Program-made: the position numbers and the translations under genes
Part shown: one piece after another, positions 1-64,000 of the stretch
Layout: each line of letters starts with the position of its first letter
How positions within the stretch are numbered: the first letter of the stretch is position 1
Assembly: GCF_001647275.1 (NCBI RefSeq)
Contig: NZ_LRMM01000012.1
Span: forward strand, 1 to 64,000
Direction of reading: 5' to 3'
Origin: Rufibacter ruber
Lineage (GTDB): Bacteria; Bacteroidota; Bacteroidia; Cytophagales; Hymenobacteraceae
Length of the DNA: 64,000 nucleotides
The notes under the pieces: model-generated
What the model saw: only the letters and a program-made list of their open reading frames with translations
Told to the model about the DNA's origin: nothing
Database searches by the model: none

Positions 1-129
1 GTAGTTCTGGCTTTTCGGTCCCAATTTCCAAACAGAAAAACAGACTTTCTGAAGTTGGCATGGCATGACCAAAGCCACTGGCATTCACTGGCAGGCAGAA
101 TCAGTCAAAGATTAAAATGAGATTTCCCT

Positions 130-1512
130 ATGGCTGCGAATAAGAATGCGCGCGTACTGGTGGTAGATGATGAGAGTGACGTACTCTTCGCCATGAAGAT
201 GCTGTTGCGGCCCGAAGTAAAGGAAGTAATCACGGAGAAGAACCCAGACAACCTGCTGGCCCTGCTGGGCAAACAGACCTTTGATGTCATATTTCTGGAC
301 ATGAACTTCAAAAGTGCCCTGAACACGGGCAATGAAGGACTGTACTGGCTTCGGCAGATTCTGGCCAAAGACAAAGAGGCCACCGTTATTCTCATTACCG
401 CCTACGGCGATGTGGAACTGGCGGTAAAGTCACTGCGGGAAGGCGCATATGATTTCATCATCAAGCCGTGGCATAATGACAAGCTGCTGGAAACGCTTCA
501 CCAGGCGTTGCAGGCGCGGCTGAACAAACAGAAAGGAGCGGCCGGGAAAGCGGGCAGGGCAGCATCAGCAGGATCGCTCGCCATTCTGGGCCAGTCAGAC
601 GCGCTGCAGGAGGTGCTGTATAAGCTGGAGAAAATTGCGCCCACTGAGGCCAATGTGCTGATTCTGGGTGAGAACGGAACGGGCAAGGAACTGGTGGCGC
701 AGGCGCTGCACCAGAAGTCGTTCAGGTCTGGGAAGCCCTTTGTGAGCGTTGACGTGGCCGCGCTCACAGACACCCTGTTTGAGAGCGAGTTGTTCGGGTT
801 CAAGAAAGGCGCGTTTACAGACGCCAAAGAAGACCGCGCAGGCCGTTTTGAGGCGGCCTCTGGCGGCACGCTGTTCTTAGATGAAATAGGCAATATTTCC
901 CTGGCCCAGCAGGCCAAACTGCTAACGGTGCTGCAGAACCGGCAGGTGGTGCCTTTGGGTTCTAATACTCCCGTACCCGTAGACATTCGGCTCATCTCGG
1001 CCACCAACGCGCCGCTTTATGAGATGGCTTCCCGCAATGAATACCGCAAAGACCTTATTTACCGCATTAACACGGTAGAGATCATGTTGCCGCCCCTGCG
1101 TGACCGCCACGGCGATGTGGAGATGCTGACGCGCCACTTTATGCAGCTGTACGCCCAGAAGAACCACAAACCCGTGCCTGACCTCGCGCCCGCCACCTTA
1201 CGCAAACTGGAACAGCACAAGTGGCCCGGGAACATACGGGAGCTGCAGCACGCCGTAGAACGGGCCATTATCATGGCCGAAGGCAACGTGCTGCAACCCC
1301 AAGACTTCACCTTTTCTCCCATGGAACTGGGGGGCATGGCACAGACGGCCGCCGCGGTCTTTCCAGATGCCCCTTTGCCTTTAAGTGAAATTGAGCGCGA
1401 AACCATCAGGAGGACCATTGAGCGCAACAACGGCAACATCTCCAAATCTGCCAAAGAATTGGGTCTTACCCGCACCGCCCTTTATAGAAGGCTGAACAAG
1501 CATGATATTTAA
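130..1512 (+). CDS. Sigma-54-dependent response regulator (NtrC family)
   Basis: A 460-aa transcriptional activator of sigma-54 promoters. The receiver domain (about 8-120) has acidic D13/D14, phospho-acceptor D57 and K112. The AAA+ domain (about 150-385) has Walker A GENGTGKE at 180-187 and Walker B GGTLFLDEIG at 245-254. A Fis-type helix-turn-helix fills the last 45 residues. The loop that contacts sigma-54 reads GAFTDA (227-232) rather than the textbook GAFTGA; to my knowledge that variant is common in Bacteroidota. The gene overlaps the downstream kinase by 11 bp, so the two form a translationally coupled two-component pair. The target genes cannot be told from the window, because sequence upstream of position 1 is missing. 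Confidence 0.93.
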   Translation: MAANKNARVLVVDDESDVLFAMKMLLRPEVKEVITEKNPDNLLALLGKQTFDVIFLDMNFKSALNTGNEGLYWLRQILAKDKEATVILITAYGDVELAVKSLREGAYDFIIKPWHNDKLLETLHQALQARLNKQKGAAGKAGRAASAGSLAILGQSDALQEVLYKLEKIAPTEANVLILGENGTGKELVAQALHQKSFRSGKPFVSVDVAALTDTLFESELFGFKKGAFTDAKEDRAGRFEAASGGTLFLDEIGNISLAQQAKLLTVLQNRQVVPLGSNTPVPVDIRLISATNAPLYEMASRNEYRKDLIYRINTVEIMLPPLRDRHGDVEMLTRHFMQLYAQKNHKPVPDLAPATLRKLEQHKWPGNIRELQHAVERAIIMAEGNVLQPQDFTFSPMELGGMAQTAAAVFPDAPLPLSEIERETIRRTIERNNGNISKSAKELGLTRTALYRRLNKHDI

Positions 1513-2860
1513 GAGACTGGAATTAGGGTTGCTGGTCCGCTTTGTGCTGCTGCTGGGCGTTGGGTACCTGACCCTGCACTACCTGGTGCAGTTCACCTGG
1601 CTGCAGGTGTTTACCGGGGTGCTGGTGATGGGAATCCAGTTGTGGGAGATGGCTCGTTATGTGACCCGCAGTAACCGGGAGCTGGCCAGGTTTCTGCTGG
1701 CCGTGAAACAGCGTGATTTTTCCCAGCAGTTTGGGGAGCACAACGTGAATCATTCGCTTCGGGACCTGCACCAGGCTTTTAACCTGATCAGTAGCACCTA
1801 TAAGCAGCTGCAGATAGAGAAAGAGGCCCAGCTGCATTACATGCAGACCATTCTGCAGCTCATAGATACGGGCATTCTCTCTTTTGACCAAAAAGGGGAG
1901 GTGGAGTGGAGCAACAAGGCCTTCAAAGAAATATTGGGCATTCCGTACCTCAAAAGCCTCAAAGGCTTAGAGACCCGATACCCAGATTTGTACCAGGCGG
2001 TGCTGGAACTGCCACCCAATGAGAACAGGCTCCACAAATTAAAACTACCCGCTGGTGCCTCACAGTTATTGCTGACCTCGGTTTCCTTCAAAATTCAGGG
2101 CAGGCAGCTCACGCTGGTGGCTTTTAAAAATGTGAGTTCCACCCTGGACCAGGCCGAAACGGAGGCCTGGCAAAAGCTGTTGAGAGTCATGACCCATGAG
2201 ATCATGAACTCGGTAGCGCCCATCGCCTCCCTGGCCGATTCGCTGGAAAAAGTTCTGAAATCTGATAGGGAAGACTATGCCGCCCAGGGGCAAGTGCAGC
2301 CCAACCAGGAACTTCTGCAAGACACCGAGGAAGGCATTTCTATTATCAAAAAGCGGAGTGAGGGACTGCTGCGCTTCGCCCACTTCTACCGGAACCTGAA
2401 TAAATCACAGCAGGTGTTGCGCACCACCGTTTACGTGCAGGAGCTGTTCAGCAGCATTGACGGGCTTATGCGTGCGCGTTTGCAGGAGTCAGGAGTGGCG
2501 GTAACGTATGCCATCTCCTCCCCCGACCTTACGCTGCATGGTGATGTCAACTTGCTGGAGCAGGTGTTGATCAACCTGGTCTTGAATGCGCAGCGGGCGG
2601 TGCAAGGCAAAGCAGAGCCCAAGATAAGGCTGAGCGCCTACCCCGCAGAGAACGGCAAAGCTGTGATTGAGGTGCAGGACAATGGCACCGGCATCCCGGA
2701 AGAGCTGCTGGAGAGCATTTTCATCCCGTTCTTCACCTCGCACAAAGACGGCTCCGGTATTGGGCTCAGCCTGGCCAAACACATCATGCTGTTGCACAAG
2801 GGTGCCATTCAAGTGGCGTCTAAGGAGGGCGAAGGAACCAGGTTTACGCTTGTCTTTTAG
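1502..2860 (+). CDS. Sensor histidine kinase (NtrY-like) of the two-component pair
   Basis: A 452-aa membrane-bound kinase. Two N-terminal hydrophobic segments (about 10-50) have almost no loop between them, so there is no large periplasmic sensor. A PAS-like domain follows (about 110-215). The H-box THEIMNS has phospho-accepting H232, and the C-terminal ATPase domain carries an N-box (LINLVLNA), DNGTGIP and DGSGIGLS. The ATG lies inside the end of the regulator gene. The architecture suggests an intracellular or membrane signal passed to the sigma-54 activator. The gene ends at a TTTTAG run, followed by a palindromic repeat and a bidirectional terminator. Confidence 0.9.
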   Translation: MIFKRLELGLLVRFVLLLGVGYLTLHYLVQFTWLQVFTGVLVMGIQLWEMARYVTRSNRELARFLLAVKQRDFSQQFGEHNVNHSLRDLHQAFNLISSTYKQLQIEKEAQLHYMQTILQLIDTGILSFDQKGEVEWSNKAFKEILGIPYLKSLKGLETRYPDLYQAVLELPPNENRLHKLKLPAGASQLLLTSVSFKIQGRQLTLVAFKNVSSTLDQAETEAWQKLLRVMTHEIMNSVAPIASLADSLEKVLKSDREDYAAQGQVQPNQELLQDTEEGISIIKKRSEGLLRFAHFYRNLNKSQQVLRTTVYVQELFSSIDGLMRARLQESGVAVTYAISSPDLTLHGDVNLLEQVLINLVLNAQRAVQGKAEPKIRLSAYPAENGKAVIEVQDNGTGIPEELLESIFIPFFTSHKDGSGIGLSLAKHIMLLHKGAIQVASKEGEGTRFTLVF

Positions 2861-2895
2861 GTCCTGTCTGTGATTTACTGTTGAAGATTGCAAAT

Positions 2896-2935
2896 GCGTT
2901 TTGGAGCTACTTTTCAGAAAACAGCTCCAAAACGC
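2896..2935. repeat. Intergenic palindrome, GGAGCT variant
   Basis: A 40-bp inverted repeat of the dispersed family. Outer arms are GCGTTTT and AAAACGC, the core is GGAGCT paired with AGCTCC, and the loop is TTTTCAGAAAA-like. It lies 35 bp past the kinase stop codon. The gap 2861-3259 also holds a CCCCTCCTGGG repeat, a bidirectional terminator and a second palindrome; I see no gene in it. Confidence 0.85.
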
Positions 2936-2941
2936 AAATTA

Positions 2942-2979
2942 ATACTCCAGCTGGTAATTCCCCTCCTGGGAGGGGTAGG
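2942..2979. repeat. TACTCCAGC...CCCCTCCTGGGAGGGG repeat
   Basis: This 38-bp segment recurs with few changes at 48621-48658. Shared blocks are TACTCCAGC and ATTCCCCTCCTGGGA. Both copies lie next to a member of the palindrome family. Function unknown. Confidence 0.6.
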
Positions 2980-3160
2980 TACCAAGCACTTGCCTACCCA
3001 ACGTCGCCTACTCAAAAGACCTTGTAGCGTCTGGAGGACCTGCGAGCGTCTGTGTCTACAGCACCTGCTACAGCTAAACACCAATCAGGAGATTGGTTAT
3101 CTGCCTGGTGTGTAGAGCGCCGCCGCTAACTCTACGCACAACAAAGAAATAGCCTCAATA

Positions 3161-3212
3161 AAAGAAACAGCCCTCACAGGTTTTTCAAAACCTGTGAGGG
3201 CTGTTTCTTTTT
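3161..3212. terminator. Bidirectional intrinsic terminator between kinase gene and galT
   Basis: A long perfect hairpin: arm AAAGAAACAGCCCTCACAGG pairs with CCTGTGAGGGCTGTTTCTTT across an A/T loop. A T-run follows on the plus strand, and a CTTTTATT tract follows on the minus strand. It lies between two convergent transcription units. Confidence 0.85.
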
Positions 3213-3213
3213 C

Positions 3214-3250
3214 CGTTTTCAGGCTGTTTTCTGAAAAACAGGCCGAAAAC
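3214..3250. repeat. Intergenic palindrome, CGGCCTG variant
   Basis: A member of the dispersed palindrome family with one imperfect arm (CAGGCTG against CAGGCCG). It ends 10 bp before the galT stop codon. Confidence 0.75.
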
Positions 3251-3259
3251 AGGAAAGTA

Positions 3260-4285
3260 TTACAATAAACTTCTCAGCCGCTCGGCGGCGCTTTCTGGGG
3301 TGATGTCACGTTGCGGATTGCCCATCATCTCGTAGCCCACCATGAATTTCTTGACGGTGGCCGAGCGCAGCAGCGGCGGGTAGAAGTGCATGTGGAAGTG
3401 CCACTCCGGGTGCTCCTGCCCGTCAGTGGGGCTTTGGTGCAGGCCGGCTGAGTAAGGGAAGGAAATTTCAAACAGGCTGTCATACACGGCTGAGAGGCGT
3501 TTCATGATCTCGGCGTAGCCGTCTTTCTCCTGGTCAGTGATCTGGCCCAGGTGCTGGAAATGACGCTTAGAGACAATCATGGTCTCAAACGGCCATACCG
3601 CCCAGAACGGCACCAGCGCCATAAAGTGCTCATTCTCCAGTACTATGCGGCTTTTCTCCTCCAGCTCCAGCTGCACGTAATCTGCCAATAAACTGCGGCC
3701 GTTTTCCTGGTAGTAGGCCAGCTGTTGCGCAGATTCCTTGGCAGGTTCCACGGGCACGGAACTTTGTGCCCAGATCTGGCCGTGCGGGTGCGGGTTGCTG
3801 CTGCCCATCACTTGGCCCTTATTCTCGAAGATCTGCACGTAGTTGATGTAGTCCAGCGCGCCCAGCTCCAGGTATTCCTGCTGCCACAGGTCCACTACTT
3901 TCCTGATGTCCTCCACGGCCATGTCAGAAAGCGTCAAATCATGGCGGGGCGAGAAGCAGATAACCTTGCAGATGCCGCGCTCGCTTTCGGCTTTGAGAAG
4001 GCGGCCCTTGCTGTAGGAGCCCGCCGGGGAATCTGCCTGCAACGCGGCAAAATCATTCACAAACACGAACGTGTTTTGGTAGTCTGGGTTGGTTTCGCCG
4101 TTGGCGCGGGTGTTGGTGGGGCAAAGGTAGCAGGTGGGGTCATACTGGGGCCTTGTTTCTTGCGCCGGTTTTTCCTGCTGGCCCTGCCACGGGCGCTTGG
4201 AACGGTGCGGCGATACTAATACCCATTCGCCGGTGAGGGCGTTGTATCTTCTATGCGAGTGATCAGTTAAATCAAAGGTGCTCAT
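3260..4285 (-). CDS. galT: Galactose-1-phosphate uridylyltransferase
   Basis: This enzyme exchanges UDP-glucose and galactose-1-phosphate in the Leloir pathway. The 341-aa product has the active-site motif HPHGQIW with the nucleophilic histidine, the metal-site cluster CYLCPTN near residue 50, and the typical C-terminal HFHMHFYPP. The reading frame stays open upstream into galK, but the product would then gain 32 unrelated residues. The ATG at 4285 starts [13 protein letters not shown], the usual family N-terminus, 46 bp after galK. The gene is the last of a minus-strand group with galK and the symporter. Confidence 0.95.
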
Positions 4286-4331
4286 AGTTTCAAAGGTAGA
4301 AGGGGTGAAGGAGAATCTGGTTTTCTGTTTA

Positions 4332-5501
4332 TCAGCTGTTTTTGCTAAAATCAACCGGAACCAGGCTGCTGCCATCCACAATTTGCGCCACGTAGGTCTT
4401 TAATTTTATCCCGAACTGCTGTTGGTAGGCTAAGGTCATTTGGGCGGTGAAATTGTCCAGCTCTTCCAGTTTCACCAGATTGATGGTGCAGCCGCCAAAG
4501 CCGCCGCCCATCATGCGCGAACCCAGGGCTGCGCCTGATTTATTAGCGGCATCTGCTAAAAAGTCCAGTTCAGGGCAGCTCACCTCGTAGTCATGCTGCA
4601 GGCCCTGGTGCGAGGCGTTCATCTTCTGCCCGAAGGCTTCCAGATCACCCCGCTCCAGATCAGCACACGCTTCTTCAACCCGCAGGTTCTCTTCTACCAC
4701 GTATTTGCAGCGCTTGTACACTACCGGGTCAAACTCGGGCTGGTGGCGCTGCAGCATTTCCAGGTTCACATCACGCAGGCTTTTTACCTGCAGGTAATGT
4801 TGCTGCAGAATGGCTACCCCGGTCTCACACTCTTTGCGGCGGGTGTTGTACTCGCTGCTGGCCAGGGAGTGCTTCACCTGGGTGTCACAGAGCACAATGC
4901 GGTAATCTTCAATGTTGAACGGGTAGTACTGGTACTCCAGCGAACGGCAGTCTAGCTTCACCACGTGGTTGTGCTTGCCAAACATGCTGGCAAACTGGTC
5001 CATGATGCCGCACATCACGCCGGCGTATTCATGTTCGGCCTTCTGGGCCATTTTTACCAGCTTGAACTTCTCTATGCCGTAGGCGAAGAGGTAGTTCAGC
5101 CCATAGGCCAGACCGCATTCTACCGCCGCCGAGGAGGACATGCCCGCCCCAATGGGTACATTGCCGCCAAACACCACGTCAAAGCCTTTCACCTCATAAC
5201 CGGCTTTCTGGAGCTGGGCCACCACGCCCAGCAGGTAGTTGGCCCAGGCAATGTCAGAGGGTTGCACCTGGTTGAGGTCGAACTCGGCAGATTCTTCCAG
5301 GTCAAAAGCATAAGCCCGCAGGCTGTTGGTGCCGTTGGGGGCCAGGGCGAAGTAGATTTCTTTGTTCACGGCGGCCGGCAGCACAAACCCCTCATTGTAG
5401 TCTGTGTGTTCGCCAATAAGGTTTACGCGGCCCGGGGAACGCACTACCACCGGTTCGGCTTTATACAGTTCTTTGAATTTAGTTACAATGTCCTGAACCA
5501 T
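4332..5501 (-). CDS. galK: Galactokinase
   Basis: A GHMP-family kinase that phosphorylates galactose to galactose-1-phosphate in the cytoplasm. Its 389 aa match the family length. It has the galactokinase signature [19 protein letters not shown] near the N-terminus, the ATP loop [11 protein letters not shown] near 130, and the C-terminal [12 protein letters not shown]. It lies between the symporter gene (88 bp upstream) and galT, so import, phosphorylation and uridylyl transfer are encoded in order. Confidence 0.96.
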
Positions 5502-5526
5502 AGTTTTAGTAGGAATAGAAGTTTTG

Positions 5527-5565
5527 GGGGCAGATCTGCCATCTAGTTATACCCACATCTGCCCC
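5527..5565. other. Hairpin between the symporter gene and galK
   Basis: GGGGCAGAT pairs with ATCTGCCCC over a loop of about 21 nt in the 88-bp gap. A TTTT tract follows only on the plus strand, so it is not a convincing terminator for the minus-strand operon. It may be an attenuator, an mRNA stabiliser or chance. Confidence 0.4.
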
Positions 5566-5589
5566 TTTTAGATGGCCAATTGACAGAAA

Positions 5590-7227
5590 TTACCAGAAGA
5601 TGGTGTACAGCCCCACCAGAATACCGCAGATGAGTACGGCGCCAATGGTAAAAGATGTATTCGGTTTGAACATGCTGGCGTCAATTTCCAGCCCTTTGGG
5701 GTTGTTCTTGCCTTTGGGGTCTATTAAGCTGATCATGATCATCAGCACGGTGAGGATCACAAACACAATGCCCATGCGGTCAATGAACGGTATCTCTGGG
5801 AACTGGAACTTAAGAAAGGTGGAAAGCGGAATAGTCAGCACGGCGGCCACCAGGGCGGCCGAAGAGGTAGTGCGTTTCCAGAAGAAGCCCAATGCGAAGA
5901 TGGCAAACACCCCCGGTGAGATGAAGCCGGTGTACTCCTGAATGTACTGGAACGCCTGGTCAAGGTTTCTCAGCGCCGGCGCCACAATCAGGGCAATGAT
6001 GAACGCCGCCACTACCGTTAACTTGCCAAAGTTTACCAACCTGGTTTCTGAGGCGTTTTTATTGAAGAACTTCTTGTAGATGTCAAGGGTGAAGATGGTG
6101 GAGATACTGTTGGCTTTCCCGGCCAATGAGGCTACAATGGCAGCCGTCAAAGCGGCAAAAGAAAGGCCTTTCAGACCCACCGGAAGCAGGTTCAACAGCA
6201 CCGGATAGGCATGGTCTGGTTTCACATGGCCCAGTTCATTGGCCATTTCTGCCTGGAACATGCCGTTCTTGTGCAGAACGTATGCGGCAATACCGGGTAA
6301 CACCACAATAATAGGCATTAGCAGCTTCAAGAAGGCGGCAAACAGGATTCCGCTTCTCGCAGTTTTCAGGTCGGCACCCAAGGCGCGCTGGGTAATGTAC
6401 TGGTTGCAGCCCCAGTAGTTGAGGTTGATGATCCACATACCGCCAATGAGAACAGACAAGCCCGGTAAGTCCATATAGGCGTCACGGGTGCCGCCTTCGC
6501 CGTTCGGGATCATGATTTCGCCCTCAGAGAGGATCATGCTGAAATGGTCTGCGGCCTCTTTGCGTAAATGCGCCAGGCCGTCAAAGATACCCCCGCCGCC
6601 TAAGTTGTCAGACACCAGGTCCAGCGCCAGATACGTGGTAGCCAGACCGCCCAATACCAGCACAAATACCTGAATCACGTCTGTATAGCCAATTACTTTC
6701 ATGCCCCCCAGGGTGATGAAGATCGCAAAGATGGCCAAGCCTATCATGCAGTAGTAGAAGTCAATGCCCGAGATGGTTTCAATGGCCAGCGCCCCCAGGT
6801 ACAGGATAGAAGACAGGTTCACAAACACATACACCAGGAGCCAGAACACCGCCATAATGGTACTCACTGAGTCATTGTAGCGGTGCGAAAGGAACTGGGG
6901 CATGGTGTAAATCTTGTTCTTCAGGTAGATGGGAATGAAGAACACCGCCACCACAATCAGCGTGGCGGCCGCCATCCACTCATAGGTGGAAATAGCCAGC
7001 CCCATGGCGAAACCGGAGCCCGACATGCCAATGAACTGCTCAGCAGAGATGTTAGAGGCGATCAGCGAGGCACCAATGGCCCACCAGGTGAGGGAACCCT
7101 CAGCCAGGAAGAAATCCTTGGAGTCCAGCTGGTCGCTCTTCTTGCGTCTATAGATCCAGTATCCGTAGCCGGATACAATCAGGAAATACGCCAGGAAAAT
7201 AACGTAGTCAATTGTTTCTAATCCCAT
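5590..7227 (-). CDS. Sodium/galactose (glucose) symporter, SSS family
   Basis: A 545-aa inner-membrane protein with about 14 hydrophobic segments, of the sodium:solute symporter family and close in pattern to vSGLT. The conserved IASNISAEQFIGMSG segment (first LeuT-fold helix) is near residue 57. SGLT-like features follow, such as TLGGMKVIGYTD, NYWGCNQY and ASLAGKANSISTIFT. It precedes galK and galT on the same strand, so galactose is the best-supported substrate; glucose remains possible. Confidence 0.9.
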   Translation of the reverse strand: MGLETIDYVIFLAYFLIVSGYGYWIYRRKKSDQLDSKDFFLAEGSLTWWAIGASLIASNISAEQFIGMSGSGFAMGLAISTYEWMAAATLIVVAVFFIPIYLKNKIYTMPQFLSHRYNDSVSTIMAVFWLLVYVFVNLSSILYLGALAIETISGIDFYYCMIGLAIFAIFITLGGMKVIGYTDVIQVFVLVLGGLATTYLALDLVSDNLGGGGIFDGLAHLRKEAADHFSMILSEGEIMIPNGEGGTRDAYMDLPGLSVLIGGMWIINLNYWGCNQYITQRALGADLKTARSGILFAAFLKLLMPIIVVLPGIAAYVLHKNGMFQAEMANELGHVKPDHAYPVLLNLLPVGLKGLSFAALTAAIVASLAGKANSISTIFTLDIYKKFFNKNASETRLVNFGKLTVVAAFIIALIVAPALRNLDQAFQYIQEYTGFISPGVFAIFALGFFWKRTTSSAALVAAVLTIPLSTFLKFQFPEIPFIDRMGIVFVILTVLMIMISLIDPKGKNNPKGLEIDASMFKPNTSFTIGAVLICGILVGLYTIFW

Positions 7228-7281
7228 ACTAGGTTAATGTTACAGATGATGTTGGTTTGTTTAGTTGGTGTAAGGGTAAAA

Positions 7282-8343
7282 TCAGGGTGCTATAGTAGAA
7301 GCTTTTAGGCTTTTTTTCTTCGGCTTTGGCCGCGTAGAAGATTGACGCGCAATGAGTAAGGGTTCTAAAACCACCTTTTGCGGTGCCGTTTCTGTGACAG
7401 TGGTATTCTGGCGGAGTTCCATGAAAATCTTGGCGGCCTCTTCCCCCATGAGGGCCGTCTGCTGATCAATGGTGGTGAGGCTGGGGGTGATGTAGGCACT
7501 GAATGCTTCATTTGCGAAGCCCACCAGCCCAATTTCGCCTGGCCGGTGCCACGGGCTTTCTTTGATAGCCTGCAGCGCCCCCAGGGCCGTGAAGTCTTCC
7601 ACCGCGAAGATGGCGTCTGGCCGGTTAGGAAGCTGGAGCAGCTGCTCAGCGCAGGAGCGGCCAGAGTCAATGGACACCTTGCCGTAGGTGATCAGGTCTT
7701 CGTCTACTTTTATATGATGGGCGGCCAGCGCGTCTACGTAGCCGCGCAGCCGGTCATGGAAAATCTGGATATGCGGCGGCCCTGAAATGTGGGCAATGCG
7801 GGTATAGCCCTGGGAAATAAGGTGTTCAGTGGCCATAAAGGCCCCCTTGTAGTCATCAATCACCACCGTTGAAACTCCTAGGCTGTCAATGGCGCGGTCA
7901 AACAGGATGAGGGGTATGTTGCGGTCCTTGACCTCCCGGAAGTGGTCATAGTTGGTGGTCTCCTTGGAGATGGAGGCGATGATGCCGTCTACGTTTGACT
8001 GGAGCAGGGTTTTGATTCCCTGCACCTCGTCCTCATACTGCTCGTTGGTCTGGAACAGGATCACGTTGTAGCCGTGGGCCTTGGCCACCTTCTCAATGCC
8101 GTGGATGACTGATCCGAAGAAGCTGATGTCGGCGCTGGGGATCACCACGCCCAGCACGTTGGTCCTGCCCAGGCGCAGGGAGGAGGCGACACGGTTCTGC
8201 TGGTAGTTCAGCTTCTGGGCGGCTTCCCTGACAGACTGCTTGGTGGCGGCGCTGATGGAGGGGTGGTCATTGAGCGCGCGCGACACCGTGGCGGCGGTTG
8301 TGTTTAACTCCTTGGCGATGTCATGGATGGTAGTGCGGCTCAT
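7282..8343 (-). CDS. LacI/GalR-family transcriptional regulator
   Basis: A 353-aa repressor-type regulator. The N-terminal HTH reads TIHDIAKELNTTAATVSRAL and the rest is a periplasmic-binding-like sugar sensor domain. The start at 8343 puts the HTH at residue 4, as in the family. In-frame codons upstream would add unrelated sequence and run through the palindromic operator. The operator lies about 12 bp before the ATG, suggesting autoregulation. The gene sits between the transporter/gal genes and two exported glycosidases, so the locus itself is the likely regulon. The C-terminus is lysine-rich. Confidence 0.93.
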   Translation of the reverse strand: MSRTTIHDIAKELNTTAATVSRALNDHPSISAATKQSVREAAQKLNYQQNRVASSLRLGRTNVLGVVIPSADISFFGSVIHGIEKVAKAHGYNVILFQTNEQYEDEVQGIKTLLQSNVDGIIASISKETTNYDHFREVKDRNIPLILFDRAIDSLGVSTVVIDDYKGAFMATEHLISQGYTRIAHISGPPHIQIFHDRLRGYVDALAAHHIKVDEDLITYGKVSIDSGRSCAEQLLQLPNRPDAIFAVEDFTALGALQAIKESPWHRPGEIGLVGFANEAFSAYITPSLTTIDQQTALMGEEAAKIFMELRQNTTVTETAPQKVVLEPLLIARQSSTRPKPKKKSLKASTIAP

Positions 8344-8347
8344 GTTC

Positions 8348-8363
8348 ACGTAATCGATTACGT
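8348..8363. promoter_or_regulatory. LacI-type operator O1
   Basis: A perfect 16-bp palindrome, ACGTAATCGATTACGT, with the central CG step typical of LacI/GalR operators. It directly follows a putative promoter -7 element of the regulator gene on the minus strand and ends 5 bp before its ATG. Confidence 0.75.
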
Positions 8364-8394
8364 AAATATAGAAACGCATTCTTGACCTATGCAA
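8363..8394 (-). promoter_or_regulatory. Putative promoter of the LacI-type regulator
   Basis: Read on the minus strand, a TTG (RC of 8392-8394) is followed after 21 nt by TATATTTA (RC of 8363-8370). This is close to the Bacteroidota consensus TTTG/TAnnTTTG. Operator O1 follows at once, where a repressor would block initiation. No experimental start site is known. Confidence 0.4.
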
Positions 8395-8553
8395 GGTTTG
8401 CTTTTGAATAATTTTTAGGAAAATGAAAAATATTAAGCTGTAATGGTTTCTTATTTGTACTACTGGGTTCAAGGTGAGAATGAGATTTGCTTATTTCTTA
8501 AACCAGATTTTGGAGAGCCTAGGATTTTTTGCGCAGAAGTCTTAATTATGTAG

Positions 8554-8567
8554 CGCAATCGATTACG
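8554..8567. promoter_or_regulatory. LacI-type operator O2
   Basis: CGCAATCGATTACG, one mismatch from a perfect palindrome, sharing AATCGATTACGTA with O1. Its centre is 205 bp from the O1 centre and it lies about 190 bp upstream of the GH2 gene. The pair could support looping between the divergent promoters. Elsewhere in the 403-bp gap 8344-8746 I see no gene. Confidence 0.65.
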
Positions 8568-8746
8568 TATTGGCGCCGCGCCTACACCAGTACATTAGGC
8601 AGAGGCACTACTGCGTAGAGCTAAAACCAGAAACAAATAGCCGCAGCCTCCGGCAAAAGACTTGAGGGGCCGTAGAAACTGCGTGGCTGGGTATCAAATA
8701 AAGTAAGTGACCGTGCCGTGTGGGGGTGGTGGCTTCCTTTCTATAA

Positions 8747-11182
8747 ATGAGTTGTATGAGTAACAGATTCTTATTTTTATGGCTACTGCTGGTGTCACAA
8801 GTTGCCTGGGCGCAGGGAAGGGTGGTGACAGAGCTGGAGCATAACTGGAAGTTTAAAAAAGGCAGGAACGAACAGGCGTACCAGGTTAACTTCAATGATA
8901 AAGGTTGGCAAACCGTTACCGTGCCGCATGACTGGGCCATTTACGGCCCATTTGACAAGGAGATAGACAAGCAGGTAGTAGCCATTGAGCAGAACGGCGA
9001 GAACGTGCCCTCTGAGAAAACCGGGAGAACCGGGGCCTTGCCGTACATTGGCGAGGCCTGGTACCGCAACCAGTTTACCCTGCCGCACTACAAAAAAGGC
9101 CAGAAAGTGCTCATTGTGTTTGAAGGTGCCATGAGTGAGCCCCGGGTCTACCTGAACGGGCAGAAAGTGGGGGAATGGGCTTATGGGTACAACTACTTCT
9201 ACTTTGACATCACCAGCCAGGTGCTGGAGGGGCAGAAGAACACGCTGGCCGTGCAGCTGCAGAACCAGGGCTTGTCCTCGCGGTGGTACCCGGGGGCGGG
9301 CTTGTACCGCAAGGTGCAGATTGTGGTGAAAAACCCGGAGAGCATTGACCAGTGGGGCACCTACATTACCACACCTTTTATTTCGGCCGAGCAGGCCAAA
9401 GTAAACATCAAGACCAAAGCAACGGGTGGCAATATCCGGCTGGTCACCCAGATTCTGGATGCGCGGGGCAAAACTGTGGCTGCAGACAGTACAGGCCAGC
9501 GTTTCGGGAAGGAGTTTGAGCAGAATATTGCGGTGGCCCAGCCACAGCTCTGGAGTCCAGAGACGCCCTATCTGTACACTGCGGTTACCAGACTATATGT
9601 GGGCAACGAGCTGAAAGACGAGGTGTCTACCCGCTTCGGGATCAGGGAGATCAGCTATAAGCCTAACGTGGGTTTCAGCCTGAACGGGAAAGTGCGCAAG
9701 TTTAAAGGCGTGTGCCTGCACCATGATTTGGGGCCGCTGGGGGCCGCCGTCAACAAAGCCGCCCTGCGCCGCCAGCTCCGGATTCTGAAGGACATGGGCT
9801 GTGATGCCATCCGGAGTGCGCACAACATGCCTTCTATGGAGCAACTGGAACTGGCCGATGAAATGGGTTTCCTGTTCCTGGCCGAAAGCTTTGACGAGTG
9901 GGCCAAACCCAAGGTGCAGAACGGCTACAACCGCTTCTTTGAGGAGTATGCCGAGAAAGATATTGTGAACCTGGTGCACGCCACCCGCAACCATCCGTCT
10001 ATTGTGATGTGGAGCTCGGGCAATGAGGTTCCCGATCAGTGGGGCGCCGAGGGGGTGAAGCGGGCCAAATGGCTGCAGGATATCTTCCACCGCGAAGACC
10101 CTACCCGTCCGGTAACCGTGGGCATGGACCAGGTGAAAGCCACCATGGCCTCGGGGTTTGGTGCGCTGCTGGAAGTGCCGGGGCTGAATTACCGGGTGCA
10201 CCTGTATGAGGAGGCGTACCAGGCTTTCCCGCAGGGTTTCATTCTGGGTTCAGAGACAGCTTCCACTGTCAGCTCCCGCGGCATTTACAAGTTTCCGGTG
10301 GAAAAAGCGATAGAGAAACAGTACCCAGATTTCCAGAGCTCGTCTTATGACCTGGAGTACTGCAGCTGGTCTAACCTGCCAGATGATGATTTTGTGCTGC
10401 AGGATGACAAACCCTGGGTTATTGGCGAGTTTGTCTGGACCGGGTTTGACTACCTGGGCGAGCCTACGCCGTATGATGACAAGTGGCCGTCGCGCAGCTC
10501 ATACTTCGGGATCAATGATCTGGCCGGCCTGCCCAAAGACCGTTTCTACCTGTACCGCAGCCGCTGGAACAAGCAGGACGAAACCCTGCACCTTCTGCCG
10601 CACTGGAACTGGGAAGGCCGCGAAGGCCAGACCACGCCGGTGTTTGTGTACACTAGCTATGACAGCGCCGAGCTGTTTGTGAACGGCAAAAGCATGGGCA
10701 TCCAGAAAAAGCACGCCGCCACCCCGCAGAACCGCTACCGCCTCATGTGGATGGACGTGAAATATGAGCCCGGCACGGTCAAAGTGGTGGCCTATGGCAA
10801 AGACGGCAAGCCCGCCGCCACCCGGGAAATAAAGACCGCCGGTAAACCGCACAGACTCGTGCTCCAGCCAGACCGCACCCAAATCTCTGCCGACGGGAAA
10901 GACATTTCTTTTGTGACAGTCTCAGTGGTAGACAAAAACGGAAACCCGTGCCCCACGGCCACCGATCAATTGAAATTCACCGTGAAAGGCAAAGGTGCCT
11001 ACCGCGCCGCCTGCAACGGGGACCCTACTTCGCTGGAGCAGTTCCATCTGCCCACCATGAAGCTGTTCAGCGGCAAGCTGGTAGTGCTGGTGCAATCTAC
11101 AGACCAGGCCGGCAACCTGGAGCTTACTGTGAAAGGCAAAGGCCTGCAGACCGCGAAGGTGAATTTGACGTCTGTTAACTAA
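8747..11182 (+). CDS. Exported glycoside hydrolase family 2 (beta-galactosidase-like)
   Basis: An 811-aa secreted enzyme that cleaves beta-linked sugars. A signal peptide ends near AWAQG (about 25). Next come a jelly-roll sugar-binding domain (about 30-190), an immunoglobulin-like domain, a TIM barrel (about 300-600), a DUF4982-like domain and a C-terminal Ig-like domain. The acid/base is E427 in SSGNEVPDQ and the nucleophile is E503 in LGSETAST. A second ATG at 8756 gives an equally good signal peptide. The galactose transporter, galK/galT and LacI operator nearby favour beta-galactosidase, but other GH2 specificities cannot be excluded. Confidence 0.88.
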   Translation: MSCMSNRFLFLWLLLVSQVAWAQGRVVTELEHNWKFKKGRNEQAYQVNFNDKGWQTVTVPHDWAIYGPFDKEIDKQVVAIEQNGENVPSEKTGRTGALPYIGEAWYRNQFTLPHYKKGQKVLIVFEGAMSEPRVYLNGQKVGEWAYGYNYFYFDITSQVLEGQKNTLAVQLQNQGLSSRWYPGAGLYRKVQIVVKNPESIDQWGTYITTPFISAEQAKVNIKTKATGGNIRLVTQILDARGKTVAADSTGQRFGKEFEQNIAVAQPQLWSPETPYLYTAVTRLYVGNELKDEVSTRFGIREISYKPNVGFSLNGKVRKFKGVCLHHDLGPLGAAVNKAALRRQLRILKDMGCDAIRSAHNMPSMEQLELADEMGFLFLAESFDEWAKPKVQNGYNRFFEEYAEKDIVNLVHATRNHPSIVMWSSGNEVPDQWGAEGVKRAKWLQDIFHREDPTRPVTVGMDQVKATMASGFGALLEVPGLNYRVHLYEEAYQAFPQGFILGSETASTVSSRGIYKFPVEKAIEKQYPDFQSSSYDLEYCSWSNLPDDDFVLQDDKPWVIGEFVWTGFDYLGEPTPYDDKWPSRSSYFGINDLAGLPKDRFYLYRSRWNKQDETLHLLPHWNWEGREGQTTPVFVYTSYDSAELFVNGKSMGIQKKHAATPQNRYRLMWMDVKYEPGTVKVVAYGKDGKPAATREIKTAGKPHRLVLQPDRTQISADGKDISFVTVSVVDKNGNPCPTATDQLKFTVKGKGAYRAACNGDPTSLEQFHLPTMKLFSGKLVVLVQSTDQAGNLELTVKGKGLQTAKVNLTSVN

Positions 11183-11217
11183 CCATAGATTTGCTGCTCT
11201 GTTGCGGGTAGAGTAAG

Positions 11218-11257
11218 CTGTTTTGGGGCTGTTTTTTGAAAAACAGCCCCAAAACAG
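11218..11257. repeat. Intergenic palindrome, GGGGCTG variant
   Basis: A near-perfect 40-bp palindrome: CTGTTTTGGGGCTG, T/A loop, then CAGCCCCAAAACAG. It lies 36 bp past the GH2 stop codon. Confidence 0.9.
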
Positions 11258-11337
11258 AAATTCCTTCTAAGAAGAGGAGCTTCTCTAAACCGAACCTGTT
11301 TAGAATTTTTCCTTTTCCTATTTGTAAGGGTTTATCT

Positions 11338-11441
11338 GGCGCAAGCGTCCGCTTGTGCGCCGTTTTAGGGCTACTTTTCAGAAAACAGCCCAGAAATAGG
11401 TGGTCTTTCTACCCTTAAGGCACATGCGGACACTTGCGCCA
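11338..11441. repeat. Compound repeat: inverted CGCAAGCGTCCGCTTGTG arms around a palindrome
   Basis: GGCGCAAGCGTCCGCTTGTG at about 11338 faces its inverted copy at 11419-11441 (RC reads GGCGCAAGTGTCCGCATGTG). A degenerate member of the palindrome family sits between them at 11362-11398. The same arrangement occurs at 44887-45048. It accounts for much of the 305-bp gap 11183-11487, where I see no gene. Confidence 0.65.
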
Positions 11442-11487
11442 TGCATAAAACAGAAGACTCTAAACAGCTTCACCATTAAATTATATA

Positions 11488-14073
11488 ATGAGAATAAAGA
11501 TAAAGTCAATTGCCTGCTTACTTCTTTTATTTATAATCAGTACCACTAGTTCCTTCGCCCAAGGCGGAAATACCAAAGAACCAGACCCGGTATATGTAGA
11601 CCAGCAGGGCATTCTACGCTGGAAGAAGAATAACCAGAAGGCCAGTTTCTTCGGGGTGAACTATACGGTGCCGTTTGCCTACGGCTACCGCTCCGTGAAA
11701 GCCCGCGGCGTTGACCCGCAGAAAGCCATTGACCAGGATGTGTACCATCTGGCACGGCTGGGGTTCAATGCGTTCAGGGTGCACGTCTGGGATACCGAGA
11801 TTGCTGATTCCCTGGGCAATTTGCTGGAGAACGAACACCTGCGCCTGTTTGATTACCTGGTATACAAATTAAAACAGCGCAACATCAAGGTCATGCTCAC
11901 GCCCATCGCGTTCTGGGGCAACGGCTACCCGGAGAAAGATGAGAACACGCCCGGCTTCTCGCGCAAGTACGGCAAACAACGCGCGGTCACCGAAGAAGAA
12001 GCGTTTACCGCGCAGGAAAATTACCTGAAGCAGCTGCTCAGGCACGTCAACCCCTACACCCAACTCGCCTACGGCCACGATGCCAACATCATTGCCGCCG
12101 AAATCAACAACGAGCCGCACCACTCCGGCCCCAAACCCCGCGCCACCGAATACGTGAACCGCATGGCCGCCGCCATGCGCAGCGCGGGCTGGACCAAACC
12201 CATCTTCTACAACATCAGTGAGTCACCCACTTACGCAGATGCCGTGGCCAAGGCCAACGTGGACGGGTTCAGTTTTCAGTGGTACCCAACCGGGTTAGTG
12301 GCGAACCGCACCCTGCAAGGAAATTACCTGCCCCACGTAGACCGGTACCACATTCCGTTTGACACTATTCCGGAATTTAAAAACAAGGCGCTGATGGTGT
12401 ACGAGTTTGATGCCGGTGACGTACTGGGTTCCTACATATACCCCGCCATGGCGAAGAGTTTTCGGCAGGCCGGTTTCCAGTGGGCCACACAGTTTGCCTA
12501 TGACCCGCTGGCCACCGCCTACGGAAACACTGAGTACCAGACGCATTACCTGAACCTGGCCTATACGCCGTCTAAAGCCATCAGTTTGATGATTGCGGGC
12601 AAGGCGTTTCACCAGCTGCCGCTGCGCAAGACCTACGGCACCTATCCGGCCGACAGCGTATTTGGGGCATTCCGGGTGAGTTACCAAGAAAACCTGAGCG
12701 AGATGAACACGGCGCAGGAATTCTACCACTCCAACTCTACCCGCACCAAACCCGTAAACGCGGCCAAGTTGACCAAAGTGGCGGGCGTGGGAAGCTCACC
12801 CGTGGTGCAGTACAGCGGCACCGGTGCCTACTTCCTGGACAAGCTGGACAAAGGCGTATGGCGGCTGGAAGTCATGCCAGATGCGGTTTTCATCAGAGAC
12901 CCGTTTGCCAAGGCGTCGCCCGGCAAAGAAGTCATGCGCATTCAGTGGCAAAGCCAGACCATGCAAGTGCTGCTGGCTGAGCTGGGTGCTGCGTTCCACA
13001 TCAAAGGCGTGAATGACGGTAACCCGTTTTCCGCCACCGCGGAAAACGGGCGTTTCCAGATTCAGCCCGGCGCGTACTTGCTCACCAAAAAAGAGAAAAC
13101 CACCTGGAATGGCAACAGCACTTTTGGTGCTTTGCAGGTAAAGGAATTTGTGGCCCCGCAGCCGTTTGACACCAGGCCGTTTGTGGCGCATGCACCGGTA
13201 GAAGAAGTCTCGGCCGGAAAACCGTTTGCCGTTTCGGCGCAGATTGTTGGCATTCGCCCATCAGCCAGAGTGAGCCTGCAGCTCAGCAACCTGGCGGGCG
13301 TGTACAAAACCGTGGGGATGGAGAAAGTGGGGGCCTACCGCTTCCAGGCCGAAGTTCCGGTAGAACTCGCTTCGCCCGGCCTGGTGAACTACCGCCTTCT
13401 GGTGCAAGACGGGGAGAAGCAGTATGCCTTTCCCGGAGGGTACGAGGGCGACCCCTGGGCCTGGGACAATTACCGAACCGACTCCTGGCAAACCTTTGTG
13501 GCTGCAGAAAACGGAAAGCTGGAGCTGTTCAACGCCACCACTGACCGTGCGCTCTTCGTGTTTCCCAACCTCTGGCGGCCAGAGGAGCGGGCTCTGGTGA
13601 CCGGCGAAACGCCCAAACAGCTGGTGCTGAAACTTACCGCTAAGGAGCTGCCCAAAGAAGGCACCATGGGTTTCCAGCTTTTCATTGGTGATAAACTGAA
13701 AAGCCGTGCGGCCGAGTTGGCAACCTTTGATAAACTGGTCCTCAGGGTAAGAACCACCGGCGCCACGCCGGTACCGGTGCAGGTGGGGCTTATTTCTGCA
13801 GATGCCACCGCCTTTGCGGCTTCTGTCAACGTGGGTTCCTCTTTCCAAGACATTGAGATACCGCTGCGCGCATTGAAGCCCGAGGCGTTCATGCTGCTGC
13901 CCAGACCGTACCCGGGCTTCCATGCGTTTGAGTTCCGTTCTGCCAACCCGGGTGCTTTCTCATTGCCTCCCGTAGAGAAGCTGGAAGTGCGGCTGGGCCA
14001 ACTTCCGCCTGCGGCGAAGGCGGGGCAAAGCTATGGGCTGGAGGTAGAGAAGGTATGGCTGGAGAAGAGGTAG
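11488..14073 (+). CDS. Exported clan GH-A glycoside hydrolase (GH5-like)
   Basis: An 861-aa secreted protein with a signal peptide ending near SSFAQ (about 25). The N-terminal half is a cellulase-like TIM barrel: DVYHLARLGFNAFRVHVW near 80, acid/base E209 in EINNEPHH, and nucleophile candidate E306 in VYEFDAGD. This spacing fits retaining clan A enzymes. The C-terminal 450 residues are beta-rich with Ig-like stretches and no recognised catalytic domain. The substrate is unknown; a beta-galactoside or galactan is possible from its place beside the GH2 gene. No copy of the LacI operator was seen directly upstream. Confidence 0.75.
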   Translation: MRIKIKSIACLLLLFIISTTSSFAQGGNTKEPDPVYVDQQGILRWKKNNQKASFFGVNYTVPFAYGYRSVKARGVDPQKAIDQDVYHLARLGFNAFRVHVWDTEIADSLGNLLENEHLRLFDYLVYKLKQRNIKVMLTPIAFWGNGYPEKDENTPGFSRKYGKQRAVTEEEAFTAQENYLKQLLRHVNPYTQLAYGHDANIIAAEINNEPHHSGPKPRATEYVNRMAAAMRSAGWTKPIFYNISESPTYADAVAKANVDGFSFQWYPTGLVANRTLQGNYLPHVDRYHIPFDTIPEFKNKALMVYEFDAGDVLGSYIYPAMAKSFRQAGFQWATQFAYDPLATAYGNTEYQTHYLNLAYTPSKAISLMIAGKAFHQLPLRKTYGTYPADSVFGAFRVSYQENLSEMNTAQEFYHSNSTRTKPVNAAKLTKVAGVGSSPVVQYSGTGAYFLDKLDKGVWRLEVMPDAVFIRDPFAKASPGKEVMRIQWQSQTMQVLLAELGAAFHIKGVNDGNPFSATAENGRFQIQPGAYLLTKKEKTTWNGNSTFGALQVKEFVAPQPFDTRPFVAHAPVEEVSAGKPFAVSAQIVGIRPSARVSLQLSNLAGVYKTVGMEKVGAYRFQAEVPVELASPGLVNYRLLVQDGEKQYAFPGGYEGDPWAWDNYRTDSWQTFVAAENGKLELFNATTDRALFVFPNLWRPEERALVTGETPKQLVLKLTAKELPKEGTMGFQLFIGDKLKSRAAELATFDKLVLRVRTTGATPVPVQVGLISADATAFAASVNVGSSFQDIEIPLRALKPEAFMLLPRPYPGFHAFEFRSANPGAFSLPPVEKLEVRLGQLPPAAKAGQSYGLEVEKVWLEKR

Positions 14074-14084
14074 AAGAGAATTGA

Positions 14085-14131
14085 GTTCCTGTTTTGAGCT
14101 GTTTTTCAGAAAACAGCTCCAAAACAGGAAC
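14085..14131. repeat. Intergenic palindrome, GAGCTG variant
   Basis: Arms GTTCCTGTTTTGAGCTG and CAGCTCCAAAACAGGAAC, with one base missing from the left arm. It fills the gap between the convergent GH5-like and RDD genes. Confidence 0.85.
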
Positions 14132-14138
14132 TGCTGAT

Positions 14139-14855
14139 TTATGCCTCCACGCCAGCGGTCAGGTGGTAGTAGTCTTTGATCACCGTTTTGAGAAAGTCTC
14201 TGTCGGTCATTTCCGGGCGAATCTCCAGAACTTCTTGCACGCGCTCAGAAATGCGGCTGAGCAGGGTTTCGTTCTGGTTTTGAATGGCTTTGTGCAGCAA
14301 CTTCCTGATCAGGGCCATGTCCTGGTCAGTGAGAGCGGCCACCTCTGGAAAGACAATCGCATATTCTTCCTCCAGCTTCACCTGAAAAGGATTTCGCCGG
14401 TGATACACCTGGGTTTTGATCACGCTGGTACCGGCTGCCAAGTCGCCAAGGCGTTGCCCGCGGCCGTTTACCACAAGGGTGATAAGAGCCACAAATCCGC
14501 TGGAGAGGGTGATGTCTAACAGCCGGAAAACCCAGCGCAGCAGATAATCTCCCACAGAGGGGGCCTGGCCGGAGAGCTTGATCACCTTGATGTCCATGGC
14601 GCGTTTGCCCAAGCTCTGGCCACTAAGAAAAATCTCAAAGAGCAGGTGGTAAAACAGGAAAGGGAGTACGAGCAGAACACCCCAAAGGCCCCCTCCGCCA
14701 GAAGGCCTGAGCAAGCCAATGACCATCCCCAAGATGATCATGGCCCCCACGTAGACGGCTCCGTCTACCAGGTACGCCAGAATTCTGTCTCCCACGCTGG
14801 CAATGGCATACTCTACCTCCACATTCTGGGTGGTTCTTACTTTAATGGTATTCAT
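14139..14855 (-). CDS. RDD family membrane protein
   Basis: A 238-aa inner-membrane protein. The RDD domain starts at about residue 18 (VGDRILAYLVDGAVYVGA) and continues through about three membrane segments, with the family's GQSLGKRAMDIKV motif near 80. The C-terminal 90 residues are soluble. It is transcribed divergently from the SpoIIM gene. In many Bacteroidota genomes an RDD gene borders the same SpoIIM-to-DUF58 cluster, so a shared membrane function is likely. The biochemical role is unknown. Confidence 0.85.
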   Translation of the reverse strand: MNTIKVRTTQNVEVEYAIASVGDRILAYLVDGAVYVGAMIILGMVIGLLRPSGGGGLWGVLLVLPFLFYHLLFEIFLSGQSLGKRAMDIKVIKLSGQAPSVGDYLLRWVFRLLDITLSSGFVALITLVVNGRGQRLGDLAAGTSVIKTQVYHRRNPFQVKLEEEYAIVFPEVAALTDQDMALIRKLLHKAIQNQNETLLSRISERVQEVLEIRPEMTDRDFLKTVIKDYYHLTAGVEA

Positions 14856-14924
14856 TAATTCCTCATTTTCACTTTAATAAGTAGCCTAAGTTAGATATAT
14901 TTGAGAGTAATCAAAAGCAGGGCC

Positions 14925-15893
14925 ATGCGCGAAGCCGCATTTGTTAAGCAGAATTCCGCCAAGTGGAAACGGTACGCCGCCGAGCCCACCACCAACCCAG
15001 ACGAGTTGGCTGACCGGTTCATTGAGCTCACAGATGACCTGGCCTTCGCCCGCACCTTTTACCCAGACTCAGACACCACCCACTACCTCAACAGCCTTAC
15101 CGGCAAGATGCACCAGGCCATCTACCGGAATAAAAAGGAGCAAGGCAACCGGTTTTTCCTTTTCTGGAAGCAGGAGCTGCCGTTGCTGTTCAGGCAACAC
15201 CACCGGCAGCTGCTGTACGCGTTCCTCATCTTTGCGGTGGCGTGCTTGATCGGTGCGCTGTCGGCGGCGTATGATGACTCCTTTGTGCGGCTCATCATGG
15301 GTGACCGGTACGTGAACATGACCATAGCCAACATCAGAAAAGGCGACCCCATGGCCGTGTACAAGCAGGCGGGGGAGGCAGAAATGTTCCTGCAGATTAC
15401 CATGAACAACGTGTATGTGTCGTTTCTGGCATTTGTGGCCGGGGCTGTGCTTTCTGTGGGTACGTTTTATGTGCTGTTCCGGAACGGGGTTATGTTGGGC
15501 GCTTTCCAGTACTTTTTCTACAAATACGGGCTGCTGGGCACCTCGGCACTGACCATCTGGATTCACGGTACGCTGGAGATCTCAGCCATTGTCATAGCCG
15601 GCTGCGCCGGATTTGTCATGGGCAACAGCATTCTGTTCCCCAAGACATTCTCGCGGCTGGAGTCATTTAAGCGCGGGGCCAAACAGGGGCTCAAAATAGT
15701 GGTGGGGCTGGTGCCTGTCTTCATCACTGCCGGTTTTCTGGAAGGGTTTGTGACCCGCCACACAGAGATGCCGCTGTTCCTGAGCCTGACCATTATCCTA
15801 GGCTCTGCGGCCTTTATTGTCTATTACTTTATTTATTACCCATACCGGCTGCACGCCAAGCTAGAGAATGACACCACCCACCATAGAATTTAG
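14925..15893 (+). CDS. Stage II sporulation protein M (SpoIIM) family membrane protein
   Basis: A 322-aa membrane protein starting MREAAFVKQNSAKWKRY, the usual N-terminus of bacteroidotal SpoIIM homologues; a TTG 24 bp upstream is a less likely start. About six hydrophobic segments follow residue 95, including the conserved FRNGVMLGAF and IWIHGTLEISAI. Despite the name the host is not expected to sporulate; the family probably organises a membrane complex. The gene overlaps the next by 26 bp and opens a seven-gene plus-strand series. Confidence 0.88.
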   Translation: MREAAFVKQNSAKWKRYAAEPTTNPDELADRFIELTDDLAFARTFYPDSDTTHYLNSLTGKMHQAIYRNKKEQGNRFFLFWKQELPLLFRQHHRQLLYAFLIFAVACLIGALSAAYDDSFVRLIMGDRYVNMTIANIRKGDPMAVYKQAGEAEMFLQITMNNVYVSFLAFVAGAVLSVGTFYVLFRNGVMLGAFQYFFYKYGLLGTSALTIWIHGTLEISAIVIAGCAGFVMGNSILFPKTFSRLESFKRGAKQGLKIVVGLVPVFITAGFLEGFVTRHTEMPLFLSLTIILGSAAFIVYYFIYYPYRLHAKLENDTTHHRI

Positions 15894-16758
15894 AGAAGAG
15901 CGGGATCTGGGGCAGAAGATCAATGCCACGTTCGGGTTTATCAGGGAACACTTTAAGCCGCTGCTCACGTGTGCCCTGTACTTTGTGCTGCCGTTGGCGT
16001 TACTGGCTGGTATTTTCTCAGGCATCTACCAAAGCTCCCAAATAGCTGAGGCCACCAATTCTGTGCAGTATGGGTCAATGGGGGCCTATTATTTTGACAC
16101 CATGCTTACCTCCCTCCATTACTGGGTGAGCCTCTTCTTCACCCTGGTGAGCTATGTGATGCTAAGCCTGGTGGTGTATTCTTACATAGTGCTGTACATG
16201 GATTACGGCAGGCCAGTTGAGGTGCGCGATGTGTGGGCGTACATCAAGAGCTATTTTATTCCGGTGCTGTACTCTACCGTGGGCATGGTGGTGCTGTGCG
16301 GGCTGGCCACGTTGCTGCTGCTGATTCCGGGTATTTACGTGGGCGTGGCGCTGTCTATGCTGCTGGTGGTGATGGTACGCGAAGACCTTGGATTTCTGGA
16401 GGCGCTGGAGCGGTGCTTCTACCTGGTCAAAGGCAACTGGTGGGAGACTTTTGGGTATCTGCTGGTGGTGGGCATCATACAGGCGGTGATTGGTTTTGGG
16501 GTTTCCCTGCCAGCCGTGGTGGTGTACGTGCTGCGCATTCTGCATTTGCCGGGCGGCGACAATGATGTGCTCCTGATGGTGGCCAGCTCTTTTTCTACCA
16601 TCATTGGGCTGCTCATGTACGTGATCACCATTACCGCCATTGCATTCCAGTATTTCAGCCTGGTGGAAATAAAAGACGGCATTGGCTTTATAGAGCAGGT
16701 AAACAACATTGGCAGAAGAGATGCCGCGCCAACTGATCTTACCCAAGACGAATTCTAA
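15868..16758 (+). CDS. Polytopic membrane protein of the SpoIIM/DUF4129 cluster
   Basis: A 296-aa protein with a cytoplasmic N-terminus of about 30 residues and about six membrane segments. The centre (IPGIYVGVALSMLLVVMV, then ALERCFYLVKGNWWETFGY) resembles the membrane domain found with glycerophosphodiester phosphodiesterases. It overlaps both neighbours (26 and 38 bp), so it is translated as part of the operon. Function unknown. Confidence 0.75.
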   Translation: MTPPTIEFREERDLGQKINATFGFIREHFKPLLTCALYFVLPLALLAGIFSGIYQSSQIAEATNSVQYGSMGAYYFDTMLTSLHYWVSLFFTLVSYVMLSLVVYSYIVLYMDYGRPVEVRDVWAYIKSYFIPVLYSTVGMVVLCGLATLLLLIPGIYVGVALSMLLVVMVREDLGFLEALERCFYLVKGNWWETFGYLLVVGIIQAVIGFGVSLPAVVVYVLRILHLPGGDNDVLLMVASSFSTIIGLLMYVITITAIAFQYFSLVEIKDGIGFIEQVNNIGRRDAAPTDLTQDEF

Positions 16759-17488
16759 GCCCGTGCGATTCCTTTTCCCCCTACTCTTCTTTCTGTTGGG
16801 CTGTTCCTGTGTTGGCTGGGCTGTTCCTGAGACAGCGCCGCCTGCCGTGCCGGGGCATGCGCAACCCCTGAAGCTGAGAATGCCAGACCCTGCCAAACTC
16901 AAGGCCCTGCAAGAAGACAAGGCGTTCCATTACCAGCAAGACCTGAAGCCAGACCTGTCTGCGTGGGAGCGTTTCTGGCAGCGGGTGGGGCGGTACCTGA
17001 ACAACGTCACGGCGGCCCGGTCATTCAACGTGTTCTGGAAGTATTTTCTCTACGCCTTCGCCTTGGGCGTGACAGTGTTTGTGGTCCTGAAGCTGCTGCA
17101 GGTAGACTTGGTAGGCCTCTTCGGGAGGAAGGCGGTGCCGGTGGCCCTGGCGTATGACACCTACCGGGAGAATATTCATGAGATTGACTTTGCCGCGCTG
17201 ATAGAGGAGGCTGAAGCCCAGGGCGATTACCGCCGCGCCATACGGCTGCACTACCTGCAGACCCTGAAGCGCCTCACTGATCAAGGCTTCATTCACTGGA
17301 AACCCGGCAAAACCAACCGCAGCTACGTCACCGAGATCAGGGACCATGCCCTGCGCCAGTCCTTTGCCCATGTCACCGGCTTGTTTGAGTATGTCTGGTA
17401 CGGCGGCTCTGCGTTAGATGAGGCGCATTTTCAAACGGTACGGGCTTCTTTCCTGACGTTCACCCACACTTTACGAGCCACGGCATGA
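16721..17488 (+). CDS. DUF4129 domain-containing membrane protein
   Basis: A 255-aa protein. The ATG at 16721, preceded by AGAAGAG, is preferred to a TTG 12 bp upstream. An N-terminal signal or anchor segment (FLFPLLFFLLGCSCVGW) has a possible lipobox, and a second membrane helix lies near residue 105. The C-terminal DUF4129 region contains RLHYLQTLKRLTDQGFI and the WKPGKTNRSYV stretch. It joins the next gene by an ATGA overlap. DUF4129 is usually found with MoxR/DUF58 modules, as here. Confidence 0.85.
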   Translation: MPRQLILPKTNSKPVRFLFPLLFFLLGCSCVGWAVPETAPPAVPGHAQPLKLRMPDPAKLKALQEDKAFHYQQDLKPDLSAWERFWQRVGRYLNNVTAARSFNVFWKYFLYAFALGVTVFVVLKLLQVDLVGLFGRKAVPVALAYDTYRENIHEIDFAALIEEAEAQGDYRRAIRLHYLQTLKRLTDQGFIHWKPGKTNRSYVTEIRDHALRQSFAHVTGLFEYVWYGGSALDEAHFQTVRASFLTFTHTLRATA

Positions 17489-18681
17489 GCGGCATGAAGA
17501 AATGGGCGCTGGTGCTGGCCCTCCTGTTTACCGTGTTTGTGGTGGTAGAATACTACCGCCCCAAGCCCGTTGAATGGGCCCAGACCTACGTTAACAAAGA
17601 CAAAATCCCATACGGCACCTACGTGCTGTACCAACTGCTGCCTGACCTGTTCCCCAGCCATGCGGTAGAGCAGGTGCGGCTACCAATCCTGAACCAGCTG
17701 GAGAACTACTGGGCCGCAGAAGAAGACAGCGCCGCGGGTACAGTCAACTACCTCTTCGTGAACGCGTCTTTCCAGGCAGACTCCCTTGACCTGGATGCGC
17801 TGCTTGGTTTTGTAGAGGCGGGAAACAACGTGTTCATTGGGTCCCATTATTTTGGGAAGCTGCAAGACACCCTGCATTTTAAAGTGGAGGCGTTTAGTGC
17901 GCAGAAGAAAGATTCATTGGGGCTGGTTTTTACGCACCCGCAGTTCAAAGACATACCCCCGGTGCTGTATGACTGGGAGAAGGTAGACGGTGTGCTGGAA
18001 CTGGGTTCGGCCGCCCAGGCCACCGTGCTGGGCAAGAACACAGAAGGCGGGGTCAACTATGTCCAGATGCCATTTGGGAAAGGGAACTTCTTCCTGAGCA
18101 CGGTGCCGCTGGCCTTTACCAACTACCACGTGATCACCAACCGGCAAAACCGGTACGCCGCCATGGCCTTGTCTCATCTGCCAGACCAGACCGTGTGGTG
18201 GGATGAGTACCAGAAGCAGGGGCCGGAGGGGGAGAGCTCCATTTTCAGAGTGCTGCTCAGCCATGACGCCCTCGCGTGGGCCTACTATGTGGCCTTGGGC
18301 GGGTTGCTGGTGTTCGTCTTCTTTGAAAGCAAACGCACCCAGCGCATCATCCCTGTCTGGGAAAAGCCCAGGAACACTACCCTGGAGTTTGTGCGGGTGG
18401 TGGGCAACCTCTACTTCAACCACGGGGACCACAAGGTGATTGCTGAGAAGAAGGTCAACTACTTTCTGGAGTACCTGCGGCTGCACTACCATGAAAGCAC
18501 CAGCGTGCTGGATGCGGAGTTTCAGGAGCGCATCAGCCACAAATCTGGGGTAGACGCCCAGGAGGTGAGCAAACTGTTTTACATCATTCAGGACGTGCGC
18601 ACCTATGAGACCGTGCAGGAAGTCACGCTGTGGCAACTCAACCAAAAACTGGAGAACTTTTACCGGCAGGCAAGCCGATAG
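17485..18681 (+). CDS. DUF4350 domain-containing membrane protein
   Basis: A 398-aa protein with an N-terminal membrane helix (about 7-23), an extracytoplasmic DUF4350 domain beginning YVNKDKIPYGTYVLYQLL, and a second helix near 270. A cytoplasmic C-terminal part of about 120 residues follows. The domain resembles the GATase-like fold of ABC-type membrane accessory proteins. The ATG overlaps the preceding stop by 4 bp; a second ATG at 17494 is possible. Confidence 0.82.
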   Translation: MSGMKKWALVLALLFTVFVVVEYYRPKPVEWAQTYVNKDKIPYGTYVLYQLLPDLFPSHAVEQVRLPILNQLENYWAAEEDSAAGTVNYLFVNASFQADSLDLDALLGFVEAGNNVFIGSHYFGKLQDTLHFKVEAFSAQKKDSLGLVFTHPQFKDIPPVLYDWEKVDGVLELGSAAQATVLGKNTEGGVNYVQMPFGKGNFFLSTVPLAFTNYHVITNRQNRYAAMALSHLPDQTVWWDEYQKQGPEGESSIFRVLLSHDALAWAYYVALGGLLVFVFFESKRTQRIIPVWEKPRNTTLEFVRVVGNLYFNHGDHKVIAEKKVNYFLEYLRLHYHESTSVLDAEFQERISHKSGVDAQEVSKLFYIIQDVRTYETVQEVTLWQLNQKLENFYRQASR

Positions 18682-18690
18682 CAAAAGAAT

Positions 18691-19707
18691 ATGAACGAGC
18701 TAGAAAAAGACGAAAACGGGGCCGGTGAAGCCGTGCTGGCCTTGGCGCCGAAGACTGATTTCTCTGCGCTGCAGGCCGCGGTGCAGCAGATCAAAGACGA
18801 ACTCAGAAAACGCATTGTAGGGCAGGAGCAACTGGTAGACCTGCTGCTGGTGGCCATTCTGGCCGATGGGCACGTGCTCATTGAAGGAGTGCCGGGTATT
18901 GCCAAGACCCTAACCGCCAAACTGCTGGCCCGCACCATTGATGTGGGGTTCAGCCGCATTCAGTTCACGCCAGACCTCATGCCCTCAGACGTGCTGGGCA
19001 CCTCTGTCTTTCACCCGGGCAGCGCCACGTTCCAGTTCAAGGAAGGGCCCATTTTCTCTAACATAGTGCTGATTGACGAGATCAACCGCGCCCCCGCCAA
19101 AACCCAGGCCTCATTGTTTGAGGTAATGGAGGAACAGCAGATCACCCATGACGGCGTGGAGTATGCCATGGGGGAGCCGTTTGTGGTGCTGGCCACCCAG
19201 AACCCCATTGAGCAGGAGGGAACCTACCGGCTGCCAGAGGCGCAGCTGGACCGCTTCATGTTCAAAATCCTGGTAGAGTACCCGTCACTGGAAGAGGAGG
19301 TGGCCATTCTGGGCATTCACCACCAGCGGCCCGCCGTGCAGCAGGAACTGGAGGAGGTGCAGCCGGTTTTGACCGCCCAGAATGTCATGGAGTTGAGGCA
19401 GCAGGTGCAGGGGGTGCATGTAGACGCCAAGGTGCTGGAGTACATTGCCCAGCTGGTAGTGCAGACCCGGGCGCATAAAGCCTTGTACCTGGGGGCCTCG
19501 CCCAGAGCCTCCCTGGCCCTGCTGACCAGTGCCAAAGCCTTGGCCGCCCTGCGCAACAGAGGGTTTGTAACCCCAGAAGACGTGCAGGAACTGGCGCCGG
19601 CGGTGCTCCGGCACCGGGTGCTGCTCACCCCTGAGAAGGAAATGGAAGGCGCCACGCCAGATGATGTCATCAAGCAGATCATCCAGAAAACTGAAGTTCC
19701 GCGGTAG
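18691..19707 (+). CDS. MoxR-family AAA+ ATPase
   Basis: A 338-aa cytoplasmic AAA+ chaperone-like ATPase. It has the MoxR Walker A GVPGIAKT near residue 69, Walker B NIVLIDEINRAPAKTQ near 125, sensor ATQNPIEQEGTYRLPEAQLD and a C-terminal lid. It lies 10 bp after the DUF4350 gene and upstream of a DUF58 gene, the classical MoxR partner. The pair probably assembles or activates an envelope complex; no VWA-domain (Bat-type) gene is in the window. Confidence 0.94.
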   Translation: MNELEKDENGAGEAVLALAPKTDFSALQAAVQQIKDELRKRIVGQEQLVDLLLVAILADGHVLIEGVPGIAKTLTAKLLARTIDVGFSRIQFTPDLMPSDVLGTSVFHPGSATFQFKEGPIFSNIVLIDEINRAPAKTQASLFEVMEEQQITHDGVEYAMGEPFVVLATQNPIEQEGTYRLPEAQLDRFMFKILVEYPSLEEEVAILGIHHQRPAVQQELEEVQPVLTAQNVMELRQQVQGVHVDAKVLEYIAQLVVQTRAHKALYLGASPRASLALLTSAKALAALRNRGFVTPEDVQELAPAVLRHRVLLTPEKEMEGATPDDVIKQIIQKTEVPR

Positions 19708-19731
19708 CGCGGAGTGCATTCTAGATGGAAG

Positions 19732-19773
19732 TGCGTTTCTGGCCTGTTTTCAGAAAAACAGGCCAGAAACGCA
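19732..19773. repeat. Intergenic palindrome, CTGGCCTG variant
   Basis: TGCGTTTCTGGCCTG, T/A loop, CAGGCCAGAAACGCA. It sits in the 106-bp gap between moxR and the DUF58 gene, inside an apparent operon. Confidence 0.9.
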
Positions 19774-19813
19774 AATATGACACCTTTCAGACACGCCAAC
19801 TCACGTACCCTGC

Positions 19814-21148
19814 ATGATTGCTTTTCTGCGTAGCCTGTATTTCGCCCGTTTCTTTTTCATGGCGGTCTCTGCGGTGGCGGGGCTGTTTGTGCTGGCTTTT
19901 TTCTTTCCGGCGGTGCTGTTCCTGGTGAAGATCCTGTGCGGCGTGCTGGGCCTGTGTGTGCTGGTAGATCTGGCGTCTGTCTTCCAGCTGAAGCACGGCG
20001 TAGAGGCCAGCCGAAGCCTGCAGGAAAAGCTCTCTAACGGGAGCGAGAATCCGGTATTTGTGTATGTGGAGAACCGCTACCCGTTTGCCATCAGCGCCCA
20101 GGTGATAGAAGAGCTCCCGTTCCAGTTCCAGAAGCGCGATGCCAGTTTTAAGGTGAAAGTGCCCCAAGGCGAAACCCATGTGATTGAATACCTGCTGCGG
20201 CCGGTGGCCAGGGGCCTGTACTCCTTTGGGGTGGTGAATGTGCTGGTAAACGGTCCGCTGGGGCTGGTGAGAAAACGCTACCGGTGTGGGCAGGGGCAGC
20301 AGGTGCCGGTGTACCCGTCTTTCATTCAGATGCGGCAGTATGAGCTGTTGGCGGCCAGCCAGCAACTCTCGGCCATGGGCATCAAGCGCCTTCGGCAGGT
20401 GGGCCACAGCGCCGAGTTTGAGCAGATAAGGCCGTACGTGGCGGGAGACGACCAGCGCACCATCAACTGGAAGGCATCTGCCCGCAAGGCCGAACTGATG
20501 GTGAACCATTACCAGGACGAGAAGTCGCAGCAGGTGTACTGCGTGCTAGACAAAGGCCGCGTGATGGAGATGCCGTTTCAGGGGTTGAGCCTGCTGGACT
20601 ATGCCATCAACGCCGCACTGGTGCTGTCTAATGTGGCGCTGCGCAAAGAAGACAAAGCCGGCATTATCACGTTTGCAGATAAGACGGGTTCTGTGCTGCC
20701 CGCAGAGCGGCGGTCTTCTCAGTTACAGAAGATCCTGGAGCTGCTGTACAACCAGCAGACCCGGTTTCAGGAGTCAGATTTTGAGCGGCTGTACGTAACG
20801 GTGCGGGCCAAGGTCAAGCAGCGCAGCCTGCTGCTGCTGTTTACCAACTTTGAAACCCTGAACGGGGCCAAACGCCAGCTGCCGTACCTGCGCAAACTGG
20901 CCAAGCACCACCTGCTGCTGGTGGTCTTCTTTGAAAACACAGAGACCAAAGAACTGCTGGACCAACCCGCTAACAGCCTGGAGGAGATCTACCTCAAAGC
21001 CATAGCCGAAAAGTTTGCCTATGAGAAGCGGCAGATCGTGAAGGAGTTCAGCCTGCACGGCATCCATTCCATTCTAACCCCGCCAGAAAAGCTCACCGTG
21101 AACGCCATCAACAAATACCTGGAGTTCAAGGCCCGCGGGTTGATGTAA
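19814..21148 (+). CDS. DUF58 domain-containing protein
   Basis: A 444-aa protein with two hydrophobic segments (about 11-55) and a long cytoplasmic part. The DUF58 signature YVAGDDQRTINWKASA is near residue 215, followed by a VWA-like fold (VYCVLDKGRVMEM). It is the usual partner of MoxR ATPases and is last in the SpoIIM-DUF58 series. Its stop is followed by a perfect palindrome. Confidence 0.9.
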   Translation: MIAFLRSLYFARFFFMAVSAVAGLFVLAFFFPAVLFLVKILCGVLGLCVLVDLASVFQLKHGVEASRSLQEKLSNGSENPVFVYVENRYPFAISAQVIEELPFQFQKRDASFKVKVPQGETHVIEYLLRPVARGLYSFGVVNVLVNGPLGLVRKRYRCGQGQQVPVYPSFIQMRQYELLAASQQLSAMGIKRLRQVGHSAEFEQIRPYVAGDDQRTINWKASARKAELMVNHYQDEKSQQVYCVLDKGRVMEMPFQGLSLLDYAINAALVLSNVALRKEDKAGIITFADKTGSVLPAERRSSQLQKILELLYNQQTRFQESDFERLYVTVRAKVKQRSLLLLFTNFETLNGAKRQLPYLRKLAKHHLLLVVFFENTETKELLDQPANSLEEIYLKAIAEKFAYEKRQIVKEFSLHGIHSILTPPEKLTVNAINKYLEFKARGLM

Positions 21149-21170
21149 GAAGGTTTTCTGGGGAGGTGAC

Positions 21171-21216
21171 GTCCTGTTTTGGGGCTGTTTTTAGGAAAAC
21201 AGCCCCAAAACAGGAC
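21171..21216. repeat. Intergenic palindrome, GGGGCTG variant
   Basis: GTCCTGTTTTGGGGCTG and its exact complement around a short T/A loop, 46 bp in all. It lies 22 bp after the DUF58 stop. The 470-bp gap 21149-21618 also holds a MITE fragment and a degenerate palindrome; I see no convincing gene. Confidence 0.92.
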
Positions 21217-21440
21217 GCGCGGCCCTTTCTAGCTTCTGCTCCGGCCCCGCTGCCGTGGCTAACAAAGGTGCGTGGTTCTCAGTATTGCGCGTTGGTGCCC
21301 TTTCCTGCTGGCGCCTGTGAGTGTCTGCGGCCCTTAAGAGCCTGGTTGCCTGGTTCTTTTACGCAGCAAAACACCCTGAAAAGAACCTGCGGTTGCACTG
21401 GTCTGGCCCCGTGGCGCTGCTGTGCGGCCCAAAAGACGGC

Positions 21441-21495
21441 TTGCGCAGATTTTTCTCGCACTTTGCAGCGTCAGATCAAAATTTAAACAGGCTCT
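21441..21495. repeat. Fragment of the AAAATTTAAAC/TTTACA MITE-like element
   Basis: The end TCAAAATTTAAACAGGCTCTGA and preceding bases resemble the right end of the elements at 23564-23719 and 28603-28768. The left part is too diverged to delimit. Confidence 0.4.
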
Positions 21496-21504
21496 GAGGG
21501 GGTT

Positions 21505-21550
21505 CTTCTGTTTCTGGCCTGTTTTTCAGAAAACAAAGCCAAAACAAAAG
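21505..21550. repeat. Degenerate intergenic palindrome
   Basis: The left arm CTGTTTCTGGCCTG and loop are intact, but the right arm reads AAACAAAGCCAAAACA and pairs poorly. Probably a decaying copy. Confidence 0.6.
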
Positions 21551-21618
21551 CTGTTTCTCTCGTATGCAGTAGGTATTTCTACTATGCCGCTCTGTCTATT
21601 ACCAGCATTTTAACCGCC

Positions 21619-22923
21619 ATGGATGTATACCTGATAATCTTTGTGGTGATTGGGGCTTCGGCCCTGGCCATGGCGTGGCTGCCTGCCTGGTTCAAAGAGA
21701 AGCCGTTCTCGTATGCCATGCTGTTTGTGGTGATCGGGTTTCTGCTGTACAAGCTGCCGCTGGGGCTCCCAGAGCCTGACCCGCTGCGGGAGAATGAACT
21801 GGCGCTGCGGCTTTCTGAGCTGTGCGTCATCATCACGCTGATGGGCACAGGCATCAAGATCAACCGGCGGTTCTCTTTTTTCAGCTGGCAGGTGCCCCTG
21901 CGGCTGGTGAGCTGGACCATGCTCCTGTCTATTGGCGTACTGGCCTGGATGGCCTGGCAGTTCCTGGGGTTCCCGGTGGCCTCAGCCGTGCTGCTGGCGG
22001 CGGCCATGGCGCCCACAGACCCGGTGCTGGCCTCAGATGTGCAGGTGGGGCCGCCCAGTGAAGAGGTAGAAGATGCGCCCCGGTTCGCGCTCACGGCAGA
22101 GGCCGGCCTCAATGACGGCATGGCGTTCCCGTTCACGTGGCTGGCCATTGCACTGGCCACCAAAGGGCTGGCTCCCGAAAACTGGTTCACCCATTGGCTC
22201 ACGTATGATTTGCTGTACCGTATAGCCGTGGGCGTAGGCATAGGGTTTCTGCTGGGCAGGTTGCTGTCTTACGTGCTGTTCAAGCTCCCTAAGAAGGCCC
22301 ACTTCCCAATGACCGAAGACGGCTTCGTGGCCATTGCCGCCACGCTGCTGGTCTACGGGCTCACTGAAATGATGCACGGGTACGGGTTTATTGCGGTCTT
22401 TGTCACTGGCCTTACCCTAAAGCACGTAGAGAAAAACCATGAATACCACCGCGAACTGCATGATTTCACTGACCAGATTGAGCGCATTCTGCTGGTGGTG
22501 GTGCTGATCCTGGTGGGCGGAAGCGTGAGCAGGGGGTTGTTAGATGATCTTACGTGGCAGGGGGTTCTGGTGAGTCTGGCGTTTGTGCTGGTGGTTCGGC
22601 CGCTGGCCGGCTTCATTGGCCTGCTGGGCGTACCGGTGAAGCTACGGGAGAAGTGGGCCATCAGCTTCTTTGGGATCAGGGGCATTGGCTCTGTGTTCTA
22701 CCTCACGTTTGGGCTGAGCAAGGCGGCTTTTATGAACCCGGGTGAAATCTGGGCGGTGGCGGGGTTTACCATCCTGCTCTCTATTTTCCTGCACGGGGTC
22801 ACCGCCACTCCCGTAATGCAGTACCTGGACAAAGTGCGGAGGCCCGGTGATTTCATTGACCCTGAACAGGCGCTGGAAGATGGGGAGTTGGGGCCGGGGC
22901 AACAAGGAGAACCGAAAGAATAA
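21619..22923 (+). CDS. Cation:proton antiporter, CPA1 (NhaP-like) family
   Basis: A 434-aa inner-membrane protein with about 12 hydrophobic segments. The family ion-site motif APTDPVLASD is near residue 133 and AEAGLNDGMAFP near 160. A late helix contains GIRGIGSVFYL. It exchanges sodium or potassium for protons. The last 35 residues are acidic and soluble. It lies 7 bp upstream of alkB, so the two may be co-transcribed. Confidence 0.9.
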   Translation: MDVYLIIFVVIGASALAMAWLPAWFKEKPFSYAMLFVVIGFLLYKLPLGLPEPDPLRENELALRLSELCVIITLMGTGIKINRRFSFFSWQVPLRLVSWTMLLSIGVLAWMAWQFLGFPVASAVLLAAAMAPTDPVLASDVQVGPPSEEVEDAPRFALTAEAGLNDGMAFPFTWLAIALATKGLAPENWFTHWLTYDLLYRIAVGVGIGFLLGRLLSYVLFKLPKKAHFPMTEDGFVAIAATLLVYGLTEMMHGYGFIAVFVTGLTLKHVEKNHEYHRELHDFTDQIERILLVVVLILVGGSVSRGLLDDLTWQGVLVSLAFVLVVRPLAGFIGLLGVPVKLREKWAISFFGIRGIGSVFYLTFGLSKAAFMNPGEIWAVAGFTILLSIFLHGVTATPVMQYLDKVRRPGDFIDPEQALEDGELGPGQQGEPKE

Positions 22924-22930
22924 CCAGAAA

Positions 22931-23548
22931 ATGCCGTCGCTCGCAAAATACTTCAGGGAACAGAACCGGCCGTATCTGCTGCCAATGCCAGAGGCGGAGG
23001 TGTACCTGGTCTCTGAGTTCATTCCGCCGGGTGAAGAGCCCGCCTTGCGGCAGGCCCTGCAAGAGCAGGTGGCGTGGCGGCAGGAGCAGATCACCCTGTT
23101 TGGGAGAAAGATAGACCAGCCCCGCCTTACCGCCTGGTACGCAGACCCGGGCAAAGCCTATACCTACTCCGGCCTCACGTGGCAGCCGTTGCCATGGCTC
23201 CCGGTGCTGTCCCGGTTGCGGGAGCGGCTTCAACTTTTCACCGGGGTGCCCTTCAACAGCGTGCTGCTCAACCTGTACCGCCACGGCCAGGACAGCATGG
23301 GCTGGCACAGTGATGATGAGCCTGAGCTGGGGCAGAACCCAGTCATTGCCTCTGTCAGTGTGGGGGCTGAGCGGGTGTTTTCGTTCAGGCATAAAAAGGA
23401 GAAAAAGCTGAAGCAGCAGGTCTTGTTGCCCTCTGGCAGCCTTTTGCTCATGGCCGGGGCTACGCAGCACCACTGGCAGCACCAGCTGGCTAAAACCGCC
23501 CGCGTGGCAGAGCCAAGAATCAACCTTACCTTCAGGTACATTGCCTGA
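22931..23548 (+). CDS. alkB: AlkB-like 2-oxoglutarate/Fe(II) dioxygenase
   Basis: A 205-aa enzyme of the DNA/RNA alkylation-repair family. The start at 22931 follows the antiporter stop by 7 bp; the frame is open further upstream, but that part overlaps the antiporter and looks unlike the family. Fe ligands are H126 and D128 (WHSDDEPELG) and H184 (HHWQHQL). The 2-oxoglutarate arginines are R196 and R202 in PRINLTFR. It is shorter than E. coli AlkB and closer in pattern to ABH2/ABH3. Confidence 0.92.
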   Translation: MPSLAKYFREQNRPYLLPMPEAEVYLVSEFIPPGEEPALRQALQEQVAWRQEQITLFGRKIDQPRLTAWYADPGKAYTYSGLTWQPLPWLPVLSRLRERLQLFTGVPFNSVLLNLYRHGQDSMGWHSDDEPELGQNPVIASVSVGAERVFSFRHKKEKKLKQQVLLPSGSLLLMAGATQHHWQHQLAKTARVAEPRINLTFRYIA

Positions 23549-23563
23549 GGCTGCTTAAAGCAT

Positions 23564-23719
23564 GTTCTAAGTTGCTTTTTTTTGCGCTGCCAACGGGCAT
23601 CAAAAGACGTGATATCGCCTTTCCCTCGTACCCTGGCGCTGCCAAATGCTCAAAAAAGCTTCGTCAGAACCTTTCGCTCCCACTTTTCGCCAGCAGAACT
23701 AAAATTTAAACCAGTTCCA
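23564..23719. repeat. MITE-like element, copy A
   Basis: About 155 bp alignable with the reverse complement of 28603-28768. Shared blocks are TTTGCGCTGCCAACGGGC, AGAACCTTTCGCTCCC, and a TTTGC or AAATTTAAAC end. No coding capacity. It lies in the 630-bp gap 23549-24178, which also holds a palindrome and a small ORF. Confidence 0.65.
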
Positions 23720-23733
23720 ACGGGCATGAGTGC

Positions 23734-23769
23734 GTTTCTGGCCTGTTTTTCAGAAAACAGGCCAGAAAC
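23734..23769. repeat. Intergenic palindrome, CTGGCCTG variant
   Basis: GTTTCTGGCCTG, loop TTTTTCAGAAAA, CAGGCCAGAAAC: perfectly paired 36 bp, next to MITE-like copy A. Confidence 0.88.
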
Positions 23770-23857
23770 AGACAAGTAAAGGCAGGAGAAATTTATGCCA
23801 GGCAGAAACCCCTTTTTCAGGCAAACAAACGTATAGAAGCTTCTAAGGCTTAGAAGT

Positions 23858-23995
23858 ATGCTACGTCAGTATTTGAATCGTATAATGTGTAGGGCCATGG
23901 GCACCCGGCAGCAGTACTCCCAGTCTGACATGCTGCTGTTCTTCTGCATCCTGTTCATTGGGTGCTATCTGCTGGCGCTGGCGCTCATGCTCTAA
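23858..23995 (+). CDS. Small single-pass membrane protein (45 aa)
   Basis: An ATG-initiated frame of 45 codons. Residues 1-24 are polar and basic (MLRQYLNRIMCRAMG), and the rest is one hydrophobic helix (LLFFCILFIGCYLLALALML) ending at the stop. The codons look normal and no longer gene overlaps it. I recognise no family. It could be a real small membrane peptide or a chance frame; expression is unknown. Confidence 0.45.
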   Translation: MLRQYLNRIMCRAMGTRQQYSQSDMLLFFCILFIGCYLLALALML

Positions 23996-24178
23996 TTACC
24001 GGCTAAGGCTTCTTTGCCTAAACAGCCTTTCTTTTTTCTCCCCAGGCCACTTTCAGTGCTGATGGGTGCGCGCGTTGTGGTTAATTTCAGGAAAATTGCC
24101 CAAGTTTACCCGTTCTTACCGTAGAAGGCAGTAATTGGCTATACATTCTGCGCCTGCGGCGGAAAAACACCACAAACT

Positions 24179-25531
24179 ATGGAGAAAGACTCCCAACTCA
24201 GCGTCATGGGCGGCGGACTGGTAGGTTGCCTACTGAGCCTGTACCTGGCAAGGCAAGGTTATTCTGTTGATGTGTATGAGCGGCGGCCAGACCTGCGGCG
24301 GGCTGAACTGGCGGGCGGGCGCTCCATTAACCTGGCCCTGAGTGACCGCGGCTGGCGGGCCCTGCAGAACATAGGCATTGCCCAAGACATCAAAAAAGTG
24401 GCCATCCCCATGTACCGCCGCGTCATGCATGATTTGCAGGGCAATCTCTCTTACCAGCCGTACGGGCAGGAGGGGCAGGCCATTTATTCGGTCTCCAGAA
24501 ACGGCTTGAACCAGGCGTTGCTAGACCTGGCGGAAGCCCAGCCCAACATTTCGCTCCACTTTCAGCAGCAGGTGCTTGACGTAGAAGTAGCCACCAATAA
24601 GATTACCCTAGCAGATGTTGCCTCCGGTGAACAGTACCAGATCACCCCAGACGTGATTTTTGCCGCAGACGGGGCCTACAGCATGGTGCGGCTTTCGCTC
24701 ATGAAGACAGACCGGTTCAACTATGAGCAGAGCTACCTGAACTACGGGTACAAAGAATTGACCATTCCGCCGGGGGCGGAGGGGGCGTGGCAGCTGGAGA
24801 AGAATGCGCTGCACATCTGGCCGCGCGGGCAGTACATGATGATAGCCCTGCCCAACCTGGACGGCACCTTCACCTGCACCCTGTTTTTCCCCTTTGAGGG
24901 AGAGCCGTCTTTTGAGGCCCTGCAGACACCTGGGCAGGTGCAGGCGTTCTTTGAGAAAACGTTTCCAGACGCGGCGGCGCTCATGCCAGACCTTACCCAG
25001 GAATATTTTGAGAACCCCACCGGCTCGCTGGTCACCGTGAAATGTTTCCCGTGGAGCCATGAAGGCAAGATTCTGCTGGTAGGTGATGCGGCGCATGCCA
25101 TAGTGCCCTTCTACGGGCAGGGCATGAACGCCGGGTTTGAAGACTGCAGCGTGTTGAGCAGCCTGCTGGAGCAGCACCCCGGTGACTGGGAAAGCATTTT
25201 TAAAACGTTCCAGGAAGCCAGAAAACCCAACACAGACGCCATTGCTGACCTGGCGGTGTACAACTTTATTGAGATGCGGGACAAAGTGGCCGACCCCCGG
25301 TTCCTGCTCCAGAAGAAGATAGAGGCTAAAATCACGGCGCAATACCCAGACAGCTGGCTTCCCTTGTATTCTATGGTCACCTTTTCGCCAGATTTACCGT
25401 ATGCCGAGGCACTAGCCAACGGAAGGCGTCAGGATGAGATCATGCGCCACCTCATGGACCACATCCAGACAGAAGAAGACTATTCTAAACCAGCAGTGCA
25501 AGCCTATCTGCAAAACCATCTTGGCAAATAA
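24179..25531 (+). CDS. kmo: Kynurenine 3-monooxygenase
   Basis: A 450-aa FAD-dependent aromatic hydroxylase that converts kynurenine to 3-hydroxykynurenine in tryptophan breakdown or NAD synthesis. The Rossmann start is VMGGGLVGCLL, followed by GGRSINLALSDRGW, which is diagnostic for this enzyme. The second FAD motif is GDAAHAIVPFYGQGMNAGF near 300. Length matches the family. No other kynurenine-pathway gene is in the window, so partners must lie elsewhere. Confidence 0.93.
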   Translation: MEKDSQLSVMGGGLVGCLLSLYLARQGYSVDVYERRPDLRRAELAGGRSINLALSDRGWRALQNIGIAQDIKKVAIPMYRRVMHDLQGNLSYQPYGQEGQAIYSVSRNGLNQALLDLAEAQPNISLHFQQQVLDVEVATNKITLADVASGEQYQITPDVIFAADGAYSMVRLSLMKTDRFNYEQSYLNYGYKELTIPPGAEGAWQLEKNALHIWPRGQYMMIALPNLDGTFTCTLFFPFEGEPSFEALQTPGQVQAFFEKTFPDAAALMPDLTQEYFENPTGSLVTVKCFPWSHEGKILLVGDAAHAIVPFYGQGMNAGFEDCSVLSSLLEQHPGDWESIFKTFQEARKPNTDAIADLAVYNFIEMRDKVADPRFLLQKKIEAKITAQYPDSWLPLYSMVTFSPDLPYAEALANGRRQDEIMRHLMDHIQTEEDYSKPAVQAYLQNHLGK

Positions 25532-25538
25532 TTGAATA

Positions 25539-25575
25539 CGTTTTTGGCCTGTTTTTCTTAAAACGGCCAAAAACG
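25539..25575. repeat. Intergenic palindrome, TGGCCTG variant
   Basis: CGTTTTTGGCC, loop TGTTTTTCTTAAAAC, GGCCAAAAACG. It starts 8 bp after the kmo stop. Confidence 0.82.
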
Positions 25576-25649
25576 CCAACGAACAACAATACATAACCAG
25601 ACTGTAAAAAGCAGCAGCGCCCGGCAATGGGCCAATTTGACAGAGCTTC

Positions 25650-28529
25650 ATGATATTCTCCAGACTGAAAGATTATTACTTGGCATTAGGCTCCTTTGTA
25701 CTGGTGCTGGGGATAACTCTTTACGCCTATTATGTCTCTAAAACCAGTGACCAGGAGCAGGACGCGCAGGTGTTTAAGCTACGCACTGAACAGGTGCGGG
25801 AAACGCTGGAGCGGCGCATGGGCAACTATCTGCAGATTTTAAAAGGGGTAGACGGTCTGTTTACCGCCTCAGACACGGTCACCTACCAGGATTTTAAGCG
25901 GTATGTCTCCTCGCTGCAGATTGAGAAGACCTACCCGGGGGTGCAGGGCTTTGGGTATGCCGCCATGCTCACCCCAGAGCAGGTGCCCACCATGGAAGCC
26001 CGTATGCAGAGCATTGGGTTCACCAACTTCAAGGTAGCCCCCGCCTCGCCCCGCACAGAGTATTCCTCCATTATTTTCTTAGAACCCATGGATGCCCGCA
26101 ACCGGCGGGCCCACGGGTTTGACATGTTTCATGACCCCATCAGGCGCGAGGCCATGGAGGCGGCCCGTGATTTTAACGCCCCCGCTATTACCGGCATTGT
26201 GACCCTACGGCAGGAAGAGAACGACAAGGTGGGGCAGCCGGGGCTATTGATCTACATGCCAGTCTACTACCAGAATGCTGAGCCGGTCGCGCTGGAAGAG
26301 CGGCGGCGGCTGCTCAAAGGCTTTGTTTACGCGCCCTTTAGGGCCAAGGACTTGATGAACAGTACCATTGGCAGGGAACTGAAAGATATCTCCATCTCCA
26401 TCTATGATGGCAAGAAGCCCAAGCCGGAGTCCCTCATCTATACCAATGACACCACTGATGCAAAACTGGACACCAGCGGCCGTAAGCTGTACCTGACCGA
26501 GGTGATGCGCATAGCCGGCCGTACCTGGACCCTTGAGTTCAAGCCCAGAGAATCTTTCTCTGACCAGAGGGGCATAGACGAACACAACCTTATCCTGTTG
26601 GCGGGGGGCATTATCAGCCTTCTGATCTTCTTTGTGGTATGGTCGCAGCAGCGGTACCTGCAGTCAAACCAGCTCACGGAGCTGGTCACCAACAATACCA
26701 CCGCGGGTCTGTTCATGTTAGACAAGAAAGGGTACTGCACGTTTCAGAACCCGGCCGCAGAAAAACTTTTGGGCTACAGCAATGATGATTTAAGGCAAAG
26801 GCCGTTCCATGAGCTGGTACACCGGAAGCAGGAGATGGGTAACCTGGCCCCGGAGTTGAACTCCCAGAAAGCCCATGCCTTTGAAGACATCTTTATCTGC
26901 CGGAACGGTAAAACAATTCCGGTGGCCTGCGCGTCCAGGCAGGTAAAGCAGGGCGGGGAGATAGAGGGCTTCATTCTGGAGGTGCGTGACGTGACCGAGG
27001 AAAGAAAAGCCCAGCAGGCCCTGGTAGAAAGCGAGGCCCGTTTCAGGAGCATGGCAGACAGCGCCCCTGTCATGGTCTGGATGACAGATGACCAGAACAG
27101 CTGCACCTACGTGAACCGCCAGTGGCTGGAGTACACCGGCACCACCCTGCAAGATAGCCTGGGTGATCACTGGTTGGCCCTGGTGCACCCAGATGACAAG
27201 GCAAAAGCCTTCCAGATTTTCAATGCCGCCACAGAAAGCCAGACAGAGTTTCAGAGTGAGTTCCGCCTGCGGCGGCATGACGGTGAGTTCCGCTGGATGA
27301 TGAACACGGGCAGCCCCCGTTTTGGCGCAGAGGGCAACTTCCTGGGCTATATTGGCTCGGCCTTAGATATCACTGAGCGCATTCTCATGGAGAACCGCCT
27401 CAAAAGCAACGCTGAGATGCTGCAGCAGATCTTTATGCAGGTGCCGGCTATTGTGGGGCTGGTGAGAACCAAAGACTTGCAATACACCCTGGTGAACGCT
27501 TACCTGCGGGAGTTCTATGACGGCCGGGCAATGGTAGGGGTGCGGGCCCCAGATGCTTTGCCTCTCTCGCAGCAGGAGCAGTTTACCAGAATCATACAGA
27601 ACATAGCCCAAACCGGTGAGCCTTACATTGGGCAGGAGGTGCCGGTGTATTTTGATGAAACTCCCGCTGGCCAGGAGCATGTGCGCTTCTTTAACATGGT
27701 GTATGAGCCCATCAAAAACCGCAAAGGCGAAGTCACCTCTGTGCTGACCTTTGCGGTTGAGGTGACCGAGCAGGTGTTGAGCCGGGAGCAGCTGTCTGTG
27801 ATCAACGAGGAGCTGAACCGCAAAAACAAGGAGCTGACCCGCATTAACAATGACCTGGACAGTTTTGTCTACACCGCCTCGCATGACCTGAGGTCGCCGC
27901 TGGCCAATCTGGAGGGGCTTACCACCGCCCTCTTAGAAAATGCCGAAGAGAAGCCCCAGGGGGAAGATGACGAAGACCGCATGCTGTTGCAGATGGTGGC
28001 TTCTTCCATCGCTAAGTTAAAGGGTACTATCCATGACCTGACAGAGATTACCAAGGTGCAGAAAGACCTGGAGTCACAGGCAGAGGAGCTAGCCTTCTCA
28101 GAGGTGCTCACTAGCATAGAAGAAGACATTCACGGCATGATCCAGGAGGCGGGGGTGACCGTGCAGAGGGAGTTTGCCGTGCCGCAGATCAGGTATGCGC
28201 GTAAAAACCTGCGCAGTATTCTCTACAACCTGGTCTCCAACGCCATCAAGTACCGGGAGCCCACCCGCCCCCTGCAGGTCAACGTACGCACCCGGCGCGA
28301 AGGCGAATATGTGGTGCTCACCGTGCAAGACAACGGGTTGGGCATACGGGAAGACCAGCAGGAAAAGCTGTTTACCATGTTCAGGAGGTTCCACTCGCAC
28401 GTAGAGGGGACCGGCATTGGGCTTTACATTGTGAAACGCATCATTGAGAACAACGGCGGCTACATTGAGGTAGAGAGCGAGCCGGGCAAAGGCAGCACCT
28501 TCACTGTGCATTTCAAAGAAGAAGCGTAA
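25650..28529 (+). CDS. CHASE/multi-PAS sensor histidine kinase
   Basis: A 959-aa membrane kinase. A first helix (about 10-28) and a second (about 308-328) enclose an extracytoplasmic CHASE domain (for example GVQGFGYAAM near 94). Three PAS domains follow (about 340-455, 460-580 and 585-720), then a coiled linker (ELNRKNKELTRINNDLDSF). H745 in ASHDLRSPL is the phospho-acceptor. The ATPase domain has NLVSNAIKY, DNGLGIRE and GTGIGLYIVKRI. No receiver domain or response-regulator gene is adjacent, so it is an orphan kinase. CHASE domains bind small extracellular ligands; the ligand is unknown. Confidence 0.92.
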   Translation: MIFSRLKDYYLALGSFVLVLGITLYAYYVSKTSDQEQDAQVFKLRTEQVRETLERRMGNYLQILKGVDGLFTASDTVTYQDFKRYVSSLQIEKTYPGVQGFGYAAMLTPEQVPTMEARMQSIGFTNFKVAPASPRTEYSSIIFLEPMDARNRRAHGFDMFHDPIRREAMEAARDFNAPAITGIVTLRQEENDKVGQPGLLIYMPVYYQNAEPVALEERRRLLKGFVYAPFRAKDLMNSTIGRELKDISISIYDGKKPKPESLIYTNDTTDAKLDTSGRKLYLTEVMRIAGRTWTLEFKPRESFSDQRGIDEHNLILLAGGIISLLIFFVVWSQQRYLQSNQLTELVTNNTTAGLFMLDKKGYCTFQNPAAEKLLGYSNDDLRQRPFHELVHRKQEMGNLAPELNSQKAHAFEDIFICRNGKTIPVACASRQVKQGGEIEGFILEVRDVTEERKAQQALVESEARFRSMADSAPVMVWMTDDQNSCTYVNRQWLEYTGTTLQDSLGDHWLALVHPDDKAKAFQIFNAATESQTEFQSEFRLRRHDGEFRWMMNTGSPRFGAEGNFLGYIGSALDITERILMENRLKSNAEMLQQIFMQVPAIVGLVRTKDLQYTLVNAYLREFYDGRAMVGVRAPDALPLSQQEQFTRIIQNIAQTGEPYIGQEVPVYFDETPAGQEHVRFFNMVYEPIKNRKGEVTSVLTFAVEVTEQVLSREQLSVINEELNRKNKELTRINNDLDSFVYTASHDLRSPLANLEGLTTALLENAEEKPQGEDDEDRMLLQMVASSIAKLKGTIHDLTEITKVQKDLESQAEELAFSEVLTSIEEDIHGMIQEAGVTVQREFAVPQIRYARKNLRSILYNLVSNAIKYREPTRPLQVNVRTRREGEYVVLTVQDNGLGIREDQQEKLFTMFRRFHSHVEGTGIGLYIVKRIIENNGGYIEVESEPGKGSTFTVHFKEEA

Positions 28530-28543
28530 CCCGGCACCTGGCA

Positions 28544-28589
28544 CCAACTGAAACGCGGCTCTTTATTAAGAGCCGGGCGTTTCAGTTGG
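28544..28589. terminator. Long hairpin after the CHASE kinase gene
   Basis: CCAACTGAAACGCGGCTCTT pairs with AAGAGCCGGGCGTTTCAGTTGG over a TATT loop. It sits 14 bp past the stop. Its sequence differs from the dispersed palindromes and no clear T-run follows, so the terminator assignment is tentative. Confidence 0.55.
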
Positions 28590-28602
28590 TGGGCGCTTTG
28601 CG

Positions 28603-28768
28603 TTAGACCTTGTTTACATTTTGCTTTTGCAGGCGAAAGCGGGGAGCGAAAGGTTCTTCTATCCCGTTTTTAGGGCGGCATAGCCGCGCGCTGGGGCGAG
28701 GCAAACGCCAGGGCAGGCTCTTTTGAGGCCCGTTGGCAGCGCAAAAGACACATGTAAACCTGCTCTTA
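28603..28768. repeat. MITE-like element, copy B, with 28-bp terminal inverted repeats
   Basis: Left end 28603-28630 and right end 28741-28768 are inverted copies matching at about 20 of 28 positions, with identical cores GTTTACAT and CTTTTGC. The inside aligns with copy A at 23564-23719 in opposite orientation. The right end supplies the TAA stop of the minus-strand lipoprotein gene. No transposase; a non-autonomous element is likely. Confidence 0.65.
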
Positions 28769-29338
28769 GGTGAGCAACGGAAGTAAAAGATCTGGGTCTA
28801 CTTTCTTGAGCAGCTCCTCTACCTGTTGCCGGGTGAAACGCCCGTTCACTTGCAGCATGAGAAAGTTGTTGCCGTATTTACGGTACCCCACAAGTTCCTG
28901 CACCTGGTTGTTGGCCTGTCTCATTTTGAATTGAAGCGCGCCTGCCGCCTCATCCAGCAGGGGCAAGTTGGCATAGCTTTCCTTCTGAAGCACCTGGTCC
29001 AGCTCCTGGGTAAGCCCTTTTTCCAGAAGTTTCTGAGACTTGCGGTTGGTGGGGGTAAAGGTCAGCACCCTGATAGAAGAGATGTTGGCCAGCGCCGCCT
29101 TCAGGGTGCTGTCAGTTGTTCCGCTGGAGAGGTACCTGGTTACCAGGCCCACGGGCAGGCTGGTGCCTTTGAAGCCGGCCTGGTCTCTGTATTTCTGAAA
29201 GAAGTCGGTGGTGGTCTGTGCCGGGGGCAGGTTGCTGGTACTGCTGCAGGATTGCACCGCCATCACCGCCAGGAACAGGAGGGGGATAAGCAGGCGGTGA
29301 AGCCTCCGGGGAATATGGTAAAGGATTGGCTGTGTCAT
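28766..29338 (-). CDS. DUF4252-type lipoprotein
   Basis: A 190-aa exported protein. The N-terminus is a long signal peptide ending in the lipobox VQSC near residue 31. The mature part contains DFFQKYRDQAGFKGTSLPVG and LMLQVNGRFTRQQVEELL, patterns of the DUF4252 lipoproteins of Bacteroidota. Function unknown. The stop codon lies within the terminal repeat of the MITE-like element, so the gene end may have been reshaped by the insertion. Confidence 0.75.
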   Translation of the reverse strand: MTQPILYHIPRRLHRLLIPLLFLAVMAVQSCSSTSNLPPAQTTTDFFQKYRDQAGFKGTSLPVGLVTRYLSSGTTDSTLKAALANISSIRVLTFTPTNRKSQKLLEKGLTQELDQVLQKESYANLPLLDEAAGALQFKMRQANNQVQELVGYRKYGNNFLMLQVNGRFTRQQVEELLKKVDPDLLLPLLT

Positions 29339-29346
29339 TTTCTTCT

Positions 29347-29382
29347 GTTTTTAGCCTGTTTTACGGAAAATAGGCTAAAAAC
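29347..29382. repeat. Intergenic palindrome, TTAGCCTG variant
   Basis: GTTTTTAGCCTGTTTT, loop ACGG, AAAATAGGCTAAAAAC. The TTAGCC/GGCTAA pair keeps the stem although the bases differ from other copies. In the rest of the 483-bp gap 29339-29821 I see only T/C-rich non-coding sequence and the upstream region of the sigma factor. Confidence 0.85.
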
Positions 29383-29821
29383 GCTGATCTGCCCCTTGCT
29401 GCTTTCTGCAGATGCCTCCGGGTGGTTGCCTGTAAAAGCGAAACAGCCAAAGCATTGCCTCTTTTTTAGCCATTTCAGAAATAAAAACCGCCTGCCTTTG
29501 GAATTATGGGAAAGTGTGGCTACATTCGGTTTTGTTGTGTGAAATCTGCTGCTGCCAGCACGGCTGCTTCTGTTCTTTCTCAGGCATGGCCAGCCCAGAG
29601 TTTCTGTGATCGTTTGGCCCTGCTTTGCCTTACTACTGCTACAAGAGGTGCGCGTCTAGCTTGGTGCAGAGCGTGCCATTGCTATACATATTACTAGCCA
29701 GCTGCTTTCTTTGAGCTTCTGGGATGTTTCATCTGCCCTCCCCCGCACTAGTTTTCTCTGCGGCCTGTGCCGTTAAAATTGTTGTAGGCTAATTAAATAT
29801 TACTTTGAGTTTAGTGGACAG

Positions 29822-30400
29822 ATGGAAAGCGCTGAAAAAGAACTTTATGTGCTGAGCAGACTGAAGTCCGGAGATGAGCAGGCGTTTGAGGAGATTTACA
29901 GGCAGTACGCGTATTCTTTGACTGAGTTTGCGAGCTCCAAGCTGGCCTCACTGGAGGAGGCGCAGGATCTGATACATGACCTGTTTGTCTATCTCTGGAC
30001 AGAGCGCGGCACCCTCCAGATCACCGGTTCCCTCAAGGGTTTCCTGTTTGCCGCTGCCCGGTACCGGGTCATAGACCACATTCGCAAGAACATTACCCGC
30101 AGCAAGTACGCAAACGCCGTGCAGGCGCTGGAGCCCACCCCCGTGTACCAGCTGGAGAAAGAGCTGGAGGCGCAGGAACTGGGCGGCCTCCTGGAGAACG
30201 CCGTTGCCCGCCTTTCACCGCGGGTGCAGGAAGTTTACCGCCTGAGCCGCCATGAAGAATTGAGTATTGCTGAGATTGCCTCTGAGCTCAACCTCTCTGA
30301 CCAGACCGTGAAGAACCAACTGGGCACCGCCCTCAAGCACCTGCGGCGGGTGGCGGTGAAAGCCTCGGTCTGGCTTTTGCTGGCGGCTGGCCTCTCCTAA
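29822..30400 (+). CDS. ECF RNA polymerase sigma factor (Bacteroidota SusC-linked type)
   Basis: A 192-aa sigma-70 family factor with region 2 (about 20-90, including AQDLIHDLFVYLW) and region 4 (about 135-185, including ELSIAEIASELNLSDQTVKNQL). It precedes a FecR-type anti-sigma gene and a SusC gene with an STN domain. This is the arrangement in which an outer-membrane transporter signals through FecR to free the sigma factor, which then drives the transporter operon. Confidence 0.93.
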   Translation: MESAEKELYVLSRLKSGDEQAFEEIYRQYAYSLTEFASSKLASLEEAQDLIHDLFVYLWTERGTLQITGSLKGFLFAAARYRVIDHIRKNITRSKYANAVQALEPTPVYQLEKELEAQELGGLLENAVARLSPRVQEVYRLSRHEELSIAEIASELNLSDQTVKNQLGTALKHLRRVAVKASVWLLLAAGLS

Positions 30401-30433
30401 GCCGTTTATCCCATTTCTGGAAAACATTCTTTA

Positions 30434-30489
30434 AGAAGTTTCTGTTTTGGGGCTGTTTTCTGAAAAACAGCCCCAAAACAGAAACTTCT
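30434..30489. repeat. Intergenic palindrome, GGGGCTG variant, extended arms
   Basis: AGAAGTTTCTGTTTTGGGGC and its complement around a T/A loop: 56 bp, one of the longest copies. It starts 34 bp after the sigma-factor stop. The 426-bp gap 30401-30826 holds this and one further palindrome; I see no real gene. Confidence 0.92.
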
Positions 30490-30652
30490 CTTCCCGCTCA
30501 GGGGTGACACCAGCTGTCCTGAATAAGGCAACAGTGGTGACCTCTCTGCTGCAGAAAAGGTGTGAGGTCTCCTGCCATTCCGGCGGCAGGTGCGGCCAGA
30601 TCCCTTTGCCTCTTTTCTTTTAAAATCCCTCCTTCGGCGCAGCCGTTCCAGC

Positions 30653-30700
30653 CTTCCTGTTTTAGGGCTGTTTTTCAGAAAACAGGTCAAAAACAGGAAG
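30653..30700. repeat. Intergenic palindrome, AGGGCTG variant
   Basis: CTTCCTGTTTTAGGGCTG, loop, AACAGGTCAAAAACAGGAAG. The outer arms are perfect, while the inner part has mismatches. Confidence 0.78.
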
Positions 30701-30826
30701 ACTGGTGGCGCCCCGCCAGAAAAGAAACAGCGCCTACGAAGTCTTCGGGGAAAAAGTTTGATTTTTTTCCGAAGGGTATAGTACTCCTGCCGCGCTCATC
30801 CGACTTTCTGTCATAACCCACCTGAG

Positions 30827-31816
30827 ATGAGCAAAAAGGACATCAGTGATTTGTTAGATAGGTACCTGGCCGGGGAGTGCACGCCTGAGGAGGCGCAGCA
30901 GGTAGAAGCGTGGCTGGCCAATCTGCAGCAGGAGAAAAACCAGTGGCAGAAGCTAGGGGAGCCAGAACGGGAACAGCTGCTCTCCTCTGTTTTTGCCAAC
31001 ATTAAAAATACCATTTCGCCAGAGACCAGGGTGGTGCAGATGCCGGTACGCAACCGGTGGCGTATGATCTCAGCCCTGGCGGCGGCCTTTTTGATAGGGG
31101 CTTTGGTTTACACCTTCTGGGGCCAGCTTGTGCAGAACAGAAATGAGCAGGAGGCTTATATGGCGGTGCAGGCCCAGAAGGGCCATCGTAAACGCCTGAC
31201 TCTGCCAGACGGCACGCACCTGTGGCTCAATGCCGGCTCCAGCCTGAAGTACCCCGTCTCCTTCAATCAGAAAAACCGGGAGGTGTTCTTAGAGGGCGAA
31301 GGCTTTTTTGAGGTGGCCCATAACCCTGAGAAACCCTTTGTAGTGCGTACCGGCTCTCTGAGCACCAAGGTGTTGGGTACGGTTTTCAATGTGAACGCCT
31401 ACCCGGAAAAGGAAACGGTGCAGGTGACCCTGGTTTCTGGCAGGGTGCTGCTGGAGCAGAACCAACAGGAACTTGCTTCATCTATGGAGCTGGCGCCGCG
31501 GCAGGCCGCTACTTTCTCAAAGAAATCTGGCAATCTGCGCCGGCAGGAGGTGCGGCACGTGGAGGAGTTCTACGCCTGGACAGAGGGTAGGCTGGTGTTT
31601 CAGGAGACGCCTCTGCAGGAGGCGCTGCTGCGGTTAGAGCGGGCCTACGGGGTGTCGCTTGCCGCAGAGGGGCAGGTGGCCAACTGTACCATTACCGGAA
31701 CCTTCAAGGTGGAGCAGCCGCTGGCTCAGGTCATGCAGATCATCTCCATTTCTACCGGGGGCACCTTTGCCCCGGCGGGTGCGGGCGGTGTACTGCATGG
31801 GGCTGGCTGTGACTAA
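30827..31816 (+). CDS. FecR-family anti-sigma factor
   Basis: A 329-aa inner-membrane protein. The cytoplasmic N-terminal anti-sigma region (about 1-70) begins ISDLLDRYLAGECTPEEAQQ. One transmembrane helix spans about 76-96. The periplasmic FecR domain (about 110-210) contains RKRLTLPDGTHLWLNAGS, and a DUF4974-like C-terminus ends the protein (about 255-329). It should hold the upstream sigma factor until the SusC partner's STN domain contacts its periplasmic end. Confidence 0.92.
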   Translation: MSKKDISDLLDRYLAGECTPEEAQQVEAWLANLQQEKNQWQKLGEPEREQLLSSVFANIKNTISPETRVVQMPVRNRWRMISALAAAFLIGALVYTFWGQLVQNRNEQEAYMAVQAQKGHRKRLTLPDGTHLWLNAGSSLKYPVSFNQKNREVFLEGEGFFEVAHNPEKPFVVRTGSLSTKVLGTVFNVNAYPEKETVQVTLVSGRVLLEQNQQELASSMELAPRQAATFSKKSGNLRRQEVRHVEEFYAWTEGRLVFQETPLQEALLRLERAYGVSLAAEGQVANCTITGTFKVEQPLAQVMQIISISTGGTFAPAGAGGVLHGAGCD

Positions 31817-31906
31817 ACCCACCTGCCACAGAGAAGAGAGCGGGCGCCAGGCCAGCTACTTTTCCTTCGGCTTCTAAGAATTTAACCCTACTCCAAACAT
31901 ACAAAC

Positions 31907-34900
31907 ATGCTTTTCTTCTTTAGACGGAACAGGACGGTACAGCACGTGCTCAGGTGCGCTTGCCTTACCTTGCTCCTGGCTATGACCCTGCAAATAAGCT
32001 TTTCGGCAGGCCTGAACGCCCAGGGAATTCTGGAGCGGAGAGTCTCGCTCTCAATGGTGAACAAGCCTTTAAAGGAGGTGCTGCAGGCCCTGAACCAGAA
32101 AACCAGCGTTGACTTTGTGTACAGCTCTAAGGTAGATGTACACAAAGTGGTGTCTGTGCAGGCTCAGAACAAAGAACTACGCCAGGTTCTAAAAGACGTG
32201 CTGACCCCTACCCGGCTAGATTATGAGGTGGTGGGAACCAGCATTGTGATCAAAGAAAGCCCTGTGCCCACACCGGTGCCTGTGCTCAAAAAGTCGGCGG
32301 CGGCTGCCCCCTCATTGCCGGTGGTAGTACCCGTGCGGGGGAAAGTGGTAGATGACAAAGGCGAACCGCTGCCGGGGGTAACGGTTCTGGTCAAAGGGAC
32401 CCAGACCGCTACCGTGACAGATGCAAACGGTGCTTTTTCAATTGAAGCCCCCGCCAATGCCTCCCTTATGGTCTCTTACCTGGGTTTCCTGACGCAGGAG
32501 GTCAAAGTGGGCAGCCAGCAGGAGTTGACGGTGAAGCTGGTGCCAGACCCCGTGGCTTTGGGTGAAGTAGTGGTGACGGGGTACACGGTGCAGGAGAAAC
32601 GCGTGGTGACCGGGGCTATTGGCCAGATTAAAAGCCGCGAGATTGCCAACATGCCCATCCAGTCGTTTGATCAGGCCATGCAAGGGCGTCTGGCCGGGGT
32701 GCAGGTGCAGACGGCGTCTGGGGTGCCTGGCGGAAAAGTGAGTATCAACATCAGGGGTATGGGGTCTATTACCGCTGGGAATGAGCCGCTCTACATTGTA
32801 GACGGGGTGCAGATCAACTCAGAAGATGATGCCGGGGGCACCGTGGGCACCAACCCCCTTTCGTTCCTGAACCCCAATGACATTGAGTCAATTGAGGTTT
32901 TGAAAGATGCCGCCGCGGCCTCTATCTACGGAGCCCAGGCGGCCAACGGCGTGGTGCTCATCACCACCAAAAGCGGGGATGAAGGCCCCACCAAGATCAG
33001 CGTGAACATGTACCGGGGATTTGCCTCGCCGCTGCCGCTCATAAAAATGATGGACAGCCAGCAGTACCTGGATGTGCGCATGGAAGCTTACCGCAACCGC
33101 TACCCAGACCGCACAGAGGGGGCCATCAGAACAGAGGTGCTGCAGGAAAGCATGCTCCCCATCAACATGACAGATGCGCAGCTTGCCGCCCTGCCTACGT
33201 ATGACTGGCAGAAGGCAGCCTTCAGGACCGGTGATATTTATGATGTGGAGCTGGCCGCCTCCGGCGGAAACAAGACCACCACCTACCGTCTCTCTGCCTC
33301 TTACAACAGCAGCGAGGGCAACCTGATTGGCATTGACTTCTCCCGCGCCACCGCAAAACTGAGAGTACAGCACAAACCCACGCGCAAGCTCACCATCAGC
33401 ACCAACATCAACCTGAGTAACATAGTGCAGAACGGGACGCAGCAGTCAGCGGGGTCAACGGGCTTTATGTCAGCGCCGCAGTTTTCATCACCTATGATTC
33501 TGCCGTTCATTCCCATCACGCTGGAAGATGGTTCGCCTAACAACCCGTTGGGTGGCTTCCCGGGGGAACTGCGCTACAACCCCATCTACACGGCAGAGGT
33601 AAACTTTATTCAGGGCAAAACCCGGGCGCTGTACAGCAACATCATCCTCAGCTATGACATCACCAAAGACCTCAATTTCAAGTCTACCTGGGGGCTTGAC
33701 TACCGCAACATCAACGCAGAGCAATACCTGGATCCCAGAACCCATGAGGCGTATGCCCGCCGGGGGTATCTTTCCATCCGGAACAGGGAATCCAGCACTG
33801 TCTCTGGTACCCAGGCCCTGACGTACAGCAAACGGTTTGCCGGTGGGCACCGGTTAACGGCCTTGGCTGGGGCAGAGTACCGTGATTACAGCCGGCAGAT
33901 CTCCTTTTCAGCGGGTGAAGGCTTTTCTACCTACCAGTTCAGGCACATGTCAGGGGCGGCCACCATTCTTTCTTCTACCGGCTCCTGGACCGGCTACCGG
34001 CAGTTAGGGTTTTTCTCACAGGCCAACTATGACTATAAGAAGAAGTACATGGCCAGCGCTATTTTGCGCTATGACGGTTCCTCTAAGTTTGGTGCCAACA
34101 ACCGCTTTGGGTTGTTTCCGGCGTTTTCAGCGGGTTGGGACATTGCCGCAGAAGACTTCCTGAAAGACGTGCGCTGGGTAGATCAGTTCAAACTGCGGGT
34201 GGGGTACGGTGAAACCGGGAACAGCGCCATTGACCACTTTGCCTCCAGAGGCCTTTTTACCGGTTCCAGCAGCTATGGCGGGCAGCCGGCCATACAGCCC
34301 AGCTCACTTGAAAACCCAGACCTGCGGTGGGAGCGCAACGCCTCTACCAATTTGGGGGTTGATTTCTCGCTTTTCAGAAAGAGGTTGAGCGGCTCAGTAG
34401 ATGCATTCCACAGAAGAAGCAAAGACCTGTTGCTGGAGCAGCCGGTGCCGTGGTACGGCGGGTATGAGAGCATGTACCGCAACGTGGGCGAAGTGGTGAA
34501 CCGTGGCCTGGAGGTAGAACTGAACGGCGAGGTGCTACGGCTTGGGGGCTTCCAGTGGAATTCTGGTTTCAACATCACGTTCATGGACAATGAGGTGACC
34601 AAGCTGTATGAGGGCCTGAATGGCGAATCTCTGCCCGGTAACCCGTCTGTCCGGATTGGCCACCCGCTCAGAACCAATTTTGTGGCGCAGTACGCGGGGG
34701 TGAATTCGGCCACCGGCCGCCCTATGTGGTGGTCTGGGAACGGGACATTGACCTATAACCCGGGAGCCCAGGGCACCAACAGCTACACCCCGTATGGCCG
34801 CGGCAGCCAGTTAGCCAAATACTTTGGCGGCTTTACCAACACCCTCTCCTTTAAAGGGATTGAAGTTTCTGCCCTGTTCCAGTATGACATGGGGCGGGAG

Positions 34901-35323
34901 TACCTCAATGAGCAGAACAGAACCTGGTACCGCAACGGCCAGGGGGCCAGAAACGGACTGGAGAGAATCTACCTGATGCGCTGGACTGAGCCGGGGCAGG
35001 TAACCCCAGTGCCCAGGGCCATTAACGGCGGGGCAGAGACAGACGGGGCTACGCACATTCTCTCTTCCTCCAGGTTTCTGGAAGACGCCTCCTACATCCG
35101 GTTCAAGCAACTTGCCGCGTCTTATGCCATTCCGGCCAGGTTCCTGAGCAAATTCAAGATCTCCAGCGCGCGGGTGTACGCGCAGGCGGTGAACCTCTAC
35201 ACCTGGACCGCCTGGACCGGTTATGACCCGGAGTTCCTCATTGATGACGAGAATTTCACCTCTAACCAAGGGGTAGTACCCCAAACCCGCAGCTATACGC
35301 TGGGTGTTGAGTTTGGCTTTTAA
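31907..35323 (+). CDS. SusC/RagA-family TonB-linked outer membrane transporter with STN domain
   Basis: A 1138-aa outer-membrane receptor. A signal peptide ends near residue 38. Next are an STN domain (about 45-118) for FecR signalling, a carboxypeptidase-D-like domain (about 143-210; RGKVVDDKGEPLPGVTV), a TonB plug (about 225-345; GRLAGVQVQTASGVPGG and PLYIVDGVQI) and a 22-strand-type barrel. It lies 2 bp before the SusD homologue. It should import a large or rare nutrient; the substrate cannot be told, since no polysaccharide-degrading enzyme accompanies it. Confidence 0.94.
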   Translation: MLFFFRRNRTVQHVLRCACLTLLLAMTLQISFSAGLNAQGILERRVSLSMVNKPLKEVLQALNQKTSVDFVYSSKVDVHKVVSVQAQNKELRQVLKDVLTPTRLDYEVVGTSIVIKESPVPTPVPVLKKSAAAAPSLPVVVPVRGKVVDDKGEPLPGVTVLVKGTQTATVTDANGAFSIEAPANASLMVSYLGFLTQEVKVGSQQELTVKLVPDPVALGEVVVTGYTVQEKRVVTGAIGQIKSREIANMPIQSFDQAMQGRLAGVQVQTASGVPGGKVSINIRGMGSITAGNEPLYIVDGVQINSEDDAGGTVGTNPLSFLNPNDIESIEVLKDAAAASIYGAQAANGVVLITTKSGDEGPTKISVNMYRGFASPLPLIKMMDSQQYLDVRMEAYRNRYPDRTEGAIRTEVLQESMLPINMTDAQLAALPTYDWQKAAFRTGDIYDVELAASGGNKTTTYRLSASYNSSEGNLIGIDFSRATAKLRVQHKPTRKLTISTNINLSNIVQNGTQQSAGSTGFMSAPQFSSPMILPFIPITLEDGSPNNPLGGFPGELRYNPIYTAEVNFIQGKTRALYSNIILSYDITKDLNFKSTWGLDYRNINAEQYLDPRTHEAYARRGYLSIRNRESSTVSGTQALTYSKRFAGGHRLTALAGAEYRDYSRQISFSAGEGFSTYQFRHMSGAATILSSTGSWTGYRQLGFFSQANYDYKKKYMASAILRYDGSSKFGANNRFGLFPAFSAGWDIAAEDFLKDVRWVDQFKLRVGYGETGNSAIDHFASRGLFTGSSSYGGQPAIQPSSLENPDLRWERNASTNLGVDFSLFRKRLSGSVDAFHRRSKDLLLEQPVPWYGGYESMYRNVGEVVNRGLEVELNGEVLRLGGFQWNSGFNITFMDNEVTKLYEGLNGESLPGNPSVRIGHPLRTNFVAQYAGVNSATGRPMWWSGNGTLTYNPGAQGTNSYTPYGRGSQLAKYFGGFTNTLSFKGIEVSALFQYDMGREYLNEQNRTWYRNGQGARNGLERIYLMRWTEPGQVTPVPRAINGGAETDGATHILSSSRFLEDASYIRFKQLAASYAIPARFLSKFKISSARVYAQAVNLYTWTAWTGYDPEFLIDDENFTSNQGVVPQTRSYTLGVEFGF

Positions 35324-35325
35324 GC

Positions 35326-36752
35326 ATGACCACCATGAGAAACAGAATCTTTCCCTATATCCTTTCGGCCAGCCTCATTTTTGTCTCAGGCGCGTGTAAC
35401 GACCTGTTAGACGTGGAGCCCACACATGCCATTGATTCCAGGACCGCCCTCACCAGCATGGAGGCCGTAGAGGCCGCCACCAACGGGGTTTATGCCCGGC
35501 TGCGGGCGGTGCAGCAGTACGGCCGTGACCTGGTGGCGCTGCCAGAGCTGCTGTCAGACAACGCCGTGCACTCGGGGCGGGGCACAACCCTGCAAGCAGA
35601 GGCCAGCAACAGTCCCGGTGCCCATCTGGAAACCTGGGAGACCGGCTATGCCGCCATTAATGAGGCCAACCTGATTCTGGAGGCGCTGGGGCCGCTAAGT
35701 GCGCCGCAGAGTTTTAAGAATTCTGTTGAAGGGCAGGTGCGATTTTTACGGGCGCTTTTCTACCACAACCTGGTAAAGGTGTATGCCTTTGACCCCACCG
35801 CCAATGACCCAACCCGCAACAGAGGCGGGGTACCCCTGGTCAGGAAGGGGGTAATTGCCGTGGGAGACATTGACTATGCCAAAGGCCGTGACGCAGTGTC
35901 TGAGGTGTACCGGTTCATCTATGAAGACCTCACTGCCGCGTACCAGCTATTAGAAGGTACTGATAACGCCAGAGCCCCCCATTTTGCCACCAGGGGAGCC
36001 GTTGCCGCCTTCTTCTCCAGAGTAGCGCTCTACAACGGCGACTATAACAAAGTAATCTCAGAAGCCAACCTTGCGCTCAAGTCTGGGGTGGGGCAACTGC
36101 AGCCCGCCGCCAATGTAGTAGCATCCTGGCGCACAGATGTGCACCCAGAATCTATGTTTGAGGTGGCGGTGAAGCCTACTGAGAACATAGGAACCAATGA
36201 GTCATTGCGGGCCACGTTTACCACCCGGGTGAATGCAGAGGGGAAGGTAGCCGTGAGCTACGGGCATGCGGTGGTAAGTGATGCCCTGTTAAGCGATTAT
36301 GAGGCCGGAGATGTGCGCAAAGAGCTGATCTGGAAAGGCCTGGGCAACAACAGCAGCAAGAATGAAATGACCAAGTTCTTCAGCCGGGGCGGAGTGAAAG
36401 ACCTGGACAACATTCCGGTGATCAGAGTGGCAGAACTGTACCTGAACCGGGCCGAGGCCTATGTGCGCCTTGACCAGGCGCGCTGGCGCTGGAGGACCTG
36501 AATACCATCAGGGTGAACAGGGGGCTGCCGGCGGTTTCCCTTTCCGGGGAGGCCCTGTATGACGAGATCCTGAAACAGCGGCGGGTGGAGCTGGCCTTTG
36601 AGGGACACCGCTGGTTTGATATGAAGCGCCTGGCCCGGACCATGTACAAAGAGACGGGCAATATTCCCCACTCCAGTTACCGCATTCTGGCCCGCATTCC
36701 CTTCAGAGAAAGAAACGCCAATAGCAACATTGCCCAAAACGTGGGCTATTAA
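35326..36752 (+). pseudogene. SusD/RagB-family surface lipoprotein, interrupted by a one-base frameshift
   Basis: A nutrient-binding lipoprotein that caps the SusC barrel. The first frame (35326-36501, 391 aa) has lipobox VSGAC and typical SusD sequence ending in YLNRAEAYVRLDQA, then turns into WRWRT and a stop. The normal C-terminus, RGLPAVSL and RRVELAFEGHRWFDMKRL, continues in another frame to 36752. Restoring one G between 36480 and 36481 (GCGCG to GCGGCG) gives an uninterrupted 475-aa protein reading LDQAALALEDLNTIRVNRG. It is either a recent inactivating mutation, a phase-variable state or an assembly error. Confidence 0.88.
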
Positions 36753-36764
36753 ACCAGTACTACC

Positions 36765-37811
36765 GTGAAAAAAAGTATATATCTCTTTCTATTGCTGCTT
36801 TCTGCCTCCTTAACAGGGTGCTTTGAGAAATATGAAGACCGCTACTACTTCAGAGACTTTATGGTGGAGTTTGATGAAGCCGTGACCCGCACCAAAGTTA
36901 GCGGGAAGATTTACCCCCGGGTAGACGGGCTGGACCCGGCCAGCGGGGTGGTGAAATACCGCATCAACCTCATTGGCGGGCAGTTCCCCACTGAGCAAGT
37001 GGTACAGTTCAAAGTGGTGGAAACCGAGAGCACCGCCCGCGAAGGGGTGCACTACCGGTTCCCCAACGGCAATTCCATAGTGATACCGGCCAACAGCAGC
37101 TTTGGGTATCTGGCAGTAGAGGTGCTGCCAGACGGCAGTGGGAACTCCCAACTGGTGGTGGAGCTGGTGGGGAACCAGGAAATCAAACCCATGGACAACT
37201 TCCGGGCCATTGGCATTCCCATCACTTTCCCCAGAACTGACCCAGACCCGGCGCTGGTGGAGAAGATAAATGACATTACCTACTACAAGACCCTGGAGAT
37301 TGGGGCGCACCTGAGCGCCACCCTGGGCAGCCACCTCAACCTGTCTACCGGAGCTATCTATACTAACACCGGGGCAGACGCCAATCCCGCCCAGATTGAC
37401 CTGCTGGTGGCAAATGGGTCCAGCTCCAATATGAACCTTTTGGCACCGTCCAGTTCTGGCGTGAGTGGTTGGGGCTCTATCAACACCCGTATCACCGCCT
37501 GGCCGGTAAGAAACAGCGCCACCCTCATTAAGTTCAGAAACCCCAGCCAGGCAGAGCTGCAAATGTTCAATGACTTGCAAACCGCGGCGCAGATAGAGGC
37601 CGCCTTCATTCAGGCGCAAAACACCGTCAGCAGCAGAACCGGCTATGTGTCAGCAGATGACGGGCCGGGGGATAGGGTACGACAGCTGAAGGCAGGGGAG
37701 CTCCTCTTTGTCAAATCTGGAACAGGCAACCGCTATGCCGTGATCAGGATTGCAGACCTGACCGCCGGAAACGCCGGGGGCATGACCATTCAGTACAAGG
37801 TGACCAACTAA
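36765..37811 (+). CDS. Surface lipoprotein: DUF4843-like N-terminus plus one copy of an unnamed domain
   Basis: A 348-aa exported lipoprotein with a GTG start 12 bp after susD and lipobox LTGC. Residues about 25-165 resemble the DUF4843 family of SusD-linked lipoproteins (for example AREGVHYRF). Residues about 173-348 are one copy of a domain repeated in the next two genes, recognisable by WPVRNSATLIKF and DDGPGDRVRQLKAGELL. It occupies the SusE/SusF position. Function unknown; surface ligand binding is a reasonable guess. Confidence 0.78.
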   Translation: MKKSIYLFLLLLSASLTGCFEKYEDRYYFRDFMVEFDEAVTRTKVSGKIYPRVDGLDPASGVVKYRINLIGGQFPTEQVVQFKVVETESTAREGVHYRFPNGNSIVIPANSSFGYLAVEVLPDGSGNSQLVVELVGNQEIKPMDNFRAIGIPITFPRTDPDPALVEKINDITYYKTLEIGAHLSATLGSHLNLSTGAIYTNTGADANPAQIDLLVANGSSSNMNLLAPSSSGVSGWGSINTRITAWPVRNSATLIKFRNPSQAELQMFNDLQTAAQIEAAFIQAQNTVSSRTGYVSADDGPGDRVRQLKAGELLFVKSGTGNRYAVIRIADLTAGNAGGMTIQYKVTN

Positions 37812-37877
37812 AAAAAGCAGGCAAGGGCAAGCGGTTTCTTAGTCAAAAGGACCGCGCGCCCGCAATCAGAAAATACC

Positions 37878-39668
37878 ATGAAAAAGATTTTTAACCATTT
37901 TTGGTGCACCCTTGCCACCCTGTGCCTGGTGCTGGGGGCTTGTAAAGAGGATGATCTGCCAGAGGTTAACCGGGAGCCCTTCTTTAGCCCCAACGGTGAT
38001 ATTGCCCTGATGCAGGTGAAGCTGGGAGCCCCTGGAAACCCGCTGGAGGGCGGGTATCTTGACCTTGCTACCGGCACAGTATATCAGGAGGCGGCAGTTG
38101 GAGCCCAAGAAGGCAAAGTAGACCTGTTGTACGCCAAGTCCTCCAGCGGTGCTGTCAACCTGATGGTGCCTGCCAGCGCTGGTCTGGAAGGCTGGGATTT
38201 CAGGAACCGGGGCACTCTAATGAAGCTTAGAAGCACCTCTTCTGAGGAACTGGCCATGTTCAATAGCCTTAAAACGTCTGGAGCCCTTGAAACTGCCTAC
38301 ACCACCACCCAGCAAACCCTTGCCACCAGAACCGGTTACGTAGCCGAAGAAGACGGCCCCTCTGACCGCGTGCTGAACGTAGTGGCAGGTGATCTTATCT
38401 TATACAAATCTCTGGAGGAAAACCGCCAGATAATAGCCATTGGGAGGGCGGTGACCGTGAGTACTGGAAACAGCGGGGCGCTGATCATTGATTTTAAAGT
38501 TGCCCAAAACATAAAGGGAGCTACCCCTGCCGTACAGCCAGACCCGGCCACCGACTATAAAAAACTGGAGCTGATGCTGGGCTCGCAAACCAACGCCTAC
38601 TTAGGCAACAACCTAGACTTCTTTACGGGGAAAGCCCTGGTAGATGCAGAAGCCAGTGCCGCGCCAGGCTCAGTAGATCTGCTCCTGGCCAATTCCAGCA
38701 CCTCTGGGTTTAACCTCATGACACCGGGCGGGCCGGGTGTGATCGCCTTCGGCGGAAGTTCAGAAACCAAGGTGCTGGGCTGGGGAACCCGGAACAACGG
38801 TGAACTCATCAAACTCACCAGCCCTACTGCGCAGGAACTGCAACTCCTGACAGACATACAGACGGCTAGCCAGATTGAAACCACTTACAATGCCTTGAAA
38901 GCCACGGCTGCCAGCAGGCCCAACTACAACGCCACCAATGACGGAGCTTCAGACCGGATCAGGAGCATTGAGCCTGGTGACCTCATTCTGTACAAGTCGC
39001 TTACGCCGGGCCGCAAGATTTACGCGGTGGGCCGGGCGGTGAACCTGGCCAGGGGCAACGCGGGTTCCATGGTGCTGCAGATGAAGGTGTCTGCTGAGCT
39101 GGTGAACGTGCCGCCGCCGCCAGTGAGTGACATCACCACCTATCAGGTAACCTGGGGTGGGCAGAGCAACACCAGCCTTGGTTATTTCCTGGACCTGAAA
39201 ACCGGAAATGTCTATAACAATACCACCTCACCGGCTAACGCCGATAAAATTGACCTGTTCAACGCCTTCGGGGCTACCACCGGGGTCAATTTCTACACGC
39301 CAGGCGTAGCACAAACAGCCTTTGGCGCCATTGAAACCCTTATCAAAACCTGGCCAACCCGCAACAACGGCAACATGGTCAAGCTCCGGAACACCACGCC
39401 AGAAGAGCGCGAAGCCTTTGACGCCCTGGAGTTCAACCAGGAGATTGAAGCCGCCTATGACCAGGCGCAGGCCAGCGTGACCAGCCGTGCCGGGTACGTT
39501 GCCCTGGAAGACGGACCCACCAACACGCGTCTGCGCAAACTGGTGGCCAATGACATCGTCTACTTCCGGTCGGCGAGCCGCAATTTCACCGCCGCCATTC
39601 TGGTGCAGGACGCCGAGCAGAGCTCTACGGGCACCATTACCCTAGTTGTAAAAGTCAAAAAAGATTAA
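37878..39668 (+). CDS. Lipoprotein with three tandem copies of an unnamed domain
   Basis: A 596-aa exported protein with lipobox LGAC near residue 23. Three domain copies span about 42-210, 226-405 and 421-596. Each begins with a LGxQxNxxLGxxLDLxTG-like stretch, then has an IDLL strand, a basic-aromatic block (FRNRGTLMKL, WGTRNNGELIKL, WPTRNNGNMVKL), a helix ending in IExAYxxA, a Y...DGxSDR segment and a GDLILYKS strand. I cannot assign a known family. Short proline-rich linkers (VPPPPVSD) separate the copies. It is probably co-expressed with susCD. Confidence 0.8.
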   Translation: MKKIFNHFWCTLATLCLVLGACKEDDLPEVNREPFFSPNGDIALMQVKLGAPGNPLEGGYLDLATGTVYQEAAVGAQEGKVDLLYAKSSSGAVNLMVPASAGLEGWDFRNRGTLMKLRSTSSEELAMFNSLKTSGALETAYTTTQQTLATRTGYVAEEDGPSDRVLNVVAGDLILYKSLEENRQIIAIGRAVTVSTGNSGALIIDFKVAQNIKGATPAVQPDPATDYKKLELMLGSQTNAYLGNNLDFFTGKALVDAEASAAPGSVDLLLANSSTSGFNLMTPGGPGVIAFGGSSETKVLGWGTRNNGELIKLTSPTAQELQLLTDIQTASQIETTYNALKATAASRPNYNATNDGASDRIRSIEPGDLILYKSLTPGRKIYAVGRAVNLARGNAGSMVLQMKVSAELVNVPPPPVSDITTYQVTWGGQSNTSLGYFLDLKTGNVYNNTTSPANADKIDLFNAFGATTGVNFYTPGVAQTAFGAIETLIKTWPTRNNGNMVKLRNTTPEEREAFDALEFNQEIEAAYDQAQASVTSRAGYVALEDGPTNTRLRKLVANDIVYFRSASRNFTAAILVQDAEQSSTGTITLVVKVKKD

Positions 39669-39704
39669 CCTAATCCATCCCAACAAACAGAAAAGCATAC
39701 CCAT

Positions 39705-40364
39705 ATGAAGAGAATTGCCTTAGTACTAGGATTTTGCGGCGCACTCCTGCTGGCGCCCGGGGTGACGGTCACTTCTTCCTTCGCCCAAAAGAAAGGGGCC
39801 GCAGACAAGGGGGAACCCGTGAAGACCCTGCAGGTGACCATGGGTGCGCAGAGCAACAAGTCAACCGGCGGGTTTGTAGAGGCGGCCACCGGCACTACGT
39901 ATTCAGAGAACGAAGCCAGCGGGAATACCGGCAAAATTGATTTCATCTACCTGCACGGGAAAGACTCAGGCGCCAATTTTGTGACCCCAGCCAGCGCGGG
40001 GCTGAGCGCGTTCAAAAAACTGTCTGAGCGGGTGGCTACCTGGGAGGCCAGGAACGAAGGCACCCTTATCAAATTACCGGCATCAGAGGAGAGCCAGCAG
40101 CTGTTTGAAAGCGTGAAAACCACCGCAGACCTGCAGGAAGCCTTCAAGAAAGCGGGCAAACTGGTGACCAGTGCGGCAGGCTACAAAGCCAAAGACTTTG
40201 GGCCGGGTGACCGCATCAGGTTTCTGGCCGCCGGAGACGTGGTGCTGTTCAAATCTAAGAACAATGTGCTGGCTGTTCTGCAGGTAAAAGAAGTGGGAGA
40301 CACCACCACCGGCACCCTCACCGCCGAGGTGAAAACCAGTGGCGGGAAAGTAGCCGGGAAATAA
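39705..40364 (+). CDS. Exported protein with one copy of the unnamed domain
   Basis: A 219-aa protein with a type I-like signal peptide (cleavage near SSFAQ, about residue 27) and no lipobox, unlike its two neighbours. Residues about 38-212 form the fifth copy of the domain: VTMGAQSNKSTGGF, KIDFIYL, WEARNEGTLIKL and DFGPGDRIRFLAAGDVVLFKS. It may be the soluble, single-domain form. It lies 36 bp downstream of the triple-domain lipoprotein gene. Confidence 0.78.
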   Translation: MKRIALVLGFCGALLLAPGVTVTSSFAQKKGAADKGEPVKTLQVTMGAQSNKSTGGFVEAATGTTYSENEASGNTGKIDFIYLHGKDSGANFVTPASAGLSAFKKLSERVATWEARNEGTLIKLPASEESQQLFESVKTTADLQEAFKKAGKLVTSAAGYKAKDFGPGDRIRFLAAGDVVLFKSKNNVLAVLQVKEVGDTTTGTLTAEVKTSGGKVAGK

Positions 40365-40424
40365 CCTGGCCGGCTTCGGGCTGCAAAGCATGGCCAAGCC
40401 TTCCCTGCCAGGCCAGCGTTGCCG

Positions 40425-40462
40425 TTTCCGTTTTGGGCCTGTTTCGAAACAGCAAACGGAAA
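40425..40462. repeat. Degenerate intergenic palindrome
   Basis: TTTCCGTTTTGGGCCTGTTTCG, then AAACAGCAAACGGAAA: the outer arms pair but the GGGCC complement is lost. The 309-bp gap 40365-40673 holds this and one intact copy; I see no gene. Confidence 0.55.
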
Positions 40463-40587
40463 GGCGTACAAAAGCTGCTTCGGCTTTAGCCGAGGAGGAT
40501 TCCAAGACGGACGCCAGCCAGTTAAACGCAAGTACCGTGCGCTATCAAGTTGCTTGCAGAAAGACTAACTAAAAAGATATCTGAAGT

Positions 40588-40632
40588 TTCTGTTTTGGGG
40601 CTGTTTTCAGAAAAGCAGCCCCAAAACAGAAA
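40588..40632. repeat. Intergenic palindrome, GGGGCTG variant
   Basis: TTTCTGTTTTGGGGCTG, loop TTTTCAGAAAAG, CAGCCCCAAAACAGAAA. It lies about 40 bp before the amidohydrolase gene. The last coordinate may be off by one. Confidence 0.88.
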
Positions 40633-40673
40633 ACCATGTACCGCTTACCTTACTCACCACCTCAAGAATTGAT

Positions 40674-41645
40674 ATGAAACCAAACCATCTGCCTGGCAGA
40701 CGTACTTATTGGGTAGCGGCTTTCAGCCTGGTGCTGTGGAGCCTGGGCTGCTCCAAGAACATTACCCCCGAGCCCAAGGCGGTTACCTCCAGCTGGGTAG
40801 CCAACCAATCTTACTATGACGGACAGAAATGGTCTGAGATGGTGGTGGGCACCATGCCGCTGGTCATTAGCGTGCCGCACGGCGGAACGGTGGAGCCGAG
40901 TAACATTCCGGACCGTACCTGCCCAGACGCCACCACGGTGCGCGACGCCAACACCATTGAACTGGCACGCGCCATTGAGCAGGAGTTTGTGAAGAACTAC
41001 GGGGTACGGCCGTATCTGGTCATTTCGCACATTGCCCGCAAGAAAATTGACCAGAACCGCGAGATGGAACCCGGCACCTGCGGCAACGCGCTTATGAAGG
41101 AAACCTGGCAGGCGTACCATAATTTTGTTGACACCGCCCTGGCCCTGGCCACTAGAAACCACGGCACAGCACTCTTTATTGACCTGCACGGGCACGGGCA
41201 CAGTGTTCAACGGCTGGAGCTGGGCTACAACCTCACCGCAAGTGAGGTGCAGGATGTAAGCCTGAACAGGAACCTGGCCACGTTGGCCGCCAAATCCAGC
41301 GTGAACAACCTGCTGCAGGCCAATAACCAGATCACCTTCCGGAACATGATGGTGGGCGACTATGGCTTCGGGACGCTGATCAGGAATGAAGGTTTTGCGG
41401 CCGTGCCGAGCAAGCAAGACCCGTACCCGCTGTCAAACCAGCCCTATTTTTCCGGCGGCTACAACACCCGAATGTACACCTCGGCCAATTTCCCCAAGGT
41501 GCACGGCTGGCAGATTGAGTGCAACATGACCGGCGTGCGCGACACCAACGGTCGGCCCCTTTTTGCGGCGGCGTTTGCCAAGGCCATCATGCAGTACTAC
41601 GCCAACAATACGTCGCTGCGGCCCCCGTTCACCCCTCTGAGATAG
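40674..41645 (+). CDS. Exported N-formylglutamate amidohydrolase-like lipoprotein
   Basis: A 323-aa protein with a lipoprotein signal (lipobox SLGC near residue 23). The mature domain shows N-formylglutamate amidohydrolase patterns: LVISVPHGG, DANTIELARAIEQEF and the metal-binding LFIDLHGHGH. Cytoplasmic family members release glutamate from N-formylglutamate in histidine breakdown. This one is exported and has no hut genes beside it, so it may act on other N-acyl or N-formyl amino acids outside the inner membrane. It is first of five genes with a common D-amino-acid/glutamate theme. Confidence 0.8.
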   Translation: MKPNHLPGRRTYWVAAFSLVLWSLGCSKNITPEPKAVTSSWVANQSYYDGQKWSEMVVGTMPLVISVPHGGTVEPSNIPDRTCPDATTVRDANTIELARAIEQEFVKNYGVRPYLVISHIARKKIDQNREMEPGTCGNALMKETWQAYHNFVDTALALATRNHGTALFIDLHGHGHSVQRLELGYNLTASEVQDVSLNRNLATLAAKSSVNNLLQANNQITFRNMMVGDYGFGTLIRNEGFAAVPSKQDPYPLSNQPYFSGGYNTRMYTSANFPKVHGWQIECNMTGVRDTNGRPLFAAAFAKAIMQYYANNTSLRPPFTPLR

Positions 41646-41724
41646 TTTTTCGGCATAGCCGCGCCAAACCCTGCAGAGGGGTGGGCGGCTGTGACATGTT
41701 GAGTACCCCAACCAAACCAAAAAA

Positions 41725-43281
41725 ATGAAACGCACCCGCTCGCTCCCGGCATATTTATTGGCCGCTGCCGTTGCTTTTTCCTGCCACAAAACGGCTCCCA
41801 AAGAAGCTGCCGCCCCCGCCCAGGTAACTGAAGCAACAGATCTGGCCATTGAGAAAGCCATTCTGGAAGACCAGCAAAACTTCTACTACACCAACTTCAA
41901 GGAATATCCGCAGAACGACCCGTCACTGCCCATTGGCGTGTTTGACTCGGGCACCGGCGGGCTCACCATCTTAGACGCGCTGGTGAACTATGACCAGTTC
42001 AACAACCAGAGCAAATCGGCCGGGGCCGATAAGGAACCTGATTTCTCACGAGAGAAATTCATCTATCTCGCCGACCAGGCCAATATGCCGTACGGCAACT
42101 ACTACAGCGCCAATAAATCTGATCTGCTGGTGGAGCACATCATCAAAGACGCCCAGTTTTTGATGGCCAGCAAGTACTACACCCGCAGCGGCGAGAAGGC
42201 GTTCCAGAAAGACAAGCAGCCCGTGAAAGCCATTGTGGTGGCCTGCAACACTGCCACCGCCTACGGCAAAGAGCACATTGAGAGCTTCATCCAAAAAACT
42301 GGCATTGATCTGAAAGTGATTGGTGTAATAGACGCTGGCGCGAAGGGCGCGCTGGAAGCCTTCAAAAAAGACGAGAGCGGCACCGTGGGCGTGTTTGCTA
42401 CCGTGGGCACCATTGCCTCTAAAGGCTACGAGAAAACGTTTCTGGCGCTTAAAGAAAAGATGGGCTACACCGGCACTATTCAGGTGGTGAACCAAGGCGG
42501 CCAAGGCTTGGCCGAAGCCATTGACGAGGAGCCTGATTTCATTCAACGCGATGCCAAAGCCCCCCGCCAGAACTACCGTGGCCCGTCTTTGGCCAACGCC
42601 GACTACCAGATTGACAAGACCTTGCTAGATGTCTACAACTTCAACTTTGATCACCAGAAAATGCTGTGTGACAGCAAAAACTCTGATGATTGCCAGGTCT
42701 TGCAGCTGAACGCCCCAGAAAACTACGTGCGGTATCACTTGGTTTCTATGATGGAAAAACTCCGGAAGACGCCTAACGCCCAGCCGCTCAAAGCCGTGAT
42801 TCTGGGTTGCACACACTACCCGTACATGACCAAAGACATCAACCAGGTGCTGGGCGAACTCTACAACTACAAAAAGAACGGCCAATACGTGTACCGGCAC
42901 CTCATGGTCCAGAACGTGCGCCTCATTGACCCCGCCATTAACGTGGCCGCCGAACTGCACGCCTATCTCAAGGAGAAAAACCTGTTCAACCAGCAGGCCA
43001 AACAACTGAGCAGCGAGTTCTATATTAGCGTGCCCAACCTCAACAACCCGTCCATCAAAACCGACAGCGCCGGGCGCTTTACCTATGACTACAAGTATGG
43101 CCGCAACGTGGGCAAGATTCAGGAGTACGTGGCGGTGGTGCCGTTCAGCAAGAAGAACATTCCGGTAGAAACCCTCAACCGCTTCAAGGCCTCCATTCCG
43201 CAGACGTATAAACTGATTCAGAACTTCCACCAGGCCAACCCTAAAACGGCCACGCTCACGGCAGAAGAGAAAATCAACTAA
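41725..43281 (+). CDS. Exported glutamate/aspartate-racemase-like lipoprotein
   Basis: A 518-aa protein with a lipoprotein signal (AFSC near residue 20). The body is MurI-like: GVFDSGTGGLTIL near 72, VACNTATAYG with C174, and LGCTHYPYM with C362, so both catalytic cysteines of the two-base racemase are present. It is almost twice the usual MurI length because of insertions, including about 300-345, and a C-terminal extension. MurI is normally cytoplasmic; here the signal places it outside the inner membrane. The next gene encodes a glutamate-type transporter. Substrate and activity are untested. Confidence 0.8.
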   Translation: MKRTRSLPAYLLAAAVAFSCHKTAPKEAAAPAQVTEATDLAIEKAILEDQQNFYYTNFKEYPQNDPSLPIGVFDSGTGGLTILDALVNYDQFNNQSKSAGADKEPDFSREKFIYLADQANMPYGNYYSANKSDLLVEHIIKDAQFLMASKYYTRSGEKAFQKDKQPVKAIVVACNTATAYGKEHIESFIQKTGIDLKVIGVIDAGAKGALEAFKKDESGTVGVFATVGTIASKGYEKTFLALKEKMGYTGTIQVVNQGGQGLAEAIDEEPDFIQRDAKAPRQNYRGPSLANADYQIDKTLLDVYNFNFDHQKMLCDSKNSDDCQVLQLNAPENYVRYHLVSMMEKLRKTPNAQPLKAVILGCTHYPYMTKDINQVLGELYNYKKNGQYVYRHLMVQNVRLIDPAINVAAELHAYLKEKNLFNQQAKQLSSEFYISVPNLNNPSIKTDSAGRFTYDYKYGRNVGKIQEYVAVVPFSKKNIPVETLNRFKASIPQTYKLIQNFHQANPKTATLTAEEKIN

Positions 43282-43334
43282 CCCCGGGCCTCTTCTCTTT
43301 TCCTTTCTCCGGAACGGAAGAGGGAAGAGGCCTT

Positions 43335-43373
43335 CTGTTTTCGGCCTGTTTTGGCCAAAATAGCGAAAACGCA
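43335..43373. repeat. Intergenic palindrome, TTTTCGGCC/AGCGAAAAC subtype
   Basis: CTGTTTTCGGCCTGTTTTGG, then CCAAAATAGCGAAAACGCA. The inner stem is TTTTGGCCAAAA and the CGGCC partner is shortened to GCG. The same subtype occurs at 44970 and 48687. Confidence 0.7.
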
Positions 43374-43432
43374 AACCCAACACTACCCAACCACCCAAAC
43401 CAACGAAGCAAATTATTTACCCTTTCCCAGTT

Positions 43433-44875
43433 ATGAAGTTGAAGTTCTCCACCCTTGCCACGGTTCTGTCCCTCACGGCCGCGGCGTTGCTCACGGTCAT
43501 TGACGCCTACGTCACGCCGCTGTCTGAACCTGTTTTGTTTGCGTTCCGGTGGCTGGCCATTGGCGGTCTGGTGCTGTTCGGGTTCCAGCGCAAAACCTTG
43601 ACCACCTGGATTCTGGTGGCCTTGGTGATGGGTGCCGAGATTGGGCATGACTTCCCCGCGTTCGGGATAAACCTGCAGGTGTTGAGCAAGATTTTCCTTA
43701 AGATGATTAAGACCATTGTAGGGCCGCTTCTCTTCGGGACGCTGGTGTACGGCATTGCCGGGCACTCCAACATCAAGCAGGTGGGCCGCATGGGCTGGAA
43801 GTCGCTGCTGTATTTTGAGGTGGTGACCACGCTGGCCCTGTTCATCGGCTTGGCCGCTATCAACCTCTCCAAAGCCGGTGAGGGCGTGAAACCGCCCGCC
43901 GCGCTGCACGAGGAACTGCCGGTGGTAAAACCCCAGACCACCCAGGAAATCATTCTGCACGTGTTCCCAGAGAACTTCGTGAAGTCTATGGCCGACGGCG
44001 AAGTGCTGCAGATTGTGGTGTTCAGCGTGCTGTTCGGCATTGCCCTCATTCTGGTGCGCGAAGACAAGCGCAAGCCCGTGGTGCAGTTCGCTGAGAGTCT
44101 GTCTGAAGTCATGTTCAAGTTCACCAACATTGTCATGTACTTCGCACCGTTTGGCGTGGGCGCGGCCATGGCCTACACCGTGGGGCACATGGGGCTGGGC
44201 GTGCTGGTGAACCTGTTTCAGTTGCTGGCTACGCTGTACGTGGCCCTGATTGTATTTATGGCGGTGGTGCTGTTGCCTATTGCCCTCCTCATTGGCTTGA
44301 ACATCAAGAAATTCATACAAGCCATTGCCGAACCCGTGTCCATTGCCTTTGCCACCACAAGTTCAGAGGCCGCCCTGCCACGCGCCATGGAGGCCGTGGA
44401 AAAACTGGGCGTGCCGCGCAAGATTGTGGCCTTTGTGATGCCCACCGGCTACAGCTTCAACCTGGACGGCACCACGCTGTACCTGGCGCTGGCCTCCATC
44501 TTTGTGGCGCAGGCCGCCGGTATTGAGATGACCTTGGGCCACCAACTCATGATTGTGTTCACGCTTATGCTCACCAGCAAAGGCGTGGCGGGCGTACCGC
44601 GCGCCTCTTTGGTGATTCTGCTGGGCACGGCCGCTTCGTTCGGTTTGCCGGTGTGGCCTATCTTCATCATTCTGGGCATTGACGAACTCATGGACATGGC
44701 TCGCACCTCGGTGAACGTGATTGGCAACTGCCTGGCCGCCGTGGTCATTGCCAAGTGGGAAGGCGAATTTTACCCAGACGGACTTCCGGCGGTACCGGTG
44801 GTAGAAGGCGTGCCGTTAGCTCCTGTGGAGGAACGGTTGGCAGTAGCGCCAATAGCGAAAGAGCCGGTGCAGTAA
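43433..44875 (+). CDS. Dicarboxylate/amino acid:cation symporter (glutamate/aspartate type)
   Basis: A 480-aa inner-membrane transporter of the DAACS (GltP/GltPh) family with about 8 helices and two re-entrant hairpins. HP1 reads TTSSEAALPRAME near 303. The TM7 motif is NLDGTT near 343 (family NMDGT), HP2 is KGVAGVPRASLVIL, and TM8 has the DELMDMARTSVNVIGN substrate-site pattern. The arginine and aspartate in TM8 fit acidic amino acids. It sits between the exported racemase-like protein and the D-aminoacylases, consistent with importing the freed glutamate or aspartate. Confidence 0.92.
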   Translation: MKLKFSTLATVLSLTAAALLTVIDAYVTPLSEPVLFAFRWLAIGGLVLFGFQRKTLTTWILVALVMGAEIGHDFPAFGINLQVLSKIFLKMIKTIVGPLLFGTLVYGIAGHSNIKQVGRMGWKSLLYFEVVTTLALFIGLAAINLSKAGEGVKPPAALHEELPVVKPQTTQEIILHVFPENFVKSMADGEVLQIVVFSVLFGIALILVREDKRKPVVQFAESLSEVMFKFTNIVMYFAPFGVGAAMAYTVGHMGLGVLVNLFQLLATLYVALIVFMAVVLLPIALLIGLNIKKFIQAIAEPVSIAFATTSSEAALPRAMEAVEKLGVPRKIVAFVMPTGYSFNLDGTTLYLALASIFVAQAAGIEMTLGHQLMIVFTLMLTSKGVAGVPRASLVILLGTAASFGLPVWPIFIILGIDELMDMARTSVNVIGNCLAAVVIAKWEGEFYPDGLPAVPVVEGVPLAPVEERLAVAPIAKEPVQ

Positions 44876-44886
44876 AACGGTAAACC

Positions 44887-45048
44887 ATGGCGCAAGCGTC
44901 CGCTTGTGTCCACAGGTTCAAGGCTTACAAAATAGCATTCGGGCAAGCCCGATGTCAAAATAAAAATTTCTGTTTTCGGCCTGTTTTAGCCAAAACAGCG
45001 AAAACGCAAAATTATCAGTCACACGGCACAAGCGGACGCTTGCGCCAT
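44887..45048. repeat. Compound repeat: inverted CGCAAGCGTCCGCTTGTG arms around a palindrome
   Basis: ATGGCGCAAGCGTCCGCTTG at the left end and its inverted copy at 45023-45048 enclose a palindrome at 44970-45007 (CTGTTTTCGGCC subtype). The architecture matches 11338-11441. The right end stops 2 bp before the start codon of the next gene, so it forms part of that gene's leader. Confidence 0.75.
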
Positions 45049-45050
45049 AA

Positions 45051-46694
45051 ATGAAAGACAAACCGTTTCAAAGTATACCAACCTTGCATACCATTTTCAA
45101 CAAACAGTTTCTGCTCACCGCCTGCTTGGCGCTGCTCACGACAGCGGTAAGTTACGGGCAACGTGCGGCGGGTAAAACGCTGGACTTGCTCATCACCGGG
45201 GCCATGGTGTTTGACGGCAGCGGCAAAGATTCGGCGCAGCTGGACGTGGGCATTCTGGGCGATAGAATTGCCTTTGTGGGCAACGCGCAGCAGAACCAAA
45301 TCAAAGCCAAGAAGACCATCAACGCTCAAGGGCTGTACCTGGCGCCCGGTTTTATTGACCCGCACACCCACACAGACAAATACCTGAACAGCAAAGACGC
45401 CGCCGAACGGGCTACCCTTCCGTTTCTGGCGCAGGGCGTGACTACGGTGTTTGCCGGCAGCGACGGGTTTGGCGGGTCAGACATTGCCAAACAGCTTTCG
45501 GCCTGGGACCGCAACGGCATTGGCCTCAACGCCGCGCTGTTTGTGGGCCACGGCGGCGTGCGCAAAGAAGTGCTGGGCAGCAAAAACGTGCAACCCACGC
45601 CCGCCCAGCTGGAAGAGATGCGCCAACGGGTAGACCGCGCCATGAAAGAAGGGGCCATTGGCCTTTCCGGCGGATTATTCTACGCACCCGCCAGCTACGC
45701 CAAAACCCAGGAAGTCACCGAACTGGCCAAAGTGGCCGCCCAATACCAGGGCGTGTATGACACCCACATGCGTAGCGAAGGCACCGGCGTGCTGGACGCC
45801 ATTCAGGAAACCCTGGACATTGGCACCGGATCAGGTATTCCAGTACATATTTCCCACATTAAAGTGAGCGGCGAGACCAACTGGGGCCGCAGCCTGGAGG
45901 TGATTAGAATGGTGGAGAACGCCCAGCGCAAAGGCCAGAAAGTGACCGCCAACCATTACCCGTACGTGGCCTCGTCCACCAGCCTCAAGGCCACCCTCAT
46001 GCCCCGTTGGGCCGAAGACGGCGGCAATAAAGAGATGCTGAAACGCCTGGAAGACCCCAAAACGCTGGAAAGAATCAAAAAGAGCCTGGCCTCTAAACTG
46101 GATAGTACCGGCCGTGCCGAACGCATTACCCTGGCCACCCCCAAGAACCCCGAACTGAACGGCAAGTCTATTCTCAAAATCTCGCAGGAATGGGGCGTCA
46201 AGCCCGAGGACGCGGTCATCAGAATCCTCAAGGAGAATCCGGCTACCAGTGTGATTTCCTTCAGCATGTCTGAAGAAGACGTGGTGCGGTTCATGCAGCA
46301 GCCCTGGGTCATGACTGGGTCAGACGGTGGCGGGGCGCACCCGCGCACATACGGCACCTTCGCCCGCAAAATGGGCCTGTACGCGCTGGAGAAGAAAGTC
46401 ATGCCTCTGAGCCAAGCCCTTCACAGCGCCACCGGCCTCACCGCCACCACCTTCCACATCAAAGACCGCGGGTTCATCAAAGAAGGCTTCTTTGCAGATT
46501 TGGTGGTGTTTGACCCCGCCTGGTTCAGAGACAACGCCACCTTTGACCAGTCTACCCAACTGGCCAGCGGCGTGCACTACGTGCTGGTGAACGGCACCGT
46601 CAGCATCAGCGAAGGCAAATACACGGGCGCGCTGGCCGGGAAAGCCCTTCGGCACGCGCCCGCTAACGCTCCATCTCCAGGAAAAGAGAAATAG
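45051..46694 (+). CDS. Exported N-acyl-D-amino-acid deacylase 1
   Basis: A 547-aa amidohydrolase-superfamily enzyme with a signal peptide (cleavage near VSYGQ, about residue 37). Metal and active-site motifs are GFIDPHTHTD near 98, YDTHMRSE, HISHIK and TGSDGGGAHPR. It hydrolyses N-acyl-D-amino acids (D-aminoacylase family). Export places the reaction in the periplasm. It is followed 2 bp later by a paralogue, so both come from one transcript. The exact acyl and side-chain preferences are unknown. Confidence 0.88.
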   Translation: MKDKPFQSIPTLHTIFNKQFLLTACLALLTTAVSYGQRAAGKTLDLLITGAMVFDGSGKDSAQLDVGILGDRIAFVGNAQQNQIKAKKTINAQGLYLAPGFIDPHTHTDKYLNSKDAAERATLPFLAQGVTTVFAGSDGFGGSDIAKQLSAWDRNGIGLNAALFVGHGGVRKEVLGSKNVQPTPAQLEEMRQRVDRAMKEGAIGLSGGLFYAPASYAKTQEVTELAKVAAQYQGVYDTHMRSEGTGVLDAIQETLDIGTGSGIPVHISHIKVSGETNWGRSLEVIRMVENAQRKGQKVTANHYPYVASSTSLKATLMPRWAEDGGNKEMLKRLEDPKTLERIKKSLASKLDSTGRAERITLATPKNPELNGKSILKISQEWGVKPEDAVIRILKENPATSVISFSMSEEDVVRFMQQPWVMTGSDGGGAHPRTYGTFARKMGLYALEKKVMPLSQALHSATGLTATTFHIKDRGFIKEGFFADLVVFDPAWFRDNATFDQSTQLASGVHYVLVNGTVSISEGKYTGALAGKALRHAPANAPSPGKEK

Positions 46695-46696
46695 AC

Positions 46697-48304
46697 ATGA
46701 CGTATTCTGTTTGCATATCCCCTTTTATAAAAGTCCCGGCCAGCGGCACCTGTTTGGTGCTGCTGGCGGGCTTGCTGTGTTTGTTCCAGACTTCGGCGTA
46801 CAGCCAGAACGCCAAAAAAGTAGACACGTTCATCAAAGGCGCGTGGGTGTTTGACGGCTCGGGCAAAGACTCTATGCGCCTGGACGTGGGCATTACCGGC
46901 GACCGCATCACCTATCTGGAGCCCGCCGGCAAGAAAGCGCCCAAAGCCAAGAAAACCATTGACGCCAACGGCTATTACCTGGCCCCCGGCTTCATTGACC
47001 CGCACACGCACGTGGCCGCAGATTTGTCTAACCCAGAGCGCAAGAGCAATTTGGCGTACCTCATGCAGGGCGTAACCACCGTGTTTGAGGGCAATGACGG
47101 CTCCGGCCCTATGCCCATCGGCACCACGCTGGCCCAATGGGAGCAGAACGGCATTGGCACCAACGCAGGTCTGTTCGTGGGCCACGGCTCGGTGCGCAAA
47201 GAGGTGCTGGGCGAGAAAGACGTGCAGCCCACGCCCTCTCAGTTGGAGAAAATGAAGAAACTGGTGGCTCAGGCCATGGAACAAGGCGCGTATGGCATTT
47301 CTACCGGCCTGTTTTACGCCCCCGGCAGTTTCGCACAGCAGAGCGAGGTGGTAGAACTGTCAAAAGTAGCTGCCGCTTACGGCGGAATCTATGATACCCA
47401 CCTGCGCGACGAAAGTACTTACAACATCGGGTTGATGAACTCTATCAAAGAGACCCTGGAGATTGGCGAGGCCGCGGGCATTCCGGTGCACATTTCGCAC
47501 ATCAAAGCCTTAGGTGCCGATGTCTGGGGCAAGAGCCCCGAGGTAATCCAGATGATTGAGGCCGCCCAAAAAAGAGGCCTGCGCGTGACCGCGAACCAGT
47601 ACCCATATTTAGCGTCGCGCACCAACCTGATTGCCGCCGTGGTGCCCCGCTGGGCCGAAGACGGCGGCGTGAAAGCCATGTTCGCCCGCTTTGATGATGC
47701 TACTTTAGCAGATAGCCTGCGCAACGGCATCAGAGACAACATTCGCCGCCGCGGCGGCCCGGCTTCTTTGGTACTGTCCACCGACAATGCCACCCTCAAT
47801 GGAAAATCTCTGGAGAAAGTAGCGCAGGAATGGCAGCTGGATCCGGTAGAGGCGGTCTTCAAAGTGCTGCGCACCGACCAGAAAGTACGGGTGGTGTCCT
47901 TCAACATGACCGAAGAAGATTTGCTTCGGTTCATGAAGCAGCCCTGGGTCATGACCGGTTCAGACGGTACGCCCGGCCACCCCAGAAAATACGGTTCGTT
48001 TACCCGCAAGCTCAAAGAGTACGCTATTGACCACCACCATATTTCCATGGCCAACGCCATTCACAGTTCCACCGGCCTCACCGCCCAAACCCTGGGCATT
48101 CAGGAGCGCGGGTTGGTGAAGAAAGGCTACTACGCAGACCTGATTCTGTTCCAGCCACAAAACCTGAAAGACTTCGCCACTTATGAGGAACCTTCAAACC
48201 TGGCCAGTGGCATGGAATACGTGTTTGTGAATGGCGTAGCCGCCGTGCAAAATGGAAAGGCTACTGGCGCCCTGGCAGGCAAAGCGCTGAAGCATAAAAA
48301 GTAA
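46697..48304 (+). CDS. Exported N-acyl-D-amino-acid deacylase 2
   Basis: A 535-aa paralogue of the preceding enzyme with a signal peptide ending near SAYSQ (about 35). It keeps GFIDPHTHVA, GIYDTHLRDE, HISHIKALG and TGSDGTPGHPR. The clearest differences are HTHTD changed to HTHVA and GGGAHP changed to GTPGHP, so substrate range may have diverged after duplication. It is the last gene of the 40.7-48.3 kb series and is followed by a perfect palindrome. Confidence 0.88.
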   Translation: MTYSVCISPFIKVPASGTCLVLLAGLLCLFQTSAYSQNAKKVDTFIKGAWVFDGSGKDSMRLDVGITGDRITYLEPAGKKAPKAKKTIDANGYYLAPGFIDPHTHVAADLSNPERKSNLAYLMQGVTTVFEGNDGSGPMPIGTTLAQWEQNGIGTNAGLFVGHGSVRKEVLGEKDVQPTPSQLEKMKKLVAQAMEQGAYGISTGLFYAPGSFAQQSEVVELSKVAAAYGGIYDTHLRDESTYNIGLMNSIKETLEIGEAAGIPVHISHIKALGADVWGKSPEVIQMIEAAQKRGLRVTANQYPYLASRTNLIAAVVPRWAEDGGVKAMFARFDDATLADSLRNGIRDNIRRRGGPASLVLSTDNATLNGKSLEKVAQEWQLDPVEAVFKVLRTDQKVRVVSFNMTEEDLLRFMKQPWVMTGSDGTPGHPRKYGSFTRKLKEYAIDHHHISMANAIHSSTGLTAQTLGIQERGLVKKGYYADLILFQPQNLKDFATYEEPSNLASGMEYVFVNGVAAVQNGKATGALAGKALKHKK

Positions 48305-48337
48305 GTTGGCGAGATTGATGAAAAGGGAAGTCTTGGA

Positions 48338-48385
48338 TTTCCTGTTTTCGGGCTGTTTTCAGAAAAACAGCCCGAAAACAGGAAA
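48338..48385. repeat. Intergenic palindrome, CGGGCTG variant
   Basis: TTTCCTGTTTTCGGGCTG, loop, CAGCCCGAAAACAGGAAA: fully paired 48 bp, 34 bp after the deacylase stop. The CGGG/CCCG pair is a compensated change from GGGG/CCCC. Confidence 0.92.
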
Positions 48386-48426
48386 CTACCTCTGAATGGA
48401 AGCAGCTACGCACGCTCTTCACGCTC

Positions 48427-48551
48427 TTCCGGATTTGTAATCCGGAAGCAAGTACTCAGGGGATTTGTAGTCCCCGTCCCGGCGCTTTCTAACGTAGCCG
48501 CGCCGCGGATTACAAATACGCAGGTAGGTGTGATCGGGATTACAAATCCCG
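48427..48551. repeat. Cluster of four short inverted repeats (GGATTTGTAATCC type)
   Basis: Four 17-21 bp units: TTCCGGATTTGTAATCCGGAA (48427-48447, 21 bp), GGGGATTTGTAGTCCCC (48459-48475), GCGGATTACAAATACGC (48505-48521) and CGGGATTACAAATCCCG (48535-48551). The first two have the motif in one orientation, the last two in the other. Stem bases differ but stay paired. The 549-bp gap 48305-48853 otherwise holds two palindromes and a CCCCTCCTGGG repeat. Confidence 0.75.
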
Positions 48552-48620
48552 AACAGCGGAGCTGATCAATGTAAAGCAGATGAAACAAAAGTTAGCGGAA
48601 GCAGCAAGCATTGAGGAACA

Positions 48621-48658
48621 GTACTCCAGCCGTTTATTCCCCTCCTGGGAAGGGTAGG
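48621..48658. repeat. TACTCCAGC...CCCCTCCTGGGAAGGG repeat
   Basis: Second copy of the segment at 2942-2979, differing at a few positions, again close to a palindrome (48687). Confidence 0.6.
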
Positions 48659-48686
48659 GGTGGGTTCCACGCCAAAAGATCAAAAC

Positions 48687-48720
48687 CTGTTTTCGGCCTG
48701 TTTTGGCCAAACAGCGAACG
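48687..48720. repeat. Degenerate palindrome, TTTTCGGCC subtype
   Basis: CTGTTTTCGGCCTGTTTTGG, then CCAAACAGCGAACGC: the same subtype as 43335 and 44970 but with A residues lost from the right arm. Confidence 0.6.
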
Positions 48721-48853
48721 CAAGCCTCTCCCCTGCCTTCCGCTGCAGGCGTGCAAACGGGTTATCCTTCTGCTTCAGTTTTGCGTTTTAGTAGAATCAA
48801 TAGGCTGCACCCTTTGGCTGCGGTTTTATCACACCAACTAGCATTCTACTACC

Positions 48854-49225
48854 ATGGCGAAGAAAAAAGCAGATAACAGCAAAAAAACCGACAAGCCAGA
48901 AAAGAAGGCGCGGGTACACCCGGAGCTGGAGGGCTTTGAGATCAAAATCAACCCGCTGGGCGATATCTCCTCCAATTTCAACATTGACCAGCTCAATGAG
49001 TTTCTGGACCGCAACGTAACTGACAAGAAACTGGTGGGCGACCAGGGCAAGAAGCGCGTGCAGGAGGAAGACGAGGAATATCCTATTGAGGAAACCGTGG
49101 AGGAGGAAGAGAACGAGGAAGATTTTTTCAAAGGAAGTGCTAACTTGGCAGACGATGAGGACGAAGACGACGCGCCCAAAGAGGAAGACGACGATCTGGC
49201 CCCTAAAAAACCAAAGCGAAAGTAA
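48854..49225 (+). CDS. Small highly charged protein
   Basis: A 123-aa protein with no signal peptide or hydrophobic segment. The first 20 residues are lysine-rich ([17 protein letters not shown]), the middle has a conserved-looking block ([16 protein letters not shown], then LNEFLDRNV), and the last 50 are mostly acidic and end in a basic tail. It lies 8 bp before the AIM24-like gene and is probably co-transcribed. I recognise no family; a flexible nucleic-acid- or protein-binding role is only a guess. Confidence 0.7.
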
Positions 49226-49233
49226 ACCCAACT

Positions 49234-49995
49234 ATGAAATCACACGAGATTGACTACCGCATCTTCGGCTCAGATATTCAGGTGCTGGAGGTAGAGCTGG
49301 ACCCCCAGGAAACCGTCATTGCCGAGGCGGGCGCCATGGTGTACATGGAAGACGGCATCCAGTTTGAAACCAAAATGGGCGACGGCTCCAACCCCAGCCA
49401 GGGCTTTCTGGGCAAGCTGGTCTCTATGGGCAGCCGCATGATCACGGGTGAGTCCCTGTTTATGACCCACTTCACCCACCGCGGCTACAGCAAAGCCAAA
49501 GTGGCGTTTTCGGCACCGTACCCCGGCACCATCATGCCCCTTAACCTGGCAGACTTCCCCAACGGGTTGATTGTGCAGAAAGACGGTTTCTTAGCCGCGG
49601 CGCTGGGCACCAAGATTGCCATGCATTTGAACCGCCGGTTGGGCGCGGGCTTCTTTGGCGGCGAAGGTTTTATCATGCAGCGCATTGAGGGCGACGGCCT
49701 GGCCTTCATACACGCGGGCGGCACGGTAGTAGAACGCCACCTGCACAACGAGACGCTGCGCGTTGACACCGGTTGCGTGGTGGCCTATGAGAACGGGATT
49801 GACTTTGATATTCAGCAGGCGGGCGGCCTTAAATCTATGGTTTTTGGCGGCGAGGGTCTGTTCCTGGCCACTCTGCGCGGCACCGGCCGGGTATGGATCC
49901 AGTCTATGCCGGTGAAGAAGCTTATCCAGGCCTTGATGCCGCACGGCGGTAACGCCAACAAAGAAGGCGGCTTGCTCAGCAGCTTTCTGGAATAG
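49234..49995 (+). CDS. AIM24/TIGR00266 family protein
   Basis: A 253-aa soluble beta-rich protein. Family signs are [20 protein letters not shown] near 13, [10 protein letters not shown] near 72, PGTIMPLNL and [19 protein letters not shown] near 205. The family is widespread, shows a double beta-sandwich fold and has no settled function in bacteria; the yeast relative is mitochondrial. A strong terminator follows 26 bp after the stop. Confidence 0.9.
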
Positions 49996-50021
49996 AGGGC
50001 ACCTCTCTCCCCATCCCATAA

Positions 50022-50046
50022 AGTCCGGCACCACCGGACTTTTTTT
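50022..50046 (+). terminator. Intrinsic terminator after the AIM24-like gene
   Basis: AGTCCGG, loop CACCA, CCGGACT, then seven T: a classic rho-independent terminator for the 48.8-50.0 kb unit. Confidence 0.92.
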
Positions 50047-50127
50047 GTGCCCATTTGCCAGGTTATCTCTCGTTTAATATCTCAACTTTGCATTTTATAT
50101 AAATTTAATATAGTTTATTATTCACAT

Positions 50128-50156
50128 GTTACAAAAACGCTTGTTAGTTTTGTAAC
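50128..50156. promoter_or_regulatory. Inverted repeat overlapping a TAnnTTTG promoter element
   Basis: GTTACAAAA and TTTTGTAAC flank a 10-nt spacer in an A/T-rich region. TAGTTTTG at 50145-50152 fits the Bacteroidota -7 consensus and lies in the right arm. The next gene starts at 50263. A repressor or activator site is plausible but unproved. Confidence 0.35.
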
Positions 50157-50262
50157 GAAATAAATATTAACTTTCACTTGCGCTCCCCCTGCGCCATGCA
50201 AAGAACTGCTTCTTTTCAGTCAGCCCGGGCTTTCACTTTCAGTTCCTGAAACAGCACCAGTT

Positions 50263-51114
50263 ATGACCCGGGCAATCATCACCTCCTTTCTTTGGCTTTC
50301 GCCGCTGTTCTCTATGGCAGCCAGCTTTACCTCTGTCAAAAACGGCAACTGGTCCAGCCGTTCTACCTGGAGCTCTAATGGCATTCCGGCCGCCAACATC
50401 AACAACAAGGATGTCGTCATCATTGACCATGTGGTGAATGCCGGTGCTTTGAAGATAAACAATGGGGGAACCATGTATGTTAACCGCCACCTGATTGTAG
50501 ACCAACTCACCCTGCATGGCCCCAACTCCAGAATTTACGTGGCGGCAGGGGCCGTGCTGGAGGCCGCTGAAATTAACGGCAACTGGGAGAATGTGATTTA
50601 TGAGGAGCCGCTGCCGGTCACCTGGCTGGAGTTCTCCTGCAAGTCAGACGGTAAGGCGCACTCCCTTTCCTGGGCCACGGCCCAAGAGGTCAACAATGAC
50701 TACTTTGCCTTAGAATACGCCACACAAGATCTGGTTTTCAAAGAGATTACCCGCCAGGCCGGCACTAACACCGCCTCTCCCGCTTACTATTCGTTCACCC
50801 ATACTTTTCCGGTGAAAGGCACCAGCTACTACCGGTTAAAGCAAGTTGACTATGACGGCAAGGCCACTTACTCCAAGATAATCTCAGGCACGTTTCATGC
50901 CTTCACCTACCAGCTATCAGCCAGTTCGCTCCAGATGAATACGCCCGTGACCGGCAGCGTCTCCCTGATCAGAACAGACGGGACTCCCGCCGTAGAAAAA
51001 GTTTTGAATAAAGAGGATCTGCTCCGTTTCCCTTCCCTGCCCACGGGTATGTACATGCTGCGCATTGAGAGCCCGCAGTACAAAGGCCTTCACAAAGTGT
51101 ACCTGCGCCAGTAG
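50263..51114 (+). CDS. Secreted protein with a possible T9SS-like C-terminus
   Basis: A 283-aa exported protein with a signal peptide ending near FSMAA (about 21). The N-terminal part (KNGNWSSRSTWSSNGIPA, then VVIIDHVVNAGALKINNGGTM) resembles the start of G8-like or right-handed beta-helix surface proteins. The middle, SWATAQEVNNDYFALEY and YYRLKQVDYDGKATYSKI, is typical of Bacteroidota extracellular proteins. The end GMYMLRIESPQYKGLHKVYL looks like a type IX secretion sorting region. Function unknown. Confidence 0.7.
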   Translation: MTRAIITSFLWLSPLFSMAASFTSVKNGNWSSRSTWSSNGIPAANINNKDVVIIDHVVNAGALKINNGGTMYVNRHLIVDQLTLHGPNSRIYVAAGAVLEAAEINGNWENVIYEEPLPVTWLEFSCKSDGKAHSLSWATAQEVNNDYFALEYATQDLVFKEITRQAGTNTASPAYYSFTHTFPVKGTSYYRLKQVDYDGKATYSKIISGTFHAFTYQLSASSLQMNTPVTGSVSLIRTDGTPAVEKVLNKEDLLRFPSLPTGMYMLRIESPQYKGLHKVYLRQ

Positions 51115-51168
51115 CAAGATACGCACAGCGCGGTCAAACACTCCCGCTCCAATTGGTAGGCGGAGTCT

Positions 51169-51208
51169 CTGTTTTTGACCTGTTTTGGCCAAAACAGGTC
51201 AAAAACAG
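51169..51208. repeat. Perfect intergenic palindrome, TTGACCTG variant
   Basis: CTGTTTTTGACCTGTTTTGG followed by its exact complement: 40 bp with no mismatch and no loop asymmetry. It lies between two convergent genes, 55 bp after one stop and 25 bp before the other. Confidence 0.93.
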
Positions 51209-51232
51209 GTTTTCGGCCGTGGCCGAAAGGGA

Positions 51233-52753
51233 TTAGGAGAGTTGGTTCACCTGCAGAATCTCCTCCAGGTACTCGCGGTTGTTGGCTAAGCGCGGCACTT
51301 TGTGCTGGCCGCCCAGCTTGCCTTTGTATTCCAGCCAGTTCAGGAAAGCGCCGTGCGGGGCCACAGTAACCAGCGGCGCCTGCAGCGCCAGGTCTTTCTG
51401 CCGTTTGGCGTCATAATCTGAATTGACCTCGCGCAGGGTTTGGTCCAGTACGCGGGTAAAGGTTTCCAGACTGGAGGGCTGCCGCGAAAACTCAATCACC
51501 CACTGGTGCCCGCCGCGGCTTTTGCCCTCAAAATAGACCGGGGCGGCCGTGAAGTTGGTGATGGTGGCACCGGTGGCGGCGCAGGCTTTGGTGATGGCGG
51601 TTTCTGCGTTCTCCACTACCACCTCTTCGCCGAAGGCGTTGATAAAGTGCTTGGTGCGCCCAGAGATTTTAATGCGGTACGGGCTGAGCGAGGTAAATTT
51701 AACGGTATCGCCAATCTTGTAGCGCCACAGGCCGGCGTTGGTAGAGATGAGGAGCGCGTAGTTCCTGCCCAGTTCCACCTGGTCAAGGGTAAGCGCCTGC
51801 GGGTGCTCCTCTTCTGCCTGCTCTATGGGAATAAACTCATAGAACACGCCGTAGTCCAGCATGAGCAGCATCTCGTCCAGCAGACCAGGCTCATCCTGTA
51901 TCCCGAAGAAGCCTTCTGAGGCATTGTACACCTCCAGGTACTTCATCTTCTCACTGGGGATCAACTGCCTAAACAGCTCGCGGTAGGGGCCAAACGCCAC
52001 GGCGCCGTGCACAAACAGCTCCAGGTTAGGCCAGATCTCAGTGATGTCCTGCTTGCCGTAGGTCTCCAGCATGCGGTTCAGGAGGACGTAGGTCCAGGTG
52101 GGCACGCCTGAGATGCTGGTCACGTTCTCTTTGGCGCAGATCTCCACCATCTTCTCAATCTTCTCCTCCCACTTGTCCATAAGGGCCACTTTGAGCGGGG
52201 GCGTGCGCATGACCTCGGCCCAGATGGGCAGGTTCTGCATGATCACCGCAGACACGTCTCCGCAGCGGGTGTTGCTGTTGAAGTCATTGGGGTGGTGGCT
52301 GCCGCCAATAGACAGCGCCTTGCCTGAAAACACCTTGGTCTCCGGGTAGTTGTTGGCGTAGATGGAGAGCATGTCTTTGCCGCCCTTGTAGTGGCATTCC
52401 TCCAGCGCCTCCGGGGTTACGGGAATAAACTTGCTGCGGGCGTTGGTGGTGCCAGACGACTTGGCAAACCACTCTACCTTGCTGGGCCACAGCAGGTTCT
52501 GCTCCCCCTTCATGACCCGCTCAATGTACGGGTACAGGTCTTCATACGCGCTAATGGGCACCCGTTCCTGAAACTCCCGCACGCTCAGTTTATCGGCGTA
52601 GCCGAATTTCTGGCCCCACTCAGTGCCCTTGGCGGTATTGATCAGGTGGGAAAACAATTCATTTTGCACCTCATGCGGATATTTCCTGAAGAGGTCAATC
52701 TGATGGATCCGCTTCTTCATCACCCAAGACACAATTGAATTGAATATCTCCAC
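51233..52753 (-). CDS. GH3 auxin-responsive-promoter family protein (acyl-adenylate-forming type)
   Basis: A protein of about 506 aa related to plant GH3 amido synthetases, which join amino acids to carboxylic acids through an adenylate. Motifs are WFAKSSGTTNARSKFIPV near 95, YNASEGFFGIQDEP near 290 and YRIKISGRTKHFINAFGEE near 380. The GTG at 52753 (MEIFNSIVSWVMKKR) is my choice; a GTG at 52798 and an ATG at 52720 are alternatives. The bacterial substrate is unknown. Confidence 0.85.
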   Translation of the reverse strand: MEIFNSIVSWVMKKRIHQIDLFRKYPHEVQNELFSHLINTAKGTEWGQKFGYADKLSVREFQERVPISAYEDLYPYIERVMKGEQNLLWPSKVEWFAKSSGTTNARSKFIPVTPEALEECHYKGGKDMLSIYANNYPETKVFSGKALSIGGSHHPNDFNSNTRCGDVSAVIMQNLPIWAEVMRTPPLKVALMDKWEEKIEKMVEICAKENVTSISGVPTWTYVLLNRMLETYGKQDITEIWPNLELFVHGAVAFGPYRELFRQLIPSEKMKYLEVYNASEGFFGIQDEPGLLDEMLLMLDYGVFYEFIPIEQAEEEHPQALTLDQVELGRNYALLISTNAGLWRYKIGDTVKFTSLSPYRIKISGRTKHFINAFGEEVVVENAETAITKACAATGATITNFTAAPVYFEGKSRGGHQWVIEFSRQPSSLETFTRVLDQTLREVNSDYDAKRQKDLALQAPLVTVAPHGAFLNWLEYKGKLGGQHKVPRLANNREYLEEILQVNQLS

Positions 52754-52838
52754 GTGGTAAGGCCCGTTTTTAGTTGTTTGTTGTTGGTTTCTCGGCACCG
52801 CCGATTTGGTAGTAATGGTTAGTTAGAACCTTATAGCA

Positions 52839-53078
52839 GCTTTCCCCACGTTGTCATTCTGGAAGAATCTTGTGGGCGAACTAAGAAAGCAATTATTCAC
52901 GTCTAATCAACTTGTCGTTTCCGGCTTGTTTTTCAAAAAGTAGCCCAAAAACGGCGGCCAAAACTTAAACTTCTGCTTGTACTGCTCTCTGCTGATTTGG
53001 TTGCTGGTTATGGCGTTGTTGTTACCGCTTTTCTAGTTCGCCCACAAGATTCTTCCAAAATGACAACAGGGAGAAAGC
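52839..53078. repeat. MITE-like element with about 52-bp terminal inverted repeats
   Basis: Ends 52839-52890 and 53027-53078 are inverted copies matching at about 46 of 52 positions, including GGAAGAATCTTGTGGGCGAA. The 136-bp inside holds a degenerate palindrome at 52916-52954 and no gene. It fills the gap between the GH3-like gene and lptB. Confidence 0.7.
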
Positions 53079-53122
53079 ATTAACGAAAAGCAATGAGCAA
53101 TAAATTAACAATCAGCCATTCA

Positions 53123-53854
53123 CTAAACCTTTCTTTTCAGCTCAAAATGCTTGCCCAGGTACACGCGGCGCACCTGCTCATCGGCGGCGAGCTCTTCGGC
53201 AGAGCCGGCTTTCAGGATTTTCCCTTCAAAAAGCAGGTAGGCGCGGTCTACAATGGAGAGCGTCTCGTTCACGTTGTGGTCAGTGATGAGAATGCCAATG
53301 TTCTTGGTTTTGAGCTTGGCCACAATGGTCTGGATCTCTTCTACCGCAATGGGGTCTACCCCGGCAAAGGGTTCATCCAGGAGCACAAAGCTGGGGTCAA
53401 CGGCCAGGGCGCGGGCAATCTCTGTACGGCGGCGCTCACCCCCTGAGAGCACCACGCCTTTGTTTTTGCGCACGTGGGTGAGGGAGAACTCCTCCAGCAG
53501 CTCCTCTACCTTCTCTTGCCGCTGCTGTTTGTTCTTATCTGTCATTTCCAGCACAGACATGATGTTCTCCTCAACGGTAAGGTCTCTGAACACAGAGGCC
53601 TCCTGCGCCAGATAGCCCACGCCTTTCTTGGCACGGCGGTACATGGGCAGCTGGGTGATGTCTTCCTGATCCAGAAAAATATGCCCCGCGTTGGGTTTCA
53701 CCAGCCCCACAATCATGTAGAACGAGGTGGTTTTACCGGCCCCATTGGGCCCCAGCAGCCCCACAATCTCTCCCTGGTTCACTTCCACGCTCACGTTGTT
53801 CACAACGGTACGGGTCTTATATTTCTTGAATAGATTTTCTGCGCGTAAGATCAT
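53123..53854 (-). CDS. lptB: LPS export ABC transporter ATP-binding protein
   Basis: A 243-aa cytoplasmic ATPase of the Lpt machine that drives lipopolysaccharide from the inner to the outer membrane. Walker A is [15 protein letters not shown] near 36, signature LSGGERRR near 138, Walker [14 protein letters not shown] near 157, and the switch histidine is in ITDHNV. The start at 53854 ([12 protein letters not shown]) matches the family; the frame is open for 22 more codons upstream, but those residues are not conserved-looking. No other lpt gene is adjacent, which is usual in this phylum. Confidence 0.93.
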
Positions 53855-54050
53855 TAGGGTAAAATTAGGCAATAAACCGCAATTGTTATACTGTAACGAA
53901 AAGAGCCGCCTGCTACGCATAGCAAACGCAGAAGGTTACCTGCTGCTTGGTATTTTTTAAACAACTTGATATAAATTTTTGATCATTTCTTGCATCAGAG
54001 CTTTAATCACCCTAACTTTTAATTCCCTTTAGTACAAATACTTATCTGTC

Positions 54051-54809
54051 ATGCATGCATTAGTTGGTGCAGCCAGCCGTAGGGTAGCGGTGGCCGTAAC
54101 TTTTTTAGTAATTTGTTTGGCGCTGCAAGGAGCGAAAACAGACAACCTTTCCTTTTTGCATGGAATTGATGTGTCTCGTTACCAGGCAGAGGTGAACTGG
54201 GCGCACGTGAAGGAGTCTAACATTGCCTTCGCCTTTATCAAAGCCACAGAGGGCAACTTTTTGAAAGACCGCTACTTTGACCGCAACTGGGAGTACAGCC
54301 GCCAGCATGGCATCAAGCGCGGTGCCTACCATTTCTTTTTACCCTGGGTACCCGCTGAAAACCAGTTGGAGCATTTCAAACGCACCGTGAAACTGGAACC
54401 CGGCGACCTGGCCCCGGTGCTGGACGTGGAGACCATTGCCAAAGACATTACAGACGCTGACCTGCGCAGCAACATACGCGCCTGGCTGGAAGGTGCCGAA
54501 AAGCATTACGGCGTAAAGCCCATCATCTACACGTACCAGGCATTCTATGACCGCAAGCTCAAAGGGTATTTCCCGGAGTACCACTTCTGGATTGCCCGCT
54601 ACAAAGACATGGAGCCCAACGTTCACCCTGGTGACAAGATGGCGTTCTGGCAGTATTCTGAAAAGGGCCTGGTAAAAGGCGTTTCCTCACCCGTTGATGT
54701 GAACTGGTTTTACGGTGACCATGCGGCCCTGAGCAAGTATTGCGTTCCCGCCCCCGCGCCAGCAGCCCCCCAGCCAGAAGAAGCCCTGGCGCAGGCTGAG
54801 GCGTTTTAG
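54051..54809 (+). CDS. Exported GH25 family lysozyme (muramidase)
   Basis: A 252-aa peptidoglycan hydrolase. An N-terminal signal peptide (about 1-28) precedes a GH25 barrel. Active-site residues are D40 in GIDVSRYQ, and D125 and E127 in PVLDVET. The family motif MAFWQYSE is near 203. A proline/alanine-rich tail ends the protein. It probably acts in cell-wall turnover or digestion of other bacteria. Confidence 0.9.
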   Translation: MHALVGAASRRVAVAVTFLVICLALQGAKTDNLSFLHGIDVSRYQAEVNWAHVKESNIAFAFIKATEGNFLKDRYFDRNWEYSRQHGIKRGAYHFFLPWVPAENQLEHFKRTVKLEPGDLAPVLDVETIAKDITDADLRSNIRAWLEGAEKHYGVKPIIYTYQAFYDRKLKGYFPEYHFWIARYKDMEPNVHPGDKMAFWQYSEKGLVKGVSSPVDVNWFYGDHAALSKYCVPAPAPAAPQPEEALAQAEAF

Positions 54810-54843
54810 GCCTGTTTTCAGAAAAACAGCCCCAAAACAGCCT
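54801..54843. repeat. Degenerate palindrome overlapping the GH25 stop
   Basis: GCGTTTTAGGCCTGTTTTCAG, then AAAAACAGCCCCAAAACAG. The two arms come from different variants (AGGCC against GCCCC), so pairing is imperfect. The lysozyme stop codon TAG is inside the left arm. Confidence 0.65.
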
Positions 54844-54867
54844 GCATGTTTTAACAAAAAATTGAGG

Positions 54868-54906
54868 GCGCCCCTCTGCCTCCTATCAGGCAGAGGGGCG
54901 CTTTTT
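54868..54906 (+). terminator. Terminator of the GH25 gene, overlapping the convergent gene's end
   Basis: GCGCCCCTCTGCCT, loop CCTATC, AGGCAGAGGGGCGC, then TTTTT: 14-bp perfect stem. The right arm encodes the last residues (RPSA) and stop of the minus-strand GerW-like gene. Confidence 0.88.
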
Positions 54907-55275
54907 CCTTTTGGCAAGCAGCCAACCCACCACCAGGCCAACGGCTGCGCCCAGGTAGTACGGCCGTGCCGAAGAGACGGGAATGAATCTGGTCTTTTTG
55001 GCGGTGATGACAAAAACACCTTTCGGGATGGTGAGCAAACCGGCTCCGGCACCAGCGCCTTCCCCTTCTTCATCATTGGCACCGCCTACTTCTTTTCGGC
55101 CTAGCCCGTAACCGCCACCCAGCCCCAGCGCCACCTGCGCCACGGGTATGATGGTTTTGCCCTGGGCTTCTATGGGTGCCCCGAAAATATTTTGGATAGA
55201 GGCATTCTGGTTGAGGCTAGCCGCAACGGTACCGGTTGTATTTCTTTGTTCCGGTGAGGGGAGCGTTGGTTCCAT
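54886..55275 (-). CDS. GerW/YtfJ-family protein
   Basis: A 129-aa protein. The core IFGAPIEAQGKTIIPVAQVA near 29-48, followed by a glycine-rich stretch (LGLGGGYGLG, GAGAGAG) and GVFVITAKKTRFIPV, is the pattern of the sporulation protein YtfJ/GerW family, also found in non-sporulating bacteria. A C-terminal membrane helix (about 106-122) with a basic tail suggests anchoring. The role outside sporulation is unknown. It converges on the lysozyme gene with no spare DNA between coding end and terminator. Confidence 0.82.
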   Translation of the reverse strand: MEPTLPSPEQRNTTGTVAASLNQNASIQNIFGAPIEAQGKTIIPVAQVALGLGGGYGLGRKEVGGANDEEGEGAGAGAGLLTIPKGVFVITAKKTRFIPVSSARPYYLGAAVGLVVGWLLAKRKKRPSA

Positions 55276-55358
55276 ATTGACTTCAGTTGGTTGTTCCTGC
55301 TTCTGTACCGGGTTTTTTATCTGAAAGTTGCTGTTGAGGTGGGGTTGGCGGGAAACAG

Positions 55359-55394
55359 AAACGCCCGGCCGCTTTTACGGCGGCCGGGCGTTTT
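55359..55394. terminator. GC-rich hairpin terminator after the S9 peptidase gene
   Basis: AAACGCCCGGCCGC, loop TTTTACG, GCGGCCGGGCGTTT: 14-bp perfect stem with T or A on both sides. It lies between the S9 peptidase end (minus strand) and the start region of the GerW-like gene, and could work for the peptidase transcript. Confidence 0.75.
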
Positions 55395-55428
55395 GGACCT
55401 GTTTTTCTAAAAATAGGCCAGAAACAGG
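55389..55428. repeat. Degenerate palindrome abutting the S9 peptidase stop
   Basis: CGTTTTGGACCTGTTTTTC, then AAAAATAGGCCAGAAACAG. It overlaps the GC-rich terminator by a few bases and ends at the stop codon of the peptidase gene. Confidence 0.65.
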
Positions 55429-58359
55429 TTACTTCTCTGTAGTGGGCTGAGTCACGGTGGTGGTAGCCGGTTGCTGCCCGGGGGCAGGTGTGGCCGTGGC
55501 GGGTTCCTCAATCAGCTCCAGGCCGTATTCTTTGCCTTTGACTAGGGTAGGCACCCCTTTCTTCATCCAGGCGGGCTCTGGGGCACCTTTGAGGTAATGG
55601 TCAAAGAACTGCGACATGCGCACAGACAGGTCTTTGCGGCTTTTGCGCTGCATGAGGTTGTGGGCCTCGCCGTTGTAGACCAGCAGCCACACAGGCTTGC
55701 CCAGGCGTCTCAGCGCCATGAACATCTCAATGCCCTGGTACCACGGCACAGCGCCGTCATTGTCATTGGCCATCATCATGAGCGGCGTCTCTATCTTGGG
55801 CGCGTAGAACAGCGGCGAATTCTCAATGTACTGCATGGGCTTCTCCCATAGCGTACCGCCTATGCGGCTTTGGGTGCGCTCATACTGGAACTGGCGGCTC
55901 ATGCCACTCTCCCACCGTATTCCGCCGTAGGCGCTGGTCATGTTGCTCACCGGTGCCCCGGCCATGGCGGCTTTGAACAGGTTAGTGCGGGTCACCAGGT
56001 ACGCCACCTGGTAGCCGCCCCAGCTCTGCCCCTGTATGGCCATGTTCTTCTCGTCTACAAACCCTTTGGCGGCCAGCATCTGCACCCCCGGAATAATGCT
56101 GTGGTAGGCGCTTTCACCGGGGTAGCCGTCTTTGTACACAATGTCTGGCACAAACACCAGGTAGCCCTGGCTCACGAACAGCGGGATATTGATGGTAGAC
56201 GCACTTGGGGCGGGTGAACGGTAGTTGTGCAGGGTCTCAGCGTTGCGCTCATAGAAATACACCAGCATGGGGTACTTCTTCTTCGGGTCAAAGTTCTCAG
56301 GCTTGAACAGCAGGCCGTCTAGCGGAATACCGTCATCTGAGCGCCAGTTCACCAGCTCTACGCTTCCCCAGAGGTATTCGCTCTGCTGCGGGTTGGCGTT
56401 GCTCACTTTCTCCGGATTGCTGAAACTGGTGTTGGTCACCCACACGTCTGGGTACTCCTGAAAGCTGCTCCTCCTGAAAATGAGGCGGTCACTGTCTTGG
56501 GCCTTGCGGATTCCTGTGTAACTGTACGGTTCCAGCAGGATTTTCTGCGGCGCCCCGGCCCTGGTCACATGGTCTGTGTAGAACCCAGAGCCCTTGGTTT
56601 TCAGGTCAAAGGTGCGCAGCAGGATTTTCTCATCTGCCGGTACGGTGCGTTGGGTTGGGTTCAGGCTCACGTACCGGAACTGCAGGTTGTTCTTTCGGCC
56701 AAAGCCATCTGTGATGTTCACAGCCGCCGCTTTCCCGGTGGGGTCCAGGCGCCAGATGTCATAGCGGTCGTTTACCAGCAGATGGGCGTCCTCTTTGGTC
56801 CAGCCGGTGAGGCCGTAATCATCTGGCAGCGCGGGAACGTCGTTCTGCTCGTCATAGAAGGCAACGTTCAGCTTATTGGTGAGGTTGACGGGTGTGCTGG
56901 CTTTCACGCCCATGGCCTTCCAGGAGCTGTCCTGGGGTTCATACCAGTACAGGTACTTCCCTTCAGGAGACAGTCTGGGGTTGCCGCGGGTGGCTTTCAC
57001 CACCAGCTTGCGGCGGCCGTCTTTGAGGTCAATCAGCCATACATCTTGCTTAGAAGGGGTGTCATAGCCCACACTCAGGAGGTAATTCACGTTGCTGGTG
57101 CCCAGGGCCACATCTGCGCTACGGGTAGGGTTGAGTGACACGTCTGGGATTTCAGGCGTAGCCAGTTGCACCATTTTGTTTTTCTTGAGGTCATACACCG
57201 CCAGGAAAGAGCGTTTCTGCTCACGCTCCAGCTGCTTGAGCTGCATGGGCTGGATCAATGGGTCGCGGTAGGTCCAGATGTCCAGGCTTACTTTGTCTTC
57301 GTCCAGTTTGGTGGTGTCTTTCTCGTACTGCGTAGGGCGCGGGAACGTGCCAAAGAAAAGGCGGTCGCCTTTCTCGCTGAAGCCTAGCTGGGCGTGCTCA
57401 CTCACCATGTACTTGGCGGGCATGCCTTTGGCGGCGGTGTCGGCCAGGGTTTTGGCGCGGCTGTCTTTGGCGGTCCAGTGCAGCAGCTGGAAGTAGCGCA
57501 GGTCTTTGCCCGTGCTGTCTTTGCTGGCCACAAAAGCCAGCTGCTCCCCCGCTTTGTCGGCCACCAGGTTCTTATACGTGACGCGGCCGCTGTCAACGGC
57601 CATAGATTTACGGGTGGCGGTGTTGAAGGCAAAGACGCCCGCCTTGTGCAGCGAGTCTTTCTCTGACTTCACCAGGAACAGGCGGTTGCCCTTTTCTGAG
57701 AACAGGTAGTCAGTGACCCGGTCAAAGCGGTATTCCTGGCCCGTAGGCAGGTGGCGGAGCACCAGCTCAGTGCCTTCGTCTTTTTTGGCGGTGGCGCCCC
57801 TGGCACCGCCTTTTGCGGCAGCCGCAGGAGCCGCGGCCGGTGCTTTGGCCTTAGTCGTGTCTTTGGCGGGTTTGGCCGGAAGCGGCGCCTCCAGATGATA
57901 CGCCAGCCACTCCCCGTTTCTGCTGGGCAGTTTGTAGGATTTGACCCGCGCCACGTACTGCGTCTTGCCGCCTTCCAGCTGGTAAATGGCCAAAGAGTCT
58001 TTGGGCATCTCTTCTGGCTTCTTCTTTTTCAGCTTGGCCTGGCGCGTGGCCGCGTACTGGGGCTTGATCTGAAATATAGCAAAGCGGCTATCTTCTGTAA
58101 AAGCCTGTTTGTAGCCCCGGCTGAACTGTTTAGAGGTTTTGTTGGCCAGGTTTTGCAGGTGCAGCACGCCGTCTCCCTCCTGCGGGTTCACTGCGTACAG
58201 CAGGTATTTTCCGTCTTGGGAGAGGGAGTCGCCGTCAACGCTTTTCCAGCTGTCATAGACATCATGGGTCAGCGGCTTTTTGGCGGTGGTTTGCTGCGCC
58301 TGCACGGTCAAGGTGCCCACGCCCAGCAGGAGCCCGGCCAATAGGAGCTTTGTGTTCAT
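55429..58359 (-). CDS. Exported S9-family (prolyl oligopeptidase/DPP-like) peptidase
   Basis: A 976-aa exported serine peptidase with a signal peptide ending near VQAQQ (about 22). A long beta-propeller-like region (about 40-640) includes a low-complexity Ala/Lys/Pro insert near 155-190. The C-terminal alpha/beta hydrolase domain has S779 in GQSWGGYQ, D868 in NDGAVPW and H900 in EAHNLM as the triad. The C-terminus is a Pro/Thr-rich tail. It probably trims peptides in the periplasm or outside the cell. Confidence 0.92.
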   Translation of the reverse strand: MNTKLLLAGLLLGVGTLTVQAQQTTAKKPLTHDVYDSWKSVDGDSLSQDGKYLLYAVNPQEGDGVLHLQNLANKTSKQFSRGYKQAFTEDSRFAIFQIKPQYAATRQAKLKKKKPEEMPKDSLAIYQLEGGKTQYVARVKSYKLPSRNGEWLAYHLEAPLPAKPAKDTTKAKAPAAAPAAAAKGGARGATAKKDEGTELVLRHLPTGQEYRFDRVTDYLFSEKGNRLFLVKSEKDSLHKAGVFAFNTATRKSMAVDSGRVTYKNLVADKAGEQLAFVASKDSTGKDLRYFQLLHWTAKDSRAKTLADTAAKGMPAKYMVSEHAQLGFSEKGDRLFFGTFPRPTQYEKDTTKLDEDKVSLDIWTYRDPLIQPMQLKQLEREQKRSFLAVYDLKKNKMVQLATPEIPDVSLNPTRSADVALGTSNVNYLLSVGYDTPSKQDVWLIDLKDGRRKLVVKATRGNPRLSPEGKYLYWYEPQDSSWKAMGVKASTPVNLTNKLNVAFYDEQNDVPALPDDYGLTGWTKEDAHLLVNDRYDIWRLDPTGKAAAVNITDGFGRKNNLQFRYVSLNPTQRTVPADEKILLRTFDLKTKGSGFYTDHVTRAGAPQKILLEPYSYTGIRKAQDSDRLIFRRSSFQEYPDVWVTNTSFSNPEKVSNANPQQSEYLWGSVELVNWRSDDGIPLDGLLFKPENFDPKKKYPMLVYFYERNAETLHNYRSPAPSASTINIPLFVSQGYLVFVPDIVYKDGYPGESAYHSIIPGVQMLAAKGFVDEKNMAIQGQSWGGYQVAYLVTRTNLFKAAMAGAPVSNMTSAYGGIRWESGMSRQFQYERTQSRIGGTLWEKPMQYIENSPLFYAPKIETPLMMMANDNDGAVPWYQGIEMFMALRRLGKPVWLLVYNGEAHNLMQRKSRKDLSVRMSQFFDHYLKGAPEPAWMKKGVPTLVKGKEYGLELIEEPATATPAPGQQPATTTVTQPTTEK

Positions 58360-58436
58360 CTGTAGTTGGGTTGTTTGTAGAGAGGCTGAAAATACACTTT
58401 TTTAATCAGGAGATACGAACGCATAGCCGGGTAAAT

Positions 58437-58477
58437 CCTGTTTTGAGGCTGATTTCAGAAATACAGGCCAAAAACAG
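58437..58477. repeat. Degenerate intergenic palindrome
   Basis: CCTGTTTTGAGGCTGATTTC, then AGAAATACAGGCCAAAAACAG: mismatched in the inner stem. The 575-bp gap 58360-58934 holds this, an intact copy at 58880, and otherwise no gene I can support. Confidence 0.65.
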
Positions 58478-58879
58478 ACGCCAGAGGGCAGCTCCCAGAC
58501 GCCCCCCCGCCGGGAAGTGAATAAAAAAACTGCCAGAAGCCAGAAGAAACCTTCCGTTCCTGCTTACCCAGACCTGCTTCCACTGGTTTTTCTGCGGCAA
58601 TGGAACAGCGGGTCAAACCCTGCCTGCAGGGTGCTGCCCGGTAAGCCAAAACTGCTTTGCCAGCCCCCGCTCTGCCCCTTCTGGGTACTGACCTATTTTC
58701 CTATATGTTCCAGGGGAATGGCGTATACGCCCTTACCAGGCCCCCAGCAAGAAGCGTGAGCAGGAAAAGATGCAAAAGGAGTTGCCGCCGTTTGCCAAAC
58801 GGGACGTTCAGGATGAAGGGAAAACCTTATAGAACTTCAGAAAAGAACTCTGGCACAGACTTGCCCGGCCGCCAAATGC

Positions 58880-58915
58880 GTTTTGGGCCTGTTTTCTGAA
58901 AAACAGGCCCAAAAC
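58880..58915. repeat. Intergenic palindrome, GGGCCTG variant
   Basis: GTTTTGGGCCTGTTTTC, then TGAAAAACAGGCCCAAAAC: fully paired, 20 bp before the recJ stop codon. Confidence 0.9.
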
Positions 58916-58934
58916 AGGCCTCAGAAAGTAATGC

Positions 58935-60647
58935 TTATTCCGCGAAGCGGATGTCTTTGATACGCAGCTGCAGGGTCACATTGCCCCTGAACACGTTCTC
59001 CTCAATGCAGTAGCACACGTCAAACGGGATACCTTTCTGGATGCGCGGGTAAAATTCGGCCATGCCGAACGCAATGGCGTCAAAGAACACGTCACCGTCT
59101 TGGGTGAGGCGCAGCTTGAGGTGGGCGTCACCCACCACTCTTGCTGAACCAGACTCATACACGCAGGTGCTCAGGAACACGGGGGCCATGTTGCCGGGGC
59201 CAAACGGCTCCATCTGTTTGAGAATCTTGAAGAATTTGGGCGTGATCTGCCTGAACTGCAGCGGCATGTCTATCTCTACCATGGGCACCAGCTGCTCCTC
59301 TTGAATGGTGCTGGCCACAATCTGCTCAAACTTCTCCCGGAACGCCGGCACATTCTCTACGGGCAGGGTGAGGCCCGCCGCGTACATGTGCCCGCCAAAC
59401 TGCTCCAGCAGGTCTGAACACGCCAGAATAGCCTGGTGTACATCAAAGCCGTGCACAGAGCGGGCACTGCCGGTGGCTTTGCCGTTAGACTCAGTGAGAA
59501 TGATGGTGGGGCGGTAGTATTTCTCTATGCAGCGTGAGGCCACAATACCCACCACGCCTTTGTGCCAGCTGTCTTTGAACAATACGGTGGAGCGGGCGCT
59601 GCGCAGAAAATCATCTTCCTCTATCATTTGCAGCGCCTCTTTGGTGATGCTCATATCATGCCCGCGCCGCTCTGAGTTGGAGATGTTGATGTTCTGGGCC
59701 ATGGCGTGGGCTTCGTCTTTGGTTTGGGCCAGCAGCATGGCCACTGAGCGCTTGGCATCCCCCATGCGGCCGGCCGCATTGATTCTGGGCGCAAACCCGA
59801 AGACGATCTGCGTAATATCCAGCTCTTGGCGCAGCCCTGCCAGTTCACGCAGCGCCTCCAGCCCCGGCCGCAGCTGCCGGCTGCTGTTCATGCGCTGCAG
59901 GCCGTGGTAGGCCAAAATGCGGTTCTCGCCGGTGATGGGTACTATGTCTGCGGCAATGCTCACCACCACCAGATCCAGCAGCTGAAACAACGGCTCCTGG
60001 TCAAACCCCTGCTGCTGGCAGAACGCCTGCATGAACTTGAAACCCACACCGCAGCCCGCCAGCTCTTTGTACGGGTACGGGCAGTCAGCCCGTTTGGCGT
60101 CCAGCACGGCTACGGCCTCTGGCAATTCATCATCTGGCAAGTGGTGGTCACAGATGATGAAGTCAATGCCTTTCTGGTTGGCGTACGCTATTTTGTCAAT
60201 AGATTTAACGCCGCAGTCCAGGGAGATGATGAGGGTGAAGTTGTGCTCCAGGGCGTAGTCAATGCCGGTAAAGGAGATGCCGTAGCCCTCTGCGTAGCGG
60301 TCTGGGATATAGTACTCAATGTTGTCCCTGAAAAAGGGCTGCAGAAAGCTGAAGACCAGCGCCACTGAGGTGGTGCCGTCTACGTCATAGTCGCCGTAAA
60401 TGAGCACCCGCTCCTGCCGGTGCAGGGCGTCTACCAGCCGGTCAACCGCCTTGTCCATGTCTTTGAGCAGGAACGGGTTGTGCAGGTCATCTAACGAGGG
60501 CCGGAAAAAGGCTTTGGCTTCTTCAAAGGTACAGATGTTGCGCTGGCAGAGAATGCTGGCCAACGCAGAGCCAATGTTCAGGCTGTCAACAATATTCTGT
60601 ACTTTTACGGCGTCCGGCGCTTCCTTAACAACCCATCGTTTCTGCAT
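58935..60647 (-). CDS. recJ: Single-stranded-DNA-specific exonuclease RecJ
   Basis: A 570-aa DHH-superfamily nuclease that degrades single-stranded DNA 5' to 3' in recombination and mismatch repair. DHH motifs are YGDYDVDGTTS near 79, SLDCGVKS near 145, FIICDHHLPDD near 167 and VVSIAADIVP near 228. The DHHA1 part has ATGSARSVHGFDVH and FGGHMYAAG. Length fits the family. It is divergent from a small membrane-protein gene. Confidence 0.95.
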   Translation of the reverse strand: MQKRWVVKEAPDAVKVQNIVDSLNIGSALASILCQRNICTFEEAKAFFRPSLDDLHNPFLLKDMDKAVDRLVDALHRQERVLIYGDYDVDGTTSVALVFSFLQPFFRDNIEYYIPDRYAEGYGISFTGIDYALEHNFTLIISLDCGVKSIDKIAYANQKGIDFIICDHHLPDDELPEAVAVLDAKRADCPYPYKELAGCGVGFKFMQAFCQQQGFDQEPLFQLLDLVVVSIAADIVPITGENRILAYHGLQRMNSSRQLRPGLEALRELAGLRQELDITQIVFGFAPRINAAGRMGDAKRSVAMLLAQTKDEAHAMAQNINISNSERRGHDMSITKEALQMIEEDDFLRSARSTVLFKDSWHKGVVGIVASRCIEKYYRPTIILTESNGKATGSARSVHGFDVHQAILACSDLLEQFGGHMYAAGLTLPVENVPAFREKFEQIVASTIQEEQLVPMVEIDMPLQFRQITPKFFKILKQMEPFGPGNMAPVFLSTCVYESGSARVVGDAHLKLRLTQDGDVFFDAIAFGMAEFYPRIQKGIPFDVCYCIEENVFRGNVTLQLRIKDIRFAE

Positions 60648-60773
60648 CTGCTGTCTGCGGCTTAATCTGTGGTAAGAGGCACAAAAATACGAATTCTGTG
60701 ATAGAACCGGGCACTCCCTTTGCTACCTAAGTGTTGCAGCAGGGTAAATGATTCCATTTTAGCCTTACTTCGC

Positions 60774-60890
60774 GTGAAAAAACTGAAAGAGATTTACCAC
60801 AAGTACAAAGACTACGGTTTGGTAGACGGCCTTATGTACCTGTCTTTCTTCCTGTTCCTGGCCCTTCTGTTCCTGTTTTTCAGGGACTAG
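60774..60890 (+). CDS. Small single-pass membrane protein (38 aa)
   Basis: A GTG-initiated frame of 38 codons: a basic amphipathic start (MKKLKEIYHKYKDYGLVDG) and one hydrophobic helix (LSFFLFLALLFLFF) ending RD. The KYKDY...VD...MY pattern followed by a helix recalls a short protein family I associate with Cytophagales genomes, but I cannot confirm it here. The TAG stop shares its G with a palindrome. In the rest of the 327-bp stretch 60648-60974 I see nothing else. Confidence 0.55.
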   Translation: MKKLKEIYHKYKDYGLVDGLMYLSFFLFLALLFLFFRD

Positions 60891-60929
60891 CGTTTTGGGG
60901 CTGTTTTCTGAAAAACAGCCCCAAAACGC
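60890..60929. repeat. Intergenic palindrome, GGGGCTG variant
   Basis: GCGTTTTGGGGCTGTTTTC, then TGAAAAACAGCCCCAAAACGC: perfectly paired and beginning on the last base of the preceding stop codon. Confidence 0.92.
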
Positions 60930-61027
60930 AATTTGCCCCTCTTCCCCGGTTTTATCTTTTTAATTCCCGCTCTCATGCCCTCACCTGTTTTCCCATCTGC
61001 CAAAAGTAAAATCATCAGTCTTGTGCT

Positions 61028-61411
61028 ATGGGGGCCATGCTACTGCTGGTGGTGACCGTGGGGCAGGTGCTACTCACGCGGGAGTTCACAATAGGCTCCG
61101 TGGCCATGGCCGGGTTCCTGCTGCTGGTGCTGGCACTGCTCCTCTGGATCTGGTTTGGCACCTATTATATGATTGACGGCACTATGCTTGTCTATGCCTC
61201 AGGCCCTATCAAAGGGAAGATTGACATTCACACCATTACCCACATCAAGCCCAGGGAAAAACTTTGGTCTGGCCTGAAACCGTCTCTGGGCTTAGACGGT
61301 CTGGTGATTTATTACAACAAGTGGGACGAGATCTATCTGTCTCCTAAAGAGAAGGAGCAGTTTATACAGCAGTTGCGGCAGGTGAAGGAGGAGATTGTGG
61401 TGGAGGGGTAG
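61028..61411 (+). CDS. PH-domain-like membrane protein, N-terminus possibly frameshifted
   Basis: A 127-aa protein as read: two hydrophobic segments (about 3-14 and 24-44), then a small PH-like domain (YYMIDGTMLVYASGPIKGKI, IKPREKLW and LDGLVIYYNKWDEIYLSP). An ATG at 60975 starts MPSPVFPSAKSKIISLVLWG, which would continue smoothly into AMLLLVVTVGQ if the run of five G at 61030-61034 had six. So the true start may be 60975 with a one-base deletion. Function unknown; such proteins are often membrane anchors. Confidence 0.7.
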   Translation: MGAMLLLVVTVGQVLLTREFTIGSVAMAGFLLLVLALLLWIWFGTYYMIDGTMLVYASGPIKGKIDIHTITHIKPREKLWSGLKPSLGLDGLVIYYNKWDEIYLSPKEKEQFIQQLRQVKEEIVVEG

Positions 61412-61456
61412 TGCTCCCTCTGAAGGCTAGCCCTTTTTACGCTTAAAGCTGCAGCC

Positions 61457-61738
61457 TTACTTTTTAAACGAGACATAGTGCCCTGGCTCTTTGCCCTCCA
61501 GACTCTCAATGTGCAGCTCTGAGACCCCGTCAAACCTTGTTTTCGCCTCTTTTACCACGGCTTTTCTTTTTCCTGCAAAGATCAGAGTGTCATGCTGGAG
61601 TTTGAGGTTGTCTGAATGCAGGATATCCCCTAGCCGGTACCCGTGACTGTACTTCCAGGTTATGGAAGTTATTTCCTCCTTCTCCAGCTGGCAGGAAGCC
61701 AGTAAGAAGACCAGTATCCCGTAAATGTACCTCTTCAT
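61457..61738 (-). CDS. Small lipoprotein
   Basis: A 93-aa exported protein with lipobox LLASC at about residue 16. The mature part is polar and beta-like (ITSITWKYSHGYRLGDILHS) with no recognised family. It stands alone and converges on the PH-domain gene. Confidence 0.65.
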   Translation of the reverse strand: MKRYIYGILVFLLASCQLEKEEITSITWKYSHGYRLGDILHSDNLKLQHDTLIFAGKRKAVVKEAKTRFDGVSELHIESLEGKEPGHYVSFKK

Positions 61739-61830
61739 ATCTTGCAGGTTTGTTTAGAAGCTTCTGTAAAAGTGGTAGCCAGACTTGTTCCCAGTACTTC
61801 AACTATCCTTCTTTCCACATGTGGGGAAAA

Positions 61831-61870
61831 CTGTTTTTGGCCTGTTTCTGGAAAAACAGCCCGAAAACAG
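61831..61870. repeat. Intergenic palindrome, mixed variant
   Basis: CTGTTTTTGGCCTGTTTCTG, then GAAAAACAGCCCGAAAACAG. The arms carry different core variants (TGGCC and GCCCG), so the stem has mismatches. Confidence 0.7.
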
Positions 61871-61902
61871 CATGCCCCACTGCAACGCTAGCCGGCAACT
61901 GC

Positions 61903-63726
61903 CTACACCCGGTCTCCCCGCAGCTTTCTGAGGCGCTTTCTGGCCTCAGCCACAAACACGCTGCCGGGGTGCTTCACCAGCAGCTGGTTGTAGAGTTCCT
62001 GGGCTTTCTCAGGCTGTTTCAGGTTCTCTTCATTGAGCTGGGCCAGCAGGAACAGGGCGTCATCTGAGAGAATGTCATATTTAGGGTTCTCTATGATCTT
62101 CTGCAGGTTCTGGGCGGCTTCTTCAAACTTACCCGTCTGTTGCAGCAATTCCGCCTTGCGGAAATAAATCTCATCGGTGAGGCTGTGGCCGGGGTGCTTT
62201 ACCAACAGGCTGTCTAAGGCGGTTAGGGCCTCTGGGAACTTGTGCTGGAACACCAGAAAGTCTATGGCGGCGTATTCTTTGAGGGCCACCGCCGAGGTGT
62301 CTAAACCGGTATTGTCAATGATGAGCAGGCTCAGGTCAAGGGCGTCATTGGCGATCTCGCGGCTGGTGGCCAGCTTGAGAATGTCCAGATGGCTCTGGGC
62401 CAGTTCAAAGTCGCCTTTGTAGTAGCTGAGGCGGGCGTTTCGCAACTTGGCCTCATGCCCCAGCGGCTGCTCTTTATGGGATTTCTCCACCTGGCTGTAG
62501 AGCAAGGTGCTTTCCCACGGCTCCCCGCGCAGCAGGTACACATCTGCCAGCGCCAGCTTGGCTTCTGCCACCACGTTGGGCTGGGCCCGGGGCATGGCAA
62601 TGACTTCCTGCAGGTTCTGCACGGCCTGCGCCTGGTTGTCCAGGTAAAACGCCTGCAGCTCCCCCAGTTCTTTCAGCACTTCGGCGGTGCGTTCATGGCG
62701 CCCTAGTTCCTGCAGCAGCTTCTCATAGTCTTGCGCCAGCAGCTTGATTTTTTCATAGTTCAGGGGGAACGTGTTCTTCACCTGCTCTTCCCGGGCTTTG
62801 ATCACCCGCTGCCGGGCCACCGGATAGAGGTCACCGTTGGGGTACTGCTGCTGCAGGTAGGTGTAGCCCTCAATAGCGGTTTCAAAGTCTTTGTTCCGGA
62901 GGCTGATGTCTGCCAGGGCAAGCACGCGCCCGCCGCCGCCCTGGGTGCGCCGGTCCAGTGCCCGGGCCTGCAGAAGGGCCGGCCCGAAGTCTTTGCGCTG
63001 CAGCAGGGTCCAGATGAGGAGTTCGGCTACATCGGTGTCGTCTGGGTTGGCTTGTACGGCATCCATCAGCTTCTGCTCCAGCAGCGTAAGGGAGGCGTCA
63101 TCTCGCAGGGCGTTCTGCAGCATGTTCTGGGCAAAGTTGAGCGGCACGCCGTCATTCTTTATCTGCCGCAGCACCTCTTCTATCAGGGCCTCTGTTTTGC
63201 GCTGGTACGCATAGAGCTGCATGAGCTGCGGGGCGAAGGTTTTCTCGCTGCCGCTGATCTGCCTCGCCTTCAGGTACGCCTGCTCCACGTACTCCATCTG
63301 GTCTGCCTGCTGAAAGCCGACGGCAATGCCGTACACATTCTCTGGGGTGGTACTTTGCACTACTTGCGCCCACTTTTTCTCAGCGACCGCGCCATTGCCG
63401 GAGGCTTGCAGCACCTTGCCCTCATCAATGTCATACTGGGGCACTGACGGGAATTTCTTCTGCGCCCGCTTCACCAGTTTATCAGCTTCTTTGTAGTTGC
63501 GCAGCGCCAGAAGAGTTTTAAGATAGTCTGGGTACACCAGGCCAAATTGCACATCCTGCTCAACCAACTGGCGCAGCAACACCTCTGCCTTCTGGTACTC
63601 ACTTTGGCGCAGGTACTCTTTGGCCAGGGCCATCTGCTCCGGTACGCTTTGCGCAACAGACGGCAGCGGGCTCAGGCCAAAGCACCAGAAACCGATGAGC
63701 AGCATCACTAGGAACCTTCTCTTCAT
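61903..63726 (-). CDS. Exported TPR-repeat protein
   Basis: A 607-aa protein with a signal peptide (about 1-26, ending SVAQS). The rest is helical tetratricopeptide-like repeats: AKEYLRQSEYQKAEVLLRQL near 35, then several degenerate units, and a clearer final pair with QAQELYNQLLVKHPGSVFVA. An ATG three codons upstream (63735) is possible. It is probably a scaffold for envelope protein complexes; partners unknown. It lies just downstream of a peptidylprolyl isomerase gene on the same strand. Confidence 0.85.
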   Translation of the reverse strand: MKRRFLVMLLIGFWCFGLSPLPSVAQSVPEQMALAKEYLRQSEYQKAEVLLRQLVEQDVQFGLVYPDYLKTLLALRNYKEADKLVKRAQKKFPSVPQYDIDEGKVLQASGNGAVAEKKWAQVVQSTTPENVYGIAVGFQQADQMEYVEQAYLKARQISGSEKTFAPQLMQLYAYQRKTEALIEEVLRQIKNDGVPLNFAQNMLQNALRDDASLTLLEQKLMDAVQANPDDTDVAELLIWTLLQRKDFGPALLQARALDRRTQGGGGRVLALADISLRNKDFETAIEGYTYLQQQYPNGDLYPVARQRVIKAREEQVKNTFPLNYEKIKLLAQDYEKLLQELGRHERTAEVLKELGELQAFYLDNQAQAVQNLQEVIAMPRAQPNVVAEAKLALADVYLLRGEPWESTLLYSQVEKSHKEQPLGHEAKLRNARLSYYKGDFELAQSHLDILKLATSREIANDALDLSLLIIDNTGLDTSAVALKEYAAIDFLVFQHKFPEALTALDSLLVKHPGHSLTDEIYFRKAELLQQTGKFEEAAQNLQKIIENPKYDILSDDALFLLAQLNEENLKQPEKAQELYNQLLVKHPGSVFVAEARKRLRKLRGDRV

Positions 63727-63780
63727 GGTATACATCCCTTATCTTCTGTTCTTTAACGTAACGGGCGGCTATACAATATA

Positions 63781-63818
63781 CTGTTTTTGGCCTGTTTTTC
63801 AGAAAACAGCAAAACGCA
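63781..63818. repeat. Truncated intergenic palindrome
   Basis: The left half CTGTTTTTGGCCTGTTTTTC is intact; the right half AGAAAACAGCAAAACGCAG has lost its GGCC complement. Confidence 0.62.
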
Positions 63819-63821
63819 GGT

Positions 63822-63855
63822 AAAAAAGAAGAGCCGCGCTGGTGGCGCGGCTCTT
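63822..63855 (-). terminator. Terminator of the minus-strand isomerase gene
   Basis: AAGAGCCGCGC pairs with GCGCGGCTCTT over a 5-nt loop. On the minus strand it is followed by CTTTTTTA. It lies 27 bp past the stop codon of the partial gene. Confidence 0.85.
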
Positions 63856-63881
63856 ACCCTATTTAAAAAAGTCTCTATTGC

Positions 63882-64000
63882 TTAGAAGAAGCGTACGCGG
63901 TTGTCTTCAACATTGGCATTTTTACGTACCGCCTCATACAGGGCGCCCTGCACTCTACCGGCGCGCAAGCCCACCAGCTGCTGCTTCACGTTGTTCAGGT
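63882..64000 (-). CDS. C-terminus of a peptidylprolyl isomerase (PpiD/SurA type), cut by the window end
   Basis: Only the last 39 codons are present. They encode LNNVKQQLVGLRAGRVQGA, then LYEAVRKNANVEDNRVRFF and a TAA stop. The ending resembles that of Bacteroidota PpiD-like periplasmic peptidylprolyl isomerases, where a residue run NANIEDNR precedes the stop. The catalytic parvulin domains would lie outside the window. The family call rests on this tail only. Confidence 0.55.
   Translation of the reverse strand, partial: LNNVKQQLVGLRAGRVQGALYEAVRKNANVEDNRVRFF

Follow-up and report, generated by a model that had tools for sequence, protein, structure and literature searches.

The studied window, a stretch of 64,000 nucleotides of Rufibacter ruber (contig NZ_LRMM01000012.1, positions 1 to 64,000), contains a locus of plus-strand genes that begins at position 29822. 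The initial annotation placed its start further downstream, at the first of the last five genes, and missed the regulated SusC/SusD outer-membrane importer encoded upstream. The features of the locus are as follows.

29822..30400, plus strand: ECF-type RNA polymerase sigma-70 factor, the probable locus regulator (TIGR02985, 127.5 bits, cut-off 126.4)
30827..31816, plus strand: FecR-like anti-sigma factor (PRK09774 FecR, 69.7 bits, below the cut-off of 385)
31907..35323, plus strand: SusC/RagA TonB-linked outer-membrane transporter (TIGR04056, 844 bits, cut-off 368.25)
35326..36752, plus strand: SusD lipoprotein (PF14322, 71.3 bits, above the cut-off)
36765..37811, plus strand: lipoprotein with a DUF4843-like N-terminal part (PF16132, 26.5 bits, below the cut-off of 34.5) and a C-terminal DUF4466-like repeat domain
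37878..39668, plus strand: lipoprotein in which the DUF4466-like repeat domain occurs three times (three segments in the repeat-domain alignment)
39705..40364, plus strand: exported single-copy DUF4466-like repeat-domain protein (AlphaFold, Foldseek, sub-threshold PF14725)
40674..41645, plus strand: lipoprotein of the N-formylglutamate amidohydrolase (FGase) family (PF05013 above the cut-off, HutG equivalog missed)
41725..43281, plus strand: exported MurI-family (glutamate racemase) lipoprotein carrying about 250 additional residues (PF01177, motifs, MurI fold, N-terminal lipobox)
43433..44875, plus strand: carrier of the DAACS (sodium:dicarboxylate symporter) family with the amino-acid-type DMART motif (PF00375, 392.2 bits; motif compared with E. 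coli GltP and DctA)
45051..46694, plus strand: exported D-aminoacylase-family amidohydrolase 1 (PF07969; 1m7j is the closest solved structure)
46697..48304, plus strand: exported D-aminoacylase-family amidohydrolase 2 (PF07969; the type that most often adjoins the racemase)

The sigma factor, the FecR-like anti-sigma factor, SusC, and SusD head the locus as they do in SusCD polysaccharide utilization loci, whereas the downstream genes encode amidohydrolases, a racemase, and a carrier, and the Pfam-scanned genes of the locus gave no glycoside hydrolase match. FecR-like homologs lie upstream of SusC in many other racemase loci, and in two of them (L025 and L029) a gene of about 207 codons from the sigma-like cluster occupies the same position. 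Direct reading of the sequence revealed a shift of the SusD frame near 36480, the called ORF stopping at 36501 and the remainder continuing in another frame. The repeat domain at the C-terminus of the 36765 protein aligns with the repeats of the 37878 protein; the N-terminal part of the former is homologous to small lipoproteins in five loci (L025, L026, L029, L072, and L085), and homologs of the latter occur in L045, L078, and L079. The 39705 protein (AlphaFold pLDDT 87.2) has its best Foldseek match, weak to moderate, in the DUF4466 structure 4ei0 (E 3.9e-5). In Pfam, the three repeat-domain proteins match DUF4466 below threshold only (PF14725, E 0.018 for the 39705 protein), and a sequence search of the PDB gave no match for them. 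Fusions of the repeat domain with FGase also occur.

The five consecutive plus-strand genes between 40674 and 48304 (intergenic gaps of 79, 151, 175, and 2 bases, in order) were confirmed at the coordinates given by the initial annotation, and each product scores above the Pfam gathering threshold of the family named there. None reaches the stricter NCBIfam cut-offs; thus, homology does not fix the exact substrates. The signal peptides reported for four of the five proteins were likewise recovered: judged by eye, the amidohydrolase (..SLGC) and the racemase (..AFSC) carry lipoprotein-type signals and both D-aminoacylases carry type I signals. N-terminal hydropathy in a 12-residue window is 1.94, 2.04, 2.15, and 3.02 for the four exported proteins and 0.33 for the ordinary MurI of the same genome.

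The racemase (518 residues, with the signal covering roughly the first 20) is about twice as long as the usual MurI (about 265 residues). Its scores are 37.9 bits against PF01177 Asp_Glu_race (cut-off 31) and 90.3 bits against the glutamate racemase equivalog TIGR00067, below the cut-off of 146.65. The motifs DSG, PYG, CNT, and GCTH, which we take to be the catalytic cysteine pair and substrate motifs of MurI, are invariant in all 72 aligned sequences, both catalytic cysteines (Cys174 and Cys362) included, and ACNTA and GCTH(Y/F)P are present in the racemases of all 80 loci compared (see below). The AlphaFold model (pLDDT 90.9) has the predicted aspartate/glutamate racemase fold, with glutamate racemases taking the first 45 places in a Foldseek search of the PDB (target-normalized TM 0.62-0.75), ahead of two aspartate racemases. 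Fold, catalytic pair, and motifs are thereby common with the cofactor-independent two-cysteine enzymes MurI and RacE, from which the window racemase differs in its export (the family being mostly lipoproteins), its length, its score, an extra conserved cysteine pair in the insertion, and its position in a nutrient locus, in addition to the ordinary MurI of the genome. Within the family, a lipobox was detected by regular expression in 58 of 80 proteins and a hydrophobic N-terminal segment in 76 of 80. The cysteines at positions 315 and 323 are both kept in 71 of 72 sequences and both replaced in the remaining one, a joint pattern consistent with a disulfide; together with the N-terminal segment it supports the predicted export of the family. 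A separate MurI, above its cut-off, is encoded elsewhere in the genome (contig C6, 334-1047), so that cell-wall synthesis does not need the exported racemase gene. The signal sequences, the cysteine pair, and this separate MurI argue against a cytoplasmic peptidoglycan-precursor enzyme.

The two D-aminoacylases score 82.5 and 88.3 bits, respectively, against PF07969 Amidohydro_3 (cut-off 29.7), and 206.6 and 203.2 bits against NF006560 (PRK09061), missing its cut-off of 340; no match above that cut-off was found in 14 control genomes either. The closest solved structure is the D-aminoacylase 1m7j (279 bits) for the first enzyme, and 9g5m (234 bits) and a D-aminoacylase (228 bits) for the second. 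The metal ligands (the HxH pair, two other histidines, and an Asp) are kept in all 53 aligned members of the family, and the metal-binding cysteine, which we take to be Cys96 of the Alcaligenes faecalis D-aminoacylase, is replaced by Asp in all 53. The window enzymes thus share the Amidohydro_3 fold family and the His/Asp ligands with D-aminoacylase and N-acyl-D-glutamate deacylase (PRK09061, 1m7j, 3gip), and differ from them in the Cys-to-Asp change, in export, and in falling below the PRK09061 cut-off. For one family member of solved structure, OngB, the substrate is N-acetylglucosaminate, and N-acetyl-D-glutamate is converted little or not at all (PMC9537276). The oxidized-chitin ong cluster of Pseudoalteromonas described there resembles the window locus in combining TonB-dependent import with a D-aminoacylase-family enzyme; OngB, however, acts in the cytoplasm after import, whereas the window enzymes carry signal peptides and are accompanied by a racemase.

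The amidohydrolase scores 40 bits against PF05013 FGase (cut-off 28.9) and 33.8 bits against the HutG equivalog TIGR02017, far below the cut-off of 278.75. Its family membership therefore agrees with the initial annotation, whereas the N-formylglutamate amidohydrolase role proposed there suffers from this low score and from the standing of FGase as a minor partner (8 of 80 loci); turnover of N-formylglutamate via the Hut pathway was rejected as the main function on the same grounds. For the carrier (PF00375 SDF cut-off 27.9), DctA ranks first among NCBIfam models (387.7 bits, cut-off 513), followed by GltP (345.6 bits, cut-off 638), both cut-offs being missed. The motif in TM8 reads DMARTSVN in the window carrier, DMARTALN in E. 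coli GltP, and SEARALTN in E. coli DctA; we take D..RT..N to mark the amino-acid type and S..RA..N the DctA type. Judged by this motif, the carrier is probably glutamate/aspartate-like, as initially annotated, and we consider a C4-dicarboxylate carrier, which the NCBIfam ranking would suggest, less likely.

The distribution of the racemase gene is patchy. No full-length match was found in the 15 genus and 44 family genomes searched, the own genome excluded, and among 98 genomes (the own and 97 others) only the own genome has one, 16 others showing weak matches to MurI-sized frames. In a phylum sample of 395 genomes, a profile search (E 1e-60) detected the racemase in 8, the own included; a single-protein search at the class level (E 1e-10) detected it in 2 of 395, again including the own, and thus underestimates its occurrence. 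Plasmid records gave partial matches only, named murI or racE where annotated. Synteny with 8 of the 15 sister genomes holds from the gene at 48854 onward, and the approximately 15 kb upstream in these genomes contain no locus gene; the left edge of the locus was not found in this comparison.

Gene neighborhoods were compared for the 80 loci, not independent of each other, that are most similar to the window racemase among at least 498. A D-aminoacylase-family gene adjoins the racemase in 44 of them, from 26 of 37 taxon labels. Homologs of this family fill 46 of 158 slots beside the racemase and 6 of 914 slots further off in the same loci, which makes chance an unlikely cause of the pairing. 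Other partner families, whose names rest on Pfam scans of one or two representatives each, are SusC (40 loci), M14 carboxypeptidases (24), beta-lactamase-fold hydrolases (22), gamma-glutamyltranspeptidase (19), DAACS (14), FGase (8), and a penicillin-amidase-type acylase (6). Gene order varies. The four families to which the genes between 40674 and 48304 belong (racemase, D-aminoacylase, FGase, and DAACS) occur in one run in L079 and L045, and L033 and L037 encode fusions of the racemase with a beta-lactamase-fold domain. No partner family was found in the contiguous run of 22 loci; among these are nine loci of Sphingobacterium and that of the closest relative (L021). In a control set of 18 stretches around ordinary MurI genes, no match to D-aminoacylase, FGase, DAACS, or SusC lay close by. 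A lack of conserved co-occurrence, which the initial annotation named as grounds for refutation, is thus not what was observed: co-occurrence is seen among the best 80 of at least 498 relatives, most clearly for the adjacent D-aminoacylase and less so for DAACS and FGase. It does not extend to the own genus and family, whose searched genomes lack the racemase. The more frequent partner families suggest D-glutamate in peptide-linked or N-acylated form as the source.

We regard it as reasonably probable that the window encodes a SusC/SusD nutrient locus under sigma/anti-sigma control, specialized in the use of D-glutamate in bound form (or of a similar acidic D-amino acid), with racemization ahead of import as L-glutamate. 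SusCD would carry small acylated or peptide-linked compounds over the outer membrane, and the exported D-aminoacylase-family enzymes and the amidohydrolase would free D-glutamate in the periplasm, a task that gamma-glutamyltranspeptidase, the M14 carboxypeptidase, or the beta-lactamase-fold hydrolases may perform in other species. The exported MurI-type lipoprotein would turn D-glutamate into L-glutamate, to be taken up by the DAACS carrier. The reactions, the direction of racemization, the source of the substrate, and a periplasmic rather than a surface location are what we infer in this scheme. Ordinary glutamate carriers are poor at taking up D-glutamate, which would give a reason to racemize first and import afterward. 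In D-glutamate auxotrophs of E. coli and V. fischeri, D-glutamate uptake is reported to require an altered gltS (PMC12502697). The order of events suggested initially, with deacylation and racemization outside the cytoplasm followed by import of L-glutamate, is in part supported by the co-occurrence, the export signals of the racemase family, and the GltP-type motif. Neither an amidase nor a muramidase was identified among the genes of the locus, which makes a peptidoglycan source indirect. The interrupted SusD frame, the 22 partnerless loci, the low frequency of FGase, the Cys-to-Asp change at the metal site, and the missed NCBIfam cut-offs count against the proposed pathway.

Among the alternatives, the locus might take up and degrade another D-configured or N-acylated compound, such as N-acyl sugar acids, bile-salt-like conjugates, or acylated D-amino acids other than glutamate, with the racemase acting on the product. 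The D-aminoacylase family is indeed broad, including OngB, which deacetylates N-acetylglucosaminate (PMC9537276), and a secreted Amidohydro_3 enzyme that cleaves taurine-conjugated bile salts (PMC13081902); the Asp at the metal site of the window family and the penicillin-amidase-type acylase of some loci fit such substrates as well. Set against this are the glutamate racemase motifs, invariant in all 72 sequences, and fold, the glutamate/aspartate-like carrier, and the gamma-glutamyltranspeptidase of 19 loci, and we consider a different substrate unlikely.

Racemases are reversible, and the exported enzyme might instead make D-amino acids outside the cytoplasm, e.g., for peptidoglycan editing or as signals, much as the PLP-dependent broad-spectrum racemases of the periplasm do. 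Such roles are discussed for BsrF and RacK in PMC12502697, and the 22 loci without a catabolic partner in the run would suit them. The main partners, however, amount to a catabolic set (hydrolases, D-aminoacylase-family enzymes, and importers) in a SusCD/sigma/anti-sigma arrangement, and deletion of the periplasmic Alr of P. putida changed amino-acid catabolism and not peptidoglycan structure (PMC6034422), which leaves the reverse direction quite improbable. It is more doubtful still that the locus is a loose set of nutrient genes in which the racemase homolog is a binding protein or an inactive enzyme: the patchy locus, missing from sister genomes, its variable gene order, and a racemase that often stands alone would agree with this, but the catalytic cysteines are kept in every aligned sequence, the adjacency of D-aminoacylase genes far exceeds their frequency further off, and both the racemase and the repeat domain occur in fusions with hydrolase partners (a beta-lactamase-fold domain and FGase, respectively).

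Periplasmic broad-spectrum racemases use PLP, are related to alanine racemase, and act on Lys, Arg, and others, whereas the window racemase belongs to the PLP-independent MurI family. The location predicted here is nonetheless that of BsrV/BsrF, P. putida Alr, and RacK (PMC6034422, PMC12502697). Searches of open-license papers turned up, among the matches listed, no description of an exported MurI-type racemase; in PMC5169069, signal peptides were predicted for transferred eukaryotic genes only, with one reported, in a D-amino acid oxidase. That the D-glutamate pathway represents a previously undescribed, phylum-wide but patchy Bacteroidota system has, in our estimate, an even chance of being correct. 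Such a system, fed by SusCD, would release D-glutamate in the periplasm from murein peptides, poly-gamma-glutamate, or N-acyl-D-glutamate. A racemase of its own, an exported lipoprotein of the PLP-independent MurI type, would convert it to L-glutamate, whose import would sidestep the poor uptake of D-glutamate by inner-membrane carriers.

D-Glutamate is a universal component of peptidoglycan and makes up a large share of slowly recycled organic nitrogen, and its recovery from outside by environmental bacteria is, to our knowledge, poorly resolved. An exported MurI-type racemase, if true, would give a new location and role to a family that is regarded as confined to the cytoplasm, where it serves cell-wall synthesis and as a drug target, and would lead to a prediction that can be tested in several hundred genomes, in which the copies are probably read as a second murI. 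With its defined genes, substrates, and knock-outs, the conserved locus lends itself to asking whether bacteria racemize before import.

The five consecutive plus-strand genes at 40674-48304 reported in the initial annotation are present as stated, and each scores above the Pfam gathering score of its named family; all five score below the NCBIfam exact-function cut-offs.

40674, plus strand: N-formylglutamate amidohydrolase-type (FGase, PF05013) gene
41725, plus strand: MurI-family racemase, a predicted exported lipoprotein of 518 residues
43433, plus strand: DAACS carrier
45051, plus strand: D-aminoacylase-family gene
46697-48304, plus strand: D-aminoacylase-family gene

The intergenic gaps are 79, 151, 175, and 2 bases, and N-terminal export signals were recognized by eye and hydropathy in four of the five products. 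Since genes for an ECF sigma factor, a FecR-like protein, SusC, SusD, and three lipoprotein-like proteins lie upstream on the same strand, we take the whole locus to be 29822-48304. The SusD frame shifts near 36480, and its conserved C-terminal part carries on in another frame (36480-36752), which may reflect either faulty assembly or a genuine lesion. The three lipoprotein-like products (36765-40364) form one repeat-domain family, with one, three, and one copies per protein; its relation to DUF4466 rests on a Pfam match below threshold and on the Foldseek match 4ei0. A palindromic intergenic repeat occurs at 43335, 44970, and 48687 (plus strand) and at 3235 (minus strand), several copies lying between genes of the racemase locus; exact copies of its 18-base core CTGTTTTCGGCCTGTTTT number 105 in forward and 107 in reverse orientation genome-wide, compared with none for the pattern read backwards. 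Elsewhere in the window (14901-21148) is a row of SpoIIM-like, DUF4350, MoxR-type AAA ATPase, and DUF58 genes, a recurrent set.

A single scan of species genomes for racemase relatives yielded at least 590 pattern matches, at least 498 of them confirmed; the best 80 loci, used for all counts out of 80, come from Flavobacteriia, Sphingobacteriia, Cytophagia, Saprospiria, Bacteroidia, and one Aminicenantes bin. The alignment has 72 rows, one for the window and the others for 71 of the 80 loci; the remaining nine loci were left out for stops, fusions, or odd frames. Residues D74 S75, P122 Y123 G124, C174 N175 T176, and C362 T363 H364 are invariant throughout. With the AlphaFold model (pLDDT 90.9), the first 45 Foldseek matches are glutamate racemases and the next two aspartate racemases. 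A crude regular expression finds a lipobox-like motif in 58/80 loci, and the N-terminus is hydrophobic in 76/80; of the four exceptions to the latter, three (L027, L043, L064) have a called ORF that begins inside the protein, and L083 is marginal. An ordinary MurI of 274 residues, without such a signal, is encoded elsewhere in the genome. Cys 315 and Cys 323, within the extra sequence of the racemase, are both kept in 71/72 rows and both replaced by tyrosine in the other, and we therefore read them as a probable disulfide, which fits an extracytoplasmic racemase.

Neighbors were counted in contiguous same-strand runs with gaps below 500 bases. Partner families were named by Pfam scans of one or two representatives per cluster, with DAACS, FGase, D-aminoacylase, and SusC additionally assigned by phmmer against the window proteins. 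A D-aminoacylase-family gene is in the run of 47/80 loci and adjoins the racemase in 44; among all called genes, its homologues fill 46/158 adjacent vs. 6/914 farther slots. All 51 D-aminoacylase-family proteins from the runs have a hydrophobic N-terminal segment. The D-aminoacylases keep five metal ligands in 53/53 rows and have Asp at the metal-site Cys position in 53/53, so they constitute a separate subfamily, possibly with another substrate. The genome has a third, more distant family member (33815-35275 of contig C2); 4/15 sister genomes carry relatives with 35-38% identity to the window gene 46697-48304.

SusC is found in 40/80 loci (37 with SusD alongside), an M14 peptidase in 24, a beta-lactamase-fold hydrolase in 22, gamma-glutamyltranspeptidase in 19, DAACS in 14, FGase in 8, penicillin amidase in 6, and an S9 peptidase in 5. 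A secreted protein of ~430 aa without a Pfam family (the single one scanned shows only an fn3 domain) is encoded in 13/80 loci (L088, L047, L044, and ten more), directly 3' of the racemase in 12. Nine of the 80 runs include a 2,4-diaminopentanoate dehydrogenase-like gene (e.g., L062:6161-7156; NF040740, 234.8 bits, below the cut-off of 400), a hint that amino-acid breakdown may include an additional step. The run of Sphingobacterium sp. SGG-5 (L079), which that of Sinomicrobium L045 resembles, reads in order:

start: two repeat-domain proteins, FGase, FGase, D-aminoacylase, FGase
rest: gamma-glutamyltranspeptidase, D-aminoacylase, racemase, three beta-lactamase-fold hydrolases, DAACS

Loci L033 and L037 encode the racemase with a C-terminal beta-lactamase-fold domain as a single protein, whose racemase part exceeds the PF01177 cut-off in L037 but falls short of it in L033. 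In Sinomicrobium L035 and L045, the repeat domain seen in window protein 39705 occurs in fusions with FGase and also with beta-lactamase-fold domains. Because these parts occur as fusions, a functional link among the putative racemase, beta-lactamase-fold, repeat-domain, and FGase parts is supported. No hydrolase or carrier partner is in the run of 22/80 loci, including L021, the window's closest relative among the best 80, and nine Sphingobacterium loci, several adjoining housekeeping genes named by reading the sequence (e.g., a DNA polymerase III subunit). The control consisted of 18 ordinary-MurI stretches (17 from the nearest-genome search, two overlapping, plus the genome's own MurI; ~1 to 2 kb per side), in which D-aminoacylase, FGase, DAACS, and SusC gave no match at E 1e-4.

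The neighborhood test suggested in the initial annotation shows co-occurrence at the phylum level but not within the genus. No other full-length racemase copy was detected in the nearest 97 genomes, and a phylum sample contained it in 8/395 genomes (own counted) and 7/171 genera. The region was fetched from 15 sister genomes; eight of them have the genes from 48854 onward in place and none of the locus genes in the ~15 kb upstream. A tree of the 72 racemases groups the window with a Pedobacter-labelled bin (support 98/85) and apart from other Cytophagia; over this tree the class labels require 10 changes vs. a minimum of 4, which hints at transfer without proving it.

The carrier motif is DMARTSVN in the window, DMARTALN in E. 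coli GltP, and SEARALTN in DctA; according to work on GltPh, the Asp and Thr bind amino-acid substrates. The gamma-glutamyltranspeptidase and M14 partners suggest D-glutamate in gamma linkage, such as that of murein peptides or poly-gamma-glutamate; the M14 peptidase matches the murein tripeptide amidase MpaA weakly (21.2 bits, far under the cut-off). In Gelidibacter, the racemase run includes a gene (L022:6675-8603) for a glucosamine-6-phosphate isomerase (amino-sugar deaminase) fused to a PIG-L deacetylase domain, a fusion seen in this genus only that would fit peptidoglycan debris; the locus also has MFS-carrier and Gfo/Idh-like genes, both named by reading the sequence.

Bsr-type racemases and P. 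putida Alr belong to a different, PLP-dependent family. Both are periplasmic, and P. putida Alr is reported to serve catabolism (PMC6034422). Peptidoglycan has been argued to be a deep-sea microbial nutrient, with glutamate racemase genes reported active; the relevant passages give no extracytoplasmic placement for them (PMC11044484). External D-glutamate use by E. coli and V. fischeri D-glutamate auxotrophs is reported to require altered gltS alleles (PMC12502697); by racemizing outside, a periplasmic racemase would bypass this barrier. The core of the proposed periplasmic salvage of N-acyl and D-amino acids holds up, with activities that are putative. New here are a predicted exported two-cysteine racemase family that has an insertion and an additional pair of cysteines, the close association of this family with a putative D-aminoacylase subfamily, and its place in SusCD loci.
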